Under the pieces are notes generated by a model, which saw nothing but the letters and a program-made list of their open reading frames with translations, was not told the DNA's origin and did not search any database. A DNA stretch of 64,000 nt from Hippea sp. KM1 (GTDB lineage: Bacteria; Campylobacterota_A; Desulfurellia; Desulfurellales; Hippeaceae): contig NZ_JAFP01000001.1 in the NCBI RefSeq assembly GCF_000526195.1, positions 124,001 through 188,000 of the forward strand. The letters run 5' to 3'. This document shows, in pieces, positions 1-64,000 of this stretch (positions are counted from its first letter, which is position 1; each line of letters opens with the position of its first letter). The translations under genes were made by a program, and so were the position numbers.

Positions 1-366
1 GACAAAGATGCCCAACTCTTTGGCCCTTTTGAATATCTTTTCTATGTTGTCGAGGCAGAGGGCCTTAGAGAGGTTAAGGCCCATCTGCGTAAGTTTGAGC
101 GAGAGGTTTGCATCGAGTTGGTGGCTATCTATGGCTTCCAAGACCTTTATGGCTAAATCCCTGAAGTGCTCCGTCTCTTCCTTGTTTGATACGAATTCGC
201 CCAACACATCTATTGTGGTCATGGCCCCCTGGGCGTTTAGCTGTTTTGTGACCCTTACTGCATCCTCTAAATTGGGGCCTGCGATATAGCGCTTGGCGAA
301 TACGGCTATTGTGGATGGCGGAACCTTATCTATGAACATACTTACGCTTTTGTTAAAAAGCGACAT
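1..366 (-). CDS. Proline dehydrogenase, N-terminal part (runs off the window)
   Basis: Reading the minus strand from the ATG at 366 gives 122 open codons to the window edge. The residues VPPSTIAVFAKRYIAGPNLEDA, split here as VPPSTIAVF and AKRYIAGPNL, and later NLSLKLTQMG match the start of the monofunctional PutA/PRODH family, a flavoenzyme that oxidises proline to pyrroline-5-carboxylate (family knowledge). The start is 3 bases after the pruA stop, and its GAGGAG ribosome site lies inside the end of pruA. The two steps of proline breakdown are therefore co-transcribed and probably translationally coupled. The catalytic barrel end is outside the window, so integrity cannot be judged. Confidence 0.88.
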   Translation of the reverse strand, partial: MSLFNKSVSMFIDKVPPSTIAVFAKRYIAGPNLEDAVRVTKQLNAQGAMTTIDVLGEFVSNKEETEHFRDLAIKVLEAIDSHQLDANLSLKLTQMGLNLSKALCLDNIEKIFKRAKELGIFV

Positions 367-369
367 TTT

Positions 370-2004
370 TTACTCCTCTTTCATAAATGGATATTCAAAG
401 CTTTCAGGTGCAACAAAGTTTTCCTTTATAGCCCTTGGGGTAATCCACCTTAAGAGGTTCAAGTGGCTTCCAGCCTTGTCGTTTGTTCCGCTTGCCCTTG
501 CACCGCCGAATGGCTGCTGACCAACAACCGCTCCTGTGGGCTTGTCGTTGATGTAGAAGTTGCCTGCGCTGCCCTCCAATATGTCTAAGGCCACCCTTGT
601 GGCATCCCTATCCTCTGAGAAGATGGCGCCTGTCAATCCGTATGGGCTTGTCTGATCGCAGAGATGGAGTGTCTCAACATACTTATCATCGTCGTATGGG
701 TAAATCGTTACAACAGGTCCGAAGATCTCCTCCTCCATCGTCTTGAAGTGCGGATTCTCTGTGTAAATGATTGTAGGCTCAACGAACCAGCCCTTCGAAT
801 CATCGTATCCGCCGCCCTTGATGATCTCGGCATCCGAGGCGCTCCTTGCATACTCTATATAGTTGACGATCTTTTTGTAAGCCTCTTCGTCGATTACGGC
901 ATTCATGAAGTTGGTGAAATCCTCAGGAGAGCCCATCTTTATCTTGTCTATCTCTTTGAATAGGTCGTCTTTGATCTCATTCCACATGGATCTTGGCAGA
1001 TAAACCCTCGATACGGCGGAGCATTTCTGACCCTGATACTCGTATGCGCCCCTTATGATGGCTGTGATGAGCTTCTTTGTGTTTGCCGATTTGTGGGCGA
1101 ATATATAATCCTTACCGCCTGTCTCGCCGACTATCCTTGGATATGCCTTGTATTTGGGCAGGTTCTCTGCCATCATCTTCCACATCCTGTTAAATGTGTC
1201 AACGCTGCCTGTGAAGTGGATGCCTGCAAAATACTCAGAGGAGAATACGATATTACCCACAACGGAGCCCTTGGATGGTATGAAGTTTATAACGCCGTCT
1301 GGCAATCCTGCCTCCTGAAGTATCTTCATGAAGATGTATGGTGCATAAACAGAGCTTGAGGCCGGTTTCCACAGAACGACATTACCCATCATGGCTGGTG
1401 CTGTTGGCAGGTTGCCTGAGATGGATACGAAGTTAAATGGAGGAACGGCGAATATAAAGCCCTCAAGGGGTCTATACTGCATTATGTTCCATGTGCCCCT
1501 GGGTGAATAGAGCGGCTGCTCCTCATAGATCTTCTGCATGTAATAGAGGTTGAATCTTAGAAAATCTGTAAGCTCGCAGGCTGAGTCTATCTCTGCCTGG
1601 AATATATTTTTACTCAAAGAGAGCATCGTTGCGGCGTTTATAAGGTATCTGTATTTACCGCTTAGAAGCTCTGCAGCCTTTAGGAATATTGCTGCCCTGT
1701 CAACCCAGTCGTACTCCCTCCACTTCTTGGAGGCCTCCATAGCGGCCTCGATGGCCATTTTTATCTCTTTTTCGCCTGCAACATGATAGACACCAAGCAC
1801 CGAGCTTTTATCGTGGGGCTCGACGATCTCCTTTGTGTTGCCCGTTTTGATTTCTTCTCCACCAATGATTATGGGTATCTCTATCTGCTGAGATTTTATT
1901 TCCCTGATGGCTTCCTTTAGCTTCTCCCTCTCTTCAGTTCCCGGTGCATAAGAATATACCGGCTCGTTGGTTGGTAATGGAACCCTTGCGATTGTGTTGC
2001 GCAT
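370..2004 (-). CDS. pruA: 1-pyrroline-5-carboxylate dehydrogenase
   Basis: A 544-residue aldehyde dehydrogenase that oxidises glutamate semialdehyde/P5C to glutamate with NAD. The catalytic cysteine is seen at about residue 328 (GQKCSAVS) and the general base glutamate at about 294 (VGETGGKDY). The length and the N-terminal arm match stand-alone P5C dehydrogenases, as opposed to the bifunctional PutA. A strong ribosome site (AAAGGAGGTG) precedes the ATG. It is first in an operon with proline dehydrogenase, so proline can serve as a carbon, nitrogen and electron source. No truncation is seen. Confidence 0.96.
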   Translation of the reverse strand: MRNTIARVPLPTNEPVYSYAPGTEEREKLKEAIREIKSQQIEIPIIIGGEEIKTGNTKEIVEPHDKSSVLGVYHVAGEKEIKMAIEAAMEASKKWREYDWVDRAAIFLKAAELLSGKYRYLINAATMLSLSKNIFQAEIDSACELTDFLRFNLYYMQKIYEEQPLYSPRGTWNIMQYRPLEGFIFAVPPFNFVSISGNLPTAPAMMGNVVLWKPASSSVYAPYIFMKILQEAGLPDGVINFIPSKGSVVGNIVFSSEYFAGIHFTGSVDTFNRMWKMMAENLPKYKAYPRIVGETGGKDYIFAHKSANTKKLITAIIRGAYEYQGQKCSAVSRVYLPRSMWNEIKDDLFKEIDKIKMGSPEDFTNFMNAVIDEEAYKKIVNYIEYARSASDAEIIKGGGYDDSKGWFVEPTIIYTENPHFKTMEEEIFGPVVTIYPYDDDKYVETLHLCDQTSPYGLTGAIFSEDRDATRVALDILEGSAGNFYINDKPTGAVVGQQPFGGARASGTNDKAGSHLNLLRWITPRAIKENFVAPESFEYPFMKEE

Positions 2005-2054
2005 GGCACACCTCCTTTGGTTTGTTTTCTTTTTAAAAAACTTTCACTATTATG

Positions 2055-2083
2055 AACATAACCCAAATTTATGAATAAATCAA
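2055..2083 (-). promoter_or_regulatory. Putative sigma-70 promoter of pruA
   Basis: On the minus strand, TTGATT (2083-2078) and TATGTT (2060-2055) are separated by 17 bases. They lie about 50 bases before the pruA start in an A+T-rich 89-base gap after the gene at 2094-2678. This would let the proline operon be expressed independently of the upstream pyrG-holA genes. Confidence 0.5.
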
Positions 2084-2093
2084 GTTTAAAATT

Positions 2094-2659
2094 TTAAACA
2101 AGCGAGGATGTATAAGAAATCATGAACATATCATTGGGCAAAAGGGATACATCCGTTGTCAGGCTGAACTGCAAAGAGTCCGAGGGTATAATGTTTAGAT
2201 GTGCCTTTTCTTTAAATATAAAACCCAGATACATGTCCTTTGGTTTGTTGATTAGTAAAAGATCCTCTGCCTCGATTGATTGTTTTTCTATATTAAACTC
2301 TTCCTTTCCAACCATAAATATGCTCAGGTTTTGTGGTTCTATGTTGAGTTGTGTGCAATACGATAGCTTTACCGCCGAAGAAGAGATTAAGTATATATCG
2401 ACAATTAGCCTTATGTGGTCTATGCTGTATACCTTCTTGATAAGGCCAAAGTGGGTTTGATATTCAAAGGTTATGGAGGTGGTTGTCGAAGTCAAATAAT
2501 ACGGTTTTACGGGTTTTGAGTCGATCAGGTCGACACAGGAGGGTTTGTTTAAAAGGCTTATCTGTTTTGTCTTGATGAGCCACTCCTCCATGGCGGCCGA
2601 TTCCGGATTTATTTTTATTTCGAAAGCGTCGTTGTATAGAAGGTAAAAGCCGTCTTTTT

Positions 2660-2678
<19 letters not shown>
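2094..2678 (-). CDS. Conserved-looking protein of unknown function, beta-rich
   Basis: A 194-residue protein that I do not recognise. It has no signal peptide, membrane segment or cysteine motif. The sequence alternates short hydrophobic and polar runs such as ITFEYQTHFG and IRLIVDIYLI, which suggests a beta-sandwich. The start overlaps the end of holA by 19 bases, with a GAGG site upstream, so it is probably translated from the pyrG-holA message. A carbohydrate-binding beta fold, like the C-terminal parts of some amylases, is possible, but I have no motif to prove it. Confidence 0.6.
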
Positions 2679-5210
<2,532 letters not shown>

Positions 5211-5222
5211 TTACCGTAGTTT

Positions 5223-5252
5223 AGTATAGAACATGACTTTGTCGTTGGGCAA
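5223..5252 (-). promoter_or_regulatory. Putative sigma-70 promoter of pyrG
   Basis: Minus strand TTGCCC (5252-5247), an 18-base spacer and TATACT (5228-5223), about 33 bases before the pyrG ATG. The -10 box is near consensus. No obvious attenuator with initial GGG repeats is seen in the short leader. Confidence 0.5.
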
Positions 5253-5331
5253 GAAAAAAAGCTAAAAATTCGGCGGTTGATTTTTTTGCCTGATACTGGT
5301 ATTTTGTTTGCTGGTTTGGATTATAAAAAAC

Positions 5332-5360
5332 TTTACAAAGACAGGCCTTTTGTATAATAT
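5332..5360 (+). promoter_or_regulatory. Putative sigma-70 promoter of the rpsO-aroQ run
   Basis: TTTACA (5332-5337) is followed by TATAAT at 5353-5358 (15-base spacer) or by the overlapping TAATAT at 5355-5360 (17-base spacer). It lies about 30 bases before rpsO, which has a strong AGGAGAGGAG ribosome site. Confidence 0.55.
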
Positions 5361-5391
5361 AAGCGTGGAAAATTTTTGGAAGGAGAGGAGT

Positions 5392-5661
5392 ATGGCGTTA
5401 GACAAACAACAGAAGCAGGAGATAATCAAGAAATTTGGAGCCAATGAGAACGATACGGGTTCCCCTGCTGTTCAGATAGCCCTGTTGACGGCAAGGATAA
5501 AATACCTGACGGAGCACTTCAAGGAGCATCCAAAGGACTTCCACTCAAGAAGGGGATTGTTGAAGCTCGTTGGCAGAAGAAGGAAGCTGCTTAAGTATCT
5601 GAGGAATTACAATTTCGAAGAGTATAAGAAGGTCGTTACAGAACTTGGTCTAAAGGGCTAA
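5392..5661 (+). CDS. rpsO: 30S ribosomal protein S15
   Basis: An 89-residue protein, the normal S15 length, that binds the central domain of 16S rRNA. Motifs [28 protein letters not shown] and YLRNYN are typical. The longer open frame upstream is rejected because AGGAGAGGAG lies directly before the ATG at 5392 and the family starts with MAL. The rpsO-pnp order is the classic bacterial arrangement. Here only 4 bases separate the two genes, leaving no room for the RNase III hairpin seen in E. coli. Confidence 0.97.
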
Positions 5662-5665
5662 GCCT

Positions 5666-7777
5666 ATGACCATTGTCGAAAGAACCATAAATGGAAAGAA
5701 ACTTTCAATAGAGACGGGGTGGTATGCAAAACAGGCCGATGGTGCCTGTGTGGTTAGGATGGGCGATACCATGGTGCTTGCCACCGCCGTATCGTCAAAG
5801 GAGCCACCCAAGGAGTTTTTGGACTTCTTGCCGTTGACTGTCAATTATCAGGAGCGATTCTATGCAGCCGGCAAGATTCCAGGCGGTTTTGTGAAAAGGG
5901 AGGGTAAACCCTCTGTGCATGAGACGCTTGTCTCAAGACTGATAGACCGCTCCATCAGGCCTTTGTTTCCCAAGGATTACAAACAAGAGATACAGGTGAT
6001 AGTCACAACGATAAGCGCAGATCAGGAAAACGACCCGGCCGTTATCAGTATCCTGGCTGCAAGTTGCGCTTTGTGCCTGTCTGATATACCGTTCTTGGGG
6101 CCTGTTGCCGGTGTTAGGGTCTCCAAGATAGACAATAGATTCGATGTGTTTGCTTCATTGAAGGATTTAGAGGCCTCCAGGCTCAACCTGGTTTTGGCAG
6201 GAACAAAAGATGCCATCAATATGATTGAGGCAGGGGCGGTGGAGCTTGATGAGGACGAGATGGTTGAGGCCATCATGTTCGGCAAGAAGCATCTGGATGC
6301 CCTGCTTGATGCACAGGAGGAGATCATACAAAAGGCGGCAAAGCCCAAAAGGGAGTACATACCCATCGATGTTTCTGAGCAGATAGTCAACAAGATCGAG
6401 GAGCTTGCAGCAGATGAGTTGATGGAGGCTGTAAACATAAAGGAGAAGAAAAAGAGGAATTCAACGATAGAGGCGATCTTCAACAATGTGAAAGAGAAGG
6501 TTGTATCAGAATTTGAGGATGAGGAATTCATCGAGGAAAAGACGGCCGCAGCCTTTGAGGATGTTGTTAAAAACATCGTTAGAACCAAGATCATAAACAC
6601 AGGAACAAGAATAGACGGAAGGGGTCTGGATGAGATAAGGCCTATCACCTGCGAGGTGGGTGTTTTACCCAGGGCTCACGGTTCTGCGGTCTTCACCAGG
6701 GGTGAAACGCAGGCTCTGGTTGCAACGACGCTTGGCTCAAGGGAGGATGCCCAGATTATAGACGATGTATCAGAAGAGGGCTATGAGAGGTTTATGCTCC
6801 ATTACAACTTCCTGCCGTTCTCAACGGGTGAGGTTAAGCGTTTAGGCCCTCCTGGCAGGAGGGAGATAGGCCACGGCAATCTGGCAAAGAGGGCTATAGA
6901 GCCTGTGTTGCCCAGTGAGGATGAATTCCCCTACGCCATAAGGGTGGTTTCGGATATCCTCGAATCCAACGGTTCAAGCTCCATGGCCACGGTTTGTGGT
7001 TCGACGCTCTCGTTGATGGATGCCGGTGTTCCTATCAAGAAGCCCGTAAGCGGTGTTGCCATGGGCTTGATAAAATACGAAGGCGGGTATGTGATACTTA
7101 CAGACATCCTGGGCGATGAGGACCATTACGGCGATATGGACTTCAAGGTTGCAGGCACAAAGGACGGCATAACGGCCCTACAGATGGATATAAAGATAAC
7201 CGGCGTTGATGCTGCCCTGCTTAAGGAGGCCCTGCAGAGGGCAAAAGAGGCAAGGCTGTTTATTCTGAATAAGATGCTTGCCGTTTTGGATAGTCCAAGA
7301 CCATCCATATCTAAGTATGCGCCACAGATCAGAACCTTGAACATAGATCCAGAGAAGATAAAAGACCTTATTGGCCCTGGCGGCAAGACGATAAAATCGA
7401 TCATAGAGAGAACCAATGTTAAGATAGATATAAATCCCGATGGCAAGATCAATGTTTACGGCACGATGGATTCTAAGCTCGATGAGGCGATGGAGATAAT
7501 AAAGGAGATAACGACCACCATCAAAGAGGGCGACATAGTTGAGGGTGTTGTGACGAGGATTGAGAAATACGGCGCCTTCATAAAGCTTCTGCCCAACAAG
7601 GAAGGGCTGCTGCACATCTCTCAGATCTCCAACGATAGAATCTCAAACATTTACGATGTTTTGCGCATAGGCGATAGGGTAAAGGTTAAGGTTACAAACA
7701 TAGACGAGCTTGGCAGAATAGCCTTAAGCAGAAAGATTCTTTTGAACGAAAATCCTGATGAAGATAAAAAGAATTAA
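5666..7777 (+). CDS. pnp: Polyribonucleotide nucleotidyltransferase (PNPase)
   Basis: A 703-residue 3'-5' phosphorolytic exoribonuclease of RNA decay. Two RNase PH-like repeats enclose the helical domain. A KH domain with GPGGKTIKSIIE lies near residue 570 and an S1 domain (GDIVEGVVTRIEKYGAF) at the C-terminus. The length is standard. It follows rpsO by 4 bases and its last 20 bases overlap the M16 peptidase start. Confidence 0.97.
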   Translation: MTIVERTINGKKLSIETGWYAKQADGACVVRMGDTMVLATAVSSKEPPKEFLDFLPLTVNYQERFYAAGKIPGGFVKREGKPSVHETLVSRLIDRSIRPLFPKDYKQEIQVIVTTISADQENDPAVISILAASCALCLSDIPFLGPVAGVRVSKIDNRFDVFASLKDLEASRLNLVLAGTKDAINMIEAGAVELDEDEMVEAIMFGKKHLDALLDAQEEIIQKAAKPKREYIPIDVSEQIVNKIEELAADELMEAVNIKEKKKRNSTIEAIFNNVKEKVVSEFEDEEFIEEKTAAAFEDVVKNIVRTKIINTGTRIDGRGLDEIRPITCEVGVLPRAHGSAVFTRGETQALVATTLGSREDAQIIDDVSEEGYERFMLHYNFLPFSTGEVKRLGPPGRREIGHGNLAKRAIEPVLPSEDEFPYAIRVVSDILESNGSSSMATVCGSTLSLMDAGVPIKKPVSGVAMGLIKYEGGYVILTDILGDEDHYGDMDFKVAGTKDGITALQMDIKITGVDAALLKEALQRAKEARLFILNKMLAVLDSPRPSISKYAPQIRTLNIDPEKIKDLIGPGGKTIKSIIERTNVKIDINPDGKINVYGTMDSKLDEAMEIIKEITTTIKEGDIVEGVVTRIEKYGAFIKLLPNKEGLLHISQISNDRISNIYDVLRIGDRVKVKVTNIDELGRIALSRKILLNENPDEDKKN

Positions 7778-8954
7778 GAAAGACACAAAGAGCGCCTCGG
7801 TGGGTATATTTGTGCCTGCCGGGAGTGCCTTTGAGAATGAAAAAGAGAGGGGTCTTGCCCATTTTATTGAACATATGCTCTTTAAGGGCACAAAGAGACG
7901 AAGCTATAAGGAGATAGCGGCCGATATAGATAAGCTGGGGGGCGTTATAAACGCCTTTACATCCACTGAGTATACGGGTTTTTATATAAAGGTGTTGAAG
8001 GACTATATACCGATGGCCTTCGATGTGCTTGCCGACATAATTACCAACTCCGTTATAGATGCAGTGGAGCTTGAAAAGGAGAAGGGTGTAATAATAGAGG
8101 AAATCAACATGACCAACGACAACCCCGACGATGCTGTTTATGAGGCGTTTTTGGAAAACGCCATACCCACAAGCTTCGGCAAGCCCATTTTAGGCACAAA
8201 GGAGCATATACTCTCATACACCAGGGAGGATTTGCTTAGGTTTTTGGGTAAGTTTTACAGGCCTGAGGAGATGATAATCTCGGCCGTCGGCGGTGATGTG
8301 GATAGGTTTGATTTTGATGTTGGCGATAGGTTCTTCTTTGATGAGTATGTCCAGCCCAGGCCAGAGGTGGAGTTGAGGTTTGAATTTAAAAGCGGTGTTG
8401 ATGTTATCGAAAGGGATATAGCCCAGGCCAATGTTGTGATGGGGTGTGAACTGTTTAGTGTTTATGATGATAGAAAGTATGCCGCTTCGCTTCTAAACAG
8501 CAGCTTCGGTGCCACAATGAGCTCAAGGCTGTTTCAGTCGATAAGGGAGGAGAAATCGTTGTGCTATAGCATCTATTCCTCTGTGAAGCTTTACAGCAAG
8601 GGCGGGATGTTTCTGATATTTGCTGCAACCTCCAACGACAGGGCTCAACACCTCATCGATGCGATTAGATACGAGCTTGAAAAGCTAAAGAAGGACGGAC
8701 TGACCAAAGAGGAGCTTGAGAACGCAAAGACCAACTTCAACGGCGGCTATGCCTTATCGCTTGAATCCTCCTATTCCGTTATGGTAAAACAGGCCATAGA
8801 TACGATTCTATACGGCGATTATGTCAGTGAGGATTACATCATGGACAGGATCAACAAGGTGAGCTTAGATGATATTCAACAGGTAATAGACTTAATAGAT
8901 CTGAATAGGTTTCATATAACCTGCCTCGGTAATGTAAAATCCATAAACTGGTAG
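7758..8954 (+). CDS. M16 family zinc peptidase (mitochondrial processing peptidase-like)
   Basis: A 398-residue inverzincin-type protease. The zinc motif HxxEH appears as HFIEH about 35 residues in, followed by a conserved downstream glutamate region (EKEKGVIIEEI). The N-terminus is about 15 residues shorter than in many homologues, because the start used (ATG 7758, overlapping pnp) lacks the first beta strand. No alternative start upstream looks better. Such genes often sit next to pnp and probably degrade peptides in the cytoplasm or periplasm. No signal peptide is visible. Confidence 0.88.
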   Translation: MKIKRIKKDTKSASVGIFVPAGSAFENEKERGLAHFIEHMLFKGTKRRSYKEIAADIDKLGGVINAFTSTEYTGFYIKVLKDYIPMAFDVLADIITNSVIDAVELEKEKGVIIEEINMTNDNPDDAVYEAFLENAIPTSFGKPILGTKEHILSYTREDLLRFLGKFYRPEEMIISAVGGDVDRFDFDVGDRFFFDEYVQPRPEVELRFEFKSGVDVIERDIAQANVVMGCELFSVYDDRKYAASLLNSSFGATMSSRLFQSIREEKSLCYSIYSSVKLYSKGGMFLIFAATSNDRAQHLIDAIRYELEKLKKDGLTKEELENAKTNFNGGYALSLESSYSVMVKQAIDTILYGDYVSEDYIMDRINKVSLDDIQQVIDLIDLNRFHITCLGNVKSINW

Positions 8955-8964
8955 GAGTATAGCT

Positions 8965-10084
8965 ATGAAAAGACATCTCTTGACGCCCGGGCCTACTCCG
9001 GTGCCTGAGGATATAGCGCTAACTATGGCAAGACCCATAATCCACCACAGGACTAAAGAGTTTAAGCAGGTGTTTGCAGAAACAATAGAGCTTGCAAAAC
9101 CCATATTCCAGACGAGAAACGATGTGGTTGTGTTTGCCTCAAGCGGCTCAGGCGCCATGGAAGCGGCCGTTTCAAATGTCTTGAACGAAAATGAGAAGGC
9201 TATAACGGTAAATGCCGGTAAGTTTGGCGAGAGGTGGACAAAGCTTGTAAGGGCCTTTGGCGCTAATCCGATTGAGTTAACCTATGAATACGGCGATTAT
9301 GCAAAGCCTGAGGATATAAAGAAGGCCTTGGATGACAACGGCGATGTAAAGGCCGTCTATATACAGGCATCGGAGACCTCAACAGCCACATACCATCCTA
9401 TAGATGAGATAGGCCTGATGTTGAAGGAGTATTACCCCGATGTTTTGTTTGTTGTGGACGGTATAACGGCATACGGCGCCATCGATGTAAAGACCGATGA
9501 GTGGGGCATAGACATAGCCATAACAGGCTCTCAAAAGGCGTTGATGCTGCCGCCCGGTTTATCCCTGCTTGCCGTTTCGGATAAGGCCAAAGAGAAGATA
9601 AAGAAGACAAAGAACAGGTATTACTATTTTGACATATTGGGCGAAATCGAGGCCGGTGCGGGCAAGTTTACACCGGCGGTTAGCCTTGTTATGGGTTTGA
9701 ATGCCGCATTTAAGAGATTGCTTGATGAGGGGCTTGAGAATGTCTTTAGAAGGCATGCGCTCTTGGCAAAAGCAACGCAGGAGGCCTGCAGGGCCCTGGG
9801 TTTGAGGCTTTTGTCTAAAAGGCCTGCAAACTCATTAACGGCTATATATGCGCCGGATGGCATAGATTCATCAAAGATTATAAGCGTTATGAGGGATTAC
9901 GGCGTTGAGATATCAAACGGCCAGGGGCATCTGAAGGGTAAGATATTCAGGATTGCCCATCTTGGATACTTTGACAAGGCAGATATACTCATGGGTATAT
10001 CGACGCTTGAGATAGCCCTAAAGAGGCTTGGCGTGGATGCGGCATTTGGTGAGGGTATAAAGAGGGCTATGGAGATATTTGCCG

Positions 10085-10092
<8 letters not shown>
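8965..10092 (+). CDS. Class V PLP aminotransferase (serine/alanine-glyoxylate type)
   Basis: A 375-residue fold-type I aminotransferase of the small-subunit hydrogenase/serine-pyruvate family. It starts LLTPGPTPVPE, has the phosphate-binding SGSGAMEAA near residue 65, and the PLP lysine in TGSQKALMLPPG near residue 195. Such enzymes transfer amino groups from serine or alanine to glyoxylate or pyruvate. The exact substrate cannot be read from sequence. It has sometimes been mislabelled as a hydrogenase subunit. It overlaps hisZ by 8 bases. Confidence 0.88.
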
Positions 10093-12276
<2,184 letters not shown>

Positions 12277-12279
12277 TTT

Positions 12280-12615
12280 ATGTGTGTATTTTGCAAGATT
12301 GTAAATGGAGAGTTGCCGTGCCAGAAGGTTTATGAGGATGAGAATTATTTGGCCTTTAAGGATATTAATCCGAAGGCGCCTGTTCATATACTCATTATCC
12401 CCAAGCAGCACATAGAATACCTCTCAGACATAGATGACTCCAATAAACATATAATTGGCGATATGGCCGTTATAGCCAACAAGATTGCAAAGGAGTTGGG
12501 TATAGATAAAAGCGGCTATAGGGTTTTGATAAATAACGGTCCAGACTCAGGCCAGGAGGTATTCCACATTCACATGCATCTGCTTGGCGGTAAGAAGATG
12601 GCCTTTACCGTATGA
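12280..12615 (+). CDS. HIT family nucleotide hydrolase (HINT-like)
   Basis: A 111-residue protein with zinc-type N-terminal CVFCKIV and the histidine triad HIHMHLLGG near the C-terminus. HINT-like enzymes hydrolyse purine nucleoside phosphoramidates. The middle histidine of the triad is the nucleophile. It lies directly downstream of purA and overlaps aroQ by 4 bases (ATGA). Confidence 0.93.
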   Translation: MCVFCKIVNGELPCQKVYEDENYLAFKDINPKAPVHILIIPKQHIEYLSDIDDSNKHIIGDMAVIANKIAKELGIDKSGYRVLINNGPDSGQEVFHIHMHLLGGKKMAFTV

Positions 12616-13058
12616 GGATAGCGGTGATAAACGGCCCAAATCTCAATATGCTGGGCCAAAGGGAACCACATATATACGGGACTAAAACCCTCGATGATTT
12701 GAAAAATATGGTTGAGGATAAAGCGAGGGTTTTGGGTGTTGAGGTTGGATTTTTTCAATCCAACTTTGAGGGCGAGCTGATAGAACACATACACGCATTA
12801 AAAGGCAAGTCTGACGGTTTTCTGTTTAACCCTGCAGCATTTAGCCACTATTCAATAGCCTTAAGGGATGCTGTTTTGGCTGTAGGGTTGCCTTTTGTTG
12901 AGGTTCATATATCGAACATCTTTGAAAGAGAGCCGTTTAGGCATAAATCCTATTTTAGCGATATAGCCCTGGGTGTTATATCTGGGTTTGGTTTTGATGG
13001 TTATCTGTATGCCCTCGACTGGCTTGTTAGGGTTCTAAGACGAGGCGAAACCCGATAA
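12612..13058 (+). CDS. aroQ: Type II 3-dehydroquinate dehydratase
   Basis: A 148-residue shikimate-pathway enzyme converting 3-dehydroquinate to 3-dehydroshikimate. The N-terminal NGPNLNMLGQREPHIYG contains the catalytic tyrosine. NPAAFSHYSIALRDA and the EVHISNIFEREPFRHKS loop are also complete. It is last gene of the rpsO run. Its 3' end overlaps the convergent SUMF1-like gene by 32 bases, so no terminator can lie between the two stops. Confidence 0.95.
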   Translation: MRIAVINGPNLNMLGQREPHIYGTKTLDDLKNMVEDKARVLGVEVGFFQSNFEGELIEHIHALKGKSDGFLFNPAAFSHYSIALRDAVLAVGLPFVEVHISNIFEREPFRHKSYFSDIALGVISGFGFDGYLYALDWLVRVLRRGETR

Positions 13059-14133
13059 AATCGTCCCTTAAGCCGGGCAGGTAGTTGCTCCGTGCCGATA
13101 GCCTGTTGTATCTGTAGGCCGTTAGCCAGTTTCCCCCTCTTATGACCTTGGCCAGGGATATATACGGATTTAGATAGACCGGGTCTTTGGCGTTTTTCAT
13201 GTATTTATAAGCCTCTGCATAGTAGGTGTCATAACACCACTCCGCCGCATTTCCTATCATATCGTATAGACCGAATGAGTTGGGCAGAAAGCTGCCCACA
13301 GGGGCTGTTCCTATGTAGCCGTCCTTGCATGGGAAGTGAACCTTTGATGTTTTGTATCTTTTTAGCTTCTCAAATGCCGTTTCATCGTAAACATTGGCGT
13401 ATTTGCATGCTTGTTTTGCATCATCCCAGTATGTATCCCTCTTTAGGCCGCCCCTTGCTGCGTATTCCCATTCTGCCTCCGTTGGCAATCTGTAAACCTC
13501 GCCGGTTTTTGTATAGAGCCATTTTATAAACTTTTGTATCTCATCCCACGATACATTTACCACCGGTTGGTTGGGCTTACTCAAATCGTATAGCTTGCCA
13601 CCGCCGCTGTCGTGTTTTGGGTCGAACATGTTGTATTGCCTGTTGGTTACCTCGTATTGCCCTATAAAGAAGCCGCTTAAGCAGACCTTATGGGGTGGCT
13701 TTTCGTCTTTTTGCGCCCACTTATCGTGCGGGTTTGCGCCCATTTCGAAGCATCCGCCGGGTATATAGACAAACTTCATGCCCAGGGGGTTTGTGTAATG
13801 CGTTGGTCTAACCAGCAAGGACCACTTTGCGTCCTTTGGCAGGCCGTTTGGAAAATCCTTGAACACATCCCAGTATATGCGCTTATTTGGGCCTGGAGGC
13901 GTTAGACCTATATCGCCCTCAAGGTGGAGGTTTCTGGTTGTATAGATGCGGTTTTTTACCCTTATTTGCAATCCGACAACGGCCTCTTGATTGGGGTTTC
14001 CGTCTAAGTCGTAGTAGAAGACTAAATAGTTGCCGTCCCTTTTTACCTGTGGGTTTGAATAACCAACCCCGAAGGCTTTTATGGATATTATGAGTATGGT
14101 GCCTATTATTAAAACAAACCTCATCTTACCCAT
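13027..14133 (-). CDS. Exported SUMF1/FGE-like protein, probably non-catalytic
   Basis: 368 residues: a signal peptide (MRFVLIIGTILIISIKAFG), a beta-rich domain of about 100 residues, then a formylglycine-generating-enzyme (SUMF1) fold from about residue 115. Typical segments are IPGGCFEMG, EVTNRQY, RLPTEAEWEYAARGG, YDMIGNAAEWC and the final DDFIGFRLV. The reactive cysteine pair of true FGE near the C-terminal GFR motif is absent (GFRLV replaces GFRC), so it more likely binds a ligand or acts in surface assembly than modifies sulfatases. An IS element is inserted within the ribosome site 9 bases before the ATG, so expression may be altered. Confidence 0.82.
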   Translation of the reverse strand: MGKMRFVLIIGTILIISIKAFGVGYSNPQVKRDGNYLVFYYDLDGNPNQEAVVGLQIRVKNRIYTTRNLHLEGDIGLTPPGPNKRIYWDVFKDFPNGLPKDAKWSLLVRPTHYTNPLGMKFVYIPGGCFEMGANPHDKWAQKDEKPPHKVCLSGFFIGQYEVTNRQYNMFDPKHDSGGGKLYDLSKPNQPVVNVSWDEIQKFIKWLYTKTGEVYRLPTEAEWEYAARGGLKRDTYWDDAKQACKYANVYDETAFEKLKRYKTSKVHFPCKDGYIGTAPVGSFLPNSFGLYDMIGNAAEWCYDTYYAEAYKYMKNAKDPVYLNPYISLAKVIRGGNWLTAYRYNRLSARSNYLPGLRDDFIGFRLVLEP

Positions 14134-14201
14134 TTTATACTCGGCAATGTCAACTTTTTTGTGTCACCCCTCTTCCTGTTTGGTTCACTTAGTTTCCCCA
14201 T

Positions 14202-15305
14202 CTATCCAAAAGCCTCCATCAGGTATTCAGAGTATCTGAGCTTTCTTGATGAATACTTCTCATCCTTATCTTTGAAGAAAAGGTAAAGGAACTTTTCAGC
14301 ACTGTCCTCAGAATGGAGATAACCCCTAATTCTTAAAGAATCCTTTAATTCCTTGAAACACCTCTCCATCCAGTTTGTTGTTGAAAAGTATACCTTTATC
14401 TTTTCATTGAGGTTTGAGAAGTGTGTATAGTTCTTGACTTTACTTTTTAGGCTGTTTAGGGATTTATAGAGCCTACTCCATTTGTCGATGAACTCATTCA
14501 TCAAGAGTTCTGCCTCCTCTTGGGTCTTAGCCTCCATTATCTGGTTTAGCTCTTTCAGCATCTCATCCCAGTGTCTCTTTCTCACCTTGCTTTTTATGTT
14601 CTTCTTCAGATGAAACCAGCATAGCTGATGCTTTGCTTTGGGGAATGCCTCCTCTATTGATCTTGAGAGCCCTTTTAGATCATCGCTGATTATCATTCTG
14701 ACATTCTTTAGTCCCCTTGATTTTAGGTCCTCAAATATCTCTCTCCACATCTGTGTATTCTCATTGCCTCCAGGTAGGAAGTATGCAAGTATGTTTCTTC
14801 TGCCGTCGTATCTCAATCCCAGAACAGCATAAACTGCCTCTTTTTCTACACTGTCCCTCTTCAGAGGCAGGTATGTTGCATCTATGTATAGGACTGGATA
14901 CTCATCATCCAACCTTCTGTTTTTGAACTCCTCTATGACCTCTTTTGGTATGTCGGAAATATAGCTTGCAAACTGGGATGATATGGAACATCCAATGAGA
15001 TTTTCTAAAACCTTGCCTGCCTTCCTTGATGAGACTCCAGACACGAACATTGCCCTTATTATGTCATCAAGGAGAAACATCACCCTCTTTCTCTCAGGCA
15101 ATACATCGCTTTTGAACTTGCCGTCCCTTGTTCTGGGGATGGAAAGCTCCATCTGACCTAATATTGTTTTTGGTGACCTTGTGTAATATCCATTTGCCCT
15201 TGTTGATTTGTTCTCTTCTAAGTACCCGTCTCTTTCCTCTTTCATGATCCTTTCAATCATTGACTTGAATTCTTCCTTCAATTGTGTAAAAATCAAATCA
15301 TACAT
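14202..15305 (-). CDS. IS256-family (mutator-type) transposase
   Basis: A 367-residue DDE transposase. The first catalytic aspartate is in YIDATYLPL and the second in IISDDLKGL. The family signature HQLCWFHLKKNIKSK and the TTNWMERCFKELK region with the likely catalytic Glu are present. The ATG at 15305 has AAAGGAGG upstream. That site is partly locked in a hairpin at 15317-15375. The frame is uninterrupted, so the element may be active. Confidence 0.94.
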   Translation of the reverse strand: MYDLIFTQLKEEFKSMIERIMKEERDGYLEENKSTRANGYYTRSPKTILGQMELSIPRTRDGKFKSDVLPERKRVMFLLDDIIRAMFVSGVSSRKAGKVLENLIGCSISSQFASYISDIPKEVIEEFKNRRLDDEYPVLYIDATYLPLKRDSVEKEAVYAVLGLRYDGRRNILAYFLPGGNENTQMWREIFEDLKSRGLKNVRMIISDDLKGLSRSIEEAFPKAKHQLCWFHLKKNIKSKVRKRHWDEMLKELNQIMEAKTQEEAELLMNEFIDKWSRLYKSLNSLKSKVKNYTHFSNLNEKIKVYFSTTNWMERCFKELKDSLRIRGYLHSEDSAEKFLYLFFKDKDEKYSSRKLRYSEYLMEAFG

Positions 15306-15316
15306 GTGTTTTTCCT

Positions 15317-15375
15317 CCTTTGAAGGGTTAGTGTCAAAGAGGGGTTATAACATATAACCCCTCTCCCTTCAAAGG
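15317..15375 (-). repeat. Hairpin over the transposase ribosome site
   Basis: Nested inverted repeats: CCTTTGAAGGG (15317-15327) with CCCTTCAAAGG (15365-15375), and AGAGGGGTTAT (15338-15348) with ATAACCCCTCT (15354-15364), loop AACAT. In a minus-strand transcript that enters from outside, the outer stem covers part of the AGGAGG site of the transposase. Such structures protect many insertion sequences from read-through activation (established for other IS families; inferred here). Confidence 0.6.
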
Positions 15376-15463
15376 GTGACACAAGTAATTTTACACTACC
15401 TTATACTCCAATCGGTTGCTTTTGTAAATAGATTAATTTATATTTTAAACATGGAGGTGGATG

Positions 15464-15802
15464 ATGAGGTATATGGTTGGCGTTGTGTTGATTTTGTTTG
15501 TCGGTTTTGGTGTTGTTGCCTGCGGTGCCGATAACGCAACAAGGAAAAACCTGAATGCAAGGGAAGGTGTGTTGACGGGGCTTGTTAAGGTTTACGGGGA
15601 TGATGTGTTTATCATAACGAATTACAGAAGCCGCTCGAGGGTTAGCTATTTGGTGAAGGGTAAGCTAAAGGAGAAGATAAAAGGGCTTGCCTGCAATGTC
15701 GTTAAGGTGGAGGGTGAGTTTGTAAGAAACGGCTGGTCTGGTGTTGTCAGGGTTGATAGGCTCATCGAAGCAGAAAAAGAGGAGCGGTGTGATGAATATT
15801 AA
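15464..15802 (+). CDS. Small lipoprotein of unknown function
   Basis: About 112 residues. The hydrophobic signal ends in GVVACG, a lipobox with the cysteine near residue 20, followed by a short domain (VKVYGDDVFIITN, VVRVDRLIEAE) that looks like a small OB-like beta barrel. The ATG at 15464 is chosen over 15461 because GGAGGTGG lies 5 rather than 2 bases away. It was divergent from the SUMF1-like gene before the IS insertion. It overlaps the next gene by 11 bases. No family is recognised. Confidence 0.65.
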   Translation: MRYMVGVVLILFVGFGVVACGADNATRKNLNAREGVLTGLVKVYGDDVFIITNYRSRSRVSYLVKGKLKEKIKGLACNVVKVEGEFVRNGWSGVVRVDRLIEAEKEERCDEY

Positions 15803-16733
15803 AGAGACGATCGTTCTTGCAAAGAAACAGAAAGGCAGGTATAAGGCCTTCCCCACTGCAGTTAGGCTAAACGACGGTGTCGTTGTTGCGTATAGGGATG
15901 GGGTTGTTGATCCAACCAAGCCCCACGGCTCAAGCGGCATGGTTAGGCTTCTAAGGAGCAGGGATTTTAAGGAGTTTGTGGTGTTTGATACGCCGTTTAG
16001 GGATAATGAGCTTGATGCTATCATCTCAGGGCCTTTTGATGAGAGGCTTGTTTTGTTTAGCAGGAGCTATGAGCACGGTCTAAGAAACGAAAGCTATGTT
16101 AGCAGTTTTAGCGTTGATGAGCTGCCTCAAAATAGACGAAGGGTTCAGATAGAGGGTGTCGATATTGCTGCCTTCTTTGGGCATCCCATTCCCTTCAAGG
16201 ATGGGTTTGTGGCAACGGCGTATGGCGCATACAACAAAAAGCCCTCGCCTCTTCTTCTGTATACAGAGGATTGGCTTGAGTTTTCCTTCCTCTCGGCCAT
16301 TACGCCCGACGGTTTTGAGCCCAACCTCAACGAAACATCCATCGTAAAAACCGATAGGGGCTTTCTGGCTATTATGCGCTCAAGGGAGCCGTCGTATGAG
16401 CTTTACTATTCTTTGAGCGATGATCTGATTGTTTGGTCAGAGCCCAAAAGGCTGGAAATATTAGGGCATGCACCCATGGTCAGGCGGCTTAAAAACTCCA
16501 TGTTCTGTATGGTTTTTAGGCATTTAGAGGCCGACTCATGGGGGGTTGGTCTTGCAAAAAGCAAAGACGGTATTGACTGGGATGTCTTTAGGATCCACTC
16601 ATACAGCGGCGATCTATACAACGGCGGTTATGGCGATTTTGTTGAGATAGATGGTGATAATCTGTTTGTGGTCTATTACACATCCGATAGGGATAATGAG
16701 CCGTGGATAGAGGCCAAGATCGTTGAGCTATAA
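15792..16733 (+). CDS. Sialidase/beta-propeller-like cytoplasmic protein
   Basis: About 313 residues with repeating blade-like strands (GVVVAYRDGVVDPTKPHG, FVATAYGAYN, MFCMVFRHLEADSWG, DNLFVVYYTSD). The pattern resembles the five-bladed propellers of sialidase-like and GH43/GH130-like families that read sugar chains. The ATG at 15792 is chosen because GAGGAG lies just upstream. A longer frame starting at 15741 would bury the lipoprotein end. There is no signal peptide although its partner is a lipoprotein. The catalytic residues of sialidases are not clear, so function is open. Confidence 0.6.
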   Translation: MNIKETIVLAKKQKGRYKAFPTAVRLNDGVVVAYRDGVVDPTKPHGSSGMVRLLRSRDFKEFVVFDTPFRDNELDAIISGPFDERLVLFSRSYEHGLRNESYVSSFSVDELPQNRRRVQIEGVDIAAFFGHPIPFKDGFVATAYGAYNKKPSPLLLYTEDWLEFSFLSAITPDGFEPNLNETSIVKTDRGFLAIMRSREPSYELYYSLSDDLIVWSEPKRLEILGHAPMVRRLKNSMFCMVFRHLEADSWGVGLAKSKDGIDWDVFRIHSYSGDLYNGGYGDFVEIDGDNLFVVYYTSDRDNEPWIEAKIVEL

Positions 16734-16735
16734 GC

Positions 16736-18742
16736 CTATGCCATAAAGATGTTCAGGTTTGGCTTGTCCTTTATGGTTTTGTTCAAGATAAGATCCTCAA
16801 TAGGCATGGGCTTGGATAGCAGATAACCCTGGCACAGTTCTATGCCCGCCTCCTTTAGAAACGACAGCGTGCTTTCGTTGTCAACAAACTCAGCAACGGT
16901 TAGAAGCCCTAACTCCTTCGACAGATTGCTTATGATTTTTACAGTTTTTCTTGTGTATTTGTTCTTATCTATGTCTTTTATCAGGCTGCCGTCTATCTTT
17001 AACACCTTCAGGCCGCCCGTTTTTGCCAAATCTATAACGCTTTTTAGTGAGGAGTATCCCGCTCCGAAATCATCGACGGCAAAAACCGTTTTGAATCTCT
17101 TGTAGACATCGTTTATTATGCCTATATTCCCCACAAACTTCTGCTCTGTTAACTCTATTACGACATACAGGTCAAATGCATCAAGCAGGTGCTTTAGTTC
17201 ATTTAGGTATGATGCGTTTAGTAGTGAGTTGAAGCTGGCATTAACAAACAGCCTGTCTGTTATGAGTTTTATCCTATCCTTCTTTTCGATTAATGCCTGG
17301 AGTATGAGCCTATCGAATGTTTCTATTCTGTTTATCTTGTAAACCCTGTCTATAAACAGGCCTGCCGGAATGAGCTTATCGTCGTCTTTTATACGCCCCA
17401 GGGCCTCTAAGGCGTAAATACTTCTGTCGTTTGTTGTATATATGGGCTGAAACTCGACATCGACCTCTCTGTTTTTTAGTTTTGTCTCTATGAAGACCTC
17501 GTTGTATTTCTCTGTAAGGAAGGAGAGTATCTCTTGCTTATCCTTTTGGGTTATGGCAAGGTATGTGCTGTCTTTTTCTAATTTTGCCTTCTCTTTTAAA
17601 AACAGAAGGGTTTTTATTATGTCTTTGGTTTTTAGGTTTAGGTCCTTTTCTATCTTTAAGCCGACGATGGTGTATTTTATGTTTTCTATCCGCTGCTTGT
17701 TTATGATGAAGCTGCTTTTTAGGATTTGGCTGATCTTGCGTATTATGTTTTTGTATAGCTCTTCGTCTATGTCGATGGATAGGATGTAGAAGTTTGATAC
17801 TATGCCCCTGATTATCGTCGATGTCTCCCTGTTTGACCTCATAAAGCTATTCAGAGCCTCTTCTGCGGACTCGATGAGTTTGTTTATGGTGTCTTCACCG
17901 TAAATAGAGTTTAGACCCTTTAGGTTTTGTATGTCTATCATCGTTATAAACTGGTCTTTTGTCCTTGAAAGGAGCTCGCATAGCGAGAAGAAGCTGTATT
18001 CCTTATCCGAGAAGGCAATGAAATATAGTTCCGATAGGGTGTTGTTGAACTTCAACACCTCTTCCTTTAAGTTTTTCAAAATCAGATAGGACTCAACAAA
18101 TAGCCCCTTGGAGTAGTATGCATATAGCGAGTTGGCCAGATGGTGAATGGTTTGGTGGGTTGTGTGCAGATAGAGGCATAGGTCTTTCTTTAGGCATACC
18201 ATTAAGGCTTCGGGATACAGCAGGTGTCTTGTGAATTGGCATTCGGCAGGTGAGATTAGGGGATAGGATGATAGATCGTCTTTTGAGAGGGAATCGACTA
18301 TCCTTTTTAGGCACTGCAGAACGCCGTCAAACAGGAGGTATTTCTTGAAAAACGAATCCGATAGCTCGGCAAGGTTTTCAAGTTGCTTTTTTATGAAGAA
18401 TTTAGCTATATTGTTTCTAAAGGCCTCAAACGATTTTATTAAGGTTTCTATCTCGTTTAGCGTTAGCTTTGGTTTTAGGTTTTCTAAGACAACCCCTTTG
18501 AGTAAATCGATGCGGTTTATGAGTATCTCAAAGGGGGCATCAGCCGACTGATACCTGTTTAGCTGGCTCTGGGTTAGCTGTTTCTTGCTTAGGAAATAGA
18601 CAAAATCCTCGATGAGTATATCTGTTGCGTTGCCTAAATCAACAGAGCCGTTTTTCAGCTTTGAGTTGCCTTCTAAAAGCCTTTTGAAGCCCTTTGATAT
18701 CTCGCCTAAACAGGACTCTATGGCTGAGATAATCCCATCCAC
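16736..18742 (-). CDS. EAL-domain protein with degenerate GGDEF domain, probable c-di-GMP phosphodiesterase
   Basis: 668 residues from a GTG start. Residues about 415-660 form an EAL domain: LEALGRI (EAL signature), VIELTEQKF, DDFGAGYSSLK, KIDGSLIKDI and QGYLLSKPMP. The key acidic residues appear present, so hydrolysis of c-di-GMP is plausible. The preceding region (about 255-400) looks like a GGDEF fold (FITMIDIQNLKGLNSIYGED) but lacks the GGDEF loop. The N-terminal helical part contains CQFTRHLL and HTTHQTIHH spaced as in CZB zinc-sensing domains (inference). No membrane segment is seen. It is likely cytoplasmic, with a possible link to motility. Confidence 0.82.
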   Translation of the reverse strand: MDGIISAIESCLGEISKGFKRLLEGNSKLKNGSVDLGNATDILIEDFVYFLSKKQLTQSQLNRYQSADAPFEILINRIDLLKGVVLENLKPKLTLNEIETLIKSFEAFRNNIAKFFIKKQLENLAELSDSFFKKYLLFDGVLQCLKRIVDSLSKDDLSSYPLISPAECQFTRHLLYPEALMVCLKKDLCLYLHTTHQTIHHLANSLYAYYSKGLFVESYLILKNLKEEVLKFNNTLSELYFIAFSDKEYSFFSLCELLSRTKDQFITMIDIQNLKGLNSIYGEDTINKLIESAEEALNSFMRSNRETSTIIRGIVSNFYILSIDIDEELYKNIIRKISQILKSSFIINKQRIENIKYTIVGLKIEKDLNLKTKDIIKTLLFLKEKAKLEKDSTYLAITQKDKQEILSFLTEKYNEVFIETKLKNREVDVEFQPIYTTNDRSIYALEALGRIKDDDKLIPAGLFIDRVYKINRIETFDRLILQALIEKKDRIKLITDRLFVNASFNSLLNASYLNELKHLLDAFDLYVVIELTEQKFVGNIGIINDVYKRFKTVFAVDDFGAGYSSLKSVIDLAKTGGLKVLKIDGSLIKDIDKNKYTRKTVKIISNLSKELGLLTVAEFVDNESTLSFLKEAGIELCQGYLLSKPMPIEDLILNKTIKDKPNLNIFMA

Positions 18743-18857
18743 GCCTTGCCCCTTTTGTATTCGATTACTTATGAGTTTACATTTTATTCATTTGTTGTAA
18801 AGCTTTTTCTGTTAGTTCATATAAGATTGTGGAATGAGAAGGGCTTTTGTCTTGCTG

Positions 18858-19004
18858 CTATAATAGTATTACGCCAATTGAGTGCAAGGAAAAATCTGTT
18901 ATATTTAATTTATCGGCATTACTGCTTAAGAATTTTTTGCAGCTCTCTTTCTTATCCTGGTCTAAAAGTATTTCTAAAAATATGTTTGTATCTATTAGAA
19001 ACAC
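18858..19004 (-). pseudogene. Truncated PIN-domain toxin (vapC remnant)
   Basis: A GTG start 3 bases after the antitoxin stop opens 48 codons: FLIDTNIFLEILL, then NITDFSLHSIGVILL, then TAG. This is the first third of a PIN RNase with its first catalytic aspartate (DTN). Full-length relatives have about 130 residues. The remaining acidic residues are missing, and neither other frame nearby restores them before the EAL gene at 18742. The toxin should be dead while its antitoxin survives. Confidence 0.72.
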
Positions 19005-19007
19005 TGC

Positions 19008-19220
19008 TTATCTCCACTCCGAAGCCTTGTGCTGCAACTCAACGGAAGTAAATTCATCCTTTACTTCAGACAGGCCGCCCTCCCAGTTAAACTTAAAGCC
19101 TTTTGATCTGGTGTTTTTGTTTTTATACTTCATGCATAGAAAATCTATATAATCTAAAACCTCTTTCTTTAGGTTTTCAGGAAGTTCCTGGATTTTCGAC
19201 TCGATCTCTTTCTCATACAT
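19008..19220 (-). CDS. DUF2281/VapB-type antitoxin
   Basis: A 70-residue protein: IQELPENLKKEVLDYIDFL, then a toxin-binding tail FKFNWEGGLSEVKDE and VELQHKASEWR, typical of DUF2281 antitoxins paired with PIN toxins. AAGGAGGGC precedes the ATG. It stands immediately upstream of the broken vapC. It could still neutralise a toxin elsewhere. Confidence 0.82.
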   Translation of the reverse strand: MYEKEIESKIQELPENLKKEVLDYIDFLCMKYKNKNTRSKGFKFNWEGGLSEVKDEFTSVELQHKASEWR

Positions 19221-19444
19221 GGTTTTTGCCCTCCTTAGAGCTCTTAATTTAAAAGTTTTTTGCCTTTAAAATGGCTTTGGCACAACTCTCCTTTTAAAGT
19301 ATACCAAACTAATAGAGAATGTTCTATTGCTAAATATGCATTATGATGCCTTACTAAGACAACAATCTTATGCTGCCCTTTTTTGGTTCATACATAAAAA
19401 ATAGTTAGAAAAATTAAAAAATATTCCATAATGAGCGTTTGGAT

Positions 19445-19473
19445 TTGATTTTTATTTAAACTTTTTGTATAAG
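19445..19473 (+). promoter_or_regulatory. Putative sigma-70 promoter of the NTF2-like gene
   Basis: TTGATT (19445-19450), a 17-base spacer and TATAAG (19468-19473), about 28 bases before the ATG at 19502, which has a GGAGG site. The rest of the 281-base gap after the antitoxin gene is A+T rich and shows no other gene. Confidence 0.5.
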
Positions 19474-19501
19474 GATTTAAAGAATTAATGCGGAGGTTGA
19501 T

Positions 19502-20287
19502 ATGAAGAAGCTGTTTAAGTTTTTGGTATTTCTGTTGGTTTTGGGTGCAATTGCCGTTGCTGCTGCGTTTTTCTTTACATCGAGCCTGCCTCAGACGGCA
19601 GATGATTTCTTTAAGGCCATAAAAAACAACGATTACAACAAGGCAGCAGAGTATCTATCTGAGAATTTCAAAAGCGCAACGCCTGTATATAGGCTAAAAG
19701 CCGCACTGCCCTATGAGAGGTTTAAGCATTACAGCGGCTATTCCTTCAATGTCAGGGAGGTAAACGCCGACGGCACGGGTAAACTCAAGGGCGTTTTGGA
19801 GTTTGACGATGGCTCAAAGCTGCCTATAACCATAAGGCTCATAAAGGAAAACGACCAGTGGAAGATTAACTATATAAAGCTGCCGCCATCTGGTTTGACG
19901 GTGAATCAACAAAGCAACAACCAGCCAAAAGCCCCCAAAGCCTCTTATGATGCGCTTGTCCATAAGACAATGGTCGGCTTGGTTTATGCCATAATGAACG
20001 ACGATTATGAGGGCTTTTACCGCTCCACATCGAGACAGTTCCAAAGGAGTGTTGCCCTTGAGAAGATAAAATCCGTTTTTAGTCAGTTTAAGGGTGTCAA
20101 TATCAACTGGAACGATATACCCAACATGAAGCCCGTCATAAAATCGAGCAAGATTAAAAGCAACGGTGTTCTGAAGATAGTGGGTTATTATCCGACACAG
20201 CCTCGCCATCTGGGTTTTGATTTTGAGTATCTAAAAAACAACGGGGAGTATAAGGTATTTGGCGTATTCTTGAGATTGGAAAAGTAA
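19502..20287 (+). CDS. Membrane-anchored protein with two NTF2-like domains
   Basis: 261 residues. The N-terminal segment FLVFLLVLGAIAVAAAFFF is a membrane anchor or signal. Two similar domains follow: AIKNNDYNKAAEYLSENFK with strands to about residue 135, then after a Q/N/P/K linker, AIMNDDYEGFYRSTSRQFQ to the end. The paired starts (AI-N-DY) suggest an internal duplication of a cystatin/NTF2-like unit facing the periplasm. The ligand is unknown. It overlaps or abuts the next reading frame at its TAA. Confidence 0.68.
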   Translation: MKKLFKFLVFLLVLGAIAVAAAFFFTSSLPQTADDFFKAIKNNDYNKAAEYLSENFKSATPVYRLKAALPYERFKHYSGYSFNVREVNADGTGKLKGVLEFDDGSKLPITIRLIKENDQWKINYIKLPPSGLTVNQQSNNQPKAPKASYDALVHKTMVGLVYAIMNDDYEGFYRSTSRQFQRSVALEKIKSVFSQFKGVNINWNDIPNMKPVIKSSKIKSNGVLKIVGYYPTQPRHLGFDFEYLKNNGEYKVFGVFLRLEK

Positions 20288-21225
20288 TAGGTATAGCCTC
20301 TGTCTTATTTGTTTTTGTCATAACGGCGTCGTGCAAGAAGGATAAACAGTGCAGCCTGAATTTGAAAAGGGCTGATATAGGTTGCAGTCGGATAGAGGTG
20401 GTTGTGTCTGCTAAATCCGACTGTGACGGCCTGTTTTTGGGCATAAAGACGGCCAAAGGGGATTATATATTTTTTTACAACAACTCAAATGGCGTTAAAA
20501 ACGGCGCTGTGCCTTGCGGTTTTTCTTTAAAAACCGAAAAGGATTTTGTATCGCTGGGCGTTGACGGTCATATAAGGGAGGTTGATTCTAACTTAAGCCT
20601 TAATCAACTAACGAAGGTGCTAAAAAGCGACCGGTTTGAGCTTGTTGTTAGGTGGGTGATAGATGCGCATAACCCTGTTGTTGAAAGCATATGGGCAGAA
20701 AGCGGTAGCAACAGGGTGTATTTTTCGAAGAAACGCCTGCAGCTGTGCAGGGATTATTTTCTGTTTTTGCTCACCCAGCCCGTTGAGTCGTGGGTGTATG
20801 AGAAATACGGCAATCCACACTATTGCGATTTTTTGAACCTTTGTATGCATCAGGATAAACCTCTAACGGTAAATAAGGACATTGTTGAACACCTTTTTAG
20901 GGCAGGTAGGGTCAGGCTTGCTGAGTTTCTTCTGTTTAGGTTTTTGGATAAGGCCAAACAGAAAACCGATACTTGCAATATAGATGTTGATTTTGTGGAT
21001 AAGGACACATTTGAGCCTTTGCAGATAGAAAGCCCCGTTTTTAGGATCTATAGATTCCCCAAGGAGAAATACCCGCCTGAGGAGGCAAAAAGTATAAGGC
21101 TCAACCGTGGGGCTTATGAGATCAGGCTTAAGAGTGATAGCTTCAAGGCCAAACCGCTTTCTGTGGTCTGCAACGGCGAGGGAAGGATGCATCTGATGTT
21201 GCCTGTGGAAAGACTCCATTTTTAA
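20287..21225 (+). CDS. Probable lipoprotein of unknown function with a non-standard start
   Basis: The frame is open from 20254 and encodes IGIASVLFVFVITASCKK, a clear lipoprotein signal with lipobox TASC, before the body of about 300 residues. No ATG, GTG or TTG exists ahead of that signal. The first is TTG at 20362, beyond the lipobox. I place the start at ATA 20287, where TAATA overlaps the previous stop just as TAATG would in ordinary coupling. ATT at 20275 is another choice. The body has several cysteines and no recognised domain. Either translation begins at a rare codon or the start was mutated. Confidence 0.55.
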   Translation: MGIASVLFVFVITASCKKDKQCSLNLKRADIGCSRIEVVVSAKSDCDGLFLGIKTAKGDYIFFYNNSNGVKNGAVPCGFSLKTEKDFVSLGVDGHIREVDSNLSLNQLTKVLKSDRFELVVRWVIDAHNPVVESIWAESGSNRVYFSKKRLQLCRDYFLFLLTQPVESWVYEKYGNPHYCDFLNLCMHQDKPLTVNKDIVEHLFRAGRVRLAEFLLFRFLDKAKQKTDTCNIDVDFVDKDTFEPLQIESPVFRIYRFPKEKYPPEEAKSIRLNRGAYEIRLKSDSFKAKPLSVVCNGEGRMHLMLPVERLHF

Positions 21226-21285
21226 GGCTTTTCGTTTTTGCTATTCTGCCGATTTATATTAGGGAGAAGATAGTGGGAGGTTGAG

Positions 21286-21395
21286 ATGATAAACTCAAAG
21301 AGGGTTGTGGCCTTTGTGGTTGCCAGGCTCTCCTCATCGAGGCTTTTTGGAAAACAGTTAAAAACCATAGGCGATAAGAGGCTTATCGAATTGGA
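21286..21395 (+). pseudogene. 5' stump of a SpsF-like cytidylyltransferase gene cut by an IS
   Basis: From the ATG at 21286 (GGGAGG site upstream) the reading VVAFVVARLSSSRLFGKQL and KTIGDKRLIE closely parallels the start of the intact gene at 24382 (VVAFIVARLSSSRLPNKHLK, TIGDRRMID). After about 37 codons the reading enters the IS end. No matching continuation is found on the other side of the element, so the rest is gone. Confidence 0.72.
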
Positions 21396-21424
21396 AATCG
21401 TGTCAAGATTTTTGTGTAATCCAC

Positions 21425-22566
21425 CTATGAGTACCTCCCAAGGAACATCTCTCTGATTTCTTCCCTTGCTTCCAAGAAGCCATTTACTATTCTGTTAGAC
21501 CACCTGTCATTGAGCATTGCCACCCTCAGATAAACGAACTTTTCAACAGATTTAACAGAAGGTAGAGCGCCTATCACCTTAACTCTTCTTCTGATTTCTT
21601 TTATTGTTCTCTCTATTAAATTTGTCGTATATACAACCCTCTGGATAGGCTCAGGATACTTAAGAAATGCAAGGAGTTTATAAAGCTCCCTCTCCCAAGA
21701 TTTGACTACATTGGGGTATTTGGAGCTCCACTTCTTCTTGAATATCTCAAATCCTTTTAAAGCCTCTTTTTTGTTTGAAACCTGATATATCCTTTTTAGG
21801 TCATCTGCTATCTCTTTCCTGTCTTTGGCTCTTACTTTGCTTAAAGTGTTCCTGATTTTGTGAACTATGCATGATTGAAAATCTGCTTTTGGAAAGTACT
21901 CCTTTATCCTCTCCTCAAGGCCAACAACGCCATCTGCCACAAAGAGGAGAACCTCTCTTACTCCCCTCTCATACAGTCTTCTTATTATCTCAGAATAGCT
22001 TTCTACTCCCTCAGAGGGGTTGACCTCAAAGTCAAGTATCTCTCTGTAGCCGTTTTCATCTATCCCTAAAACGAAAAGGACGACCTCTTTTGCTGTAGTA
22101 TTCCTCCTGACAGATAGCCACATGCCATCGAGCATTATCAGTGTGTATCTTTTCTTTAGTTTCCTCTTTTTCCAACTGTTTATCTCCTCTTCGGTAATCT
22201 GGGATATCTGGCTTATTGTTGAAGGTGAGTACTTTAGTTCAAATATACTCTCCAAGGCTTGTGATACAGATCTTAAGCTCATTCCAGAGGCAAACATCCC
22301 TAAGATTAGATCCTCAAGATCCATATCCCTTCTTTTGTATGGTTCTATAAGCTTTGTTCTGAATCTCCCCTCTCTGTCCCTTGGAATCTTTAAATTCAAT
22401 TCTCAAGCCTTCCGATGGTCGTATCCAAACTCCTCTCATAGAATCCATTTTTCATTCCACCATGTTCTTTGACAAATACATCTCTTTCGGCTAACATAAT
22501 AGCCGATAGGGTTTGTGTTACCACCTCTTTTATGAGGTCTGGTAGGACATTTTTCAGTTCTGTCAT
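21425..22566 (-). pseudogene. IS256-family transposase with one frameshift
   Basis: From the ATG at 22566 (AGGAGGAGG upstream) 61 codons read MTELKNVLPDLIKEVV to GRLEN then TGA. The next frame continues at once as NLKIPRDREGRF to the end (324 residues with IMLDGMW, FVADGVVGL and TTNLIERTIKEIRRR). One missing T in GAGAATTGAATTTAAAG, where GAATTTGAAT is expected, explains the break. Restored length would be about 380 residues. Programmed frameshifting is not usual in this family, so it is called inactive. Confidence 0.82.
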
Positions 22567-22583
22567 TTCAAACCTCCTCCTGG

Positions 22584-22618
22584 GGATTGGGTGTTGTCCC
22601 TGGGAGGATACCCAATCC
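22584..22618 (-). repeat. Hairpin upstream of the frameshifted transposase
   Basis: GGATTGGGT (22584-22592) and ACCCAATCC (22610-22618) form a 9-bp stem with a 17-base loop that holds ATCCTCCC on the transcript strand, complementary to the AGGAGG ribosome site. It has the same position and logic as the hairpin in the first IS element. Confidence 0.5.
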
Positions 22619-22662
22619 TTAGGGATTACACAAGATATTGTACACTACCGCCTTTTTAGCTG

Positions 22663-22691
22663 TTGACTTGTGTTCTTTGTTGAAATATAAG
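22663..22691 (+). promoter_or_regulatory. Putative sigma-70 promoter of the aldo/keto reductase operon
   Basis: TTGACT (22663-22668), a 17-base spacer and TATAAG (22686-22691), just outside the second IS element and about 70 bases before the GTG start at 22761. It could drive the three genes to 25341. Confidence 0.55.
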
Positions 22692-22760
22692 TCTAAAAGA
22701 GGCGTTTAATAATGTCTCTCGGAGCAGAAAGTAGGGTTTTTTGAAGGAAGGGCTTTAACT

Positions 22761-23621
22761 GTGGACATTGTTGAGAAAATAGGTTTGGGGACTGTTCAGT
22801 TTGGACTGGACTATGGCATAAACAACAAATTTGGAAGGGTTAAGGAAAACGAGGTTCAAAAGATCCTAAATTATGCCTTGAGCAAAGGGATTGATCTTAT
22901 TGATACGGCCTATTCTTACGGCGAAAGCGAAACCGTTCTTGGTAGGTTTAGTGGTTTGGGGCATTTCAAGGTTGTTTCCAAGTTTCCCAAGGATTTGGAT
23001 CCTGGAATTGCCATAGACATTAGCCTTAAGAGGTTGAAGATTGAGCGTTTTTACGGATATTTATGCCACCATTTTGAATCTTTAAAGAACAATTTGGCTG
23101 TCTGGGGAAAGGTTTTGGATTTAAAGGATAGAGGACTAACAGAGAAGGTGGGTTTTTCGCTTTATTTTTTGGACGAACTCGATTTCCTTTTGGAAAAATT
23201 CATAGAGTTTGACCTAATTCAGGTTCCTTACAACATCTTTGATAGAAGGTTCGAGGGGTATTTCTGTGCTTTAAGGGATAGGGGCGTTGAAATACATGTG
23301 AGGTCTGTCTTTTTACAGGGTTTGTTTTTTGTTGAGGTCGATGGGTTGCCCGAGTTTTTTTATCCTGTTAGAGAAAAGATTAAAGAGATCCAGCAGATTT
23401 CACGTGATTTGGGTATACCTTTAGAAAGATTACTGCTGTCTTGGGCATTGAGTAATGAATGTGTTGATAGGGTCATTGTTGGTGTGGATTCGTTTGATCA
23501 ATTTAAGAAAAACACAGATTTGGACGATAGTATAGTTGAAAAGGTAAGGTCTATTGATTGGGATTATTTTAAGGAAGATGATGAGAAAATTATCTTGCCT
23601 GTGAATTGGAGGTTCAATTGA
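22761..23621 (+). CDS. Aldo/keto reductase family protein
   Basis: A 286-residue TIM-barrel oxidoreductase, starting at GTG with GAAGGAAGGG upstream. It shows IGLGTVQFGLDYGINN, the catalytic aspartate and tyrosine region DLIDTAYSYGESE, the family lysine near residue 75 (VVSKFPKDL), and a cofactor-binding end WALSNECVDRVIVGV. In place of the usual His it has YLCHHFES. Relatives of this branch occur in sugar-nucleotide and surface glycan clusters. It forms an operon with an SDR and an SpsF-like gene. Confidence 0.86.
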   Translation: MDIVEKIGLGTVQFGLDYGINNKFGRVKENEVQKILNYALSKGIDLIDTAYSYGESETVLGRFSGLGHFKVVSKFPKDLDPGIAIDISLKRLKIERFYGYLCHHFESLKNNLAVWGKVLDLKDRGLTEKVGFSLYFLDELDFLLEKFIEFDLIQVPYNIFDRRFEGYFCALRDRGVEIHVRSVFLQGLFFVEVDGLPEFFYPVREKIKEIQQISRDLGIPLERLLLSWALSNECVDRVIVGVDSFDQFKKNTDLDDSIVEKVRSIDWDYFKEDDEKIILPVNWRFN

Positions 23622-24388
23622 ACGTTTTGGATAGTTTCAGGCTCGATGGTAAGATTGCTATAGTTACAGGCGGATATGGTCATTTGGGCAGGGCATTTGT
23701 TGAGGCTTTGCATGAAGCGCACGCCAAGGTCTATGTTGCAGCAAGGAGCAGGGATAGATTCTTGGAAGTTTTTAAGGGAATAAAAGGTATTGAGTTTGTC
23801 TATTTGAATATTCTGGATACAAACTCGATAAAAGAGGCCTTTTCTTCTGTGCATAAGGAGAATGTTAAGATTGATATTTTGGTTAACAATGCCGTATCGC
23901 TTGATTTTGGATCGGCGTTTATGGATGATGAAACGTGGAATAAGGGAGTTGATGGCGTTTTGAACAGCGTTTTTAGGTGTATAAGAGAGGTTGTGCCCTT
24001 TATGGAAAGTGGTGCAAGCATAATCAATATTGCATCGATGTATGGCATGGTTTCACCGGATTTTGAGATCTATAAGGGCTTTGAGCAATTCATGAGTCCG
24101 CCACACTACGGTGCTGCAAAATCCGGTGTCATACAGATGACGCGCTACTATGCCGTTAAGTTGGCAAAAAAGGGCATCAGGGTGAACTGCATATCGCCGG
24201 GTCCTTTTCCGTCCAAATTCGTTCAGAAGTTCGATGGATTTATTGAGAAACTCAAGTCAAAGGTACCCTTAGGAAGGATTGGCGATCCCGAGGAATTAAA
24301 GGGAGCTTTGGTCTTTCTTGCAAGTGATGCATCATCCTTTGTAGCGGGTCATAACTTGGTTGTGGATGGTGGGTGGACGATATGGTGA
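23618..24388 (+). CDS. Short-chain dehydrogenase/reductase
   Basis: About 256 residues. The Rossmann glycine motif is TGGYGHLG near residue 18, followed by NNAV, catalytic serine in INIASMYG and the YxxxK motif YGAAK. The C-terminus GHNLVVDGGW is typical of NAD(P)-dependent SDRs. TTG 23618 is chosen because GGAGG lies 5 bases before it and TTGA overlaps the previous stop. Likely a keto-sugar reductase, judged only from neighbours. Confidence 0.85.
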   Translation: MNVLDSFRLDGKIAIVTGGYGHLGRAFVEALHEAHAKVYVAARSRDRFLEVFKGIKGIEFVYLNILDTNSIKEAFSSVHKENVKIDILVNNAVSLDFGSAFMDDETWNKGVDGVLNSVFRCIREVVPFMESGASIINIASMYGMVSPDFEIYKGFEQFMSPPHYGAAKSGVIQMTRYYAVKLAKKGIRVNCISPGPFPSKFVQKFDGFIEKLKSKVPLGRIGDPEELKGALVFLASDASSFVAGHNLVVDGGWTIW

Positions 24389-25341
24389 AAGATGAGCGTG
24401 TTGTTGCGTTTATTGTTGCAAGGCTATCCTCTTCAAGGTTGCCCAATAAGCACCTAAAGACCATAGGCGACAGACGAATGATCGATTGGACAATCCACTT
24501 TATCAAGCAGGTAAAGTATTTGGACGATATTGTTATTGCAACGGTAGATGAGGAGGACAATAGACCGTTAATTGATGTGGCAAAGGAGCATAAGGTGAAG
24601 CTATTTTGGTATAGGGGTGAAGTTAGTGATGTGGTGGGCAGGTTGACTAAAGCGGCCATCGAGTTTGAAGCTGATATTCCAATTCTTGTGAGCGGTGATT
24701 GTCCGCTGATTTGGCCTGAAACCGTAACAAAGCGTATAGAGAAGATTTCAACAAACAAAGAGCTTGACTATGTTGGTTTTTGTAAAAAGGATGGTCAATA
24801 CCCCATACATTCAAGTGTCGGTGTTTATAGGAGAAGGTGTTGGGAGTTAGCGGATAGACTGTCTGATAAGCCAAACTTGAGGGAGCACCATTTTCCCGTT
24901 GTGGGTTTGAGGAGCGATCTATTTAAGATAGACTGTATTGAATGTGAAGATATCTTTTACAAGGTGAATCACAGGATCTCTGTTGATACGCTTGCAGATT
25001 TAGAGTTTATGAATGCTGTTTTTGATGGGCTTAAATCTAAAGGCAAGGCTTTTGACCTCAAAAACTCCGTTGAGTTATTGATTGAAAAGCCCGAGCTTAT
25101 GCAGATAAATGCGGATGTTCACCAGATAAGAATAGACGAAAAGCCCAAAAAGGCGCTGTTTAGGCTGAATTCTGAAGAGAATGCAGAGCTGTTTTTTGAT
25201 TTAGCGTATCATCTGACAAAGAAGGGTGTAGGCGTTAGGTTCTATTCGACCGATAAGGGTGTGTTGGAGCTTATCAGGAACAAAGGATACGGCATAGCCA
25301 GGGATTTAGACGGTTTTGATTTTGAGATAGTCGATAGATAG
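24382..25341 (+). CDS. SpsF-like cytidylyltransferase with C-terminal extension
   Basis: About 319 residues. The N-terminal 230 residues are a GT-A-type nucleotidyltransferase of the CMP-sugar synthase/SpsF family (IVARLSSSRLPNKHL, DDIVIATVDEEDNRPL, VSGDCPLIWPE). These activate acidic sugars with CTP. The last 80 or so residues (KKALFRLNSEENAE, GVGVRFYSTDKGV) are extra and resemble part of a PseG/SpsG-like Rossmann unit (inference). ATG 24382 overlaps the SDR stop. A second, IS-interrupted copy of this gene type begins at 21286. Confidence 0.82.
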   Translation: MVKDERVVAFIVARLSSSRLPNKHLKTIGDRRMIDWTIHFIKQVKYLDDIVIATVDEEDNRPLIDVAKEHKVKLFWYRGEVSDVVGRLTKAAIEFEADIPILVSGDCPLIWPETVTKRIEKISTNKELDYVGFCKKDGQYPIHSSVGVYRRRCWELADRLSDKPNLREHHFPVVGLRSDLFKIDCIECEDIFYKVNHRISVDTLADLEFMNAVFDGLKSKGKAFDLKNSVELLIEKPELMQINADVHQIRIDEKPKKALFRLNSEENAELFFDLAYHLTKKGVGVRFYSTDKGVLELIRNKGYGIARDLDGFDFEIVDR

Positions 25342-25357
25342 CGTTTTGTTATTTTTC

Positions 25358-25386
25358 TTGATTTTGCTTATTTCTTTTAATATCCT
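25358..25386 (+). promoter_or_regulatory. Putative sigma-70 promoter of the nad operon
   Basis: TTGATT (25358-25363), a 17-base spacer and TATCCT (25381-25386), about 28 bases before nadA. The -10 box matches only 4 of 6 bases. No NiaR- or NrtR-type palindrome was noticed. Confidence 0.35.
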
Positions 25387-25413
25387 TTGATAGCTTTTTA
25401 GTGGGGGATTTTT

Positions 25414-26331
25414 ATGGATAAGAATCGTCTGAAGGAAGAGATAGTCAAGCTAAAAAAGCAAAAGAATGCGGTAATATTGGCCCATTATTACCAGAACGAC
25501 GATATACAGCAGATAGCCGATATTCGTGGGGATTCTCTGGCTTTGGCCATAGAGGCCTCAAGGCTGGATGCGGATATTATAGTTTTCTGCGGCGTTAGGT
25601 TTATGGCAGAGACGGCCAAGGTTGTATCCCCCTCAAAGAAGGTTCTATTGCCTGTTATGGATGCCGACTGTCCACTGGCCGATATGGCAACAAAGGAGGC
25701 GGTGTTAAAGAAAAAAGAAGAATTGGGCGATGTTGTGGTTGTCTCCTATGTAAATACCAATGTTGATGTCAAAACCGTTTCCGATATATGTTGCACATCC
25801 GCCAATGCAGTCAATGTCGTAAAGAGCCTAAAAGAGAAGAGGGTGTTGTTTGTTCCTGACAGAAACTTGGGTGAGTTTGTTAAGGAGAATGTAAAAGACA
25901 AAGAGGTCTTTTTGTGGGATGGCTATTGTCCTACGCATGAGGAGTTTAAGATAGAGCAACTCAATGAGCTTAAAAAGGCTTATCCTGAGGCCAGAATTGC
26001 CGTACATCCCGAATCGCCCAAGGCGGTAAGGGATGCAGCCGATTTTGTTGGCTCAACAAGCGGCATTATCGATTATGTGTCAAAGACGGATGGGGATGAT
26101 TTTATTATAGGCACCGAAGAGGGTATACTGTATGAGTTGAGACTGAATAATCCGACCAAGAACTTCCATGTGATAGGCGGAAGTGCTGTCTGTTTCAACA
26201 TGAAGAAGATCACGCTTGAGAGTTTGTATGAGTCTTTGAGGGATGAAAAACATCAGATAATCCTTGATCCTGAGACTATTGAGCTTGCTAAAAAACCCAT
26301 TGAGAGGATGATTTCCATAAAGAGAAACTAA
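25414..26331 (+). CDS. nadA: Quinolinate synthase
   Basis: A 305-residue [4Fe-4S] enzyme that condenses iminoaspartate with dihydroxyacetone phosphate. The three cluster cysteines are visible at about C86 (DADCPLAD), C172 (WDGYCPTHE) and C260 (AVCFNMKKITL), and the family HYYQNDDIQ motif is near residue 24. Standard length for the short bacterial type. It heads nadA-nadC-glutaminase-nadE. The partner nadB is 36 kb away at the end of the window, on the other strand. Confidence 0.96.
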   Translation: MDKNRLKEEIVKLKKQKNAVILAHYYQNDDIQQIADIRGDSLALAIEASRLDADIIVFCGVRFMAETAKVVSPSKKVLLPVMDADCPLADMATKEAVLKKKEELGDVVVVSYVNTNVDVKTVSDICCTSANAVNVVKSLKEKRVLFVPDRNLGEFVKENVKDKEVFLWDGYCPTHEEFKIEQLNELKKAYPEARIAVHPESPKAVRDAADFVGSTSGIIDYVSKTDGDDFIIGTEEGILYELRLNNPTKNFHVIGGSAVCFNMKKITLESLYESLRDEKHQIILDPETIELAKKPIERMISIKRN

Positions 26332-26332
26332 G

Positions 26333-27160
26333 ATGAACCCCTTGTTTGTTAAGGATAGTCTAAAGGCGTTCTTGTTGGAGGATACCTATTACAGCGATAT
26401 CACCACCGACAGCATCTGCTCAAACAGACCGGCAAAGGCCATCATAAGGGCAAAGGAGGATTTTGTTTTAGCCGGTTCTATTTTTATTGAGCCTCTGCTT
26501 AAGTTGATGGATGAGGCTTTCTGCGTTGAGCTATTCAAGCATGACGGTGATAGTGTAAGGGCAGGTGATGCGATAGCCGAGGTGGAATCAACCGACAGGG
26601 CACTTTTGTATATTGAAAGGACCTGTTTGAACATACTTCAACGCCTATCCGGCATAGCAACAAAGGCATACACCTTTGCCGATATATTAAAACCATACAA
26701 AACCAGGATAACAGACACAAGGAAAACGACGCCGGGTTTTCGTTTCTTTGAGAAGTATGCCGTATCCGTGGGCGGAGGTAAGAACCACAGGATGGGCCTG
26801 TTCGATGCTGTGCTTATTAAGGACAACCACATCAAGGCGGCAGGCGGTATAAAGAGGGCCGTTGAACTTGCAAGGCGGGGTGTTTCGTTTACAACAAAGA
26901 TAGAGGTTGAATGCTCCGATATAGGCGAGGTTGAGGAGGCCATCGCCTCAGGTGTGGATATAGTGATGCTCGACAATATGAGTTTGGGGCAGATGAAGGA
27001 GGTTGTGAGCCTGTTTAGGGGCGAGGTTGTGTTTGAGGCAAGCGGCAATATAAACGAGGACAACTTAAGGGATATAGCAGAAATCGGCATTGATTACATC
27101 TCTTCTGGGTCTATAATACACCATGCCTGTTGGGTTGATATAAACATGAAGCTGGAGTGA
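26333..27160 (+). CDS. nadC: Nicotinate-nucleotide pyrophosphorylase (carboxylating)
   Basis: 275 residues. It converts quinolinate and PRPP to nicotinate mononucleotide. Motifs: the DITTDSICS start, TRKTTPGFRFFEKYAVSVGGGKNHRMGL split over residues 130-155, and the basic/acidic pocket IEVECSDIGE. One base separates it from nadA, so the two are coupled. Complete. Confidence 0.96.
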   Translation: MNPLFVKDSLKAFLLEDTYYSDITTDSICSNRPAKAIIRAKEDFVLAGSIFIEPLLKLMDEAFCVELFKHDGDSVRAGDAIAEVESTDRALLYIERTCLNILQRLSGIATKAYTFADILKPYKTRITDTRKTTPGFRFFEKYAVSVGGGKNHRMGLFDAVLIKDNHIKAAGGIKRAVELARRGVSFTTKIEVECSDIGEVEEAIASGVDIVMLDNMSLGQMKEVVSLFRGEVVFEASGNINEDNLRDIAEIGIDYISSGSIIHHACWVDINMKLE

Positions 27161-27163
27161 TAG

Positions 27164-27964
27164 ATGAAGATAGCTATTGGCCAGATAGATACTGTTTTGG
27201 GTGATGTTTCCAAAAACCTCAACAAGATAGAGCATTACATCGATATGGCTGTTGAGAAGGGTTGTGAGCTTGTTGTTTTTCCTGAATTGGCCCTAAGTGG
27301 CTATAATTTGAGGGATCTGGTTTATGAGGTGGCAATAGAGCAGGATGGTAATGTTGTTAGGGATTTGGCAAATAGGAGCGCTTACATAGATATCGCCGTT
27401 GGATTTGCCCAGAAGGAGAACGGTTATTACTTCAACAGCGCCATGTATCTAAGCGGCGGGGATGTTGTTCATATACACAAGAAGAACTATCTGCCCGATT
27501 ACGGCATGTTTGAGGAGGCAAGATACTTCAGCAGGGGGCTTTCTATAGATACATTTAAGACAAGGATGGGCAACACCACGATATTGATATGTGAGGATGC
27601 CTTCCATGTATCTTCGCACTATGAGGCCTTTGCCAACCAGACGGAGTTGCTGATAATACTCTCTGCAAGCCCCTTTTGGTCGGATTATAGGAGTATGAAG
27701 TGGCAGATGTGGGAGAATCTATCCAAAACCTATGCCCAGCTCAATTCAAGCTTTGTTCTGTTTGCAAACAGAACGGGTTTTGAAGACGGTGTGGGTTTCT
27801 TTGGAAGGTCTTTTGTGGTCGATCCGATGGGGAATATAATAAAAGAAGCCGTGTTTTTGAAGGAAGAGCTGTTGATTGTTGAGCTTGATTATAGGGATAT
27901 TGAGAGGGCTAAATTGAGACTGCCTATTTTGAAAAACGAGGAAAGGCTATGGATAAAAGGTTAA
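27164..27964 (+). CDS. Nitrilase-superfamily glutaminase subunit for NAD synthetase
   Basis: 266 residues of the carbon-nitrogen hydrolase fold. The catalytic triad is visible: Glu in FPELALSGYN (about 44), Lys in IHKKNYLPDYG (about 113) and Cys in LICEDAF (about 146). This is the set found in the glutaminase domain of glutamine-dependent NAD synthetases, including the signature region for the ammonia tunnel partner. Here it is a separate gene overlapping nadE by 16 bases, so it probably forms a two-protein enzyme that supplies ammonia from glutamine. Confidence 0.82.
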   Translation: MKIAIGQIDTVLGDVSKNLNKIEHYIDMAVEKGCELVVFPELALSGYNLRDLVYEVAIEQDGNVVRDLANRSAYIDIAVGFAQKENGYYFNSAMYLSGGDVVHIHKKNYLPDYGMFEEARYFSRGLSIDTFKTRMGNTTILICEDAFHVSSHYEAFANQTELLIILSASPFWSDYRSMKWQMWENLSKTYAQLNSSFVLFANRTGFEDGVGFFGRSFVVDPMGNIIKEAVFLKEELLIVELDYRDIERAKLRLPILKNEERLWIKG

Positions 27965-28785
27965 TAGATAAACTGAAGATAGATTGTGATGTGGTTTTTA
28001 CCTATCTGGTTGAGTTTTTGCGCCAGGAGATAACAAAGACCGGATTGGTTAGGGCTGTGTTGGGGTTGTCTGGTGGTATCGATTCTGCTGTTGTTGCCTA
28101 TCTGGCCAAAGAGGCCTTAGGTAAGGAGAATGTTTATGCCATTCTTATGCCGTATAAGCTCTCAAGCAAGGAGAGCGTTGAGGATGCCTTAAAGGTGGTT
28201 GAGGATACCGGCATTAATCATAAGATATTTGAGATTACAGCTCCTGCTGATGCGTATATAGAGCAGTTTGAGCAGATGGATAAGCTCAGAAAGGGTAATG
28301 TCTTTGCAAGGATGAGGATGATTACGCTCTTTGACCACTCATCCCTTTATAAGGCATTGGTCGTCGGCACAAGCAACAAAACGGAATTGCTGTTGGGCTA
28401 TGGCACCTGGTATGGCGATATGGCCTCAAGCTTAAACCCCATAGGGGATCTTTACAAGAACCAGATATACCAGCTTGCCAGATACTTGGGTGTGCCTGAG
28501 AGCATTATAAAGAAGAAACCGTCTGCCGACTTATGGGTTGGCCAGAGCGATGAGGATGAGCTGGGTTTTACTTACGATGAGGCGGATGTTGTGCTTTATC
28601 ATCTCTATGATCTGAATTGCACGGTTGATGAGGTTGTTGGGTTGGGCTTTTCAGAGAAGCTTGTGAAGGGTATAGCAGATAGAGTCAGAAGGAATCAGTT
28701 TAAGCGCCTTCCGCCAATTATAGCTAAAATAAGCAAAAGGACAATCAATATAGACTTCCGCTATCTGAGGGATTGGGGGCTTTAG
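27949..28785 (+). CDS. nadE: NAD synthetase
   Basis: 278 residues with the PP-loop LGLSGGIDSAVV near residue 40, GTSNKTELLLGYGTWYGD and the C-terminal KRLPP and RRNQ segments. It adenylates nicotinate adenine dinucleotide and aminates it. The protein lacks its own glutaminase domain, which lies in the overlapping upstream gene. It ends the nad operon. The 123-base gap to cydA is A+T rich. Confidence 0.94.
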   Translation: MDKRLIDKLKIDCDVVFTYLVEFLRQEITKTGLVRAVLGLSGGIDSAVVAYLAKEALGKENVYAILMPYKLSSKESVEDALKVVEDTGINHKIFEITAPADAYIEQFEQMDKLRKGNVFARMRMITLFDHSSLYKALVVGTSNKTELLLGYGTWYGDMASSLNPIGDLYKNQIYQLARYLGVPESIIKKKPSADLWVGQSDEDELGFTYDEADVVLYHLYDLNCTVDEVVGLGFSEKLVKGIADRVRRNQFKRLPPIIAKISKRTINIDFRYLRDWGL

Positions 28786-28908
28786 GATTTTCTTCATGAT
28801 AAAATTTTTCAACAGATAATATATAAATTTTCTCTTGACTTTGTAATCAATCAAATTAAAATAAATTTAAGGTAGCAATTTTAATAATTTTTTTAAGGGG
28901 AGGAGTCT

Positions 28909-30234
28909 ATGGACGCAGTATTGTTGGCGCGTTGGCAATTTGCATTGACTGCACTGTTTCATTTTATCTTTGTTCCGCTAACGCTTGGTTTATCTTTTTT
29001 GGTTGCCATAATGGAGACCATCTATGTTAAAACCGACAACCCGGTGTATTTAAGGATGACCAAGTTCTTTGGAAAGCTTTTTCTAATCAACTTTGCTTTA
29101 GGTTTGGTTACGGGTATTACGCTGGAGTTTGAGTTTGGTATGAACTGGGCCAGATATTCGAAGTTTGTTGGCGACATCTTTGGTGCGCCTTTGGCCATAG
29201 AGGCGACACTGGCGTTCTTTTTGGAATCAACCTTTTTGGGTGTGTGGATATTTGGATGGAAAAAGGTCTCCAAAAAGATGCACGCCATAAGCATGTGGCT
29301 TGTGGCATTCGGAACAAACATTTCGGCTTTATGGATACTCATTGCAAACGCTTGGATGCAGCATCCTGTTGGTTATGTTATAAGGAACGGAAGGGCGGAG
29401 TTTGTTGATTTCTGGGCTGTGGCGACGCAGCCTTATGCCATACTCAAATTCCTCCACACCATAACGGCCGGCTATGTGGTGGGTGCGTTCTTTGTTATGG
29501 GTGTTTCTGCTTATCACCTTTTGAGGAATCAAGAGGTTGACCTATTCAAGAGGGCCTTCAAGATAGGGGCTTCATTTGGTCTGTTTGCGGCTATTGCGGT
29601 GTTTATTATTGGCGATCTCCATGCCGGTGAGGTGGCAAAGACCCAGCCGACCAAGCTTGCTGCTATGGAGTCTATCTGGGAAACCCAGAAGGGTGCGCCT
29701 ATGTATCTGTTTTTGGTTCCTGATGAGAAGCATCAGAAGAATGCGGTTGAGTTGTTTGGCATTCCAAAGATGTTGAGTATAATAGCCTATCACGACCCCA
29801 ATGCGACTGTAAAGGGTCTTAAGGATTTCCCCAAAAACGATAGGCCCCCTGTCACCATAACCTTTGTGTCGTTTAGGACAATGGTTGCCTTGGGAAGCCT
29901 GTTTGTATTGCTTGTTCTTTTGGCCTTTTACTATGCAAAGAAGGACCTTCTGCTAAATAAGAGGTGGTTTTTAAAGCTCATGATTCTTGCCATACCACTG
30001 CCCTATATTGCCATAGAGCTGGGTTGGATTGTTGCTGAGGTTGGAAGGCAACCCTGGATTGTTTATGGATTAATGAGAACAGCCGATGCCACATCAACGG
30101 CCGTTAGCGTGCCGCAGATTATCATGAGCCTTGTTGGATTTGTTTTGTTCTATAGCATTTTGGGTATTATCGATATATATCTGCTTGTGAAATACGCAAG
30201 ACAATTACCTGAAGCGGTGGAAGGAGGTCGCTAA
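28909..30234 (+). CDS. cydA: Cytochrome bd ubiquinol oxidase subunit I
   Basis: 441 residues with about nine membrane segments. The heme b595 ligand His is in ALFHFIFVPLTLG near residue 19, and the GWIVAEVGRQPWIVYGLMRT region is the conserved quinol oxidase core. Shorter than the 520-residue E. coli form, so it has the short Q-loop type. It reduces oxygen at high affinity without pumping protons, suiting oxygen scavenging. A TTGACT lies at 28835 but no good -10 box follows at normal spacing, so the promoter is unclear. AGGGGAGGAG precedes the ATG. Confidence 0.95.
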   Translation: MDAVLLARWQFALTALFHFIFVPLTLGLSFLVAIMETIYVKTDNPVYLRMTKFFGKLFLINFALGLVTGITLEFEFGMNWARYSKFVGDIFGAPLAIEATLAFFLESTFLGVWIFGWKKVSKKMHAISMWLVAFGTNISALWILIANAWMQHPVGYVIRNGRAEFVDFWAVATQPYAILKFLHTITAGYVVGAFFVMGVSAYHLLRNQEVDLFKRAFKIGASFGLFAAIAVFIIGDLHAGEVAKTQPTKLAAMESIWETQKGAPMYLFLVPDEKHQKNAVELFGIPKMLSIIAYHDPNATVKGLKDFPKNDRPPVTITFVSFRTMVALGSLFVLLVLLAFYYAKKDLLLNKRWFLKLMILAIPLPYIAIELGWIVAEVGRQPWIVYGLMRTADATSTAVSVPQIIMSLVGFVLFYSILGIIDIYLLVKYARQLPEAVEGGR

Positions 30235-30236
30235 AG

Positions 30237-31265
30237 ATGACTCTGAATAGTGTGTGGTTTGCCTTGTGGGGGTTGTTGTGGGCGGTTTACTTTATGTTGG
30301 ACGGTTTTGATTTTGGTGCGGGAATCCTCCATCCATTCGTGGCCAAGAATGATACGGAAAGGAGAATGGTAATAAATACATTGGGGCCTGTGTGGGACGG
30401 TAATGAGGTTTGGCTCATTACTGCAGGTGGTGTTACCTTTGCTGCATTCCCAACGACCTATGCGTATATGTTTAGCTATCTGTACACACCGCTATTTTTG
30501 ATTCTTATGTCGTTAATTCTAAGGGGCGTTTCGTTTGAATTTAGGGGAAAGATCCATTCTGAGGGTTGGAAGAAGTTGTGGGATTTTGTTATATTCCTGT
30601 TTTCGTTTTTGCCGGCTCTGTTGTTTGGTGTGGCCTTTGGAAACATATTTGAGGGCATACCTATGGATGCAAACGGATATCACGGCACGCTGTTTAGCCT
30701 ATTGAATCCCTATGGCTTGTTGACGGGGATTTTGTTTGTGTTGTTGTTTTTAGAGCATGGGGCTTTGTGGCTTTCCTTTAAGGCTACCGGCGATGTTGCA
30801 GAAAGATCCAAGGGTGCAGCCAAAAAGACCTGGCCTATTCTGGTCATAGTGGCCGTTGTGTTCCTCGTTTACACAAAGTTTGCAACGCATTTGTATGATA
30901 ATTATCTGAAAAATCCCGTATGGCTTGTTGTGCCTGCGGTGGCTGTCTTGAGCCTGTTGTCTATTGGTGGGTTGATAAATAAATCACCTGTTAAGGCGTT
31001 CTTTGCTTCGTGTTTGACTATAGTGGGTATAACCTTTACCGGTATTATAGGGTTGTATCCGAATCTTATACCGTCAAGCATCGATCCTAAATACAATCTG
31101 ACCATCTTTAATTCATCTGCAAGCCCATACACGCTTAAGATTATGTTTATAGTTGCTGCTATATTTGTGCCTATAGTTATAGCTTATCAGATCTGGGCTC
31201 ATTTGTTGTTTAGAAAGCCCATTGAAGAGAAGGATCTAAACGATCCGGAAGTGGAGACATATTGA
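30237..31265 (+). CDS. cydB: Cytochrome bd ubiquinol oxidase subunit II
   Basis: 342 residues, eight or nine membrane segments. It begins with the family signature WALLWAVYFMLDGFDFGAG in variant form (LWGLLWAVYFMLDGFDFG) and contains GPVWDGNEVWL. It partners CydA. Two bases separate the genes, with an AAGGAGG site. No cydX-like or cydCD genes follow. A strong terminator stands 9 bases after the stop. Confidence 0.95.
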   Translation: MTLNSVWFALWGLLWAVYFMLDGFDFGAGILHPFVAKNDTERRMVINTLGPVWDGNEVWLITAGGVTFAAFPTTYAYMFSYLYTPLFLILMSLILRGVSFEFRGKIHSEGWKKLWDFVIFLFSFLPALLFGVAFGNIFEGIPMDANGYHGTLFSLLNPYGLLTGILFVLLFLEHGALWLSFKATGDVAERSKGAAKKTWPILVIVAVVFLVYTKFATHLYDNYLKNPVWLVVPAVAVLSLLSIGGLINKSPVKAFFASCLTIVGITFTGIIGLYPNLIPSSIDPKYNLTIFNSSASPYTLKIMFIVAAIFVPIVIAYQIWAHLLFRKPIEEKDLNDPEVETY

Positions 31266-31273
31266 TGTTAATG

Positions 31274-31300
31274 CCCGCGCGCTCTGCGCGGGTTTTGTTT
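31274..31300 (+). terminator. Rho-independent terminator of cydAB
   Basis: CCCGCGC, loop GCTCT, GCGCGGG, then TTTTGTTT. It closes the cydAB transcript before the tRNA gene. Confidence 0.9.
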
Positions 31301-31340
31301 GACTTACATCTCCCGTTGTGTATAAATAAAAATCCCAAAG

Positions 31341-31417
31341 GCGCCTGTAGCTTAATTGGATAGAGCAGCAGACTTCGGATCTGCGGGTTGGGGGTTCGAG
31401 TCCCTCCAGGCGCACCA
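31341..31417 (+). tRNA. tRNA-Arg (anticodon TCG)
   Basis: A full cloverleaf: acceptor stem GCGCCTG with CAGGCGC, anticodon stem GCAGA with TCTGC around the loop CTTCGGA (anticodon TCG, reads CGA), T-loop TTCGAGT and an encoded CCA end at 31415-31417. The toxin-antitoxin island starts right behind it, which makes its 3' end a candidate integration site. Confidence 0.95.
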
Positions 31418-31484
31418 CCTTCAACCTTTTCCACCTTGTATGTTATTCCCACCAGCCCATCATCTGTGTTATTATTCTAATATA

Positions 31485-31661
31485 GGGCTGATAGGGAAGG
31501 TGTGGCCCTTTGCACCTGGAGCGTTTATCCCTGTTAAGGGATAAACAGCTCGATTCGCAGATTGACCCAACCTTCCCTAAGTTTGAACAGTAGCCGGAAC
31601 GCTTCTTTTTATAAGAAGCTGTCTGTATACAAGGTAAAATAGGGAAGGCTCCCTATCAGCC
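31485..31661 (+). ncRNA. Unassigned structured RNA candidate (about 177 nt)
   Basis: The segment folds by eye into a closed multibranch structure. A perfect 12-bp outer stem pairs GGCTGATAGGGA (31486-31497) with TCCCTATCAGCC (31650-31661). Inside are AGGTG/CACCT (31498-31517), a 13-bp bulged hairpin GAGC-GTTTATCCC / GGGATAAAC-A-GCTC (31519-31551) and a 9-bp stem CCTTCCCTA/TAGGGAAGG (31571-31579 with 31640-31648) topped by GCTTCTT/AAGAAGC (31601-31619). No long ORF fits. A 6S-like RNA is possible by size, but the branching differs. SRP RNA, tmRNA and RNase P motifs are absent. The strand is inferred from the tRNA and xre direction. Confidence 0.55.
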
Positions 31662-31704
31662 ATTATAATCCTTTATTGTGGAAATTTCAAAGGGGGGGTA
31701 AACG

Positions 31705-31980
31705 ATGAGCGATTTGCAAAGATACATGAAGAAGAGAAAAGCTAAAGATAAAGAATTTAGAGAGGGATTTGATTCTGGGTATGAGGAGTTTAAAATAGGG
31801 ATTTTACTGAAAATGGCAAGACAGGAAGCTGGTCTTACTCAGGAGGAGCTCGCTAAACTGATTAACACTAAGAAAACATCCATATCGAGAATAGAAAACC
31901 ACGCTGAAGATATAAAAATATCTACGCTCAAGAAAATCGCCGGCGCCTTAGGGAAAGAGCTTAGGGTGGAGTTGATATAA
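31705..31980 (+). CDS. XRE-family antitoxin-like regulator (HigA-like), partner missing
   Basis: 91 residues: a charged N-terminus, then a helix-turn-helix LLKMARQEAGLTQEELAKLINTKKTSISRIE split at residues 35-65, ending ALGKELRVELI. This is the usual HigA/YgjM-type antitoxin plan. No HigB gene is present upstream, where the structured RNA candidate lies, nor downstream. GGGGGG precedes the ATG at a workable distance. Probably an orphan antitoxin. Confidence 0.78.
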   Translation: MSDLQRYMKKRKAKDKEFREGFDSGYEEFKIGILLKMARQEAGLTQEELAKLINTKKTSISRIENHAEDIKISTLKKIAGALGKELRVELI

Positions 31981-32024
31981 AAGAGACCATATTTTTGAAA
32001 TACTACAATATGTAAAATATAGAC

Positions 32025-32053
32025 TTGATTCATACACACTTATTGTGTATTGT
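32025..32053 (+). promoter_or_regulatory. Promoter and operator of relB-yafQ
   Basis: TTGATT (32025-32030) and TATTGT (32048-32053) are 17 bases apart. The spacer is nearly filled by the perfect palindrome ATACACA-CTTAT-TGTGTAT (32032-32050), the expected binding site for RelB autorepression. Confidence 0.6.
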
Positions 32054-32073
32054 ATAAAAACGGAGGTGATAAA

Positions 32074-32352
32074 ATGAGTTCCGTAAGTAAGGAAAGAATC
32101 AGAACTAACCTATCTCTCGATAAGGAAGCCAAAGAAAAAGCAAGGAAAATATTTGAAAAATACGGTCTCAGTTTGAGCGAGGCTGTAAACATCTTTCTTT
32201 ATCAGAGTATTTACTCTAACGGTATTCCCTTCAGAGTAGAGATACCAAACGAAGAAACAGTTAAAGCTATGGAAAATGTAAGAAAAGGAGAGAACTTAGA
32301 GGAAGTTACACTTGACCAGCTCAAAGAGGAAGCCAAGCAGTGCTTAAAATAA
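32074..32352 (+). CDS. RelB/DinJ-family antitoxin
   Basis: About 92 residues. The ribbon-helix-helix start is SKERIRTNLSLDKEAKEKA, then GLSLSEAVNIFLYQSI, typical of DinJ/RelB. ATG 32074 is chosen for the GGAGGTGATAAA site. It overlaps the YafQ-type toxin by 13 bases, so the pair is translationally coupled. This looks like the most complete module of the island. Confidence 0.88.
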   Translation: MSSVSKERIRTNLSLDKEAKEKARKIFEKYGLSLSEAVNIFLYQSIYSNGIPFRVEIPNEETVKAMENVRKGENLEEVTLDQLKEEAKQCLK

Positions 32353-32615
32353 GAAGAGAAAAAACCTTCGTGAAGGATTTAAAAAAAGTAAAAATGACGG
32401 ATCATCAGTATCAGAAATACATATCCTATATAGCAAGGCTCCAAGAGGGTAAAGAACTCCCAAAAGAGGCATACGATCACCCTTTGGTGGGTAATTGGAA
32501 AGATTTTAGAGAATTTCATCTGGGCGGGGATTTGATTTTAGTTTACAAAATAGACGAAGAATATCTTACGCTTGTAAGGATAGGCTCTCACGCAAAAATT
32601 TTTAAAGACGATTAA
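32340..32615 (+). CDS. YafQ-family mRNA interferase toxin
   Basis: 91 residues from a GTG start. RelE-fold YafQ features are present: DHPLVGNWKDFREFHLGGDL with catalytic His residues, ILVYKIDEE and the C-terminal IGSHAKIF, where the last His is catalytic in YafQ. It should cut mRNA on the ribosome. No disruption is seen, so this toxin may be active. Its 3' end GACGATTAATA resembles the repeats around the phd-relE cassette. Confidence 0.87.
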   Translation: MLKIRREKTFVKDLKKVKMTDHQYQKYISYIARLQEGKELPKEAYDHPLVGNWKDFREFHLGGDLILVYKIDEEYLTLVRIGSHAKIFKDD

Positions 32616-32629
32616 TAAAATACATCAAA

Positions 32630-32914
32630 TTACTTTAAAACAACCTCAATCTCACAATCAAGAGCTTCTGCGTATTTTATGAGTGTATTGAGGCTCGGAG
32701 CATAGGTGTTATTGAGGCTTTCAAGTCTTGATATGTTTGATTTTGAGGTTTTCATTCTCCTTGCTACCTCTTCTTGAGTAAGTCCTTTCTTTAGTCTTGC
32801 AGTCAGAAGTTCCTTTTTTATCCTGAAAATAGGAGCCAATCTATCGTACTCTTTTTTTACTTCAGGATTGCTTAAAGCCTCTTTCTTAAACTCTTCAAAA
32901 GTTGGCCTACTCAT
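32630..32914 (-). CDS. HigA-type XRE antitoxin
   Basis: 94 residues. The helix-turn-helix is at KKGLTQEEVARRMKTSKSNI (about 43-62), ending in ALDCEIEVVLK. It follows the damaged higB on the minus strand with an 8-base overlap and its own AAAGGAGGTG site. An 8-4-8 palindrome upstream of higB is its likely operator. The antitoxin is intact although the toxin is not. Confidence 0.85.
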   Translation of the reverse strand: MSRPTFEEFKKEALSNPEVKKEYDRLAPIFRIKKELLTARLKKGLTQEEVARRMKTSKSNISRLESLNNTYAPSLNTLIKYAEALDCEIEVVLK

Positions 32915-33071
32915 TGTCCACCTCCTTTTTTCTGCTTAAAGCAATTTCAAATTCCCTCTTTGGAGTTTTCTGAGTTTTCTTAATAAAGAAAAGTTTTCCC
33001 AATATTTTAGGAGGAAAGTTTAAGGTATCCTGTTTCACTTTTTCGTTGAAAAACTCTATTTCCCACTTCAC
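32907..33071 (-). pseudogene. HigB-type toxin with large in-frame internal deletion
   Basis: From GTG 33071 the 54 codons read WEIEFFNEKVKQDTLNFPPK, then ILGKLF, and jump to FIKKTQKTPKREFEIALSRKK. Both ends are standard for the Gp49/HigB family, whose members have about 105-115 residues. The middle, including LRPKGKEGIARVFY-type strands that carry the active site, is absent. The frame is kept, so a small hybrid peptide could still be made and might bind HigA. Confidence 0.7.
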
Positions 33072-33077
33072 TGTAAT

Positions 33078-33105
33078 ATGTTATCAAAAATGATAACAAA
33101 GTCAA
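33078..33105 (-). promoter_or_regulatory. Promoter and operator of higBA
   Basis: Minus-strand TTGACT (33105-33100) and TAACAT (33083-33078) with a 16-base spacer enclose the perfect palindrome TGTTATCA-AAAA-TGATAACA (33079-33098). The site ends 7 bases before the GTG start, so the message is nearly leaderless. HigA repression is the likely use. Confidence 0.6.
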
Positions 33106-33114
33106 TATTTAAAC

Positions 33115-33133
33115 GATTAATACCACGAAATAT
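33115..33133 (+). repeat. Direct repeat, left copy, beside the phd-relE cassette
   Basis: GATTAATACCACGAAATAT recurs with one mismatch at 33771-33789. The two copies bracket the phd-relE unit. Confidence 0.7.
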
Positions 33134-33137
33134 CAAA

Positions 33138-33166
33138 TTGACTTTATTCCCATTTATACTTATAAT
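33138..33166 (+). promoter_or_regulatory. Sigma-70 promoter of phd-relE
   Basis: TTGACT (33138-33143), a 17-base spacer and a perfect TATAAT (33161-33166), about 35 bases before the phd ATG. It is divergent from the higBA promoter. Confidence 0.65.
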
Positions 33167-33201
33167 ATTACTTAGATAAATACTTATTAGGAGGATAAGC
33201 C

Positions 33202-33483
33202 ATGTTAGTAGATACAGACAGAATTGTAGGAATAGCGGAGCTCCAAAAGAACCTCCCAAGGATAATAAGACAGTTAGAGAAAGAGGAAAAACCAGTGTTT
33301 GTTAGCAGAAGAAACAATATCTCCGCCGTTATACTGTCAGCTGAAGAGTATAAGAAAATATCTGAGCTTCTAAACCTATTAGAAGATATGGAAATAGCAG
33401 ATCAGATTAGGGAAAGAATGAAAAATTACAATCCAGAAAAAAATGTATCATGGGAAAAGGTAAAAGAAAAATATGGCTTATAA
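33202..33483 (+). CDS. Phd/YefM-type antitoxin
   Basis: 93 residues: GIAELQKNLPRIIRQLEKEE, VFVSRRNNISAVILSAEEY and a long helical tail, the plan of Phd/YefM DNA-binding antitoxins. AGGAGG precedes the ATG. The downstream RelE gene begins inside its last codons but is broken. Confidence 0.87.
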   Translation: MLVDTDRIVGIAELQKNLPRIIRQLEKEEKPVFVSRRNNISAVILSAEEYKKISELLNLLEDMEIADQIRERMKNYNPEKNVSWEKVKEKYGL

Positions 33484-33776
33484 GATAGAATTCATTCCTG
33501 AAGCCCTAAAGATTTCGATGAGCTGGACAGATCTTTAAAAATCCAAGCCAAGAAGAAGATTGATAAGCTCTCCGAAAATCCCTACATAGGCAAGCTTTTA
33601 TCCAACAAGGCAGGAAAGGATTTAACGGGTTTTTTACAAGCTCTATTTCTACAAAAGGAAATACCGAATAGTTTACAGGATCATAGAAGACAAAATAGAA
33701 GTAGTGCAGATATAGGGCATAGGCAAGAGAGATAAAAGCAAGATTTTACGACACCGTTTCTAAGAGATTAGATTAA
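33473..33776 (+). pseudogene. RelE-family toxin, multiple frameshifts
   Basis: ATG 33473 opens MAYKIEFIPEALK and then shifts. A missing A in CTAAAGATTTC breaks the first frame, which stops after 21 codons. The next frame reads DFDELDRSLKIQAKKKIDKL and SENPYIGKLLSNKAGKDLTG, until an extra T in GGTTTTTTAC moves it again to YKLYFYKRKYRIVYRI. A further shift occurs near CAGATATAGGGC. The remaining text ends SKRLD. All parts of a RelE/ParE toxin are thus recognisable but unreadable as one protein. Confidence 0.8.
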
Positions 33777-33789
33777 TACCACAAAATAT
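33771..33789 (+). repeat. Direct repeat, right copy, at the relE 3' end
   Basis: GATTAATACCACAAAATAT, one mismatch from 33115-33133. It includes the last codon and stop (GAT TAA) of the relE remnant. The intact yafQ gene ends with a looser version (GACGATTAATAAAATA). Confidence 0.7.
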
Positions 33790-33934
33790 AAAGAAAAAAT
33801 GCGCTGGGTTTTCAATCTTATATAGCAACTTTGCACCTTACACACGACTATAACATAGAACAGGTAGATTCCTAATGCTTCAGCGATAGAGATCAACGCC
33901 AATACTTTATGTTTTTCTCTGAAATTGCTCTTCA
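33790..33934. other. Stretch without a convincing gene in the toxin-antitoxin island
   Basis: On the minus strand an open frame of about 47 codons begins at 33935 (MKSNFREKHKVLALISIAEA), but it has no known motif or ribosome site. It is probably leftover sequence from a decayed gene. Nothing else is seen. Confidence 0.4.
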
Positions 33935-34122
33935 TCAGAATAATGCTTCAAAATCCCTCGGTGAGATGATCTTTATGCTTTTGCACTCTTTACTTCCTCG
34001 ATTATTACTGGACACACAAACAATTCAAACTCTTTTAGCCTTGCTCTTTTTAAAAGAGCAGAACATACACCCTCCGTAGCAAAGGCAGAGATAAAAGCAT
34101 TCGTGCCAAACACTATTCTCAT
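33935..34122 (-). pseudogene. PIN-family toxin remnant with internal deletion and altered active site
   Basis: ATG 34122, in an ATGA overlap with the antitoxin stop, reads MRIVFGTNAFISAF, FELFVCPVIIEEVKSAKA, then TAA. In PIN toxins the first motif is FDTN. Here the metal-binding Asp is Gly. Right after the stop another frame gives KIISPRDFEALF and TGA (33935), the usual C-terminal tail of this family, so about 70 central residues are missing. The toxin must be inactive. Confidence 0.7.
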
Positions 34123-34337
34123 GATACATGCTCAAAAACATCTTCTTCCGCAATGACACCAGCTTTCTTGGCAAGCGGCTTTATCTTGCTTTTGGCTTTT
34201 TCAAATCTCTTTTCCCAAAGGTAAAAATTGACAGACTCTCTTACCACATCGCTTTTGTTTCTCCCTGTCTCTTTGGCAAAAGAATCCAACCTCTTATAGG
34301 GGTTTTCTGGCAAATGTATAGACAAAACTGTTCGCAT
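34119..34337 (-). CDS. Ribbon-helix-helix antitoxin
   Basis: 72 residues: TVLSIHLPENPYKRLDSFAK, GRNKSDVVRESVNFYLWEK, a CopG/RHH DNA-binding antitoxin of the type paired with PIN toxins. AGGAGG lies before the ATG. It is followed by the damaged PIN gene in an ATGA overlap. Confidence 0.82.
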   Translation of the reverse strand: MRTVLSIHLPENPYKRLDSFAKETGRNKSDVVRESVNFYLWEKRFEKAKSKIKPLAKKAGVIAEEDVFEHVS

Positions 34338-34434
34338 ATCTGTCTCCTCCTTGTGTGTTATAATTAACTACATACTACATTAAATCTTGAAAAAACAAGA
34401 ATTTTGGCAGTTTAGGGAGGAAGTGTGTTTTAAC

Positions 34435-34463
34435 TTTCCAAAAATATATATTTATTGTATAAT
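34435..34463 (+). promoter_or_regulatory. Putative sigma-70 promoter of brnTA
   Basis: TTTCCA (34435-34440), a 17-base spacer and TATAAT (34458-34463). The predicted start of transcription is near 34470, where an ATG lies, so the message would be leaderless or nearly so. Confidence 0.5.
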
Positions 34464-34474
34464 TTCTATATGAT

Positions 34475-34759
34475 ATTAAGTTTGAGTTCGACCCAAACAA
34501 GAGTAAAGCCAATAAGGAGAAACACGGCATAGATTTTATTGAGGCGGAGAAACTTTGGAAGGATAAAAACCTATTGATCGTTCCTGCAAAGAATGTAAAA
34601 GGAGAAAGTAGGTTTGCTCTCATAGGCAAGTTAAACGGTAAATGTTTGATATGTATTTTTACATTGAGGAACAATGCCTACAGGATAATAAGTGTCCGTA
34701 GGTGTAGAAAGAAGGAGGAGGAGCTGTATGAAAAGAAAAGCAGGAAAAATAACCAATAA
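34475..34759 (+). CDS. BrnT-family toxin with a missing or shifted start codon
   Basis: The open frame reads KFEFDPNKSKANKEKHGIDF, IEAEKLWKD and ends IISVRRCRKKEEELYEKKS, a full-length BrnT ribonuclease toxin of about 94 residues. No ATG, GTG or TTG precedes KFEF in frame. The first codon available is ATT at 34475. An ATG sits 5 bases upstream (34470) in another frame. Loss of one AT pair in ATGATATTAAG would give the normal family start MIKFEF. Either ATT is used or an AT slip has silenced the toxin. Confidence 0.68.
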   Translation: MKFEFDPNKSKANKEKHGIDFIEAEKLWKDKNLLIVPAKNVKGESRFALIGKLNGKCLICIFTLRNNAYRIISVRRCRKKEEELYEKKSRKNNQ

Positions 34760-34991
34760 AGAGTTTGATGATCTTTTCGATAAAGGAGAAGACATAACAG
34801 AATACCTTGATACAGATAACTCCATGTCTTTGGATGAATTTGAAAGCAGATATAAAATCAAAAGGGTTAATGTTGATTTCCCCTCATACATAGTTGACTT
34901 ATTAGACAAAGAGGCGAAAAAGATAGGGGTTACAAGGCAGTCCCTAATAAAGATGTGGATATCGGAGAAGATATTTGAGAAAAGCAAATAA
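34728..34991 (+). CDS. BrnA-family antitoxin
   Basis: About 87 residues. It shows ITNKEFDDLFDKGEDITEYLD and the C-terminal ribbon-helix-helix RVNVDFPSYIVDLLDKEAKK, VTRQSLIKMWISEKI, standard for BrnA. ATG 34728 is chosen because GGAGGAGGAG precedes it. It overlaps brnT by 32 bases. BrnA normally represses the pair. Confidence 0.87.
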   Translation: MKRKAGKITNKEFDDLFDKGEDITEYLDTDNSMSLDEFESRYKIKRVNVDFPSYIVDLLDKEAKKIGVTRQSLIKMWISEKIFEKSK

Positions 34992-35048
34992 AGGCATGCT
35001 TATAGCTTATCACCTGCACGACTGCTTTAACTATTGCAGGAGGCCAGT

Positions 35049-35303
35049 ATGAGCATAGCAGGTAAAATATACAAGGAGCTTGAGCTATTACCCGAAGATA
35101 AACAGGTAAAGGTTTTAGATTTCATCAAATACCTTACAGAAAAACAGTCAGAAGAAGAAATAGAACAGTCAAGACATATCGGACATAAAAAGACGCACAA
35201 GAGGGCGCTATTGGCTCGTATTCCTTACTCTCAGGTTTATAGGGGCAAGGATAAGCGAGGTAATAAACATAAAACACGAGGATATAGACTTAAAAGGGGT
35301 TGA
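35049..35303 (+). CDS. DUF2281-type antitoxin head joined to a decayed recombinase tail
   Basis: About 84 residues. Residues 1-40 (KIYKELELLPEDKQVKVLDF, IKYLTEKQ) are the N-terminus of a DUF2281 antitoxin, with a CAGGAGG site. After that the expected tail is replaced by HKKTHKRALLARIPYS. Two frames over, the same DNA reads GARISEVINIKHEDIDLKG, the catalytic-arginine region of a tyrosine recombinase. I read the second half as a frame-damaged integrase fragment, so the ORF product is probably meaningless beyond residue 40. Confidence 0.5.
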   Translation: MSIAGKIYKELELLPEDKQVKVLDFIKYLTEKQSEEEIEQSRHIGHKKTHKRALLARIPYSQVYRGKDKRGNKHKTRGYRLKRG

Positions 35304-35332
35304 CAAATGACACAGTATCTGCGAGGTGAAAA

Positions 35333-36217
35333 ATGGTTGAGTTTGTTGCGGAGGTTTCGAGTAATCATAATGGGGATTTGAACAGATGCTTAAAGTTTGT
35401 GGAAGAGGCGAAAAGGAGCGGTTGTGATGGTGTTAAGTTCCAGCTGTTTAAAATTGACCAACTGTTTGCGCCTGAGATTCTAAAATACAGTGAAGAGCAC
35501 AGGAAAAGAAAGGAATGGGAGTTGCCTGTTGAGTTTTTGCCCGAAATCTCAAGAAAATGCAAAGAGGTCGGAATAAAGTTTGTTTGCACACCGTTTTATT
35601 TGGATGCCGTTGATGAGCTTGAGCCTTATGTTGATGTATACAAGATTGCGTCTTATGAGCTTTTGTGGCACGACCTTTTTAAAAAATGCGCATCAACGGG
35701 AAAGCCCGTTATTGTGTCAACTGGCATGGCAACGCTCGATGAGGTCAAGAACGCTGTGGATGTACTCATTAAAAATGGATGCAGAGACATAACGGTCTTG
35801 CAGTGCACATCGAGTTATCCGACGCCACCTGATCAGTGCAATTTATCGGCAATTAAGACAATGAGAAATGCGATTAAAGCGCCCGAAGGTGTAAGGCTTA
35901 AATTCGGCTGGTCTGACCATTCGGTAAACGAGGGCGTCATACTGCGCGCTATCCACAGATGGAATGCAGAGATGATCGAGTTCCACTTCGATTTGGATGA
36001 AAGGGGTGAGGAGTACAAATTCGGGCACTGCTGGTTGCCAAATAGGGTCAAAAACCTGATAAAGATGGCAAGAAATGGATTTTTAGCAGATGGGAACGGA
36101 ATCAAGGCGCCACAGGAAAACGAGCTTGAAGAGAGGAACTGGCGAGCAGATCCTACAGATGGTCTAAGGCCCCTAAAACAAACAAGGATCAAATGGCTGA
36201 AACAGTTAGAAAAATAG
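35333..36217 (+). CDS. NeuB-family nonulosonate (sialic-acid-like) synthase without SAF domain
   Basis: 294 residues of the NeuB TIM barrel: FVAEVSSNHNGDLNRCL, SGCDGVKFQLFK, KFVCTPFYLDAVDEL, KIASYELLWHDLF, VSTGMATLDEV, LQCTSSYPTPP, GWSDHS. These enzymes condense phosphoenolpyruvate with an amino-hexose to form nonulosonic acids. The usual C-terminal antifreeze-like SAF domain (about 60 residues) is missing. The protein ends in EERNWRADPTDGLRPLK, which suggests a distinct subfamily and not a broken gene. It overlaps the next gene by 25 bases. Confidence 0.86.
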   Translation: MVEFVAEVSSNHNGDLNRCLKFVEEAKRSGCDGVKFQLFKIDQLFAPEILKYSEEHRKRKEWELPVEFLPEISRKCKEVGIKFVCTPFYLDAVDELEPYVDVYKIASYELLWHDLFKKCASTGKPVIVSTGMATLDEVKNAVDVLIKNGCRDITVLQCTSSYPTPPDQCNLSAIKTMRNAIKAPEGVRLKFGWSDHSVNEGVILRAIHRWNAEMIEFHFDLDERGEEYKFGHCWLPNRVKNLIKMARNGFLADGNGIKAPQENELEERNWRADPTDGLRPLKQTRIKWLKQLEK

Positions 36218-37149
36218 ACATTGATGAGATAGAAAAACGCCTTTTAAATATTAAATTTGCACCTTCACCTATTAATTTTGAGAAAATCAAGCAGAACTAT
36301 ACCCGTGAAATAGGCACAGACAGGGTTATTTTAAAGCTCAAGGCATCAAGGGATATTGGTCTTGGGCATCTGTCGAGGATGATAACGCTTGGCTGGATCT
36401 TAAAAGACGCAAAAGCTGATGTGGTTTTTGCAATTAACGACTTTGAATACGCCAAAGAAAGATTAAATAAGGAAGGCTTTAGGTTTGAGATAAATAGGTT
36501 TGATTCAGATGAAGCATTTGTCGATGATTTAGTTGAGAAATACAAGCCCGATGTTATAGTCGTTGACGAGAAAAGGGCTTATAACATAAGCGATGTAAAA
36601 AGATGGCAAGAGTTTGCTCGCTTTGTGTCGCTGGACTTTATCGGTGAGGGTTATGAGATATGCGACAGAATTATTATACCCAATGCGCACTTTGAGCCGA
36701 AAAAGCATTCAACCTTTAACAATATCGTCTGGGGCTGGGGCTGGGTTTTGATTAACAAAGAGGTGTTTAAGTTAAAGCCCAAAAGCGCACTGCCTAAGGA
36801 AATAGGTAAAATTGTTATAACGACCGGCGGAAGCGATCCCTCTGGCATGTTGTTCAAATTCTTGGATTGGCTCAAAGGTTGCAAAAGGGAGGTTTTGGTT
36901 CTAATTGGAGAAGCATTTAAACACAAAGAAAGACTGCGGAGCTTGAATTTGCCCGATAATTTTAAAATTTTGCCATACAGTCCAAATATGCTATTGGAAG
37001 GCGACCTTGCCCTTGCGACTTTTGGCGTAACGGTATATGAGCTGATCTATTTGAACATTCCGTTCATTTGTGTGGGTCATACTGAGGAAAATAAAACGGG
37101 ATGCAGGACTTTAAAAAACAGGTGTAGACTGATAATCAACGATGAGTGA
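36193..37149 (+). CDS. PseG/SpsG-like nucleotide-sugar hydrolase or transferase, possibly C-terminally shortened
   Basis: 318 residues with the GT-B-like PseG fold: RDIGLGHLSRMITLGWIL with the catalytic-region His, PDVIVVDEKRAYN, VITTGGSDPSG, LATFGVTVYELIYLNIPFI and VGHTEEN. PseG removes UDP from a 2,4-diacetamido sugar before the NeuB-type step, so its place next to the synthase fits. Homologues usually run 20-40 residues past HTEEN. Here an unrelated tail CRTLKNRCRLIINDE ends the frame just before a terminator and a convergent gene, so 3' truncation is possible. Confidence 0.78.
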   Translation: MAETVRKIDIDEIEKRLLNIKFAPSPINFEKIKQNYTREIGTDRVILKLKASRDIGLGHLSRMITLGWILKDAKADVVFAINDFEYAKERLNKEGFRFEINRFDSDEAFVDDLVEKYKPDVIVVDEKRAYNISDVKRWQEFARFVSLDFIGEGYEICDRIIIPNAHFEPKKHSTFNNIVWGWGWVLINKEVFKLKPKSALPKEIGKIVITTGGSDPSGMLFKFLDWLKGCKREVLVLIGEAFKHKERLRSLNLPDNFKILPYSPNMLLEGDLALATFGVTVYELIYLNIPFICVGHTEENKTGCRTLKNRCRLIINDE

Positions 37150-37174
37150 AACCCCCACAGCGAAAACTCCCACC

Positions 37175-37203
37175 TTTTTTTGCACCTACGAGGTGCAAAA
37201 AAA
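37175..37203. terminator. Bidirectional terminator
   Basis: TTTTTTTGCACCT, loop ACG, AGGTGCAAAAAAA: a symmetrical hairpin with a T-tract on both strands, between the convergent PseG-like and AAA-ATPase genes. Confidence 0.82.
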
Positions 37204-37211
37204 GGCAAACT

Positions 37212-38759
37212 CTACCCCTTCACCCTCTCAATCTCCCACTGACTAATATTCCTCTCCCTTGAATCAAACACCATCCCAATGAGGTATATCTCTTTGTTCT
37301 CATCCAAGTATTTCTCATAGTATCTTCTCTCTTTTATCTGCTTTATCGGTTTGTCTTTCTCTTGATCCACTTTGAACTCTAAGATGAGGATCTTATCCTT
37401 CATCTTAACTGTTAAATCAATCCTTCCCTTGTTTGTTATATCCTCAGGTATCACATCATAGCCCAAAGCCATCAGGTAGACAAAGATCACACTGCTATAG
37501 TATCCCTCATACCTGGATATGATGTTGTTTGCATAGTTCTGATAGGGAATGGTTGCAAAGATGGTCTTTAGGTGGTTGATGAAGGAGGGAAAGTCGTTGG
37601 TCTTTAGGGCGTTCTTTATGTTAAGTTCATACCTTGTCTTTTCTATTCTCTGGTTTGTCAGATAATCTATAAATAGCCTGTTTAAAGAGAGTTGAACCTC
37701 AAGATTGGGGATAGAAAGCCTATATAGGTTGCCTCCTGTATCATCCGTCAATTTCCCTTTTATCGTCAAATACCCCGTCTGCCAGAGGAGTGCTCTAAAG
37801 TCAATGTATTCCACATCAAAGGCATTCAAAGCCTCTTCAGGAACAAGGGCATTCTCAATTTCAGGGATATAGTGGTTTTCTTCCTTTAGCTTCTCTATCA
37901 GAAATGATGGGTTTCCTGTCTGCCACCAGTAGTTTCTAAACTCATGGTTTTTGGAAAGAAACAGAAGTATGTCAAATGGGTTGTATAGTGGTTTGCCAAA
38001 GTAGTTGTAGCCGTTATACCACCTCTTGACCAACTCTAAATCTATACCCTCTATTCTGTCTTTGAAGACAGTCAACAGGTCATCATGTGTATAGCCGCAG
38101 ATTTCTGCATAGTTCTCGTCAATTGTAATATCCTCTAAGTTGTTCAACCCACTGAATAGGTTGAGCTTTGAGAATTTGCTTACTCCAGTGATAAAGACAA
38201 ACCTGATGTATCTGTCGCTATCCTTTATCACAGAGTAGAAGTTCTTTAGTATGTTTCTTGCCCTTTTTGCCATATCCTTGTTTGTGATGTTGTCAAGGAT
38301 GGGTTTGTCGTATTCGTCTATGAGGATGACGACATTGGTTTTGTGCTTTTCATAAAGTTTGATTATTAATTCCTCAAAGCAGGATTTATAGTCGTCTATC
38401 TCTTCACATTCTATATTATATCCCCTTTGGTTCCTTTTTAGGATTCTTCTTATCTCGTCAATTGTCTGACTCTCATCCAAAGAGTAATCCCCACTGCCAA
38501 ATGATATTCTTATAACAGGGTGGGGTTTGAAGTCATACTTGTCATAGATGTATAGCCCTTTGAATAGGTCTTTGTTGCCTAAAAATATCTCTGCTAATGT
38601 GTCAAGGAAGAGTGATTTGCCGAAGCGTCTGGGGCGGGAGAGGAAGTAATACTTGCCCTTTATCAAGAGTTTGTATGCAAACTCTGTTTTGTCAACATAG
38701 TAATAACCTTCCTGTATAATCTCGCTAAAGGTCTGAATGCCTATTGGGAGTTTTTTCAT
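37212..38759 (-). CDS. AAA-ATPase-like protein with PD-(D/E)XK nuclease-like C-terminus
   Basis: 515 residues of the AAA-ATPase_like (PF09820 type) plus DUF1703/PDDEXK_9 plan. It starts LPIGIQTFSEIIQEGYYYVDKT. The Walker A variant is RPRRFGKSLFLDTLA (about 42-56) and Walker B is VVILIDEYDKP. The C-terminus has GRIDLTVKMKDKILILEFKV, the D-x(n)-ExK nuclease core. Such proteins are numerous, highly mobile and of unproved function; defence or mobile-element roles are guessed. It sits convergent to, and perhaps inserted next to, the PseG-like gene. Confidence 0.85.
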   Translation of the reverse strand: MKKLPIGIQTFSEIIQEGYYYVDKTEFAYKLLIKGKYYFLSRPRRFGKSLFLDTLAEIFLGNKDLFKGLYIYDKYDFKPHPVIRISFGSGDYSLDESQTIDEIRRILKRNQRGYNIECEEIDDYKSCFEELIIKLYEKHKTNVVILIDEYDKPILDNITNKDMAKRARNILKNFYSVIKDSDRYIRFVFITGVSKFSKLNLFSGLNNLEDITIDENYAEICGYTHDDLLTVFKDRIEGIDLELVKRWYNGYNYFGKPLYNPFDILLFLSKNHEFRNYWWQTGNPSFLIEKLKEENHYIPEIENALVPEEALNAFDVEYIDFRALLWQTGYLTIKGKLTDDTGGNLYRLSIPNLEVQLSLNRLFIDYLTNQRIEKTRYELNIKNALKTNDFPSFINHLKTIFATIPYQNYANNIISRYEGYYSSVIFVYLMALGYDVIPEDITNKGRIDLTVKMKDKILILEFKVDQEKDKPIKQIKERRYYEKYLDENKEIYLIGMVFDSRERNISQWEIERVKG

Positions 38760-38834
38760 AGCAATAAAATTTTAGCAGTAATGGACGGAAAAATCAATAA
38801 GGGAGCATTTCACGGCAGGCCTGATTAAAGTTAT

Positions 38835-38863
38835 TTGACAATCTCAAGTTTTAATTCTATCAT
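38835..38863 (+). promoter_or_regulatory. Strong sigma-70 promoter of the glycan operon
   Basis: A perfect TTGACA (38835-38840), a 17-base spacer and TATCAT (38858-38863), about 100 bases before the GT2 start. It is the best promoter ahead of the eight genes that follow to 47626. Confidence 0.68.
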
Positions 38864-38963
38864 CCGAGTAGGTAAGTAAGAAACCGTTAAACCCTAAGAA
38901 CTTATGTGGGAGAAAAGGCGATGTTTTCAAATAAAAAATAGTAGGCAATGTAAGGAGGAAATA

Positions 38964-40043
38964 ATGATAAAAAAGGGCGGTTTTGTCTACAGCAAAATAC
39001 CGAAAGTGAGTGTAATTTTACCTACATACAACAGAGAAAAAACAGTTTCAAGAGCAATTGAAAGTGTCCTTGCTCAAACTTTTACAGATTTTGAATTAAT
39101 AATAATTGATGATGGTTCTACTGATAATACAAAAGAAATAGTGAATAAATTTAAAGACGAAAGAATAGTATATGTAAGATACAATGAGAATAGGGAAAGA
39201 TCGGCTGCAAGGAATTCAGGAATAAAAATTTCAAGAGGAAAATATATAGCTTTTTTAGATTCAGATGACGAATGGATTAGAGATAAGCTCAAGAAACAAG
39301 TTAACCTTGTAGAAAATTCCAAAGAAAATGTTGGGGTAGTATATACAGGATACACGCAAGTTTGGGATAACTTGAACGGCAGAAAAATAACAAACCCTTT
39401 TATTGATTCTGTAGAAAAATTAGAAGGTAATATCTATGAAGAATTAAAAAAAGGCGACTTCGTATTACCCTCTTCAGTTTTAGTAAAGAAAAAAGTTTTT
39501 GAAAAGGTCGGTTTATTTGATGAAAAAATTTATGCTGGTGAAGCATGGGATTTATGGGTTAGAATTTCTGAAAAATTTCTATTTAGCTTTATAGAGGAGC
39601 CTTTGGTTGTAAGATACATAAATAATGATAGTTTAAGTGGTTTTTCATTTGATCCATTTCGTGTTGTAAATACGATGCTACGTGTTTCTGAAAAACTTGA
39701 TATTAACTTTAACAAACAAATATTCAAATGGTTTTTTTCCAATTTTAGAACAACAGAAGAATTTTTAGAGTACACAAGAGAAAATACACAAGAGAGAGTT
39801 ATAATATTCGGAGCCAGTGCCCGTGGAATAGCAATATTTAAATACTTGCTTTCTAAAGGAATAAAATTCAACTTTTTTGTTGATAACGATAAAAAAAAAT
39901 GGGGTAAAAAAATAGAAGATATAGAAATAAAAAGTCCTGATGCTATAGAAAAGGAAGACATAGTGATTATTGGTAGTGCCTGGTGGAAAGAAATTGCCAA
40001 ACAATTGATTCATTTAGGGGTTACTAAAATGGTTGCTGGGTAA
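38964..40043 (+). CDS. GT2 glycosyltransferase with C-terminal Rossmann-like domain
   Basis: About 359 residues. The GT-A domain (about 15-230) has KVSVILPTYNREKTVSRAI, LIIIDDGSTDNT, RNSGIKISRGKYIAFLDSDD and a base region EAWDLWVR. The last 80 residues (VIIFGASARGIAIFKYLLSK, FFVDNDKKKWGK, DIVIIGSAWWKEI) form a small nucleotide-binding-like unit that recurs at the N-terminus of the next protein. ATG 38964 is chosen for its AAGGAGGAAATA site. The DNA here is visibly richer in A+T than the flanking housekeeping genes, suggesting transfer. Confidence 0.85.
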   Translation: MIKKGGFVYSKIPKVSVILPTYNREKTVSRAIESVLAQTFTDFELIIIDDGSTDNTKEIVNKFKDERIVYVRYNENRERSAARNSGIKISRGKYIAFLDSDDEWIRDKLKKQVNLVENSKENVGVVYTGYTQVWDNLNGRKITNPFIDSVEKLEGNIYEELKKGDFVLPSSVLVKKKVFEKVGLFDEKIYAGEAWDLWVRISEKFLFSFIEEPLVVRYINNDSLSGFSFDPFRVVNTMLRVSEKLDINFNKQIFKWFFSNFRTTEEFLEYTRENTQERVIIFGASARGIAIFKYLLSKGIKFNFFVDNDKKKWGKKIEDIEIKSPDAIEKEDIVIIGSAWWKEIAKQLIHLGVTKMVAG

Positions 40044-40109
40044 ACAGAGGAAGAGCTATTTGTTATGTTATTTTTTTACAAAGATATACTCTGAGGAGGT
40101 AAAAACAAA

Positions 40110-41168
40110 ATGAGCATTAACAAAATAGAAGATAGGAGATTGTTGGGCGAAAAGACAGTGATTCTGTTCGGCGCGGGTGGATTGTTATCTTATGCAATCA
40201 ACGAACTTAGTAAATTAAGCATTGAAGTAGCATATATTTCCGATAATAATAAAAATTTACATGGAACTAAAGTAAACGGTATAGAAATTATACCGCCCGA
40301 CAAAATAAAAGATAAAAATCTGCCTGTTTTAATAACAAGTATGTATGCTAAAGAAATAGCATCTCAACTTAAAAGCATGGGAATTGAAGAATATTGTGAT
40401 TTTTCTTATAGTTTTGATCTAAATCGATGGATCGAACATTTTGATCTTGAGCTAATTAACAAAAATATTGATAAAATTAATGAAGCAAGAGAATTATTTG
40501 AAGACATTGAATCCAAAGAAGTGTTTGATTCTATATTAGAGTATAGAAGGACGCTAAAACCCGATATTTTGTTGAAGGCTTCTTATGACAATTATTTCCA
40601 CCCCTTGGCAAGTCCAAAAAAAAATGATGTTATTATAGATGGCGGTGCTTGGCATGGAGATACATGTATTAATTTTGCTTCAAAATTAAAAAACAGATGC
40701 ACTATATATTCATTTGAACCAGAGGAAAATAATTTTAATAAATTGAAAAACAGTATCTATAAGCATAAGCTTCAGAACACTGTTTTTCCAATAAAAAAAG
40801 GCCTTTACAACAAGGAATGCACCCTGTTTATAGATACAAATGTTGATAACGATATGCAATTTCAAATCCGAACTACAAATACTGGCAAAGCAATAGAAAT
40901 GATTTCTATAGATATTTTCATTAAACAAGAGAATATCTCAAAAATCGATTTCATAAAAATGGATATAGAAGGCTCCGAATATAAAGCATTAGAAGGAAGC
41001 AAGAAAACTATAGAAAGATTCAAACCAAAGTTGGCAATTTGTATTTATCACCTATACAATGATTTGTGGGAAATTCCTCTGTTAATTAAAAGATTAAACA
41101 GTCAATACAGACTGTATTTAGGTCATCATTCTCAGAATTTACTCGACACAGTTTTGTATGCTGTATAA
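40110..41168 (+). CDS. FkbM-family methyltransferase with N-terminal Rossmann-like domain
   Basis: 352 residues. Residues about 14-95 (VILFGAGGLLSYAINELSK, YISDNNKNLHGTKVNGIEI) match the C-terminal unit of the preceding glycosyltransferase. From about 170, the SAM-dependent FkbM domain has VIIDGGAWHGDT, TIYSFEPEENNF and IDFIKMDIEGSEYKALEG. FkbM enzymes O-methylate sugars. GAGGAGG precedes the ATG. It overlaps the transketolase gene by 11 bases. A+T rich like its neighbour. Confidence 0.86.
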   Translation: MSINKIEDRRLLGEKTVILFGAGGLLSYAINELSKLSIEVAYISDNNKNLHGTKVNGIEIIPPDKIKDKNLPVLITSMYAKEIASQLKSMGIEEYCDFSYSFDLNRWIEHFDLELINKNIDKINEARELFEDIESKEVFDSILEYRRTLKPDILLKASYDNYFHPLASPKKNDVIIDGGAWHGDTCINFASKLKNRCTIYSFEPEENNFNKLKNSIYKHKLQNTVFPIKKGLYNKECTLFIDTNVDNDMQFQIRTTNTGKAIEMISIDIFIKQENISKIDFIKMDIEGSEYKALEGSKKTIERFKPKLAICIYHLYNDLWEIPLLIKRLNSQYRLYLGHHSQNLLDTVLYAV

Positions 41169-41979
41169 TATAATGGAAACTGGTATGAATAAAATAGCAG
41201 CAAAAATTAGAATAGGCACTTTAAAATCAATCCATTATGCTGACTCTGGTCATCCTGGTGGCTCACTATCAATAGTCGGTATTCTGGTTTATCTATACTT
41301 CAAAGAGATGAATATAAAAGACTGGCGAGATCCTAACAGAGATAGGTTTGTTTTGTCCAAAGGTCATGCCTGCCCCGCTTTGTATGCAGTGTTAGCAGAA
41401 AAGGGGTTCATAGAAAAAAAAGAACTCTGGAATTTGAGAAAAACAGGTGCTCTTCTGCAGGGGCATCCAGAGATTGGAATACCTGGTATAGAAGTTGTTT
41501 CAGGGTCATTGGGACAAGGGTTCTCTGCAGCACTTGGTATAGCATTGGGGGCAAAGAGACTGAACAAAAGTTTTAGGGTTTATGTGATTCTTGGGGATGG
41601 CGAGTGTAACGAAGGTCAGGTTTGGGAAGGAGCTATGTTTGGTGCTTTCCATAAGTTAGACAACTTGGTTGCAATAGTAGATTACAATAACCTACAAAGC
41701 GACAGCAATTGCGACAATGTTACAGCCTTGTCTCCTCTAAACGAAAAATGGAAAGCATTTGGGTGGCATGTCTTAGAGATAAATGGCCATGATTTCAAAG
41801 AAATAGAGAACGCCTTCAAAGTTGCAAGAAGAACAAAAGGCAAACCCACATGCATTATTGCGCATACAATCAAGGGCAAAGGTGTATCATTTATGGAAAA
41901 CAACCCAGCTTGGCATGGAAGTAGAGGCTTGACAGAGGAAGAGTTAAGACAAGCGCTGAAGGAATTGGGTGAAGAATGA
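41158..41979 (+). CDS. Transketolase, N-terminal (thiamin-diphosphate) subunit
   Basis: 273 residues: SGHPGGSLSIVGILVYLYF, DRFVLSKGHACPALYAVL, GSLGQGFSAALGIALGAK and the ThDP signature GDGECNEGQVWEG to NNLQ. This is the first half of a split transketolase that moves two-carbon ketol units. The start is uncertain (ATG 41158, 41173 or 41185). The family usually begins near KIAAKIRIGTLK. It overlaps the second subunit by 4 bases. Its place inside a glycan operon suggests a special sugar precursor and not central metabolism. Confidence 0.9.
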   Translation: MLYNIMETGMNKIAAKIRIGTLKSIHYADSGHPGGSLSIVGILVYLYFKEMNIKDWRDPNRDRFVLSKGHACPALYAVLAEKGFIEKKELWNLRKTGALLQGHPEIGIPGIEVVSGSLGQGFSAALGIALGAKRLNKSFRVYVILGDGECNEGQVWEGAMFGAFHKLDNLVAIVDYNNLQSDSNCDNVTALSPLNEKWKAFGWHVLEINGHDFKEIENAFKVARRTKGKPTCIIAHTIKGKGVSFMENNPAWHGSRGLTEEELRQALKELGEE

Positions 41980-42902
41980 TTTCTTTAAGAGAGGCTTTCG
42001 GAAAATACTTATTAGAATTGGCAAGGAATAGAGATGATTTCTTTGTTCTCGATGCGGATGTTGCAGGCGGAACATTTACACACTGGTTTAGAGATAAATA
42101 CCCTGAGCGTTTTGTGGAATGCGGCATAGCAGAACAAAATATGTTTGGTGTTGCAGCTGGTCTGTCAACGTTGGGTATCATTCCTATTGTTACAACCTAT
42201 GCTGTTTTTGCTTCAATGAGGGCCATTGAACAGGCGAGAAACTCTATTGCTTACCCCAATTTCAATGTAAAAATCGTAGCATCTCATCCAGGAATCGATA
42301 CCGGCCCTGATGGAGCTACTCATCAGGCAATAGAGGATTTGGCAATATACAGATCGATACCAAACTTTGTTGTTCTATCTCCTGCTGATGACATTGAGCT
42401 AAAACAATGCTTAAATTGTGCACTTGACCACAAAGGCCCGGTATATATAAGAACAGGCAGAAGCCCTGTGCCGACTATTCATGAGGAAGGGTACAAATTC
42501 AATCTTGGAAACCCAGATGTAATATTTGAGGGGGAAAAAGACATTATCCTTTTTGGCTGCGGGATAACATCTCACAGGGTCTTAAATGTAGCAAAAAAAC
42601 TCGGCATAACTGCTGTAAATGTGCCAACACTCAAACCAATAAACAGAGAAGATTTTGTTAATGTTTTAAAACCAGCTAAGATTGCGATTACTGTAGAGGA
42701 TCACAATATCATTGGGGGTCTTGGAGACCTTATTGGCAGTGTAATTTCAGGAAATGGGCTTTGTACAAAGCTGATAAAAATGGGGGTTCAAGACAAATTT
42801 GGAAAATCAGGAGACCCTATAGAACTTGCTAAACTATATGGCATAGATGAATCATCAATAGAAAATACAGCTAAAGAGGTGATAAATGAGATTAAAGGAT
42901 AA
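41976..42902 (+). CDS. Transketolase, C-terminal (pyrimidine-binding) subunit
   Basis: 308 residues. It shows REAFGKYLLELARNRDDFF, VECGIAEQNMFGVAAGLS with the catalytic Glu that activates ThDP, VASHPGIDTGPDGATHQAIED, and the C-terminal swivel domain VEDHNIIGGLGDLIGS. It complements the overlapping N-terminal subunit to make a full enzyme. It overlaps the next SDR gene by 17 bases. Confidence 0.9.
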   Translation: MISLREAFGKYLLELARNRDDFFVLDADVAGGTFTHWFRDKYPERFVECGIAEQNMFGVAAGLSTLGIIPIVTTYAVFASMRAIEQARNSIAYPNFNVKIVASHPGIDTGPDGATHQAIEDLAIYRSIPNFVVLSPADDIELKQCLNCALDHKGPVYIRTGRSPVPTIHEEGYKFNLGNPDVIFEGEKDIILFGCGITSHRVLNVAKKLGITAVNVPTLKPINREDFVNVLKPAKIAITVEDHNIIGGLGDLIGSVISGNGLCTKLIKMGVQDKFGKSGDPIELAKLYGIDESSIENTAKEVINEIKG

Positions 42903-43644
42903 GGTGGCGTTGGTCACAGGTGGGTCAAGGGGCATAGGAGGGGCTATAGTAGAAAAAATCGCCCCTATGGTTGGTTGCGTGGTTTTTACATACAAAAAAA
43001 ACAAAGAAAAGGCTTTACAAATAAAAGAAAGCCTGAAGAATAAGGGATATGAAACAGAGTGCTTTAAGCTTGATCAATCCAATAGGAACGAGATAAAAGC
43101 CGTTATAAAAGGGATACACGAAATATTTGGTGGCGTAGATATATTGATAAACAATGCTGCAATTTCCCAAGAAAAACCATTTGAAACGATAACGGACGAT
43201 GATTGGGAATTGATGTTAAAAACCAATCTGCAAGGACCTTTTGGATTAATCCAGGAATGTCTGCCTTACATGAAAGAAAAGGGGTGGGGCAGAATTGTTA
43301 ATATTGTCTCCGTAGGTGGCCAGTGGGGAGGCTACAATCAGGTGCATTATGCAGCATCAAAAGCCGGACTTATAAGTTTAACACACTCCATAGCAAAAAT
43401 TTATTCAAGATTCGGTATAACGAGCAATGCTGTCTCTCCTGGGCTTGTTGCAACCGATATGTCAAAAAATGAGTTAGAAACAGAAACAGGGAAAAAGAAA
43501 GTTGAAAACATACCCTTGGGAAGAATAGCAACGCCAGAAGAGGTAGCTGATGTAGTAACTTTTCTTATAAGCGATGAGGCCTCTTATATAACTGGACAAA
43601 CAATAAATGTGAACGGTGGAATGTTGTTTAGTCATGGGGTTTAA
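42886..43644 (+). CDS. SDR oxidoreductase (FabG-like), probably a keto-sugar reductase
   Basis: 252 residues: VALVTGGSRGIGGAIVEK, NNAAISQEKPF, catalytic serine in VNIVSVGGQ, YxxxK as YAASK, and TGQTINVNGGM at the end. A classical NAD(P) short-chain dehydrogenase. Its position directly after the transketolase pair suggests it reduces the ketose that they form (inference). A true fatty-acid FabG is less likely in this setting. Confidence 0.85.
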   Translation: MRLKDKVALVTGGSRGIGGAIVEKIAPMVGCVVFTYKKNKEKALQIKESLKNKGYETECFKLDQSNRNEIKAVIKGIHEIFGGVDILINNAAISQEKPFETITDDDWELMLKTNLQGPFGLIQECLPYMKEKGWGRIVNIVSVGGQWGGYNQVHYAASKAGLISLTHSIAKIYSRFGITSNAVSPGLVATDMSKNELETETGKKKVENIPLGRIATPEEVADVVTFLISDEASYITGQTINVNGGMLFSHGV

Positions 43645-43674
43645 TTTATTCATTGCAGAAAGGAGATAAAAACC

Positions 43675-44508
43675 ATGGAGCTGGAATATCTGAAAATTAT
43701 TCAAATAGGTTTTCCTAAATCTGGTAATTCTTTACTTAATAAACTCATAACATTATGTTTAAAAGAGTTAGGTGTATTCAAAACTTATAAAAACACCATT
43801 GGTTTATCATATGTCTATACTGAGCTTTATAAAATGTACAATTTAGAAGAGTTGTTTGAAGATAGTATGGATGTGGATGACATAAGGGTCGTAAACGATA
43901 AACTATACTTAAGTTTCCTGTTTCCGGTGGAAAACCTGAGATTAGTTGAGGTTCAGCCAACAGCTTTGCTACAATTTTCTTCTTTAGTTTGGAGTCATTC
44001 AAAGCCAAACGAGCTTTATCCTTTTTTTCTAAATTTCGGAGTTAGATTTTACATTATCAGGGACGGCAGGGACGCAATAAACTCTCTTATACACGCAAAC
44101 ACTTCCGCAAAAGTTTTAAAGTATTACCCAGAATTCAAAATTAACGATGCAAAAGAGCTATATAGCAGGCTGGATATATTCGAGAAGTATGTCAGAATGT
44201 GGAATGACCATGTGGAAAACTATCTACCCTATAAAGAATTTTTCACGGAAATAAGATATGAAAAACTCATAAACGGCGGTGAGGATTTTCTTAAAATTCT
44301 AAAAATTTTTAATCTTGAGAGAAAATACACTGAATTTAAAGAAATTCTTTCCTTTAAAAAGATGAAAGAAAAATCTCCTTCACACCTAAGAAAGGGAAAA
44401 ATAGGTGATTGGAAAAACTACTTCACTGAAAAACATAAGGAAATATTTAAAGAAATAGCGGGTGATACATTGATAAAATTAGGGTATGAAAAGGACAAAA
44501 ATTGGTAA
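43675..44508 (+). CDS. Sulfotransferase-family protein
   Basis: 277 residues. The 5'-phosphosulfate loop is IQIGFPKSGNSLLNKL (about 9-24). The 3'-phosphate contact is in FYIIRDGRDAINSLIH (about 122-137). The late segment HLRKGKIGDWKNYFTEKH is the usual PAPS-binding end. It would move sulfate from PAPS to a sugar hydroxyl or amine. AAAGGAG precedes the ATG. No PAPS synthesis genes are in the window. Confidence 0.83.
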   Translation: MELEYLKIIQIGFPKSGNSLLNKLITLCLKELGVFKTYKNTIGLSYVYTELYKMYNLEELFEDSMDVDDIRVVNDKLYLSFLFPVENLRLVEVQPTALLQFSSLVWSHSKPNELYPFFLNFGVRFYIIRDGRDAINSLIHANTSAKVLKYYPEFKINDAKELYSRLDIFEKYVRMWNDHVENYLPYKEFFTEIRYEKLINGGEDFLKILKIFNLERKYTEFKEILSFKKMKEKSPSHLRKGKIGDWKNYFTEKHKEIFKEIAGDTLIKLGYEKDKNW

Positions 44509-45728
44509 CAGACCTAAAAACACTCCTCATTTTAGGCACAGGTAAAGATCAGGTTTTTGGCATAGAAAAAGCCAAAGAGATGGGATTATACACGGTTGGG
44601 CTTGATATAAACGAATTCTCTGGCGGCGCAAGACTTGTGGATGAATTCTATAAAGTCAACATAAAGGATGAGAAAGAAGTTGTAGAGTTTATAGAAAAAT
44701 ACAACAATCCGATTGACGGTGTGATTGCCTTTGGTGTTGACATTCCTGAAATACTGGCAAGAGTAGCAGAACTCAAGGGTGTCTTTTATTATACAGATTA
44801 TGAAACTGCCCTTCTATCCAAAGATAAATACAAAGCAAAAAAGAGAATGAAAGAGTATGGCGTAAGATTACCTAACTTCTCAAAGATTGAAACATTTGAA
44901 GATTTAGCAAAAAAAACCAAGGATTTCGGTTATCCATGTGTTTTAAAACCCGTTGATAACAGTGGTGCAAGGGGAGTTTTAAGGATCACTGAAGATGTTG
45001 ATCTTAAATGGGCTTTCGAATATTCCAAATCGTTTTCTAAAAACGGATACTTGATACTTGAGAAATTTTTAGACGGCATGCAGATAAGTTCTGAAAGCTT
45101 TATAGTCGATGGAAGGGTATATACGGTCGGGTTATCTGAAAGAAATTACGAATTTTTGGACAAATTTGCACCTTTTATAATAGAAAACGGCGGTGATTTA
45201 CCACCACCATTAAACAATAAACAAAGAAAAGAGATTGACGAGCAAATCTCAAGGTGCGCAGAAGCCTTTGGTGTAAGAAATGGAATAATCAAGGGCGATC
45301 TTGTAATTCACGATGGCAAGGTTTTCGTCATAGAGGTGGCATTAAGGCTATCAGGCGGGCATTTTTCGTCTGTTGAAATACCACTAAACACAGGTGTGGA
45401 TTTTTTGAGGTATGCAATTCAGATGTCTCTGGGCGAGAAAGTCAACCCTGATAATTTGAGATACACCATAAAAAAGTATGTTGCTTTAAGATATATTTTT
45501 CCGAATAAAAAGGGTACAATAAAAAGACTCAGATTTCCTGAATGGTTTAAAGAAAAAAATGAAGTAATAGTTTACGATTTTTACTATAAAATCGGAGATA
45601 AAGCCAACTACCCCATTAAATCTCACCCTGAACGATTGGGTTTTTTTATAATAGCAGCAAACAATAGACAAGAGGTGGCCTCAACTATTAAAAAGACCTA
45701 TGAAGATACAGTTGTAGAGATAGTGTGA
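44502..45728 (+). CDS. ATP-grasp ligase
   Basis: 408 residues from TTG 44502 (7-base overlap). It has an N-terminal Rossmann-like preATP-grasp part (LLILGTGKDQVFGIEKAKE), the ATP-grasp lysine region YPCVLKPVDNSGARGV, metal-binding IIKGDLVI and FVIEVALRLSGGH. It joins a carboxylate to an amine or other nucleophile using ATP. In glycan operons such enzymes often add an amino acid to a sugar (inference). The substrate is unknown. Confidence 0.85.
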   Translation: MVTDLKTLLILGTGKDQVFGIEKAKEMGLYTVGLDINEFSGGARLVDEFYKVNIKDEKEVVEFIEKYNNPIDGVIAFGVDIPEILARVAELKGVFYYTDYETALLSKDKYKAKKRMKEYGVRLPNFSKIETFEDLAKKTKDFGYPCVLKPVDNSGARGVLRITEDVDLKWAFEYSKSFSKNGYLILEKFLDGMQISSESFIVDGRVYTVGLSERNYEFLDKFAPFIIENGGDLPPPLNNKQRKEIDEQISRCAEAFGVRNGIIKGDLVIHDGKVFVIEVALRLSGGHFSSVEIPLNTGVDFLRYAIQMSLGEKVNPDNLRYTIKKYVALRYIFPNKKGTIKRLRFPEWFKEKNEVIVYDFYYKIGDKANYPIKSHPERLGFFIIAANNRQEVASTIKKTYEDTVVEIV

Positions 45729-47626
45729 TGCTCTACTTTTACGCCCTTTTTCATTTGAATTTAATGTATTCATCCATCGAGGAAGACGAAAGAGGCGTTG
45801 TTATAGACAGGTGCTATTACCCGCTACTTGAGATTGCAGAAGACGGCGTTCCGATAAGTATAGAGTTAAGCGGCTTGACGCTTGAGTTAATACAAAAGAT
45901 AAAGCCTGAATGGGTCGAGGAGTTCAAAAAACTCTTAAAAGAAAACAAAATCGAGCTCATTGGAAGCGGGTACTCACAGATCATCGGGCCGTTGATGCCC
46001 TATGAATTGAACATCCAAAATCAATTGATCGGGCTTGAGGTCTACCAAAATCTACTTGGCATTAGACCAAAAATTGCGCTTGTTAACGAGATGGCCTACT
46101 CTAAAGGCTTGGTTGATATTTACAAAGAGGCGGGTTATGAAGCCATTGTAATGGAGTGGAATAATCCGTATAGGTTTCACAAGGAGTGGAGCAAGGATTG
46201 GGCGTATTTTCCACAGATTGCAAAGGGAGTAAAAAGTGATATACCCATAATCTGGGCGGATTCAATAGCGTTTCAGAAGTTTCAAAGATACGCACATGGG
46301 GAGATGTCGCTAAAGGAATACTTCTATTACCTGAAATCACACGACTCTAAAAGGGTTAGATTCTTTCCACTTTATGCCAACGATGCTGAGATCTTTAACT
46401 TTAGGCCGGGCAGATATGAAACAGAAGCCAATTTACAGTTCGATGAGTGGAGAAGGATAAAGAAACTATTAAGTGTTATAAAAAACAAGGGCTCTGAGTT
46501 TGTGTTTTTAAAAGACACCCTAAAACACAAGCAAAACAACATACTAAACCTTGAATCGCCACAGCAGCCGATACCCGTTAAAAAGCAGGAAAAGTACAAC
46601 ATAAACAGGTGGGCTTTGACCGGCAGGGGTGATCTTGAGATAAACACAGACATTTTTAGGCTTGTAAAGGCGTTTGAATACAGCAAACCCACAAAAGAGG
46701 ACTGGAAAAGGCTGCTCTACTTTGCATCGAGCGATTTTAGGACACATATAACGCAAAAGAGGTGGCGCACCTTCAAAAAAGAGCTCGATGATTTCGTTAA
46801 AAAATGGGATGCAAAGCCTGTTTATCTTTCCTATCCGAGCAACAAGGTTAATTTCGACATAAAAGAAAACCTGTTTTTCCTAACGGTTGAGACAAAGAAA
46901 ATAAAATGCGTTTTCAACAAAAAGAAGGGCTACACAGCAAAAGCTGTGATATTCAAGGAAAAGTCCCAGAGACCCCTGATTGGCACGCTTCCACATGGAT
47001 ATTACGATGATATTTCTCTTGGCGCTGATTTCTTCTCGCTCCACTCTATTATAGAAAAACCAGGCGAGCACAAGCTTACAAACCTGTGCGCGTCGGAATG
47101 TAGATTAACCATTGATGACCGCAGGGTCAAAATCGAAAGCAGGTGTCTGGATAGGAATGCAGAGTTTTTGAGGATCTACGAGATTTTTGAAGACGCACTA
47201 AAAATTTACATGAAAATCACCCTACCCAAGAGGGATTTTGCGATTATTCATCCCCTAAACATCACCTTTAACCCCGAAGCGTTTGATAAAAACAGCCTAT
47301 TCTTTGAAACGCACAACGGCTCTCTACTGCCAGAGCGGTTTGAGCTTAAAAATGAACCTGTGGCGCACTCGCAAAGCCTGTCTGTGCTCATCTCTGCAAA
47401 ACACGGCCTCGGAGCAACGAAAGGCTCAATTGTCATAGGAGACAAAGACAAACAGCTGACATTTTTGCACAATCAGACCTTAAGTGCGCTGATACCCTCG
47501 ATATTCTTCCTGCCTATCGACAACACATACTTCTTTAGACTCCAATACTCGGCCCAAGAGATGGACGAAACATTCAAGCCAAACGATTTAGAGCAAGTGA
47601 TAGAGTGCGAGTTTTTGATTAAGTAG
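45728..47626 (+). CDS. Glycoside hydrolase family 57-like protein
   Basis: 632 residues. GH57 marks: ALFHLNLMYSSIEED at the start (region 1), IELSGLTLELI (region 2), LVNEMAYSKGL with the putative nucleophile Glu, and YANDAEIFNFRPGRYE, the region 4 acid. The second half is beta rich. GH57 enzymes cut or rearrange alpha-glucans and related chains. ATG 45728 overlaps the ATP-grasp stop (TGATG). No signal peptide, so it works in the cytoplasm, perhaps trimming or proofreading the glycan. It is last gene of the operon from 38964. Confidence 0.82.
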   Translation: MLYFYALFHLNLMYSSIEEDERGVVIDRCYYPLLEIAEDGVPISIELSGLTLELIQKIKPEWVEEFKKLLKENKIELIGSGYSQIIGPLMPYELNIQNQLIGLEVYQNLLGIRPKIALVNEMAYSKGLVDIYKEAGYEAIVMEWNNPYRFHKEWSKDWAYFPQIAKGVKSDIPIIWADSIAFQKFQRYAHGEMSLKEYFYYLKSHDSKRVRFFPLYANDAEIFNFRPGRYETEANLQFDEWRRIKKLLSVIKNKGSEFVFLKDTLKHKQNNILNLESPQQPIPVKKQEKYNINRWALTGRGDLEINTDIFRLVKAFEYSKPTKEDWKRLLYFASSDFRTHITQKRWRTFKKELDDFVKKWDAKPVYLSYPSNKVNFDIKENLFFLTVETKKIKCVFNKKKGYTAKAVIFKEKSQRPLIGTLPHGYYDDISLGADFFSLHSIIEKPGEHKLTNLCASECRLTIDDRRVKIESRCLDRNAEFLRIYEIFEDALKIYMKITLPKRDFAIIHPLNITFNPEAFDKNSLFFETHNGSLLPERFELKNEPVAHSQSLSVLISAKHGLGATKGSIVIGDKDKQLTFLHNQTLSALIPSIFFLPIDNTYFFRLQYSAQEMDETFKPNDLEQVIECEFLIK

Positions 47627-47634
47627 ATTTTGCT

Positions 47635-47663
47635 TTTAAAGTTTGCTAAATCTGTGTTATATT
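47635..47663 (+). promoter_or_regulatory. Possible promoter of pseB-pseC
   Basis: TTTAAA (47635-47640), a 17-base spacer and TATATT (47658-47663), 28 bases before the GTG start of pseB. Both boxes match 4-5 of 6 bases. Confidence 0.4.
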
Positions 47664-47690
47664 TGTTTAACAAGCGTTAGGGGGTGAGCT

Positions 47691-48689
47691 GTGTTTAACG
47701 ATAAGGTTATCTTCATAACAGGCGGCACAGGGAGCTTTGGTAAGAAATTCACCCAGATATTGCTTGAGAATTACAAACCCAAAAAGGTCATAATATACTC
47801 AAGGGATGAGTTCAAACAGTTCGAGATGAGTAAAACCTTTAACGACAGGTGCATGCGCTATTTTATCGGAGATGTGAGGGACAAAGACAGGCTTTTAAGG
47901 GCTATGGAGGGCGTTGATTATGTTGTCCATGCTGCGGCCTTGAAGCATGTGCCAATCGCAGAATACAACCCTATGGAGGCTATAAAAACCAATGTACTTG
48001 GCGCAAACAATGTAATAGACGCAGCGATTGAATCGGGCGTTAAAAAGGTGATAGCCCTATCGACGGACAAGGCGGTAAACCCGATAAACCTATACGGCGC
48101 AACAAAGCTTGCGGCGGATAAGCTTTTTATTGCAGCAAACAACATAAAAGGAGCAAGGCCAATTAAGTTCAGCGTCGTTAGATACGGCAATGTCATGGCT
48201 TCTCGAGGCAGTGTGATTCCGCTCTTTATGAGGCTAACCAAAGAAGGCGCAAAGAAGCTGCCCATAACGCACCCCGATATGACACGATTTTGGATAACAC
48301 TGGATGAGGCCGTTAGGTTTGTCATGATGGCATTTGAGACGATGCAGGGCGGCGAGATCTTTGTTCCAAAGATTCCGTCGATGAAGATAACCGACTTAGC
48401 AAAGGCTATTAACCCTGATGCTGAATTTGAGATAATTGGCATAAGGCCTGGCGAGAAGTTGCATGAGACTTTGATCTCTGTGGATGAGTCCTATAATACG
48501 ATTGAGTTTGGTGAGTATTTTGTAATTCAGCCTTTGATCCATGTGACAGGCAGGCCCGACTATTTTGTTAATCCCAAAGGAGAAAAGGGGATAAGAAAGG
48601 AGTTTGGTTTTAGGTTTTCATCGGATAATAACGATAGATGGTTGTCTGTCGATGATTTAAGGGATAAACTTAAGGATGTCGATGTATGA
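47691..48689 (+). CDS. pseB: UDP-N-acetylglucosamine 4,6-dehydratase (inverting)
   Basis: 332 residues from a GTG start with AGGGGGTGAG upstream. The extended SDR has FITGGTGSFGKKF, HAAALKHVPIAEYNP (the family mark where Asp/Lys replace the usual catalytic set), STDKAVNP and YGATKLAADK. PseB starts the pseudaminic acid pathway by inverting dehydration of UDP-GlcNAc. It overlaps pseC by 4 bases. Together with the PseG- and NeuB-like genes it points to a nonulosonic acid product for flagellin. Confidence 0.93.
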   Translation: MFNDKVIFITGGTGSFGKKFTQILLENYKPKKVIIYSRDEFKQFEMSKTFNDRCMRYFIGDVRDKDRLLRAMEGVDYVVHAAALKHVPIAEYNPMEAIKTNVLGANNVIDAAIESGVKKVIALSTDKAVNPINLYGATKLAADKLFIAANNIKGARPIKFSVVRYGNVMASRGSVIPLFMRLTKEGAKKLPITHPDMTRFWITLDEAVRFVMMAFETMQGGEIFVPKIPSMKITDLAKAINPDAEFEIIGIRPGEKLHETLISVDESYNTIEFGEYFVIQPLIHVTGRPDYFVNPKGEKGIRKEFGFRFSSDNNDRWLSVDDLRDKLKDVDV

Positions 48690-49837
48690 TACCGTATTCC
48701 CATCAATGCATCGATGAGGACGATATAGAAGCAGTTGTTGAGGTCTTGCGGACGGATTTTTTAACGCAGGGACCAAAGATTGAAGCGTTCGAAAAGGCTT
48801 TGGCCGATTACTGCTCTGCAAAGTACTGCGTGGCATTCAACTCTGCAACAACGGCGCTTTATGCCTCTTGCTTTGCTTTGGGCTTAGGTAAAAACGATAG
48901 CTTCATAACAACACCGATTAGCTTTGTATCCACGGCAAATGCCGGAGTCTATTGTGGAGCAGGGCCTATTTTTTGTGATATTGAAAAAAACACGGGCAAC
49001 ATGGATGTCGATTTAGTTGAGGATCTGATTGAGAAAGACACAAGGTTGATCATAGGTGTTGATTATGGTGGCAATCCGCTTAAGTGGGATAAGCTTAAAA
49101 GCATTGCAGAAAAGTATGGGCTAAAGCTCATCGATGATGCATCACATGCTTTAGGTGCAGAGTATAAAGGCAAAAGGATCGGCTCCTGTGAGTTTTGCGA
49201 TATTACGGTGTTTAGCTTTCATCCGGTAAAGCCCATAACGACGGCAGAGGGCGGTGCGGCACTAACAAACGACGAGACTCTTTATAAAAAGCTTTTGATG
49301 TTCAGAAACCACGGTATAACAAAAAGTGCGAAGGATTTTATATCTGAGCCTGACGGCGATTGGTACTATGAGATGCAGTTTTTGTCCTTCAATGGGCGGA
49401 TTAGCGATATGCAGGCAGCTTTGGGTTTGAGCCAATTAAAGAAGCTAAATAGTTTCACAGAAAAGCGCAGAGAAATTGTAAAACTTTATAAGGATAGGTT
49501 TGAGAACAAAGGGTTTTTTGATTTTACCGAAGAGACAAAGGGCGCAAAGAGTGGTTATCATCTCTTGCCTGTCTTGCTAAAGGACGGCTTTGTTGAGAAA
49601 AAGCAGGAGATTTTTAAAAATTTAAGGTCAAAGGGCGTTGGCGTTCAGGTGCACTATATACCCATTTACAGACAGCCGTTTTATAGAAGGTTGGTGTCTA
49701 ATGTCCATTGCCCGAATGCAGAGGAGTTTTATAGAAGAGAGTTGAGTTTACCCGTTTATCCTTGCATGGAAAGGGATGATTTGGAGTTTGTCTTTGAGGC
49801 TGTTGAGGGGGTTTTTGAACAGCTACTCAGCCCATAA
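48686..49837 (+). CDS. pseC: UDP-4-amino-4,6-dideoxy-N-acetyl-altrosamine transaminase
   Basis: 383 residues of the DegT/DnrJ PLP aminotransferase family: IPYSHQCIDEDDIEAVVEVL, FNSATTALYASCFALG, DDASHALGAEYKG and the PLP lysine in FSFHPVKPITTAEGGA. It follows pseB as in Campylobacter and Helicobacter clusters and performs step two of pseudaminic acid synthesis. Complete. pseH and a standard pseF are not in the window. Confidence 0.93.
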   Translation: MIPYSHQCIDEDDIEAVVEVLRTDFLTQGPKIEAFEKALADYCSAKYCVAFNSATTALYASCFALGLGKNDSFITTPISFVSTANAGVYCGAGPIFCDIEKNTGNMDVDLVEDLIEKDTRLIIGVDYGGNPLKWDKLKSIAEKYGLKLIDDASHALGAEYKGKRIGSCEFCDITVFSFHPVKPITTAEGGAALTNDETLYKKLLMFRNHGITKSAKDFISEPDGDWYYEMQFLSFNGRISDMQAALGLSQLKKLNSFTEKRREIVKLYKDRFENKGFFDFTEETKGAKSGYHLLPVLLKDGFVEKKQEIFKNLRSKGVGVQVHYIPIYRQPFYRRLVSNVHCPNAEEFYRRELSLPVYPCMERDDLEFVFEAVEGVFEQLLSP

Positions 49838-49909
49838 TTCAAGATTCAAAGGGATTTAAAATCTTTAGTGTTTCTATCGCTTCTTATCTCCTCTTGCCAT
49901 TTTGTAGGG

Positions 49910-50197
49910 TCAATTTATCCTAACACCTTTTAGGGCTTCCTTTTCTATTGGTCTGTTAAAGTCCCTACTGACAACAACATCCACAGGTTTTCCCAATAAA
50001 TTTTCTAATTTCGCTTCTAATTTAATCCGCTTTTCAAAGAGCTTCTCCCTTTCATCTGGCACAACAAAAATGTCGATATCCCCGCCCTTTTTCTCCTTCA
50101 ATCTGCTTCCAAATATATATACCTCGCACTTGCCAAAAACCTTCTCAGCCAAATCCCTTATGGTTTTAATCTCTTCCTCGCTCAACCTTATCTTCAA
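49910..50197 (-). CDS. mntA: MNT-type nucleotidyltransferase antitoxin (MntA)
   Basis: 95 residues. The minimal nucleotidyltransferase motif is IFGSRLKEKKGGDIDIFV, then PVDVVVSRDF with the third acidic residue. In HepT-MntA pairs, MntA adds AMP to a HepT tyrosine and so silences the RNase (family knowledge). It overlaps hepT by 32 bases. Confidence 0.85.
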   Translation of the reverse strand: MKIRLSEEEIKTIRDLAEKVFGKCEVYIFGSRLKEKKGGDIDIFVVPDEREKLFEKRIKLEAKLENLLGKPVDVVVSRDFNRPIEKEALKGVRIN

Positions 50198-50624
50198 TTT
50201 TCTTGATCACCTCAATTAACTCTGGTGTTTTCTCTATGAGATAGTTTATAGCCTCAATCCTATCTTCAAAAGAATAAGGATATTCGTGTGATAGAAAATT
50301 TCTTACTTTTCTAAACTCATTCCAACTATCTATGTCTATTATACCCTCTTTTTCTATCTCCTTCAAGATATCAAAAAAGGTCTTCTCTTCCACTATATAG
50401 CCCATCTCTTTTAAAAATTCCCTGAAAATCCTGCTGCCTATCAAATCCTGCAACTTCGCAAACCTGAAGGCAAGTGTATCTAACATATCTTTTTCATAGG
50501 AATTTAGGTTTTCAAATCTGTTGATGTCCAATGGATATACATTCTTAAGTCTTCCTAAAACATCCTCCAACCTTTCTATATGAATGCCTGCTTCTTTTAA
50601 ATAAAAATCCAGTCTATCTGACAC
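50166..50624 (-). CDS. hepT: HEPN-family RNase toxin (HepT)
   Basis: 152 residues, all helical. The HEPN catalytic motif R-x4-H is seen as RNFLSH in FRKVRNFLSHEYPYSF, and the adjacent tyrosines are the normal AMPylation targets. With MntA downstream it forms a complete toxin-antitoxin module between the sugar genes and flagellin. Both frames are intact. An ATG-proximal GAGAGC site is weak. Confidence 0.85.
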   Translation of the reverse strand: MSDRLDFYLKEAGIHIERLEDVLGRLKNVYPLDINRFENLNSYEKDMLDTLAFRFAKLQDLIGSRIFREFLKEMGYIVEEKTFFDILKEIEKEGIIDIDSWNEFRKVRNFLSHEYPYSFEDRIEAINYLIEKTPELIEVIKKIEDKVERGRD

Positions 50625-50690
50625 TATGCCACTGCTCTCTTTAACAATTTAACCTTGTTTTTAAAGCTATCAAAATATGTTGATTTCGTC

Positions 50691-50720
50691 AAAAATAAAA
50701 AGCCCCGCAGAAAGCGGGGC
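50691..50720 (-). terminator. Rho-independent terminator of fliC
   Basis: On the minus strand GCCCCGC, loop TTTCT, GCGGGGC, then TTTTTATTTTT, starting 15 bases after the flagellin stop. Confidence 0.9.
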
Positions 50721-50734
50721 GGATTGGGTGATGA

Positions 50735-52519
50735 TTACTGCAGCAGTCTTAGAACATTCTGCTGGACAGCGTTTGCCTGAGCCAGTGCGTAGGTACCGGA
50801 CTGTGCAAGGATCTGGAGCTTGGAGAAGTTTGAGGACTCTTGTGCGAAGTTGACATCCCTGATCGTTGACTCAGCACCGTTGATGTTGATCTGTGTTACG
50901 GAGATGTTCTCAACCGTTGCCTGGATCTGGTTCTGGATTGCACCGAGGCTGGACCTGACTGCGTCTAAGTCTTTAAGAGCAGATTGCGCAATCTTGATTG
51001 CAAGCTCAGCGCCGTTTACCGTGGTGACATTCACATCCTCTAATTTGTGTGTTGGGGCTATGACACCTGCAGCTAAACCTCCAACAGAAGGTTTGTTGCC
51101 AGCTATTGTTATATTATCTGTACTTGTAAGAATTACCCTTCCTCTGTTGGATTCATTGGCAAGATAGTAAATTTCATGATTGGCGTTTGTAGCGTCTAAC
51201 CCAAGGAAATTTAGATGACTTGCCTTTGCCTGGGCGCTTGCAACATGTATGTTTAGATCTTCCCCATCTCTAACGATGGTTTTTAATACACCACCACTAC
51301 TTGCTGTTGCACTAAACCTAATATCATCTGTACTTATACCTGCTGCCTGAAGCTGCGCGTTTAAAGATTGGGCTGCTTGGGCTGCTGATAAATCTTTGTC
51401 GATAACAAGTTTTACGCCATTCATATAGAATGAAAATGCTGCTGCTAAACTTCCACCGTCGGCACCAGTTAAGGTTGTTTCGGCGTTGCTTAAACCTGTG
51501 ATCTGAGCTGCGTTTCCATGTAGCTCTATAGCTATATTTCTTCCGTCAGTAGAAGTTAGGACAAGTTGTCCATTGTTATTGACGCTTGCAACAACTCCGG
51601 TTTCATCTGTATATCTGTTTATAGCGTCTACTAATGCACCATTTGAGTCATTAGCTCCAACATTAACATAGCCTATATTTACACCATTGATCCAGAAATC
51701 ACCAGCATTGATTACTCCTGCTGTAATTGCGTTGTTTCCTGTGACAACATTGGATGCCCTTGCCTCAACTCCACCTGTTTCTAATTGAACGGAGTTTATG
51801 GCTGCAGCCAGTGTTTTAGCAGAAAGCTGCCTTGTTTTATCTATGCCAGCAAGGTCATTTGCAACTGCAACGCCATTAATTGTTAAATCTTCATCTTTTA
51901 ATTCTACAAAGTTTGTATTAGCATTGTATTGTACTGTTGGATTAGAGGTAGCACTTGTTTCCTGTATTTTCTCTGTCCAGTCAGCCTCTAATGTGCCGTT
52001 TGCAACCCAACCAATGGAGTCGGCTGCAGTTCTCTGGGCACCTATAGAGAGTGTCTGGTTCATGTAGGCGCCGATGTGAACGATTTTGTTTGTGAAGGTT
52101 CCATCCAACAGCTTTGTGTCTTTGTAAGATGTTGTCTCGGCGATGTTGTTGACCTCTTGGATGAGTTTGTTGATTTCTGCCTGGAGTGCCTCTCTGGATG
52201 ATGGATCCTCTGTGGCGTTTGCAGCCTGGGCTGCCTTCTGGGAGATTGTCTGCACGATGTCGATGGATTTCTGCAGAGCCATGTCTGCAATCTGGATGAG
52301 TTTAATAGCGTTGTTGCCGTTGTTGATTGCCTGGCCTAAGTTCATAGACTGAAACTTAAGACCGTCTGCGATCGTCATGCCAGCAGCATCGTCTGCCGCT
52401 TTTGTAATCCTCAGACCCGTCGAGAGCCTGTTGAGTGAGAGAGAAAGTTTGTCATTTGTGTTGTTGAGGTTGAATACTGCATACTGAGCCGAAACATTGG
52501 TATTAATCCTGAGTCCCAT
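50735..52519 (-). CDS. fliC: Flagellin
   Basis: 594 residues. The conserved D0/D1 N-terminus (INTNVSAQYAVFNLNNTNDK, LSTGLRITKAADDAAGMTIA, ALQAEINKLIQEVNNIAETT) and C-terminus (LGAIQNQIQATVENISVTQI, LAQSGTYALAQANAVQQNVL) enclose a variable centre of about 330 residues rich in Thr, Ser, Asn and Ala, suited to O-glycosylation. VHIGAYMNQTLSIGAQ resembles epsilonproteobacterial flagellins. The TLR5-binding RxRELxV of enterics is not evident in D1. The sigma-28 promoter, structured leader and terminator make it a single-gene unit. Confidence 0.97.
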   Translation of the reverse strand: MGLRINTNVSAQYAVFNLNNTNDKLSLSLNRLSTGLRITKAADDAAGMTIADGLKFQSMNLGQAINNGNNAIKLIQIADMALQKSIDIVQTISQKAAQAANATEDPSSREALQAEINKLIQEVNNIAETTSYKDTKLLDGTFTNKIVHIGAYMNQTLSIGAQRTAADSIGWVANGTLEADWTEKIQETSATSNPTVQYNANTNFVELKDEDLTINGVAVANDLAGIDKTRQLSAKTLAAAINSVQLETGGVEARASNVVTGNNAITAGVINAGDFWINGVNIGYVNVGANDSNGALVDAINRYTDETGVVASVNNNGQLVLTSTDGRNIAIELHGNAAQITGLSNAETTLTGADGGSLAAAFSFYMNGVKLVIDKDLSAAQAAQSLNAQLQAAGISTDDIRFSATASSGGVLKTIVRDGEDLNIHVASAQAKASHLNFLGLDATNANHEIYYLANESNRGRVILTSTDNITIAGNKPSVGGLAAGVIAPTHKLEDVNVTTVNGAELAIKIAQSALKDLDAVRSSLGAIQNQIQATVENISVTQININGAESTIRDVNFAQESSNFSKLQILAQSGTYALAQANAVQQNVLRLLQ

Positions 52520-52567
52520 TGCTACCTCCTTGCAATTTCTTTAAGGGGTTAAACATAAATTCCCAAA

Positions 52568-52618
52568 CCCTTAAGAGCCTTGCGGCTAAATTTCGCTTAA
52601 GGGGCATCACCTCCTTTT
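52568..52618 (-). promoter_or_regulatory. Structured fliC leader with an early ribosome-binding site
   Basis: The leader transcript has AAAAGGAGGTGAT (52618-52606) followed by an ATG at 52607, then a hairpin: outer stem CCCTTAAG (52603-52596) with CTTAAGGG (52575-52568), and inner AGCC-GCAA-GGCT (52587-52576) with a GNRA-type tetraloop. This lies 50-100 bases before the real fliC start, which has its own CAAGGAGG site. A ribosome standby site, leader peptide or stability element is possible. Confidence 0.55.
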
Positions 52619-52641
52619 CCTCTAAAGTTGCCTCATCTATT

Positions 52642-52668
52642 CAATCGGCGATTGAGGTAAAAACTTTA
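52642..52668 (-). promoter_or_regulatory. Sigma-28 (FliA) promoter of fliC
   Basis: TAAAGTTT (52668-52661), exactly 11 bases, then GCCGATTG (52649-52642). The consensus is TAAAGTTT-N11-GCCGATAA, so this is nearly perfect. Confidence 0.92.
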
Positions 52669-52689
52669 AACTTTTTTGCATAAAATTTT

Positions 52690-52705
52690 AGGAACGACTA
52701 TTGCT
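52690..52705 (+). promoter_or_regulatory. Candidate sigma-54 promoter of the Maf gene
   Basis: AGGAACGACTATTGCT has GG (52691-52692) and GC (52703-52704) separated by exactly 10 bases, as sigma-54 requires (TGGCACG-N4-TTGC type). It is 33 bases before the Maf ATG and divergent from the sigma-28 promoter. Confidence 0.5.
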
Positions 52706-52737
52706 ATTAGAGGACAAAACAAAAAGGGGGCTGGTTT

Positions 52738-55491
52738 ATGTTGGGGGCTAACAGAAAATTACTCAAAGAAAAAGGTATTCTTGATATTATAGAAAACTGC
52801 AAAGGTGATCCAAACATAAATATAAAAGACGGTAGGATGTATTATAAGGATATGGAGATAGATGAAGATATGCCTGTAAAAGAGGACAATATAAAAAGCA
52901 TAGATACGGTTTTTATACACGGTTTTGGTATGGGAAATATTTTGAGGAAATTAAAAAAGAAGTTTCCAAAAACTGTTTTTGTGGTGCTTGAGACAAATCC
53001 TTGCATCATAAAGGAGGCCTTATCTTACAAGGATTTTTCTGATGTTTTAGATAATAAGACCATACCTGTAATATTGAGTCAGGGAAACTTAGAAGATAAC
53101 ATTAAAACCCTGATCTCTCTCCTTGAGAGGAGGATTTATTGGGGAGAGGTCGTTCAGTTTACAACACCGGGATACAGAGAGACTGGTTTTTACGATGTAG
53201 ACAGTATAAAGCTCATATTGGATAAATACTTAATTGCAATTCTTGTAAACAGGGCGACACTTATATCAAGATCGAGAGTAATTTTCGAAAACACGGTTAA
53301 GAATTTGCCTGAAGTTGCAAAGAATGGTGATGTTGGATATTTCTATGACGCATTTAAGGGTAAACCCGCTATTGTTGTTGCAAGCGGACCTTCTCTGTCA
53401 AAGAACATAGAATATCTAAAAAAGGTTAAGGGTAAATCCGTAATCATTGCCGTTGATAGTGTTATATCTGTTCTTAAGAGTATGAACATAGAGCCGGATT
53501 TTGTGTGTGGTGTTGACTATCAGGAGGTAAATCAAATCAAATACACCCCTATATTTAAAGAAAAGGAAAAGTCCGACTATGTATTTATTGCCGCAGATGG
53601 CATCAATTATGTCTTGCCCAAGTTGTTTAAAAAGACATTCGTTGAGTATTCAATGAATAACTTTGTATCTTTGTATAAGAATTTTTTGGGACAAAAAACA
53701 AAAAAGCACTTTTCCTTTAACGCTGTTACCCATCTTGCCGTTCAGTTTGCATATCAGATGGGTTGTAATCCCATAATTTTCGTTGGTCAGGATTGGGCTT
53801 TTTCCGGCGGTGAGGATCATATTTCTGGTGTTGTCTTAGATGGTTTTGCTCATAGCAATGTAATATGGGTGAAGGGTAATTATGAAGATAGGGTGCCAAC
53901 CGATCAGACATTGTATGCTGGCTTAAAAATCGTAGAAGATATAGTGGGAGCAACAAAGAACGAAGGCATAACATACATTAACGCAACTGAGGGTGGAGCC
54001 TATATAAACGGTACAGAGGTTATGAGGTTTAAGGATGTTATGGAGGAATACTTAAAAGAACCGATAGAGAAAGGCTTTATGCTTAAAGAGGTTAAGCCTC
54101 GATACGATGATTTTATAAAAAGAACTCAAGAGATCAGCGATAGGCTTGGTGTGGTGATAAAGAAGGCCACAAAAGCCCTATCGATAAACAATAAGGTGTT
54201 AAAGAAGTGGATAAAAAACAAGAATGTCGATGAGATTCGTGCCGATGTTGATAAGGTAAATAAATTAAACGATGAGATAACATTTGATGAGGTCTTTAGT
54301 TCCACGGCGCAGAATTTCTATTTCAAGGAGTTCTATGAATTTCACAGGGAGGAGATCGACATAGAAGGGCAGGATACAAAGAAGAGAATAGAGCAATCGA
54401 TTAAATACTTTAGCCTGATAAAGGAAAAGACCATTCAGACGAAGAGATTAATCGATGAATTGCTTGAGTTTCTAAAGCTTGAGAAGGCCTATGTCTCAAA
54501 TAGAGATAAATTTTTAAAGGATAAGGATAGGCTTCTCAGGCTTGCCGAATTGTACTTTGATTTTAAGGATTTATACACAGGTATTGAATTTATTGATGAG
54601 GCGCTGAAACTATACCCAGACGATGCAAGGCTGTATTACTGGAGAGCAAAATACTGCACACTGAACAGGTTTATGCACAAGGAGGCGCTAAAGAACTTTG
54701 AAAGGGCTTTAGAGCTTGACCCGAACTTCGAAAAGGCCCTGTTTGATTACGAAGTCGAAAAGAAGATGGTTCAATCACACATGATACTTGCAAAGAGTGC
54801 CGCAGAGAGGAAGGACTACATGTCGGCAAGAAGGCTCATTGAGAGGGCGCTTGATTATGAACCGGAAAACGAAAAGCTAAAGAGATGGAAGGATGTAATA
54901 AATGAGCTTGCAACGGTTACAAAGAACGCCCAGAGGCAGAATTTGCTCCTAAAGCAGCTTGAGCTTGAGGGTGAGGCGTTTGAGAAATACAAAACGGCCA
55001 TTGAGTTTGTCAAAAAGGAGCAGATGGATAAAGCCTTTGACATATTGAAGGAACTATACGACAAATACGGCAACTTTGCCGATATTCCGTTTTTGCTTGG
55101 CAGCATCTATATCGACAAAAAGGAATTTGACAAGGCTGAAAATTACCTAAAAGAGGCCGTTGAGCTCATTCCTTATCAGCCGCTTGTGTATTTAGCTCTG
55201 GGCAAATTATACATAGAAAAAGAGGATTATGTTGCAGCAAAGGAGAATTTGGAGAAGGCTGTAAGCATGAACCCCGACCTAAAGCCCGGGGTTTTGGATA
55301 CATTGGGCAATCTCTATTACGAATTCGGAGAGTATGAAAAGGCTTTTAAGGCGTTTGAGGAGTATTTGCAGTATTCTGACGATAAGATAAAAACATTAAC
55401 AAAGATCGCGCTTTGCTACAAAGAGATGGGCATGATAAACGAGTACAACATGCTTATGGAAAAAATCAAATCGATAACAGGTGCAAATTAG
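52738..55491 (+). CDS. Maf-type flagellin glycosyltransferase fused to TPR repeats
   Basis: 917 residues. Residues about 205-390 are the DUF115/MptE-like Maf core (GKPAIVVASGPSLSKNIEYL, IIAVDSVISVLKSMNIEPDF, IIFVGQDWAFSGGEDH). Maf proteins transfer pseudaminic or legionaminic acid to flagellin (established in Campylobacter and others). A coiled-coil region near 440-600 leads to TPR units (YPDDARLYYWRAKYC, NFERALELDPNFEKALF, PYQPLVYLALGKLYIEKEDY). The TPR tail may hold flagellin or its chaperone. It is divergent from fliC. Its 3' end overlaps serA by 4 bases. Confidence 0.9.
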   Translation: MLGANRKLLKEKGILDIIENCKGDPNINIKDGRMYYKDMEIDEDMPVKEDNIKSIDTVFIHGFGMGNILRKLKKKFPKTVFVVLETNPCIIKEALSYKDFSDVLDNKTIPVILSQGNLEDNIKTLISLLERRIYWGEVVQFTTPGYRETGFYDVDSIKLILDKYLIAILVNRATLISRSRVIFENTVKNLPEVAKNGDVGYFYDAFKGKPAIVVASGPSLSKNIEYLKKVKGKSVIIAVDSVISVLKSMNIEPDFVCGVDYQEVNQIKYTPIFKEKEKSDYVFIAADGINYVLPKLFKKTFVEYSMNNFVSLYKNFLGQKTKKHFSFNAVTHLAVQFAYQMGCNPIIFVGQDWAFSGGEDHISGVVLDGFAHSNVIWVKGNYEDRVPTDQTLYAGLKIVEDIVGATKNEGITYINATEGGAYINGTEVMRFKDVMEEYLKEPIEKGFMLKEVKPRYDDFIKRTQEISDRLGVVIKKATKALSINNKVLKKWIKNKNVDEIRADVDKVNKLNDEITFDEVFSSTAQNFYFKEFYEFHREEIDIEGQDTKKRIEQSIKYFSLIKEKTIQTKRLIDELLEFLKLEKAYVSNRDKFLKDKDRLLRLAELYFDFKDLYTGIEFIDEALKLYPDDARLYYWRAKYCTLNRFMHKEALKNFERALELDPNFEKALFDYEVEKKMVQSHMILAKSAAERKDYMSARRLIERALDYEPENEKLKRWKDVINELATVTKNAQRQNLLLKQLELEGEAFEKYKTAIEFVKKEQMDKAFDILKELYDKYGNFADIPFLLGSIYIDKKEFDKAENYLKEAVELIPYQPLVYLALGKLYIEKEDYVAAKENLEKAVSMNPDLKPGVLDTLGNLYYEFGEYEKAFKAFEEYLQYSDDKIKTLTKIALCYKEMGMINEYNMLMEKIKSITGAN

Positions 55492-57077
55492 AGCTTGACC
55501 TTTGCTATCGATATAGCGCCGTCTATATCTAAAATCTCCTTCAGGATGGAGTCGCTCACCTCTTGGTCAACCTTGATAAACGATAGCGCCTCACCCAGAT
55601 CTTTTTTTCTGCCGAGTCTAAAGTCTGCTATGTTTATGTTGTGCTTACCCAAAATTAGACCGACCTTACCGATAACACCGGGCTTGTCGTGGTTTTTGAA
55701 GACGATTATGTTGCCCGTCAACTCTATCTCCATGTCGAAGCCGTCCATGTAAACGATGCGGGCCTTGTTCGGCTCAAACACCGTTCCGCCGATTTCTATC
55801 CTCTTGTTATCGTCGTATTCTGCCGCCAATAGCAGGTAATTCTTAAATTCAGTGGTTTTTGTATAGATTTTGGTCTCAACCTGCAATCCCCGCTCCTTTG
55901 CTAAATAGGGGGCATTGACATAGTTTACATGCTCATCGATCATGTTCTTTAGTATGCCCACGCTACTGAACAGCCCTAAAGAGTTCATGCAGTTTTCTAT
56001 CTCTCCGTGAGCATAAACCTCGACCTTCTTGATGAAGCTTTTGATGTATTGGGACAAAAACGAGCCCATACGCTCTGCAAGGCCCAAGAACTGTTTGCCT
56101 AACTCTGTAATCTCTTCCTCTTCCATCTTTATGTTGACGGCGTTCTCATAACCCCTGCCCTTAAGCGCATCTATCACCGAACGGGCTATACCCTCACCGA
56201 CCCTGACTTGAGACTCATAGGTGTTTGCGCCTAAATGGGGTGTTACAAACACATTGTCAAACTCAAACAACGGGTGGTTGGGCTGTGGCTCGTTCTCAAA
56301 CACATCTATACCCAACGCCCTGATCTTGCCACTCTTTAGGCCCTCATAAAGCGCCTTTTCGTTGTACAATCCACCGCGGGCGCAGTTTATCAGGATTACG
56401 CCGTCTTTCATCTTTTCGATCTCTTCCTTGTCTATCATGTTGTATGTCTCTTCGGTTTTCGGTGTGTGTATCGTTATGATGTCTGATGATTTGAGCAGTT
56501 CATCTAAATCGTCCACTATCCTTGCGCCGATCTTTGTTGCCTTCTCCTTCGGAATATACGGGTCATAGACAACAACATTGGCACCAAAGCTCATTGCCCT
56601 TATCGCAACCCTGGTTCCAATCCTACCCATGCCGATGATGCCTAAGGTTTTACCGTAAAGCTCAATGCCCATCCACTTCTTTCTATTCCAGGTATGTTTG
56701 TATTTAAGCTCGTAATTTGCATTGGGCATGAAGCGGAGACAGTTTAGCATGTGCGTCATTGTATGTTCTGTTGCGGCAAGCGTATTGCCCGTTGGCATGT
56801 TCAAAACGACGATGCCCCTTTTTGATGCCTCATCCAAGTCGATGTTATCCACACCAACACCGGCCCTGCCTATGACCTTTAGGTTTTTACAATAACTTAG
56901 GAATTCCTTATCTATAGTGGTTGAGCTTCTTGTTATTATGGCATCGGCATCGGTCAGATGTCTGGGAAGCTCCTTTTTGTCCACATCGCTTTTTATCTGA
57001 AGCTCTATATCCTTCTCATTTTGCAGTATCTTTATACCCGCATCGGATATGGTATCGCATACAACAACCCTATACAT
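55488..57077 (-). CDS. serA: D-3-phosphoglycerate dehydrogenase
   Basis: 529 residues, the long type. The NAD domain has LGIIGMGRIGTRVAIRAMSF, the active site has NCARGGLYNEKAL (Arg) and VTPHLGANTYESQ (His), followed by the intervening domain and a C-terminal ACT domain (IVFKNHDKPGVIGKVGLILG) that usually mediates serine control. First step of serine synthesis. It ends the long operon that also carries cysteine synthase. Confidence 0.96.
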   Translation of the reverse strand: MYRVVVCDTISDAGIKILQNEKDIELQIKSDVDKKELPRHLTDADAIITRSSTTIDKEFLSYCKNLKVIGRAGVGVDNIDLDEASKRGIVVLNMPTGNTLAATEHTMTHMLNCLRFMPNANYELKYKHTWNRKKWMGIELYGKTLGIIGMGRIGTRVAIRAMSFGANVVVYDPYIPKEKATKIGARIVDDLDELLKSSDIITIHTPKTEETYNMIDKEEIEKMKDGVILINCARGGLYNEKALYEGLKSGKIRALGIDVFENEPQPNHPLFEFDNVFVTPHLGANTYESQVRVGEGIARSVIDALKGRGYENAVNIKMEEEEITELGKQFLGLAERMGSFLSQYIKSFIKKVEVYAHGEIENCMNSLGLFSSVGILKNMIDEHVNYVNAPYLAKERGLQVETKIYTKTTEFKNYLLLAAEYDDNKRIEIGGTVFEPNKARIVYMDGFDMEIELTGNIIVFKNHDKPGVIGKVGLILGKHNINIADFRLGRKKDLGEALSFIKVDQEVSDSILKEILDIDGAISIAKVKL

Positions 57078-57562
57078 TAGCCATCACCCCTTCTTATGAT
57101 TTTGTTTATCTCCTTTTTTAACAGGCTGCAGCCGTGCTTGCCCATCAGCTTGCTGACTATCTTGCCGTTTTTATCTATTATGACAACGGTGGGTGTTGCA
57201 AGTATGCCCCCCACATTCCTCAGATCGTCTTTGTCTGAGATTCGGTATATCGGATAGAGCGGATGGTTATCCCTTATGAAATCCCCAATCTCATACCTAT
57301 CCCTGCTTAGGCTTATGCCAATTATGTAAATCTTATCTTTGTATGTTTTGTATAGGTCGTTTAATATGGGCACGCTCTTTTCGCACGGCGTGCACTCTGG
57401 ATAGAAGAATATCAACATCAGCGGCTTTTTGCCCACATAGTAAATCGTGTTTGTGTGGGTTGAATTGTCAAAAAACGGTGAATCCAGGCCTATGCTTATG
57501 TTTCTTGCCCAGGAGATAGAGGTAAATAAAACAACAACCAAAACCAGAAATAGCCTTTTCAC
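57077..57562 (-). CDS. Periplasmic thioredoxin-like protein (TlpA/ResA type)
   Basis: 161 residues: a signal peptide (LFLVLVVVLFTSISWA) then a thioredoxin fold with the redox pair CTPC in FFYPECTPCEKSVPIL, a cis-Pro segment ATPTVVIIDKNG, and the usual insertion before it. It likely keeps periplasmic thiols reduced, for example in cytochrome c maturation. It overlaps serA by one base and glmM by 4. Confidence 0.87.
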   Translation of the reverse strand: MKRLFLVLVVVLFTSISWARNISIGLDSPFFDNSTHTNTIYYVGKKPLMLIFFYPECTPCEKSVPILNDLYKTYKDKIYIIGISLSRDRYEIGDFIRDNHPLYPIYRISDKDDLRNVGGILATPTVVIIDKNGKIVSKLMGKHGCSLLKKEINKIIRRGDG

Positions 57563-58917
57563 GGCTTACCTCCTATGGATTTAAAGGCCGCATCGGCAAC
57601 TATGTTTAAACACTCATCCACTAAAGCGGCTTCGAACGATTCAACAGTTATCCTCAAAAGCGGTTCTGTGCCTGAGTATCTAACCACGATCCTGCCGCTT
57701 TTTGATAGTTTATCTTCGGCCTTTGCTATGGCCTCCTTGATCTGCGCTATCTCTTCCAGGGGTGGCTTTTCCTTAACCATAACATTCACGGTTTTCTGGG
57801 GGATTCTTTTGAAATCCTGGGCCAATTCCGATAGGGTTGCATTCTCCTGCTTCATTATGGAAAGCACGGCCAATGCCGTAACAATGCCATCGCCTGTAGT
57901 GTTAAAGTCCCATAGGACTATGTGTCCCGACTGCTCGCCGCCCAGGTTAAGCCCCTTTTCCATTATCCTCTTCACTATATTCTTATCTCCCACATCGACC
58001 CTTTCCAGTTCAACACCCAGGTTTCTTAAAAATATCTCCAGGCCGAAATTTGTCATTACGGTGCCTACGACCTTGTTGCCCTTAAGTGTATTGTTCTTTT
58101 TCATCTGCCTTGCAAGGATAGCCAGGATCACATCACCGTCTATGAGGTTGTATTTTTCATCCACCATCAAGACCCTATCGCCGTCGCCATCGAACGCTAT
58201 GCCCACATCGGCCCTGTAGAGCTTTGTGGCCTCAACAATGGCCTTTGGATAGGTTGAACCGCATTTGTCGTTTATGTTAATACCGTTTGGCTGGTTGTTT
58301 ATAGCTATTACCTCAGCGCCTAACTCCTCAAAAATCATCGGGGCAACCTTGTATGTAGCGCCGTTTGCACAATCCAGGACAACCCTCAAACCCTCCAGCG
58401 ATACGCTATAGGGCAGTGTATCTTTGGCAAAGACTATGTATCTGCCCAGTGTGTCTCTGATTCTGTATGCCCTGCCGATTCTATCACCGACAGCCCCCAT
58501 GTTGTTGAGCTTATCCGTTAAGATCAACTCCTCTATCAAACCCTCAAGCTCATCATCCAGCTTCAACCCCTTATTGGAGAATATCTTTATACCGTTATCG
58601 TCGTATGGGTTGTGGCTTGCAGATATTACAACGCCGGCATCGCCTCGCATGCTCCTGACAAGAAACGCTATAGCCGGTGTGGGCATCGGGCCGACAAGAT
58701 AAGCATCGGCACCCATCGATACTATGCCGCTTGTTATGGCACTCTCAAGCATATAACCGGATAGCCTTGTATCTTTACCTATGATTATCTTCCTTTTCCT
58801 GTCTGTTTTGCCGTCTAAGGCATAGACAAGCGCCTTGCCTAATTTATAGGCCACATCGCCCACCATCGGGTATGTATTGGCCTTTCCCCTTATACCGTCT
58901 GTTCCAAACAGCTTCAT
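57559..58917 (-). CDS. glmM: Phosphoglucosamine mutase
   Basis: 452 residues: FGTDGIRGKAN, the phosphoserine loop VISASHNPYDDNGIK near residue 100, the metal loop FDGDGDRVLMVD, GGEQSGH and the phosphate-binding RYSGTEPLLR. It makes glucosamine-1-phosphate for UDP-GlcNAc, the substrate of PseB and of cell-wall synthesis. Its start overlaps mgtE by 4 bases. Confidence 0.96.
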   Translation of the reverse strand: MKLFGTDGIRGKANTYPMVGDVAYKLGKALVYALDGKTDRKRKIIIGKDTRLSGYMLESAITSGIVSMGADAYLVGPMPTPAIAFLVRSMRGDAGVVISASHNPYDDNGIKIFSNKGLKLDDELEGLIEELILTDKLNNMGAVGDRIGRAYRIRDTLGRYIVFAKDTLPYSVSLEGLRVVLDCANGATYKVAPMIFEELGAEVIAINNQPNGININDKCGSTYPKAIVEATKLYRADVGIAFDGDGDRVLMVDEKYNLIDGDVILAILARQMKKNNTLKGNKVVGTVMTNFGLEIFLRNLGVELERVDVGDKNIVKRIMEKGLNLGGEQSGHIVLWDFNTTGDGIVTALAVLSIMKQENATLSELAQDFKRIPQKTVNVMVKEKPPLEEIAQIKEAIAKAEDKLSKSGRIVVRYSGTEPLLRITVESFEAALVDECLNIVADAAFKSIGGKP

Positions 58918-60287
58918 AGCTTAACCCCGAAATACCTTATTGTTAGCGTTGCTATGGATAGATATATCAAAAGCCCCATTATGTCGTTCATGGCCGAAAT
59001 AAACGGGCTTGCGGCAACTGCCGGGTCGACATTGAGCTTTTTTAAGCCTAAGGGCAAAAGTGCGCCTATCATCGTGGATAAAAACATTGACATAAACAAC
59101 GAAGATCCCACAACAACGGCTAAATACGGGTTTTTCTGAAACACCAACGCCATAAAGAAACCAAGAATGGCAAACAGAAGGCCTATCGAGATGGCCGTTT
59201 TTATCTGTCTTTTTATGATTATCCAAATGCCGCTTTCGTCAAATTTACCGAGTGCCAGCGCCCTGACAACGATTGTTTGCGACTGCTGTCCGGTGTTGCC
59301 ACCAAGCGCCATGATTAACGGCATAAAAAAGGATAACGATATGGCGGTTTTTAGCGTTCCGTCAAAGAACTTAAGAACGCTTCCTGAAATCGACTCACCA
59401 ATCAGGCTCATAATGAGCCAGGGGGCTCTGTATTTTATTATGTTGAGTATGTTTTTTTCTTCAAACTCCTCCTCAGAGGTACCGATTAGTTTGTAGATGT
59501 CCTCGGTTGTTTCTTCGCGGATAACATCGATGATGTCATCGACCGTAATTATACCCACAAGCCTGTTTTTATTGTCCACAACAGGCACGCACAGCAGGTC
59601 GTACTTTTCAACCAGCTTTGCCACCTCTTCCTGATCCATGTCTGTTCTGACCGAGATGATGTTTGTGTTTGTGATGTTTTCTATCTTTTCGTTCTCATCG
59701 GCCGTAATTAGGGCCCTCAATGTGACAACGCCGATTAGGTGGCCGAATTTATCTATAACATAGACATAGATTATCTTCTTCTCCTTGCTGGCCTTTCTTA
59801 TCTTGTCTAAGGCCTCTTTTACAGTGATGTCCTTGTCGATGGCGAAGAAGTCCGGATTCATGATGCCGCCTGCGGTATCCTCCGGATACCTCGACAGGCT
59901 GTTTATCTCTTCCTTGAACTTGTCGTCTAAGTATTTATAGACCTCATCGGCAAACTCCTCATCCAGTTCCTCTAAAATATCCACAGCCTTATCCACAGAT
60001 ATGCTCTGTATGATCTTGGCTGCATTTTGAGGCGGGAGCTGCTCCAGTATCTCTGCTGCGATGGTGTAATCGTCTAAATACTCTATGGCCTCTGCCTTCA
60101 GTTCGAGGTTATCTATGGCTTTTATGGCAAACGCCCTCTCATCGGGGGCCAGATTTTGGACAACCTTTGCTATATCGGCTGGGTGGAGTTTTTTTAGTAT
60201 CTTTGCCACATTATCGGTGGCCTCTTTGCGAATAAACTTCCTTACCGTCTGGAGTATCATTCGGGTCTCGACATGCTCCTTTGCCAT
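58914..60287 (-). CDS. mgtE: Magnesium transporter MgtE
   Basis: 457 residues: an N-terminal helical MgtE_N domain (LHPADIAKVVQNLAPDERAF), two CBS domains (FFAIDKDITVKEALDKI, NIISVRTDMDQEEVAKLV), the plug helix and five membrane segments with PLIMALGGNTGQQSQTIVVRALALG, split at the conserved GGNxGxQ motif. The N and CBS parts gate the channel by Mg2+. It lies in an operon between era and glmM, and GlmM itself needs magnesium. Confidence 0.95.
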   Translation of the reverse strand: MAKEHVETRMILQTVRKFIRKEATDNVAKILKKLHPADIAKVVQNLAPDERAFAIKAIDNLELKAEAIEYLDDYTIAAEILEQLPPQNAAKIIQSISVDKAVDILEELDEEFADEVYKYLDDKFKEEINSLSRYPEDTAGGIMNPDFFAIDKDITVKEALDKIRKASKEKKIIYVYVIDKFGHLIGVVTLRALITADENEKIENITNTNIISVRTDMDQEEVAKLVEKYDLLCVPVVDNKNRLVGIITVDDIIDVIREETTEDIYKLIGTSEEEFEEKNILNIIKYRAPWLIMSLIGESISGSVLKFFDGTLKTAISLSFFMPLIMALGGNTGQQSQTIVVRALALGKFDESGIWIIIKRQIKTAISIGLLFAILGFFMALVFQKNPYLAVVVGSSLFMSMFLSTMIGALLPLGLKKLNVDPAVAASPFISAMNDIMGLLIYLSIATLTIRYFGVKL

Positions 60288-61181
60288 TTAAAACCTCGGG
60301 TCTATGTATTCTTTGATCAGGGCTTCCTTCTTTGTCCAGTGTTCCTTTATCTTTACCCACAGCTCCAGATACACCTTTGTTCCTAAGAATGCCTCTATAT
60401 CCTGTCTGGCCTGTTTTCCTATCTCTTTAATCTTCTTTCCGCCCTCTCCGATGATGATCATCTTATGCGCCCTTCTTTCAACGATAATATTCGCCTTTAT
60501 GTAATATAGGTCCTTTTCCTGCCTGTATTTCATCTCCTCAACGGTTACGGCTATGTGGTATGGTATCTCCTTTGCCACATTGTTCATGACCTTCTCTCGT
60601 ATTATCTCGGCTATTATAAACCGCTCGGTTTCTGTGCTTATTATGTCGTCCTCGTAATATTTGGGGCCTTCCGGTAAGAGCTTTAAGATCGCCTTTAGAA
60701 TCTTCTCCTTTGCATCGGGTGCGCTGATAAGCGATGTCTCTATGATTTCTTCAAAATCCGCCCTCGATGTAAAGCTTGATTTTATCTGTTCTATCTGCTC
60801 CTTGTTCATGAGATCCGTTTTGTTTATGATGAGTATAGCCTTTTTGCTTTTCTCCTTTATCTTGGATAGGTATTCCTCAAGCACCTCGTCGATTTCGCCG
60901 TGGTTGTCTGTCATCACGACGGCTAAATCGAAATCCTCTAACGCCTCGTCTATGTATTTTTTCATCACTTGATTTAGCTTCTTCTCTGATTCATGGACAC
61001 CGGGTGTATCCACGAATATAACCTGATAGTCCTCACCGTTTAAAATACCCCTGACCGATTTCCTTGTTGCCTGTGGTTTGGGCGATACTATGGCGATCTT
61101 TTCGCCTATCAATAGATTTAGGAGTGTTGATTTTCCTACATTGGGTTTTCCTATAATTGCGACAAATCCAGACTTAAACAT
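60288..61181 (-). CDS. era: GTPase Era
   Basis: 297 residues: G1 GKPNVGKST, G3 DTPGVHE, G4 NKTD, and the C-terminal KH domain with IIGEGGKKIKEIGKQAR that binds the 3' end of 16S rRNA. A 30S assembly factor. It overlaps rnc by 8 bases, the usual rnc-era pairing. Confidence 0.97.
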   Translation of the reverse strand: MFKSGFVAIIGKPNVGKSTLLNLLIGEKIAIVSPKPQATRKSVRGILNGEDYQVIFVDTPGVHESEKKLNQVMKKYIDEALEDFDLAVVMTDNHGEIDEVLEEYLSKIKEKSKKAILIINKTDLMNKEQIEQIKSSFTSRADFEEIIETSLISAPDAKEKILKAILKLLPEGPKYYEDDIISTETERFIIAEIIREKVMNNVAKEIPYHIAVTVEEMKYRQEKDLYYIKANIIVERRAHKMIIIGEGGKKIKEIGKQARQDIEAFLGTKVYLELWVKIKEHWTKKEALIKEYIDPRF

Positions 61182-61848
61182 CGTTTTTCTCCAGTTTTTT
61201 TACAGCCTCTTTGGCTGCGTTTTTTTCTGCTTCTTTTTTGCTCTTGCCGATGCCAAAACCATATTTTACCCCTTTTATCATGCAATCGCAATAGAAAGTT
61301 TTGTTATGCTCCTGTCCCTCTTCCTTTACTATCACATATTCGGGCAAGCAACCAAACCGCTTTTGCGTTATCTCCTGCAGATGGGTTTTATAGTCGAATA
61401 TTATTCCGTTTTCCACTATGGCTATTATGGTGTCTTTCAGCATCCCCTCAACAAACCTTCGTGCCTTATCCAGGCCGCCGTCTAAATAAATAGCCCCGAC
61501 GATTGCCTCAAATGCGTCCTCTAAGATGCTGTCGTTGTTTGTTATGCCTTCCTTCTTTTCACTTTTGCCCACAAGGATATGCTCCGATAAGCCCAATCTT
61601 CTTGCAAGGAGAGAAAGGGTTTTTGTGTTGACACTTGCTGCCCTTATCTTGGATAGCTTGCCCTCATCGATGTTTTTATAGTTGTTTATGAGAAACTCGG
61701 TGACAACAAGCTCCAAAACCGCATCACCCAGAAACTCCAGCCTCTCGTTGGATCTGGCCTTGTCTTTTACATAGGAGCGATGCGTTAGAGCCCTCTTTAG
61801 CAGTTCTTTGTTTTTGAATGTATATCCCAATTTCTCTTCAATTTCCAT
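61174..61848 (-). CDS. rnc: Ribonuclease III
   Basis: About 224 residues. The catalytic signature ERLEFLGDAVLELVVTEFL and the later DAFEAIVGAIYLDGG carry the metal-binding acids. A C-terminal dsRNA-binding domain has GIGKSKKEAEKNAAKEAV. ATG 61848, 2 bases past the upstream stop, is preferred to a TTG at 61878 because the family starts just before LEKLGY-type sequence. It processes rRNA and regulatory duplexes. Confidence 0.95.
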   Translation of the reverse strand: MEIEEKLGYTFKNKELLKRALTHRSYVKDKARSNERLEFLGDAVLELVVTEFLINNYKNIDEGKLSKIRAASVNTKTLSLLARRLGLSEHILVGKSEKKEGITNNDSILEDAFEAIVGAIYLDGGLDKARRFVEGMLKDTIIAIVENGIIFDYKTHLQEITQKRFGCLPEYVIVKEEGQEHNKTFYCDCMIKGVKYGFGIGKSKKEAEKNAAKEAVKKLEKNDV

Positions 61849-61849
61849 C

Positions 61850-62701
61850 TTAGATGTATCTGTCTGCTGAGTCTGCAAAGATTACAACCACCGTCTTGTC
61901 TTTGTATTCCTCTTTTATCTTCAAGGCCGCCCAATAGACAGCCCCGCTGGATATGCCGGCAAAAATTCCCTCTTCCTTAATCAGTTTTTCCTGATAATTC
62001 AGGGCATCCTCATCCGATACGGCAACCACCCTGTCTATCAGGTTTACATCCAGCACAGAGGGCGCAAAACCGGCCCCGAGCCCCTGAATCTTGTGTATGC
62101 CGCTTTTTCCCTGGCTTAGAAAGGGGCTGCCTGAGGGCTCGACAGCAACGGCTATCATGTTTGGATTGGACTGTTTAAGCCTTTTTGCTATCCCTGTAAA
62201 TGTGCCGCCTGTGCCTATGCCACATACCAATATATCCGTTTTTATCTGTCTTTCAATCTCTATGGCCGTTGTATTGTAATGGATCATCGGGTTTGCGTTG
62301 TTTGAGAATTGATCCAGGAAGGTATAACCTTCCTTTGCAAGCTCTATGGCCTTTTTGATGCTTTCCTTCATGCCCCCTTTTGCGGCTGTCAATATTACAT
62401 TCGCCCCGAAGCTTTCCATCATTTTGATTCTCTGTCTGCTCATGTTTTCGGGCATTACTATTGTTGTGGGTATACCAAGATATGCACCCAAAAAGGCAAG
62501 CGATATGCCTGTATTGCCGCTTGTTGGCTCAATAATGCCCTTTTTTCTGTCTATTATTTTCTTATCAAGGGCGTCCTTCAACATGCCCCAGGTCGTTCTG
62601 TCCTTAATAGAGCCTGTGGGGTTAAAAAACTCAAGCTTTGCGTATATACCGCTTTTTAGCCTAACTATAGGCGTTGAGCCGATAGCGTCTATTATGTTCA
62701 T
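61850..62701 (-). CDS. Cysteine synthase (O-acetylserine sulfhydrylase family)
   Basis: 283 residues of PLP fold type II. The cofactor lysine is in NPTGSIKDRTTWGM (about K34), the substrate loop is TSGNTGIS, and the phosphate loop is CGIGTGGTFTGIAK. It makes cysteine from O-acetylserine and sulfide. Its length is slightly below CysK, and the sequence does not let me choose between CysK and CysM types. It overlaps nadB by 4 bases. Cysteine may feed the iron-sulfur cluster of NadA and other enzymes. Confidence 0.88.
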   Translation of the reverse strand: MNIIDAIGSTPIVRLKSGIYAKLEFFNPTGSIKDRTTWGMLKDALDKKIIDRKKGIIEPTSGNTGISLAFLGAYLGIPTTIVMPENMSRQRIKMMESFGANVILTAAKGGMKESIKKAIELAKEGYTFLDQFSNNANPMIHYNTTAIEIERQIKTDILVCGIGTGGTFTGIAKRLKQSNPNMIAVAVEPSGSPFLSQGKSGIHKIQGLGAGFAPSVLDVNLIDRVVAVSDEDALNYQEKLIKEEGIFAGISSGAVYWAALKIKEEYKDKTVVVIFADSADRYI

Positions 62702-64000
62702 AGGTTTTCCTCTAAGCTATTGATGTTGAACGATATATGCTTTTTGTTATCGTATGAATGCGGTGTGTCTATGCAGTAATGAGCCCCCACGCTGCCCTTT
62801 CTTGATATGCCTGCATACGCTATAGCCGAAGCAAGGAGCGCCATATTGCGCAGCATGAGGCCTTCTTTGCACGCATAGGGAAGGTTGTGCTTCAAAAACA
62901 GGGCCCAGCTGCAGTTTAATATCTCCTCCATCTCTTTCATTCGCCTCACAACACCCAATTTATTCCAGATTGTCTCTTTCAAGTCCTCGATTCTCCTTTT
63001 TAGTGCCAATTTGTTGCAGTTTACGGCTTGGGGTTTTTGAAATGTTGTGTTTATCGGTTGGTGTGATTTTAAAAACTCCATTGCGCTTTCTGCAGCCCTT
63101 TTGCCAAAGACCAATCCCTCTAACATGGAGTTGCTTGCAAGCCTGTTTGCTCCGTGAACCCCGTTGCATGCCACCTCACCCGCCGCAAATAGACCCTTTA
63201 TTGATGTCTTCGATTCTATGTCCGTTTTCACCCCACCCATCGTGTAATGGGCAGCCGGGGATACAGGGATAGCCTCCTTAGATATGTCAAGTCCGTATTT
63301 TAAGCACTCGTTGTATATGGTGGGAAAGCGCTTCTTCACAAAATCCGCCCCCATTCTTGTTGCATCTAAATATACCTTGTCGATTCCTCTATCCTTCATC
63401 TCGAATATTATGGATCTGGCCACCACATCACGGGGTGCAAGCTCGCCCAGTCGGTGGTATTTCTTCATGAACTCCTCGCCCCTGTCGTTTATCAATACGG
63501 CTCCTTCGCCCCTCATGGACTCACTTATCAAAAATTGCGGGGCATTGTATCTTTTTAATGCCGTTGGATGAAACTGAACAAACTCCATATCCTCCAATAC
63601 GGCTCCGGCCAATAGGGCTGCAGCTATGCCGTCGCCTGTGGTAATCTGGGGGTTTGTTGTGTTCTTGTATATGGCTGCATACCCGCCGCTTGACAGTATT
63701 ACCGCATCGACCTTGTATGTTTCATATTCGTCTGTTTTTAGATTAAGAAACTCCACCCCATAGACCTGGTTGTTTTCCGTTAATATATGTGAAAGCATGC
63801 GATTCTCGAATACCTCAACGCCATTTAGGGACTTAAGCTTTTTAATAAGCGTCTGCTCTATCTCATGACCTGTGGCATCCCCCAGGGCGTGTAGTATTCT
63901 GTTTACAGAGTGTGCCGCCTCGCGGGTGAAGTCCAGCTCGCCCCTGTCGTTTTTGTCAAAACTGGCACCCCAGCTTATCAGCTCTTTTACCCTATCCGGT
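62698..64000 (-). CDS. nadB: L-aspartate oxidase, N-terminal end outside the window
   Basis: 434 codons are open to the window edge on the minus strand. The upstream part reads DFTREAAHSVNRILHALGDATG, split at the conserved REAAHS, then SSGGYAAIYKNTTNP, QFHPTAL, ISESMRGEGAVL and GVHGANRLASNSMLEGLVFG. NadB is an FAD enzyme giving iminoaspartate to NadA. Only the FAD-binding N-terminus is missing because of the window limit. First visible gene of an eight-gene operon with overlapping starts. Confidence 0.95.
   Translation of the reverse strand, partial: PDRVKELISWGASFDKNDRGELDFTREAAHSVNRILHALGDATGHEIEQTLIKKLKSLNGVEVFENRMLSHILTENNQVYGVEFLNLKTDEYETYKVDAVILSSGGYAAIYKNTTNPQITTGDGIAAALLAGAVLEDMEFVQFHPTALKRYNAPQFLISESMRGEGAVLINDRGEEFMKKYHRLGELAPRDVVARSIIFEMKDRGIDKVYLDATRMGADFVKKRFPTIYNECLKYGLDISKEAIPVSPAAHYTMGGVKTDIESKTSIKGLFAAGEVACNGVHGANRLASNSMLEGLVFGKRAAESAMEFLKSHQPINTTFQKPQAVNCNKLALKRRIEDLKETIWNKLGVVRRMKEMEEILNCSWALFLKHNLPYACKEGLMLRNMALLASAIAYAGISRKGSVGAHYCIDTPHSYDNKKHISFNINSLEENL

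What the first reader, a model, noticed from the sequence alone, without database searches (positions are those of the whole stretch)
31485..31661. Unassigned multibranch RNA with two competing partners for one strand
The outer 12-bp stem, two strong hairpins and a 9-bp stem are all perfect or nearly so, and no known RNA family fits well. The sequence TAGGGAAGG occurs twice (31492-31500 and 31640-31648) and both copies can pair with CCTTCCCTA (31571-31579), which could make a two-state switch. It lies between tRNA-Arg and an orphan antitoxin gene, with no terminator-like T-tract. It could be a 6S-like regulator, a mobile-element RNA or a new class.
Basis: seen in the sequence. Interest (0 to 1): 0.75.

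Follow-up and report, generated by a model that had tools for sequence, protein, structure and literature searches.

The report
Bridge RNA of a transposase-less insertion element
The folded RNA is the guide ("bridge") RNA of an IS110-type jumping gene that has lost its recombinase gene and now brackets a cluster of decaying toxin-antitoxin genes; such guide RNAs have been known since 2024, so it is a new example of a known kind.

Summary
It is not 6S and not a new class. Window 31432-31699 is 92% and 88% identical to the DNA just upstream of IS110-family recombinase genes in two related MAGs. The RNA carries the four bridge-RNA guides in IS621 order: LTG UUUGCACCU, RTG UUCGCAG, LDG ACAGUA, RDG UACAAGG. 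The element ends ACAGTAT-CT-TGTAT are identical to those of E. coli IS621. A matching right end lies at 35292-35320, and the outer flanks join into a REP-like palindrome of the kind the guides match. So 31435-35320 (3.9 kb) is most likely one IS110-derived element whose recombinase gene was replaced by decayed toxin-antitoxin and integrase fragments. No intact IS110 recombinase was found in this genome. The "two competing partners" are the closing stem of the target loop versus that of the donor loop; the two folds lie within 0.4-4.7 kcal/mol in all three copies. A functional switch is possible but untested. Whether the element is a dead relic or movable in trans is open.

The parts
31427..31436 (+). 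Left half of the REP-like insertion target (TTTTCCAC) plus the core dinucleotide CT (31435-31436)
   Evidence: Sequence; joined to 35319-35332 it gives TTTTCCAC-CT-GCGAGGTGAAAAA, one mismatch from a perfect palindrome; homologous palindromes elsewhere in the genome
31435..31699 (+). IS110-type left end (LE) with the former recombinase ribosome-binding site
   Evidence: 92% / 88% identical to the LE upstream of IS110 recombinase genes in L003/L004
31439..31444 (+). -10 box (TATGTT) of the promoter predicted to be rebuilt when the ends join in a circle (RE TTGACA, 17 nt, TATGTT)
   Evidence: Junction built; IS110 circle-junction promoter described in PMC11208160
31453..31490 (+). Candidate 5' stem-loop CAGCCC/GGGCUG (competes with the outer stem)
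   Evidence: L003/L004 change 31455-31488 from G-C to A-U on both sides and 31456-31487 from C-G to U-G
31485..31661 (+). Bridge RNA structured core (the finding); full transcript probably starts near 31451-31454
   Evidence: Fold z = -7.5; guide content; homology
31492..31500 (+). Copy 1 of TAGGGAAGG: 5' strand that can close the target-binding loop (fold B)
31509..31517 (+). Left target guide UUUGCACCU
   Evidence: Exact match to REP palindromes TTTTGCACCTACGAGG in the same genome, e.g. window 37178-37200
31519..31551 (+). Apical hairpin of the target-binding loop
31554..31560 (+). Right target guide UUCGCAG (pairs with CTGCGAG right of the core, one G-U)
   Evidence: Target at 35319-35325; relatives have UUCGUAG with CTACGA targets
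31571..31579 (+). CCTTCCCTA, strand shared by the two alternative closing stems
31587..31592 (+). Left donor guide ACAGUA (same sense as the RE end ACAGTAT)
31628..31634 (+). Right donor guide UACAAGG (complement of LE start CCTTGTA)
   Evidence: (inverted repeat I4)
31640..31648 (+). Copy 2 of TAGGGAAGG: 3' strand of the donor-loop closing stem (fold A); hairpin with TCCCTA in fold B
31662..31690 (-). Promoter-like site TTGAAA-17-TATAAT that would be read antisense to the bridge RNA
   Evidence: 11 of 12 consensus bases, hexamers kept in L003 and L004; 4 such sites occur in the 64-kb window, so chance is not excluded
31700..35291 (.). Interior where the recombinase gene should be: HTH antitoxin (31705-31980), RelB/YafQ pair (32074-32615), HTH antitoxin (32630-32914, -) with a non-contiguous relic of its partner, Phd-type antitoxin (33202-33483), RHH antitoxin (34119-34337, -), CopG-type antitoxin (34692-34991), DUF2281 start fused to a tyrosine-recombinase fragment (35175-35291)
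35292..35320 (+). Right end (RE): TTGACA -35 box (35300-35305), left-donor sequence ACAGTAT (35312-35318), core CT (35319-35320)
   Evidence: Exact match TTGACAAATGACACAGTATCT here and at a second RE relic in the same genome, C1:12664-12684; RE downstream of the recombinase gene in L003
35321..35332 (+). Right half of the REP-like target, directly before the neuB-like gene (35333-36217)
   Evidence: Empty palindrome at the same place in a relative (L025); RE relic at the same place in another (L018)

Best explanation
31485-31661 is the structured core of a bridge RNA (seekRNA) encoded in the left end of an IS110-group insertion sequence with IS621-type ends. In an intact element, circularisation joins RE and LE and rebuilds a promoter (TTGACA-17-TATGTT). 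The RNA made from it binds the element's DEDD recombinase. Its target loop (LTG 31509-31517, RTG 31554-31560) selects REP-like palindromes, and its donor loop (LDG 31587-31592, RDG 31628-31634) recognises the joined ends ACAGTAT-CT-TGTAT, so the circle is inserted at the CT core. Here the recombinase gene is missing. Between LE (31435-31699) and a matching RE (35292-35320) lie decaying toxin-antitoxin genes and an integrase fragment. The locus is therefore a non-autonomous, probably dormant IS110 derivative with an intact-looking bridge RNA. The TAGGGAAGG/CCTTCCCTA competition decides whether the target loop (fold B, IS621-like) or the donor loop (fold A) gets the strong closing stem. Shown: homology, guide matches, ends, target reconstruction, absence of a recombinase. 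Inferred: transcription, recombinase binding, which fold is active, a single-insertion origin.
For: (1) 92%/88% identity over 31432-31699 to the region immediately upstream of recombinase genes in L003/L004; the L003 protein has both IS110 domains, PF01548 and PF02371. (2) All four guides occur in bridge-RNA order; the summed ordered match of 24 nt was not reached in 400 dinucleotide shuffles of the RNA (maximum 22). (3) Donor ends are identical to IS621 over ACAGTAT-CT-TGTAT (IS621 sequence from E. coli). (4) The RE lies at 35292-35320 in the same orientation, and the flanks rebuild a REP-like palindrome. (5) Species-matched guides: the window LTG has 0 mismatches to two own-genome REPs and at least 2 to all G011 REPs; the G011 element's LTG has at least 2 mismatches to all own REPs and 1 to most G011 REPs. 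(6) RE-LE joining rebuilds TTGACA-17-TATGTT. (7) The structured core is 177 nt here and the IS621 bridge RNA is about 177 nt, LE-encoded (PMC11208160).
Against: No expression data. Only three nearly complete copies, so structural covariation is thin: one double change in the 5' stem and one in the donor-loop apical stem, each possibly a single event. The elements in G011 and G014 did less well in the same guide test (3 and 4 of 400 shuffles as good), and the guide in G014 fits its own site poorly. L003 breaks 3 pairs of either fold. No empty sister site with tRNA-Arg directly next to neuB was found among relatives, so LE and RE as one insertion is inferred. Two independent REP insertions would also leave REP halves at both ends.
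Confidence: 0.9

Rival explanations
1. Dead relic: an ordinary IS110 copy lost its recombinase through deletion and insertion of toxin-antitoxin island DNA; the bridge RNA is merely not yet decayed and does nothing.
For: Interior genes are truncated at both junctions: the toxin partner is missing at the LE side and an integrase fragment is cut exactly at the RE side. Several TA genes are broken. The only other IS110 trace in the genome is a C-terminal recombinase fragment.
Against: The whole LE and the 29 bp of RE that carry the -35 box and donor sequence are intact, the bridge RNA has no indels against L003 in the aligned core, and its guides match REPs of this genome.
Confidence: 0.6
2. Trans-mobilisable cargo element: LE with bridge RNA, TA cargo and RE form a natural mini-IS that moves when a related recombinase is present.
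For: Ends and guides are intact and the recombinase gene is cleanly absent. Engineered mini-IS elements with cargo between the ends move when recombinase and RNA are given in trans (PMC11187229), and a bridge RNA works in trans (PMC11208160).
Against: One copy only, no recombinase in the genome, degraded cargo; related TA modules sit in other contexts without IS ends in a relative (L073).
Confidence: 0.2
3. LE and RE come from two separate IS110 insertions (one after tRNA-Arg, one before neuB) and merely bracket the TA genes.
For: The REP before neuB is a hotspot: RE relic in G005 (L018), truncated LE in G011 (L007), empty palindrome in G004 (L025). In the genus-mate G007 tRNA-Arg is followed by trpE, not neuB.
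Against: Same orientation, no second RE or LE remnant inside, and the flank halves are complementary with one mismatch.
Confidence: 0.25
4. The RNA has been co-opted as a 5' leader that controls the adjacent HTH antitoxin gene.
For: The former recombinase ribosome-binding site now sits a few nt before the antitoxin ATG.
Against: The junction looks like a deletion that removed the toxin; the same RNA precedes recombinase genes in relatives, so its structure predates this fusion.
Confidence: 0.05
5. 6S-like RNA or an unrelated new RNA class.
For: Strong fold and no Rfam hit.
Against: Homology to IS110 left ends, four guides and element-end matches; no 6S hit even at E <= 10.
Confidence: 0.02

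Closest known systems
IS621 bridge RNA (IS110 group; PMC11208160, PMC11208158)
   Same: About 177 nt, encoded in the LE upstream of the recombinase, order LTG-RTG-LDG-RDG, core CT, donor ends ACAGTAT-CT-TGTAT identical, REP-type targets, promoter rebuilt at the circle junction.
   Different: No obvious sequence similarity outside the donor guides. Target and donor loops share one closing strand (CCTTCCCTA), giving two alternative folds. LTG and RTG target a different palindrome (CACCT-RCGAGGTG). No recombinase gene in this copy.
seekRNA of ISEc21 / IS110 family (PMC11187229)
   Same: RNA from the NCR upstream of tnp that matches both strands of the target; an engineered mini-IS with cargo is the laboratory counterpart of the LE-cargo-RE arrangement.
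   Different: Natural rather than engineered; carries toxin-antitoxin relics; movement not shown.
ISPpu9 Asr9/Ssr9 small RNAs (PMC8450116)
   Same: IS inserted in REP sequences with small RNAs encoded next to the transposase gene (abstract).
   Different: Only a promoter-like antisense site is seen here; no RNA evidence.

Membership tests
IS110-group bridge RNA | Encoded in the long LE just upstream of a DEDD recombinase (PF01548 + PF02371) | tested here: met
   Met in the homologous elements L003/L004; in the window the gene itself is lost
IS110-group bridge RNA | Donor guides complementary to the joined RE-LE ends | tested here: met
   ACAGUA vs RE ACAGTAT; UACAAGG vs LE CCTTGTA
IS110-group bridge RNA | Target guides complementary to the left bottom and right top strands of the insertion site | tested here: met
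   9 of 10 at left (TTTGCACCTG vs TTTCCACCTG), 7 of 7 with one G-U at right (sequence); exact to REPs elsewhere in the genome on the left side
IS110-group bridge RNA | Core dinucleotide shared by both element ends and the target | tested here: met
   CT at 31435-31436 and 35319-35320
IS110-group bridge RNA | Promoter rebuilt across the RE-LE junction | tested here: met
   TTGACA-17-TATGTT; sequence only, activity not tested
IS110-group bridge RNA | Two internal loops (target, donor), each in its own stem-loop, after a 5' stem-loop | tested here: inconclusive
   Present in fold B (with a 5' stem in the 5'-extended window RNA); the MFE fold A nests the donor loop in a multibranch. Gap 4.0 / 4.7 / 0.4 kcal/mol in window, L003, L004
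IS110-group bridge RNA | RNA binds the recombinase and directs recombination | not testable with these tools
   Needs biochemistry
6S RNA | Match to the Rfam 6S models | tested here: not met
   No hit at gathering threshold or at E <= 10
Autonomous IS110 insertion sequence | Intact recombinase gene between LE and RE | tested here: not met
   PF01548 absent from the whole genome; only a C-terminal fragment at C1:12717-13067

The most novel reading that the evidence does not exclude
A natural, recombinase-less IS110 'cargo' element in which the bridge RNA travels with its own ends and carries toxin-antitoxin genes, mobilised in trans by related recombinases, with a bridge RNA whose shared closing strand switches between a target-loop fold and a donor-loop fold.
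Probability: 0.15. Interest if true: 0.7.

Novelty: new member of a known kind. Interest (0 to 1): 0.45.

Why it matters
It adds a divergent bridge RNA, from a Desulfurellales lineage, that shares IS621's donor ends but not its sequence, with guides tuned to the local REP palindromes. It also shows a bridge RNA gene that has outlived its recombinase gene. If such orphan units can be moved in trans, RNA-guided DNA insertion would have natural non-autonomous passengers, as other transposon families do. It also shows that RNAs of this class are missed by current Rfam models.

Tried and rejected
Rfam at gathering and at E <= 10: nothing. 6S, antitoxin leader and new class: rejected on homology. 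Empty-site search through tRNA-Arg and neuB in relatives: no genome has the two genes adjacent. Related recombinase in IMG/VR viral contigs: none; in plasmids only below 60% identity, about 31% for the best-scoring. More distant IS110 elements in the phylum (L087, L088, 39% identity) share ACAGTATCT at RE and GAACAGTATC in the presumed RNA but not the sequence, so they could not extend the structural alignment. Idea that the TA genes form a clean cassette array: rejected, since no convincing repeats were found between modules and modules are truncated at the junctions. No covariance model was built: three usable sequences would add little. Literature: no paper found on natural IS110 elements with bridge RNA but no recombinase (open-licence library only).

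Full report
Observation. The 31470-31680 strand folds at -83.4 kcal/mol against -51.8 +/- 4.2 in dinucleotide shuffles (z = -7.5). Rfam gives nothing at gathering threshold and only chance-level matches at E <= 10. The tRNA-Arg and HTH antitoxin neighbours are confirmed, and no terminator-like site was found in 31300-31800.

Homologues. The sequence is single-copy in its own complete genome (1,742,311 bp). In 60 relatives it recurs nearly full-length in two genomes of another genus, at 92% (L003) and 88% (L004) over window 31432-31699, and truncated twice more in one of them. In both full copies it sits directly upstream of a recombinase gene. The L003 protein (315 aa) matches PF01548 and PF02371, the two domains of IS110 recombinases. 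The L004 gene is broken. The contig titles name the hosts as Desulfurellales/Desulfurellaceae MAGs.

Anatomy. The element ends in L003 read ...AACACAGTAT-CT at RE and CT-TGTATGTTAC... at LE. The same ends occur in E. coli IS621, fetched here...AACAGTAT-CT and CT-TGTAT... The RNA carries ACAGUA (31587-31592, same sense as RE) and UACAAGG (31628-31634, complement of CCTTGTA at LE). These are the left and right donor guides of a bridge RNA as defined in PMC11208160. Upstream lie UUUGCACCU (31509-31517) and UUCGCAG (31554-31560), the left and right target guides. The summed ordered match of all four guides, 24 nt, was not reached in 400 shuffles of the RNA (maximum 22). The same test is weaker for L003 (3 of 400) and L004 (4 of 400).

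A matching right end in the window. The RE sequence TTGACAAATGACACAGTATCT occurs twice in the genome: with a C-terminal recombinase fragment at C1:12664-12684, and at window 35300-35320 in the same orientation as the LE. The outer flanks, TTTTCCAC before the core at 31435 and GCGAGGTGAAAAA after the core at 35320, join to TTTTCCAC-CT-GCGAGGTGAAAAA, one mismatch from a perfect palindrome. Similar palindromes are dispersed in this genome (TTTTGCACCTACGAGGTGCAAAA at window 37178 and C1:357117) and in relatives, with almost no reversed-pattern controls. Joining RE to LE rebuilds TTGACA-17-TATGTT, the circle-junction promoter expected of IS110 elements.

Guide-target agreement. The window's left guide has no mismatch to two REPs of its own genome and at least two to every G011 REP. 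The L003 guide has one mismatch to most G011 REPs and at least two to all own REPs. The right guides differ in step with the sites: UUCGCAG with CTGCGAG here, UUCGUAG with CTACGAG in L003. In L004 the fit is poor on the left and needs a G-U on the right.

Interior. No intact recombinase: PF01548 is absent from the genome. Between the ends lie antitoxin genes (HTH, RelB, Phd, RHH, CopG), one complete RelB/YafQ pair, and broken partners. The first HTH gene's closest plasmid relative overlaps a RelE/ParE toxin gene by 4 nt; here the toxin is gone and the LE stands in its place. The last ORF is a DUF2281 start fused, in another frame, to a tyrosine-recombinase fragment that ends exactly where RE begins. 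Parts of this interior are 86-93% identical to segments in relative G003 that have no IS ends. So the interior is captured, decaying DNA rather than a tidy cassette array.

The two competing partners. Fold A (copy 2 with CCTTCCCTA, closing the donor loop) and fold B (copy 1 with CCTTCCCTA, closing the target loop, with copy 2 in its own hairpin) score -80.5/-76.5 in the window, -82.0/-77.3 in L003 and -74.0/-73.6 in L004. Extending the window RNA to the predicted start narrows the gap to 1.8 kcal/mol. Fold B resembles IS621's arrangement of separate target and donor loops. Its 5' stem CAGCCC/GGGCUG is supported by one double change. I take B as the likelier recombinase-bound form and A as the alternative ground state; this is inference.

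What is shown and what is not. Shown: homology to IS110 left ends, guides, ends, target reconstruction and absence of the recombinase. Inferred: transcription, protein binding, single-insertion origin, which fold is active. No genome with tRNA-Arg next to neuB was found. The REP before neuB is a repeated IS target in relatives, so a two-insertion origin stays possible.

Verdict. A new member of the IS110 bridge-RNA kind, in a recombinase-less element. The most novel reading not excluded is a trans-mobilisable natural cargo element. Engineered versions work in the laboratory (PMC11187229), and I found no report of natural ones in the papers searched.

Noticed in passing
window 31662-31690 (-): Near-consensus promoter TTGAAA-17-TATAAT pointing antisense into the bridge RNA, hexamers conserved in L003 and L004; ISPpu9, another REP-inserted IS, has small RNAs encoded near its transposase gene.
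   Followed up: partly
window 35319-35333: The right REP half (GAGGTGAAAAATG) lies where the ribosome-binding site of the neuB-like gene should be, so REP and gene start overlap.
   Followed up: no
L018, L007, L025: The REP upstream of neuB is a repeated IS110 target in the family: RE relic in G005, truncated LE in G011, empty palindrome in G004.
   Followed up: partly
G000:C1:12664-13067 (L009): Second IS110 relic in this genome: C-terminal 117 residues of the recombinase plus RE; a transposase-like ORF of a different kind (367 aa) lies directly upstream in the locus.
   Followed up: partly
window 35175-35291: Homologue of a tyrosine-recombinase segment (84% to G005:C23), read in a different frame inside the DUF2281 ORF and cut exactly at the IS right end.
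   Followed up: yes
L087, L088: More distant IS110 elements (39% identical recombinase) with the same RE end ACAGTATCT and a different, strongly folded upstream RNA containing GAACAGTATC.
   Followed up: partly
window 6646 and 37183: Further REP-like palindromes CACCTRCGAGGTG; the one at 37183 has long arms (TTTTTTTGCACCTACGAGGTGCAAAAAAA).
   Followed up: partly

Follow-up and report, generated by a model that had tools for sequence, protein, structure and literature searches.

The eight genes at positions 38964–47626 of the window (the whole 64,000-nucleotide stretch of Hippea sp. KM1 DNA that was analyzed) constitute a real operon and one biosynthetic unit tied to flagellin glycosylation. 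We estimate a probability of roughly 55% that this operon is a transketolase version of the Sfm-type flagellin-modification cassette, which would make a two-carbon (C2)-extended acid that an ATP-grasp enzyme ligates to a pseudaminic-type sugar. Comparison across phyla suggests that ThDP enzymes build the C2-extended acid and that the ligase attaches it to the flagellar sugar. New here are the swappable ThDP slot, the breadth of phyla in which it occurs together with a GH57-type enzyme, the altered transketolase pocket, and the combination of a single NeuB with the lack of PseH.

An ORF and profile search of the window placed eight plus-strand ORFs in this interval, with the families named in the original prediction. 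They are preceded by a candidate promoter:

38835..38863, +, sigma-70-like promoter TTGACA-N17-TATCAT upstream of the operon (consensus match only, 11/12)
38964..40043, +, GT2 family glycosyltransferase with a C-terminal Rossmann-like extension (family profiles, start and RBS)
40110..41168, +, FkbM-family methyltransferase (PF05050, 1.4e-22)
41158..41979, +, split transketolase, ThDP-binding N subunit (Transketolase_N; PF00456, 1.5e-51; closest PDB entry 6yak, N chain)
41976..42902, +, split transketolase, Transket_pyr plus Transketolase_C subunit (domain matches; cassette marks G32, P111 and D242)
42886..43644, +, FabG-like SDR reductase, the constant partner of the ThDP enzyme (family match, SDR tree)
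43675..44508, +, sulfotransferase-domain protein (Sulfotransfer_1), accessory (PF00685, 3.3e-11)
44502..45728, +, ATP-grasp carboxylate-amine ligase (SfmE-like) with L-amino-acid-ligase fold (sequence and predicted fold)
45725..47626, +, GH57/GH38-like glycosidase (family match; catalytic E122 and D220)

The close packing and A+T richness noted before were both confirmed. Six of the seven junctions are overlaps of 4–17 bp or gaps of at most 30 bp, the largest gap (66 bp) lies between the GT2 and FkbM genes, and the GC content of the island is 0.34–0.38, against 0.43–0.47 across most of the window. A strong RBS (AAGGAGGA, 38952–38959) precedes the GT2 start at 38964. The single strong promoter that had been proposed corresponds to a site 101 bp before 38964 that ranks first among the 30 in the scanned region, but the number of such sites is at chance level and the match is to the consensus only. 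The run of eight genes holds as described, but it very likely goes on through pseB, which begins 64 bp downstream, and pseC, so that the operon would end at 49837; a nucleotidyltransferase/HEPN pair, flagellin and a Maf/PseD-like transferase follow. The nonulosonic acid and flagellin genes around the operon are:

22761..25341, +, aldo/keto reductase, SDR and CMP-sugar (SpsF-like) transferase (contiguous with NeuB-PseG in relative L064)
35333..36217, +, short NeuB-type synthase, 294 aa, without SAF domain, SfmA-like (profile match)
36193..37149, +, PseG/SpsG-like UDP-sugar hydrolase homologue (GLGH motif and homologues; no Pfam match)
47691..48689, +, PseB-type UDP-GlcNAc dehydratase/epimerase, probably in the same operon (PF02719, 4.8e-108)
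48686..49837, +, PseC-type aminotransferase (adjoins PseB here and in relatives)
50735..52519, −, flagellin, the likely target protein (homologue in L070, 75%)
52738..55491, +, Maf/PseD flagellin glycosyltransferase, the likely final transfer step (NF050051, 3e-32, below cut-off)

With the canonical pseudaminic acid pathway of Campylobacter and Helicobacter (PseB, C, H, G, I, F) the window shares PseB and PseC, both adjacent to the operon, a PseG-like protein, a NeuB-type synthase, a CMP-transferase and Maf/PseD. It differs in the additional ThDP, SDR, ATP-grasp and GH57 genes, in a NeuB without SAF domain (intact NeuB homologues are nearly all 282–308 aa), and in PseH. No PseH N-acetyltransferase was found in the genome, a single complete contig of 1.74 Mb, at E ≤ 1, so that the ATP-grasp enzyme could take its place. 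Within the window's phylum PseH is absent from 10 of 11 ATP-grasp-positive relatives, but most ATP-grasp-negative relatives lack it too, a weak contrast from few informative genomes. The genome search identified only one NeuB.

The original prediction held that the operon matches no known pathway, yet its gene logic is that of sfmABCDE (SO_3261-3265) of Shewanella oneidensis, a proven flagellin modification system (PMC3765264). This system encodes a NeuB of 290 aa, an IlvB-like ThDP enzyme of 581 aa, a FabG-like protein of 255 aa, a methyltransferase of 395 aa and an ATP-grasp protein of 412 aa (PMC3765264). We equate the two cassettes from the order, sizes and families of the genes, as given there and as seen in other Shewanella loci: both combine a short NeuB, a ThDP enzyme, a FabG-like SDR, a methyltransferase and an ATP-grasp ligase beside PseB/PseC and Maf, with flagellin as target. 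The window carries a split transketolase in place of the IlvB/acetolactate-synthase-like (ALS-like) enzyme of the Sfm cassette and is therefore a variant of it; ALS-like enzymes are present in L067, L068 and most sfm-ordered Shewanella loci. The window also adds GT2, the sulfotransferase-like protein and FkbM, and its NeuB lies in a separate upstream segment. The unit is thus of interest, as had been proposed, but belongs to a known, if poorly understood, kind of system and is not wholly undescribed. Our literature search for a described transketolase/ATP-grasp nonulosonic acid pathway returned only the Shewanella paper and unrelated ones.

In S. oneidensis, in-frame deletion of sfmA-D abolished motility and left flagellin apparently unmodified, while deletion of the ATP-grasp gene sfmE gave a smaller mass shift with motility retained (PMC3765264). 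The modification consists of a mono-N-acetyl pseudaminic-type residue of 274 Da, with one free amine and one acetyl, and a nitrogen-free, O-methylated outer unit (increments C9H16O7, C10H18O7 and C11H20O7); this 264-Da outer moiety was unsolved in 2013, is easily lost in MS and did not give the expected oxonium ion (PMC3765264). Its authors also remarked on the missing PseH, PseG, PseI and PseF (PMC3765264). In the literature searched we found no later solution of the 264-Da group. As the outer unit contains no nitrogen and the inner residue has only one acetyl, an amine used by the ATP-grasp enzyme in Shewanella must be that of the pseudaminic residue.

These formulas bear on the earlier proposal that the ATP-grasp enzyme adds an amino acid, while FkbM and the sulfotransferase decorate a novel ketose glycan. 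By sequence the enzyme does resemble L-amino acid ligases, and its predicted fold is closest, judged by TM-score within the top hits, to that of L-amino acid ligase BL00235 (TM 0.83–0.86). The nitrogen-free outer unit of the homologous Shewanella system argues against amino acid ligation. Sulfate decoration fares no better: a whole-genome search for APS kinase, present in four congeners, gave only SRP54-like P-loop matches, which leaves the sulfotransferase-like gene (43675–44508) with no evident PAPS source in this genome and makes sulfation doubtful. We regard this proposal as improbable. There is a precedent for ATP-grasp in flagellin modification: such a protein (CDR20291_0245) is needed for the amide-containing end group of the C. 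difficile type B flagellin glycan (PMC5207246); that locus has the ATP-grasp gene in common with the window, but makes a different glycan and has no ThDP/SDR/NeuB set.

One subunit of the transketolase pair (N) binds ThDP and the other (C) carries the pyrimidine and C domains; the catalytic residues are intact, and ThDP-binding and catalytic residues are kept in the cassette transketolases generally. The best PDB match is the split transketolase of Carboxydothermus hydrogenoformans (6yaj, 6yak), with the same two-chain architecture and ThDP site. The split form had been singled out as unusual; since the housekeeping transketolase of the same genome is also split, it is typical of the lineage instead. 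This would suit a spare housekeeping transketolase caught in a glycan cluster, a reading that is largely refuted, as the cassette enzymes carry diagnostic residues absent from the housekeeping copies and occupy the same slot across phyla. In human transketolase, Ser345 (S386 in yeast) contacts the substrate phosphate. This phosphate-binding position is a glycine in 18 of 19 cassette transketolases (Gly32 in the window) and a serine in 23 of 27 others. Cassette enzymes moreover have Pro111 and Asp242 where the housekeeping copies have Glu at both positions, and the glycine, Pro111 and Asp242 likewise set the window enzyme apart from that of C. hydrogenoformans. These changes fit a non-phosphorylated acceptor.

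To see whether the same gene set occurs in other genomes, as had been suggested, 84,980 genomes were scanned with the ATP-grasp protein as bait, so that its presence is by construction and only the neighbors are unselected. The scan yielded 49 loci, 48 of them analyzable, from Campylobacterota, Pseudomonadota (many Shewanella), Thermodesulfobacteriota, Chlorobiota, Verrucomicrobiota, Planctomycetota, Synergistota and others. Among the 48, an SDR is present in 42, a ThDP carboligase in 38, GH57 in 37 and NeuB in 34; where flanks are good, ThDP and SDR occur together in 27 of 34 loci and all four (ThDP, SDR, GH57, NeuB) in 19 of 34. The ThDP gene lies immediately 5′ of the SDR gene in 33 places and the SDR gene immediately 5′ of ATP-grasp in 30. 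Far from being scattered in relatives, the genes keep the order ThDP-SDR-ATP-grasp-GH57 across phyla; the window has this Sfm-type order too, with the sulfotransferase gene between SDR and ATP-grasp. The cassette recurs within the genus (G004, G008, G005) and in others of the family or class (among them G014, G011 and G020), and Shewanella loci L122, L123 and L131 have the sfm order with GH57 immediately after it. A Synergistetes contig (L119, 1–6666) carries near-copies of the window gene set including the sulfotransferase, GT2 and FkbM genes (transketolase N subunit 76% identical), probably through horizontal transfer.

The enzyme in the ThDP slot, before the same SDR and ATP-grasp genes, is a split transketolase, an ALS-like or a DXS-like enzyme. 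In G005 and G020 this slot, ahead of the same SDR, holds an ALS-like enzyme instead of the transketolase pair, and the neighbors in G005 remain close to those of the window (SDR 83%, NeuB 87%, ATP-grasp 77%). All three kinds occur within the single genus Shewanella. On the SDR tree the ThDP labels are intermixed, with at least 8 changes for transketolase, 4 of which are forced by well-supported branches, and the window SDR clusters with one transketolase locus and one ALS locus (support 100/99). As the three kinds are unrelated, share only C2 carboligation and alternate before one SDR and ATP-grasp pair, they are most simply read as suppliers of a C2 unit. Non-ThDP modules occur as well: in L079 (5064–8792) and L080 (9717–13454), which come from another family within the same taxonomic order, the place of ThDP and SDR between ATP-grasp and GH57 is taken by a KduI-like isomerase and a mannitol-dehydrogenase-like reductase, and Gfo/Idh is the alternative beside the same ATP-grasp and GH57 genes in L071, L100 and L104. 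KduI and mannitol dehydrogenase belong to uronate or aldonate metabolism, in keeping with an acid-making module.

An unlikely alternative, to our minds, is that the product of the transketolase pair and the SDR, starting from ordinary pentose-pathway donors, is a small hydroxy acid, an alditol or a free ketose used in some other decoration, with conventional nonulosonic acid synthesis alongside. It is compatible with the intact transketolase residues and with the KduI/mannitol dehydrogenase (L079) and Gfo/Idh (L071, L100, L104) modules; these modules would also suit acid-making, however, and the fact that ALS- and DXS-like enzymes take the same slot is better explained by C2 carboligation than by ketose interconversion.

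Carboligation of another kind would be involved if, as in YerE-like branching, the split transketolase added a hydroxyacetyl group to a nucleotide-bound keto-sugar, with reduction by the SDR, transfer by GT2 and a separate role for ATP-grasp. The likeness to YerE/YerF branched-sugar biosynthesis and to the split transketolases of miharamycin and amipurimycin, which have been proposed to branch keto-sugars, lies in ThDP-dependent C2 addition followed by reduction and in the split-gene transketolase. YerE, alpha-KADH2 and transketolase represent the three ThDP superfamilies known or proposed to use ketones, and the ALS-like alternative matches PDB 5ahk (1.3e-77), listed as acetolactate synthase II, which we take to be P. 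protegens YerE. Differences are the ATP-grasp partner, whose adjacency to the SDR is near-constant, and the nonulosonic acid context. In an enumeration of acceptors, assuming an acetyl donor plus H2, the Shewanella formulas were fitted by hexuronates or keto-aldonates (1–3 methyls), 3-deoxy-heptulosonate (0–2 methyls) or a keto-heptose, but by no deoxy-keto-hexose of the YerE type, so that a sugar-linked version would need the keto-heptose. The oxonium ion expected of the outer unit was not observed in Shewanella (PMC3765264). We therefore ranked deoxy-hexose branching down and hold branching in general to be unlikely, if somewhat less so than the free ketose. A NeuB-made 3-deoxy-heptulosonate, which does fit, was also ranked down as the acceptor, because the sole NeuB of the genome is needed for the nonulosonic acid. 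Of the earlier suggestion that the transketolase pair and SDR could build a ketose or branched sugar, a C2-extended product thus remains probable, but an acid ranks above either sugar.

For the preferred reading, an Sfm-type cassette with a transketolase, we infer the chemistry, the acceptor and any role of GH57 from the observed gene content, order and conservation, ThDP swapping, residue changes, PseH absence and single NeuB. PseB and PseC would produce UDP-4-amino-4,6-dideoxy-AltNAc, and a special acid would be made and attached in place of the missing PseH acetylation. The split transketolase may move a two-carbon glycolyl unit to a sugar acid with a non-phosphorylated carbonyl, for which a hexuronate or a keto-aldonate is the likeliest candidate; an ALS- or DXS-like enzyme would instead deliver acetyl to a common acceptor. 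The FabG-like SDR would then reduce the new ketone, and methyltransferases would decorate the C2-extended acid. Ahead of transfer by Maf, ATP-grasp would couple this acid, through its carboxylate, to the amine left free on the pseudaminic-type sugar or its precursor. The PseG-like, NeuB and SpsF-like enzymes would lead to the CMP-nonulosonic acid, the product that Maf would put on flagellin.

Several points weigh against this scheme. Loss of the ThDP enzyme, SDR or methyltransferase is harsher in Shewanella than loss of ATP-grasp. If these enzymes served only the side chain, the phenotypes should be the same, and the model therefore has to assume in addition that unfinished intermediates halt the pathway or block assembly. 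The easy loss of the outer moiety in MS can also mean a glycosidic bond. The operon has no enzyme supplying the acceptor acid; two UDP-sugar dehydrogenase homologues are encoded elsewhere in the genome. Finally, the scheme has no step for GH57. This protein looks like a GH57/GH38-type retaining glycosidase, with a (beta/alpha)7-type domain, TLGT and GH38 as nearest folds, and a catalytic pair (E122 and D220) invariant in 20 homologues. A function as PseG replacement was rejected, since most loci have a PseG-like gene or fused domain alongside GH57.

We tentatively extend the proposal, at a little short of even odds, to a modular pathway that crosses phyla, in which ATP-grasp ligases N-acylate pseudaminic-type sugars with C2-extended sugar acids and exchange of the C2 enzyme yields chemically different flagellar and surface glycans. 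The proposal is consistent with the formula of the Shewanella 264-Da group, and the gene set is widespread, modular and swaps its C–C bond-forming enzyme. If correct, the pathway would contain the first split transketolases to add glycolyl units to a sugar acid, and it would explain how flagellar glycans can be diversified. These split transketolases would form a new group whose acceptor specificity has changed, as is sought in biocatalysis.

Further variation was observed around these loci. A B12-binding radical SAM enzyme lies in or next to the ThDP slot in L096 (7925–9214) and L121 (7941–9230). No ThDP enzyme was identified in L092 (6819–9981); ATP-grasp is preceded there by a divergent second NeuB gene and an alcohol-dehydrogenase-like gene, which may form another acid-making module. 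The upstream glycan cluster (sialidase-like, AKR, SDR, CMP-transferase, NeuB, PseG), contiguous in L064, is split in the window (14202–22399 and 22761–37149) by two transposase genes and unrelated genes. An AAA-ATPase/PD-(D/E)XK ORF (37212–38759, minus strand) in the window and an ATPase-like ORF in L064 (6367–7488) occupy different insertion points in the NeuB-PseG region of the two species. Minimal nucleotidyltransferase/HEPN pairs recur in or beside glycan cassettes (window 49910–50624; L069 12744–13458; L068 1101–1801; L067 2242–2727, where only the HEPN-like gene was seen), in one case between SDR and ATP-grasp.

Follow-up and report, generated by a model that had tools for sequence, protein, structure and literature searches.

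Why does the flagellin message of Hippea sp. KM1 carry its strongest predicted ribosome site far upstream of the codon at which flagellin synthesis starts? The strain is a heat-loving, sulfur-reducing bacterium whose genome is available as one contig of 1,742,311 bases. The question is raised by a stretch of 64,000 nucleotides of this contig (the window, whose numbering is used below unless stated otherwise). Its fliC transcript has a ribosome site stronger than the one at the start codon, an arrangement that is also a trap for gene-start prediction. The fliC gene (50735-52519, minus strand) codes for a protein of 594 amino acids with Flagellin_N and Flagellin_C domains. It starts with the ATG at 52519 and accounts for the single Flagellin_N match of the genome. 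A terminator-like GC-rich hairpin followed by a T run lies 3′ of the fliC stop codon (50702-50720, minus strand; a pattern match only), and the gene is probably transcribed alone. Its divergent neighbor (52738-55491, plus strand) encodes a protein of 917 amino acids that combines TPR repeats and an MptE-like domain and is related to flagellin-modification proteins of the PseD type, below the family cut-off. Downstream of fliC (49910-50624, minus strand) a 95-amino acid nucleotidyltransferase-domain protein overlaps a 152-amino acid partner. Pfam identifies only the nucleotidyltransferase, and the layout of the two genes resembles that of MNT/HEPN pairs.

The fliC promoter (52642-52668, minus strand) consists of TAAA (52668-52665), a spacer of 15 nt and GCCGATTG (52649-52642), and is of the sigma28 type by its consensus. 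The mRNA 5′ end is placed near 52635 by prediction from this promoter, not by mapping, which gives a leader of about 116 nt. Directly behind the promoter and about 90 nt 5′ of fliC lies the stretch AAAAGGAGGUGAU. The sequence AAAAGGAGGTGAT lies at 52618-52606 on the minus strand, and its antisense AAAGGAGGTGATCC is present in the 16S gene of the same genome; the 3′ end of that gene and the 12-mer AAAGGAGGTGAT are exactly complementary. We name the surrounding block AAAAGGAGGTGATGCC (52603-52618, minus strand; about 19 nt downstream of the predicted 5′ end) SD1. The 12-mer is found three times in the 1.74 Mb genome: in the fliC leader, in an ordinary ribosome site at 951994 and in the 16S complement itself. 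The second of these lies within a 15-mer, AAAGGAGGTGATGCC, at genome positions 951991-952005 (G000:C1, minus strand; locus L073), directly 5′ of an ATG. It functions as the ribosome site for an uncharacterised protein and resembles the SD1 block with its start codon retained. Closer to fliC are the conserved block 2, ATGTTTAAC (52548-52556, minus strand; 37 nt before the start codon), and SD2, AAGGAGGT (52524-52531, minus strand), the ribosome site that serves fliC. The first-pass annotation of this DNA had reported a near-perfect match to the 16S tail about 90 bases before fliC. The match is confirmed as 12 exact nucleotides on the minus strand, at a site conserved in the family, as is the ATG 2 bases past it (52607-52605, 2 nt after GGAGG). 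The letters are as described there; the promoter at 52668-52642 and the block at 52556-52548 were overlooked.

The same annotation proposed a comparison of leaders in related species, with a lack of conservation as part of what would speak against its idea. Sixteen genomes of the family were used, including that of KM1. A flagellin start was found in 13 of them and all 13 leaders were compared; the three others are incomplete (76-85%) and gave no or only a distant flagellin match. Two sequence blocks proved to be conserved and the remainder not. The promoter pattern TAAA-N15-[G/T]CCGA precedes fliC in 13/13 leaders. SD1 reads AAGGRGGTGAT in every one, with GCC following in 12, and the sole free base of its core is A or G, both of which pair with the 16S tail. 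The pairing energy between SD1 and this tail is near its maximum in all 13 leaders (-18.6 to -19.9 kcal/mol). Mean pairwise identity is 0.92 in the SD1 block, 0.92 in block 2 and 0.72 at the fliC ribosome site. It is 0.45-0.64 in leader segments outside the promoter, SD1, block 2 and SD2, while fourfold sites within the first 90 fliC codons give 0.48. In 12 leaders SD1 follows the predicted 5′ end by 16-26 nt and in the remaining one (L014) by 37 nt, the 5′ ends being predicted throughout, and its distance to the fliC start ranges from 90 to 113 nt; a longer interval varies more by length alone. SD1 is slightly more open than the leader mean (0.62 vs 0.54 unpaired at 55 °C), and above that mean in 10 of the 13 leaders. 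Block 2 has the conserved form NUGUUUAAC, with one-base deviations in L008 and L012, and is found at -34 to -41 from the fliC start in every leader, with AUG in ten and UUG in three. It is not complementary to the 16S region compared and could be a weak upstream start (MFN...).

All three genomes of the sister family (L015, L016, L017) lack the long leader, and a single SD close behind the promoter serves the flagellin start. The long leader seems to have been gained by the Hippea family, unless the sister family has lost it. A pattern scan of genome contigs returned 12 stretches, seven of them Desulfurellales flagellin leaders and five chance matches or ordinary ribosome sites. Its by-catch comprised two contigs of Candidatus Harrysmithimonas galli (L047, L048) with a frame for a 27-amino acid hydrophobic peptide ending in KKK, which resembles type I toxin peptides.

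The ATG at SD1 opens upstream reading frame 1 (52503-52607, minus strand), whose 34 codons overlap fliC by 17 nt. A leader peptide frame running toward fliC, as the first-pass annotation had it, therefore exists, but it is not kept across the 13 leaders. The frame has two codons in six of them and 11-34 codons in six others, and in L014 the AUG is missing. Spacing was inspected with a simple script in 864 kb of the KM1 genome (the window and 40 further stretches, 860 reading frames). The 13 real ribosome sites with GGRGGTGA found there are all 6-9 nt from their start codon, so that the AUG of SD1, at 2 nt, is unlikely to be used. The frame is probably unused. These 864 kb contain no credible long leader with GGRGGTGA other than that of fliC; two other flagged cases most likely correspond to miscalled starts inside coding sequence. 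Attenuation by a leader peptide was rejected because no upstream frame is conserved in the 13 leaders.

The stable, GNRA-capped hairpin claimed for this leader fared less well. A hairpin with a GCAA loop can be drawn at 52602-52569 (minus strand; 52602-52596 with 52575-52569, 52587-52584 with 52579-52576, loop 52583-52580), but its stability is unexceptional. The 141-nt stretch folds no better than its shuffled versions (z = +0.64), the hairpin stretch alone has z = -1.2 at 37 °C here and a mean of -0.33 over the 13 leaders, and whole leaders average +0.47 at the same temperature. The GCAA cap is peculiar to KM1 among the seven loops compared by eye, the other six loops of the genus being CGAU, UAAG, UAAA or UUCA. 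Inspection by eye allows a similar hairpin across the genus, with few compensatory changes. RNAalifold run on the leader alignment predicted three pairs and zero compensatory changes, and the pairing of the strands surrounding SD1 (a:b) was equalled or bettered in 1092 of 5000 permutations. Searches against known RNA families gave only a tRNA in the window at gathering score (Rfam 15), and a scan of the leader to E 10 returned no credible match, the best one reaching 17.8 bits against a gathering score of 33 bits.

Leaders of the same layout were also found before other genes. A sequence-only model of the 13 leaders was searched in 25 genomes of the class and ranks the 13 fliC leaders first (E 1e-22 to 8e-13). 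Of the many further matches 26 were read individually, mostly chosen because they include the SD1 end and hence not a random sample. Twenty-one of them fall within coding sequences or at their ends, are ordinary ribosome sites or are unrelated, while five are leaders of genes other than fliC with an SD1-like site. Two of the five precede type IV pilin genes (N_methyl domain), one in G005 (AAGGAGGTGAT ... TTGTTTAAC at -37) and one in G004 (AAGGGGGTGAT ... ATGTCTAAC at -36). Two others, both in G010, belong to the same type of secreted protein (AAGGAGGTG, TTGTTTCAC at -64), for which Pfam gave no match, and the last to a secreted-protein gene in G006 (TTGGAGGTGA at -201, ATGTTAAAT at -35); “secreted” denotes here a signal-like N-terminus recognized by eye. 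The three secreted-protein leaders follow a sigma70-like promoter, with SD1 beginning 21-22 nt after the -10 hexamer and lying 118, 125 and 201 nt from the start codon. No promoter was recognized before the two pilin genes, one of which is at a contig end. Block 2 is exact in one of the five leaders, one base off in three and two bases off in one. The model gives these five weak scores (E 0.001 to 0.25), with matches in coding sequences scoring equally well or better, and the case for these leaders therefore rests on their layout and on what the genes encode. Leaders are not separable from other matches by score, since the best-scoring of the 26 (E 3.7e-6) is not a leader. Among the non-fliC leaders the two pilin ones are convincing. 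A motif search for a pilin gene in half of the KM1 genome found none. In G010 the same secreted-protein start stands behind two related leaders (L071, L078) that are identical in their 3′ parts and different close to SD1, as would be expected from a duplication of the gene or from its having entered the assembly twice.

The occurrence of one layout before pilin and secreted-protein genes implies that the leader is not specific to the flagellum. It suggests a device that serves abundant surface proteins rather than flagellar control, and SD1 probably protects or boosts abundant messages rather than sensing flagellum assembly. CsrA and FliW were each detected in 0 of the 25 class genomes (16 of which are at least 90% complete), whereas the positive controls were detected. 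Flagellins are present in two families of the class in which CsrA and FliW were undetected. FlbT was not detected in the KM1 genome, the only one searched for it, with a positive Caulobacter control; a Caulobacter-type control of flagellin mRNA by FlbT was rejected for this reason. The genome encodes RNase J (TIGR00649, 622 bits against a cut-off of 400) and also RNase E/G. The suggestion of the first-pass annotation that the leader sets flagellin translation or message life in response to assembly state is thus retained in one part. Message life is the likeliest reading of what the leader affects, but a response to assembly finds no support, the customary assembly sensors CsrA, FliW and FlbT being undetected and pilin and secreted-protein genes sharing the layout.

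The fliC leader element is real and conserved; its function we infer from sequence. The reading that we favor, though we give it slightly less than an even chance, is that the leader resembles the STAB-SD elements of Bacillus, SD1 being a site that does not initiate and that protects the mRNA. A 30S subunit would dock through its 16S tail at SD1, about 20 nt from the 5′ end of the fliC mRNA. SD1 would be non-initiating because its AUG is too close and no conserved frame follows, so that the subunit would stay there without starting translation. The docked subunit would block decay that depends on the 5′ end, namely 5′-to-3′ digestion by RNase J and perhaps cleavage by 5′-tethered RNase E/G. 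The long-lived mRNA would then yield much flagellin from the separate site SD2. In favor of it are the near-maximal 16S pairing, the place of SD1 close to the predicted 5′ end, its variable distance to the start codon and the lack of a well-placed AUG. Against it, a pure stabiliser has no need of a NUGUUUAAC whose distance to the start codon is fixed, the precedent for protection comes from Bacillus-type decay while the KM1 genome also has RNase E/G, SD1 is just slightly more open than its leader, and the non-fliC leaders score weakly. A broader proposal, possible but rather doubtful in our estimate, takes in both conserved blocks. A module particular to the Hippea family, made of SD1 about 20 nt from the 5′ end and NUGUUUAAC about 37 nt before the start codon, would be common to flagellin, type IV pilin and secreted surface-protein mRNAs. 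It would jointly set their life or ribosome supply, and stand in for CsrA-FliW control, which was not detected in the class.

The main alternative to stabilisation, which we regard as unlikely, keeps the docked subunit and changes its fate: SD1 would capture the 30S subunit near the 5′ end and hand it over to SD2, about 90 nt downstream. The geometry is that of Sinorhizobium meliloti metA, which provides an experimental precedent (PMC9373788). Block 2, fixed at -34 to -41, would suit a hand-over path, and in the minimum-energy fold of the KM1 leader SD2 is paired with the stretch just upstream. Against loading, SD2 is strong by itself (pairing energy of -10.2 to -13.6 kcal/mol over the 13 leaders), its sequestration is not conserved (d:SD2 species-swap test, p 0.65), and the interval from SD1 varies, reaching 201 nt to the start in one of the non-fliC leaders. 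Stabilisation is favored over loading because of this strength, inconsistent sequestration and variable spacing. The leader might also act as a switching RNA, in which CUUAAGGGUU pairs upstream to form the hairpin or else with AACCCCUUAAAG downstream, the choice being made by a ligand, a protein or temperature and setting the access to SD2; we hold this to be improbable. In KM1 the two pairings do share one strand. Species-swap tests of strand pairings were carried out on seven pairs in one run and on 12 pairs at two temperatures in another. Of these only the strand before block 2 stands out, pairing better with the stretch after block 2 of its own species than with swapped ones (p 0.0035 at 37 °C; 20,000 permutations). 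This value is one among 12 strand pairs examined at two temperatures, and at 55 °C the advantage is no longer clear (p 0.11). Species differ in the paired registers, and the alignment fold and the Rfam searches described above speak against a switch as well. The species-specific downstream pairing is a weak lead only.

Translation of a short upstream frame, from the AUG of SD1 or from NUGUUUAAC, could couple to fliC translation or compete with it. The minimal AUG-CCN-stop at SD1 in 6/13 leaders and the weak G-rich site that precedes the AUG or UUG of block 2 would fit such a role, and a mini-ORF ribosome site in E. coli is credited, in the title of a study, with protecting the mRNA for type III secretion against RNase E. 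The lengths, frames and end points of the frames nevertheless vary freely, and one leader has no AUG at SD1 at all. Block 2 is free of synonymous changes in its UUU and AAC codons, and therefore a peptide is not what is kept. This explanation has, in our judgment, about as small a chance as the switching RNA. Still smaller is that of an element acting at the DNA level, be it an operator or a piece of the promoter beyond the start site, whose match to 16S is fortuitous. SD1 is indeed conserved and near the promoter, but the one base in which its core differs still pairs with 16S, the pairing is near-maximal in every fliC leader, and similar sites in relatives follow another type of promoter. 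Least credible of all is control of the CsrA-FliW type, in which one CsrA dimer would bridge the two AAGGAGG sites and FliW would release it upon flagellin export. Flagellin leaders of Bacillus and Campylobacter have two GGA-rich sites, one of them at the SD, and the two AAGGAGG sites of the Hippea leader suggested the same arrangement; the failure to detect csrA or fliW in any of the 25 class genomes largely refutes it.

Protection of the message by SD1, if true, would bear on two questions. It would suggest how a lineage without detectable CsrA and FliW sustains a very high output of flagellin. It would also provide a conserved natural case in a Desulfurellales family, for flagellin and probably for pilin, of a mechanism then wider than Bacillus and its relatives. 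In the open-licence literature no paper with both “Hippea maritima” and “flagellin” was found, and titles and abstract beginnings retrieved for Gram-negative STAB-SD elements or flagellin mRNA describe no such leader. Among known systems, the CsrA/FliW-controlled leaders of B. subtilis hag, C. jejuni flaA and C. difficile fliC likewise carry two purine-rich AAGGAGG sites. They differ in that CsrA and FliW are undetected in the class studied here and that the Hippea leader type is also found before pilin genes. The E. coli mini-ORF site is, going by that title, likewise a ribosome site that protects an mRNA; the two-codon frame found in 6/13 Hippea leaders is not conserved. In S. meliloti metA, initiation at the second AUG requires an SD that lies 74 nt upstream (PMC9373788). 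The likeness lies in an SD beside an AUG that is unused there and probably so in Hippea, with the real start tens of nucleotides downstream. The metA SD is part of a SAM-II riboswitch and the SD-like sequences that follow it are weak, whereas in Hippea SD2 is strong and no riboswitch was matched. Stabilising SD sites that do not initiate are described, in the literature considered, from Bacillus and its relatives (PMC4113751, PMC3997798), the second source making a general statement on SD sites that have no start codon. Among the closest known systems is the STAB-SD of Bacillus thuringiensis cry3A, besides other SD-type 5′ stabilisers of Bacillus mRNAs; it is an SD-like site near the 5′ end of a 129-nt leader with a separate start (PMC4113751). 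There a longer minor transcript is trimmed by RNase J1 to the -129 end, while SD1 of Hippea lies directly behind a sigma28-type promoter. Unlike the cry3A organism, Hippea has RNase E/G beside RNase J and an extra block, NUGUUUAAC, and protection here is predicted from the sequence. The fliC leader and the cry3A element have in common a site near the 5′ end, complementary to the 16S tail and far from a separate start codon, on the message of an abundant product.
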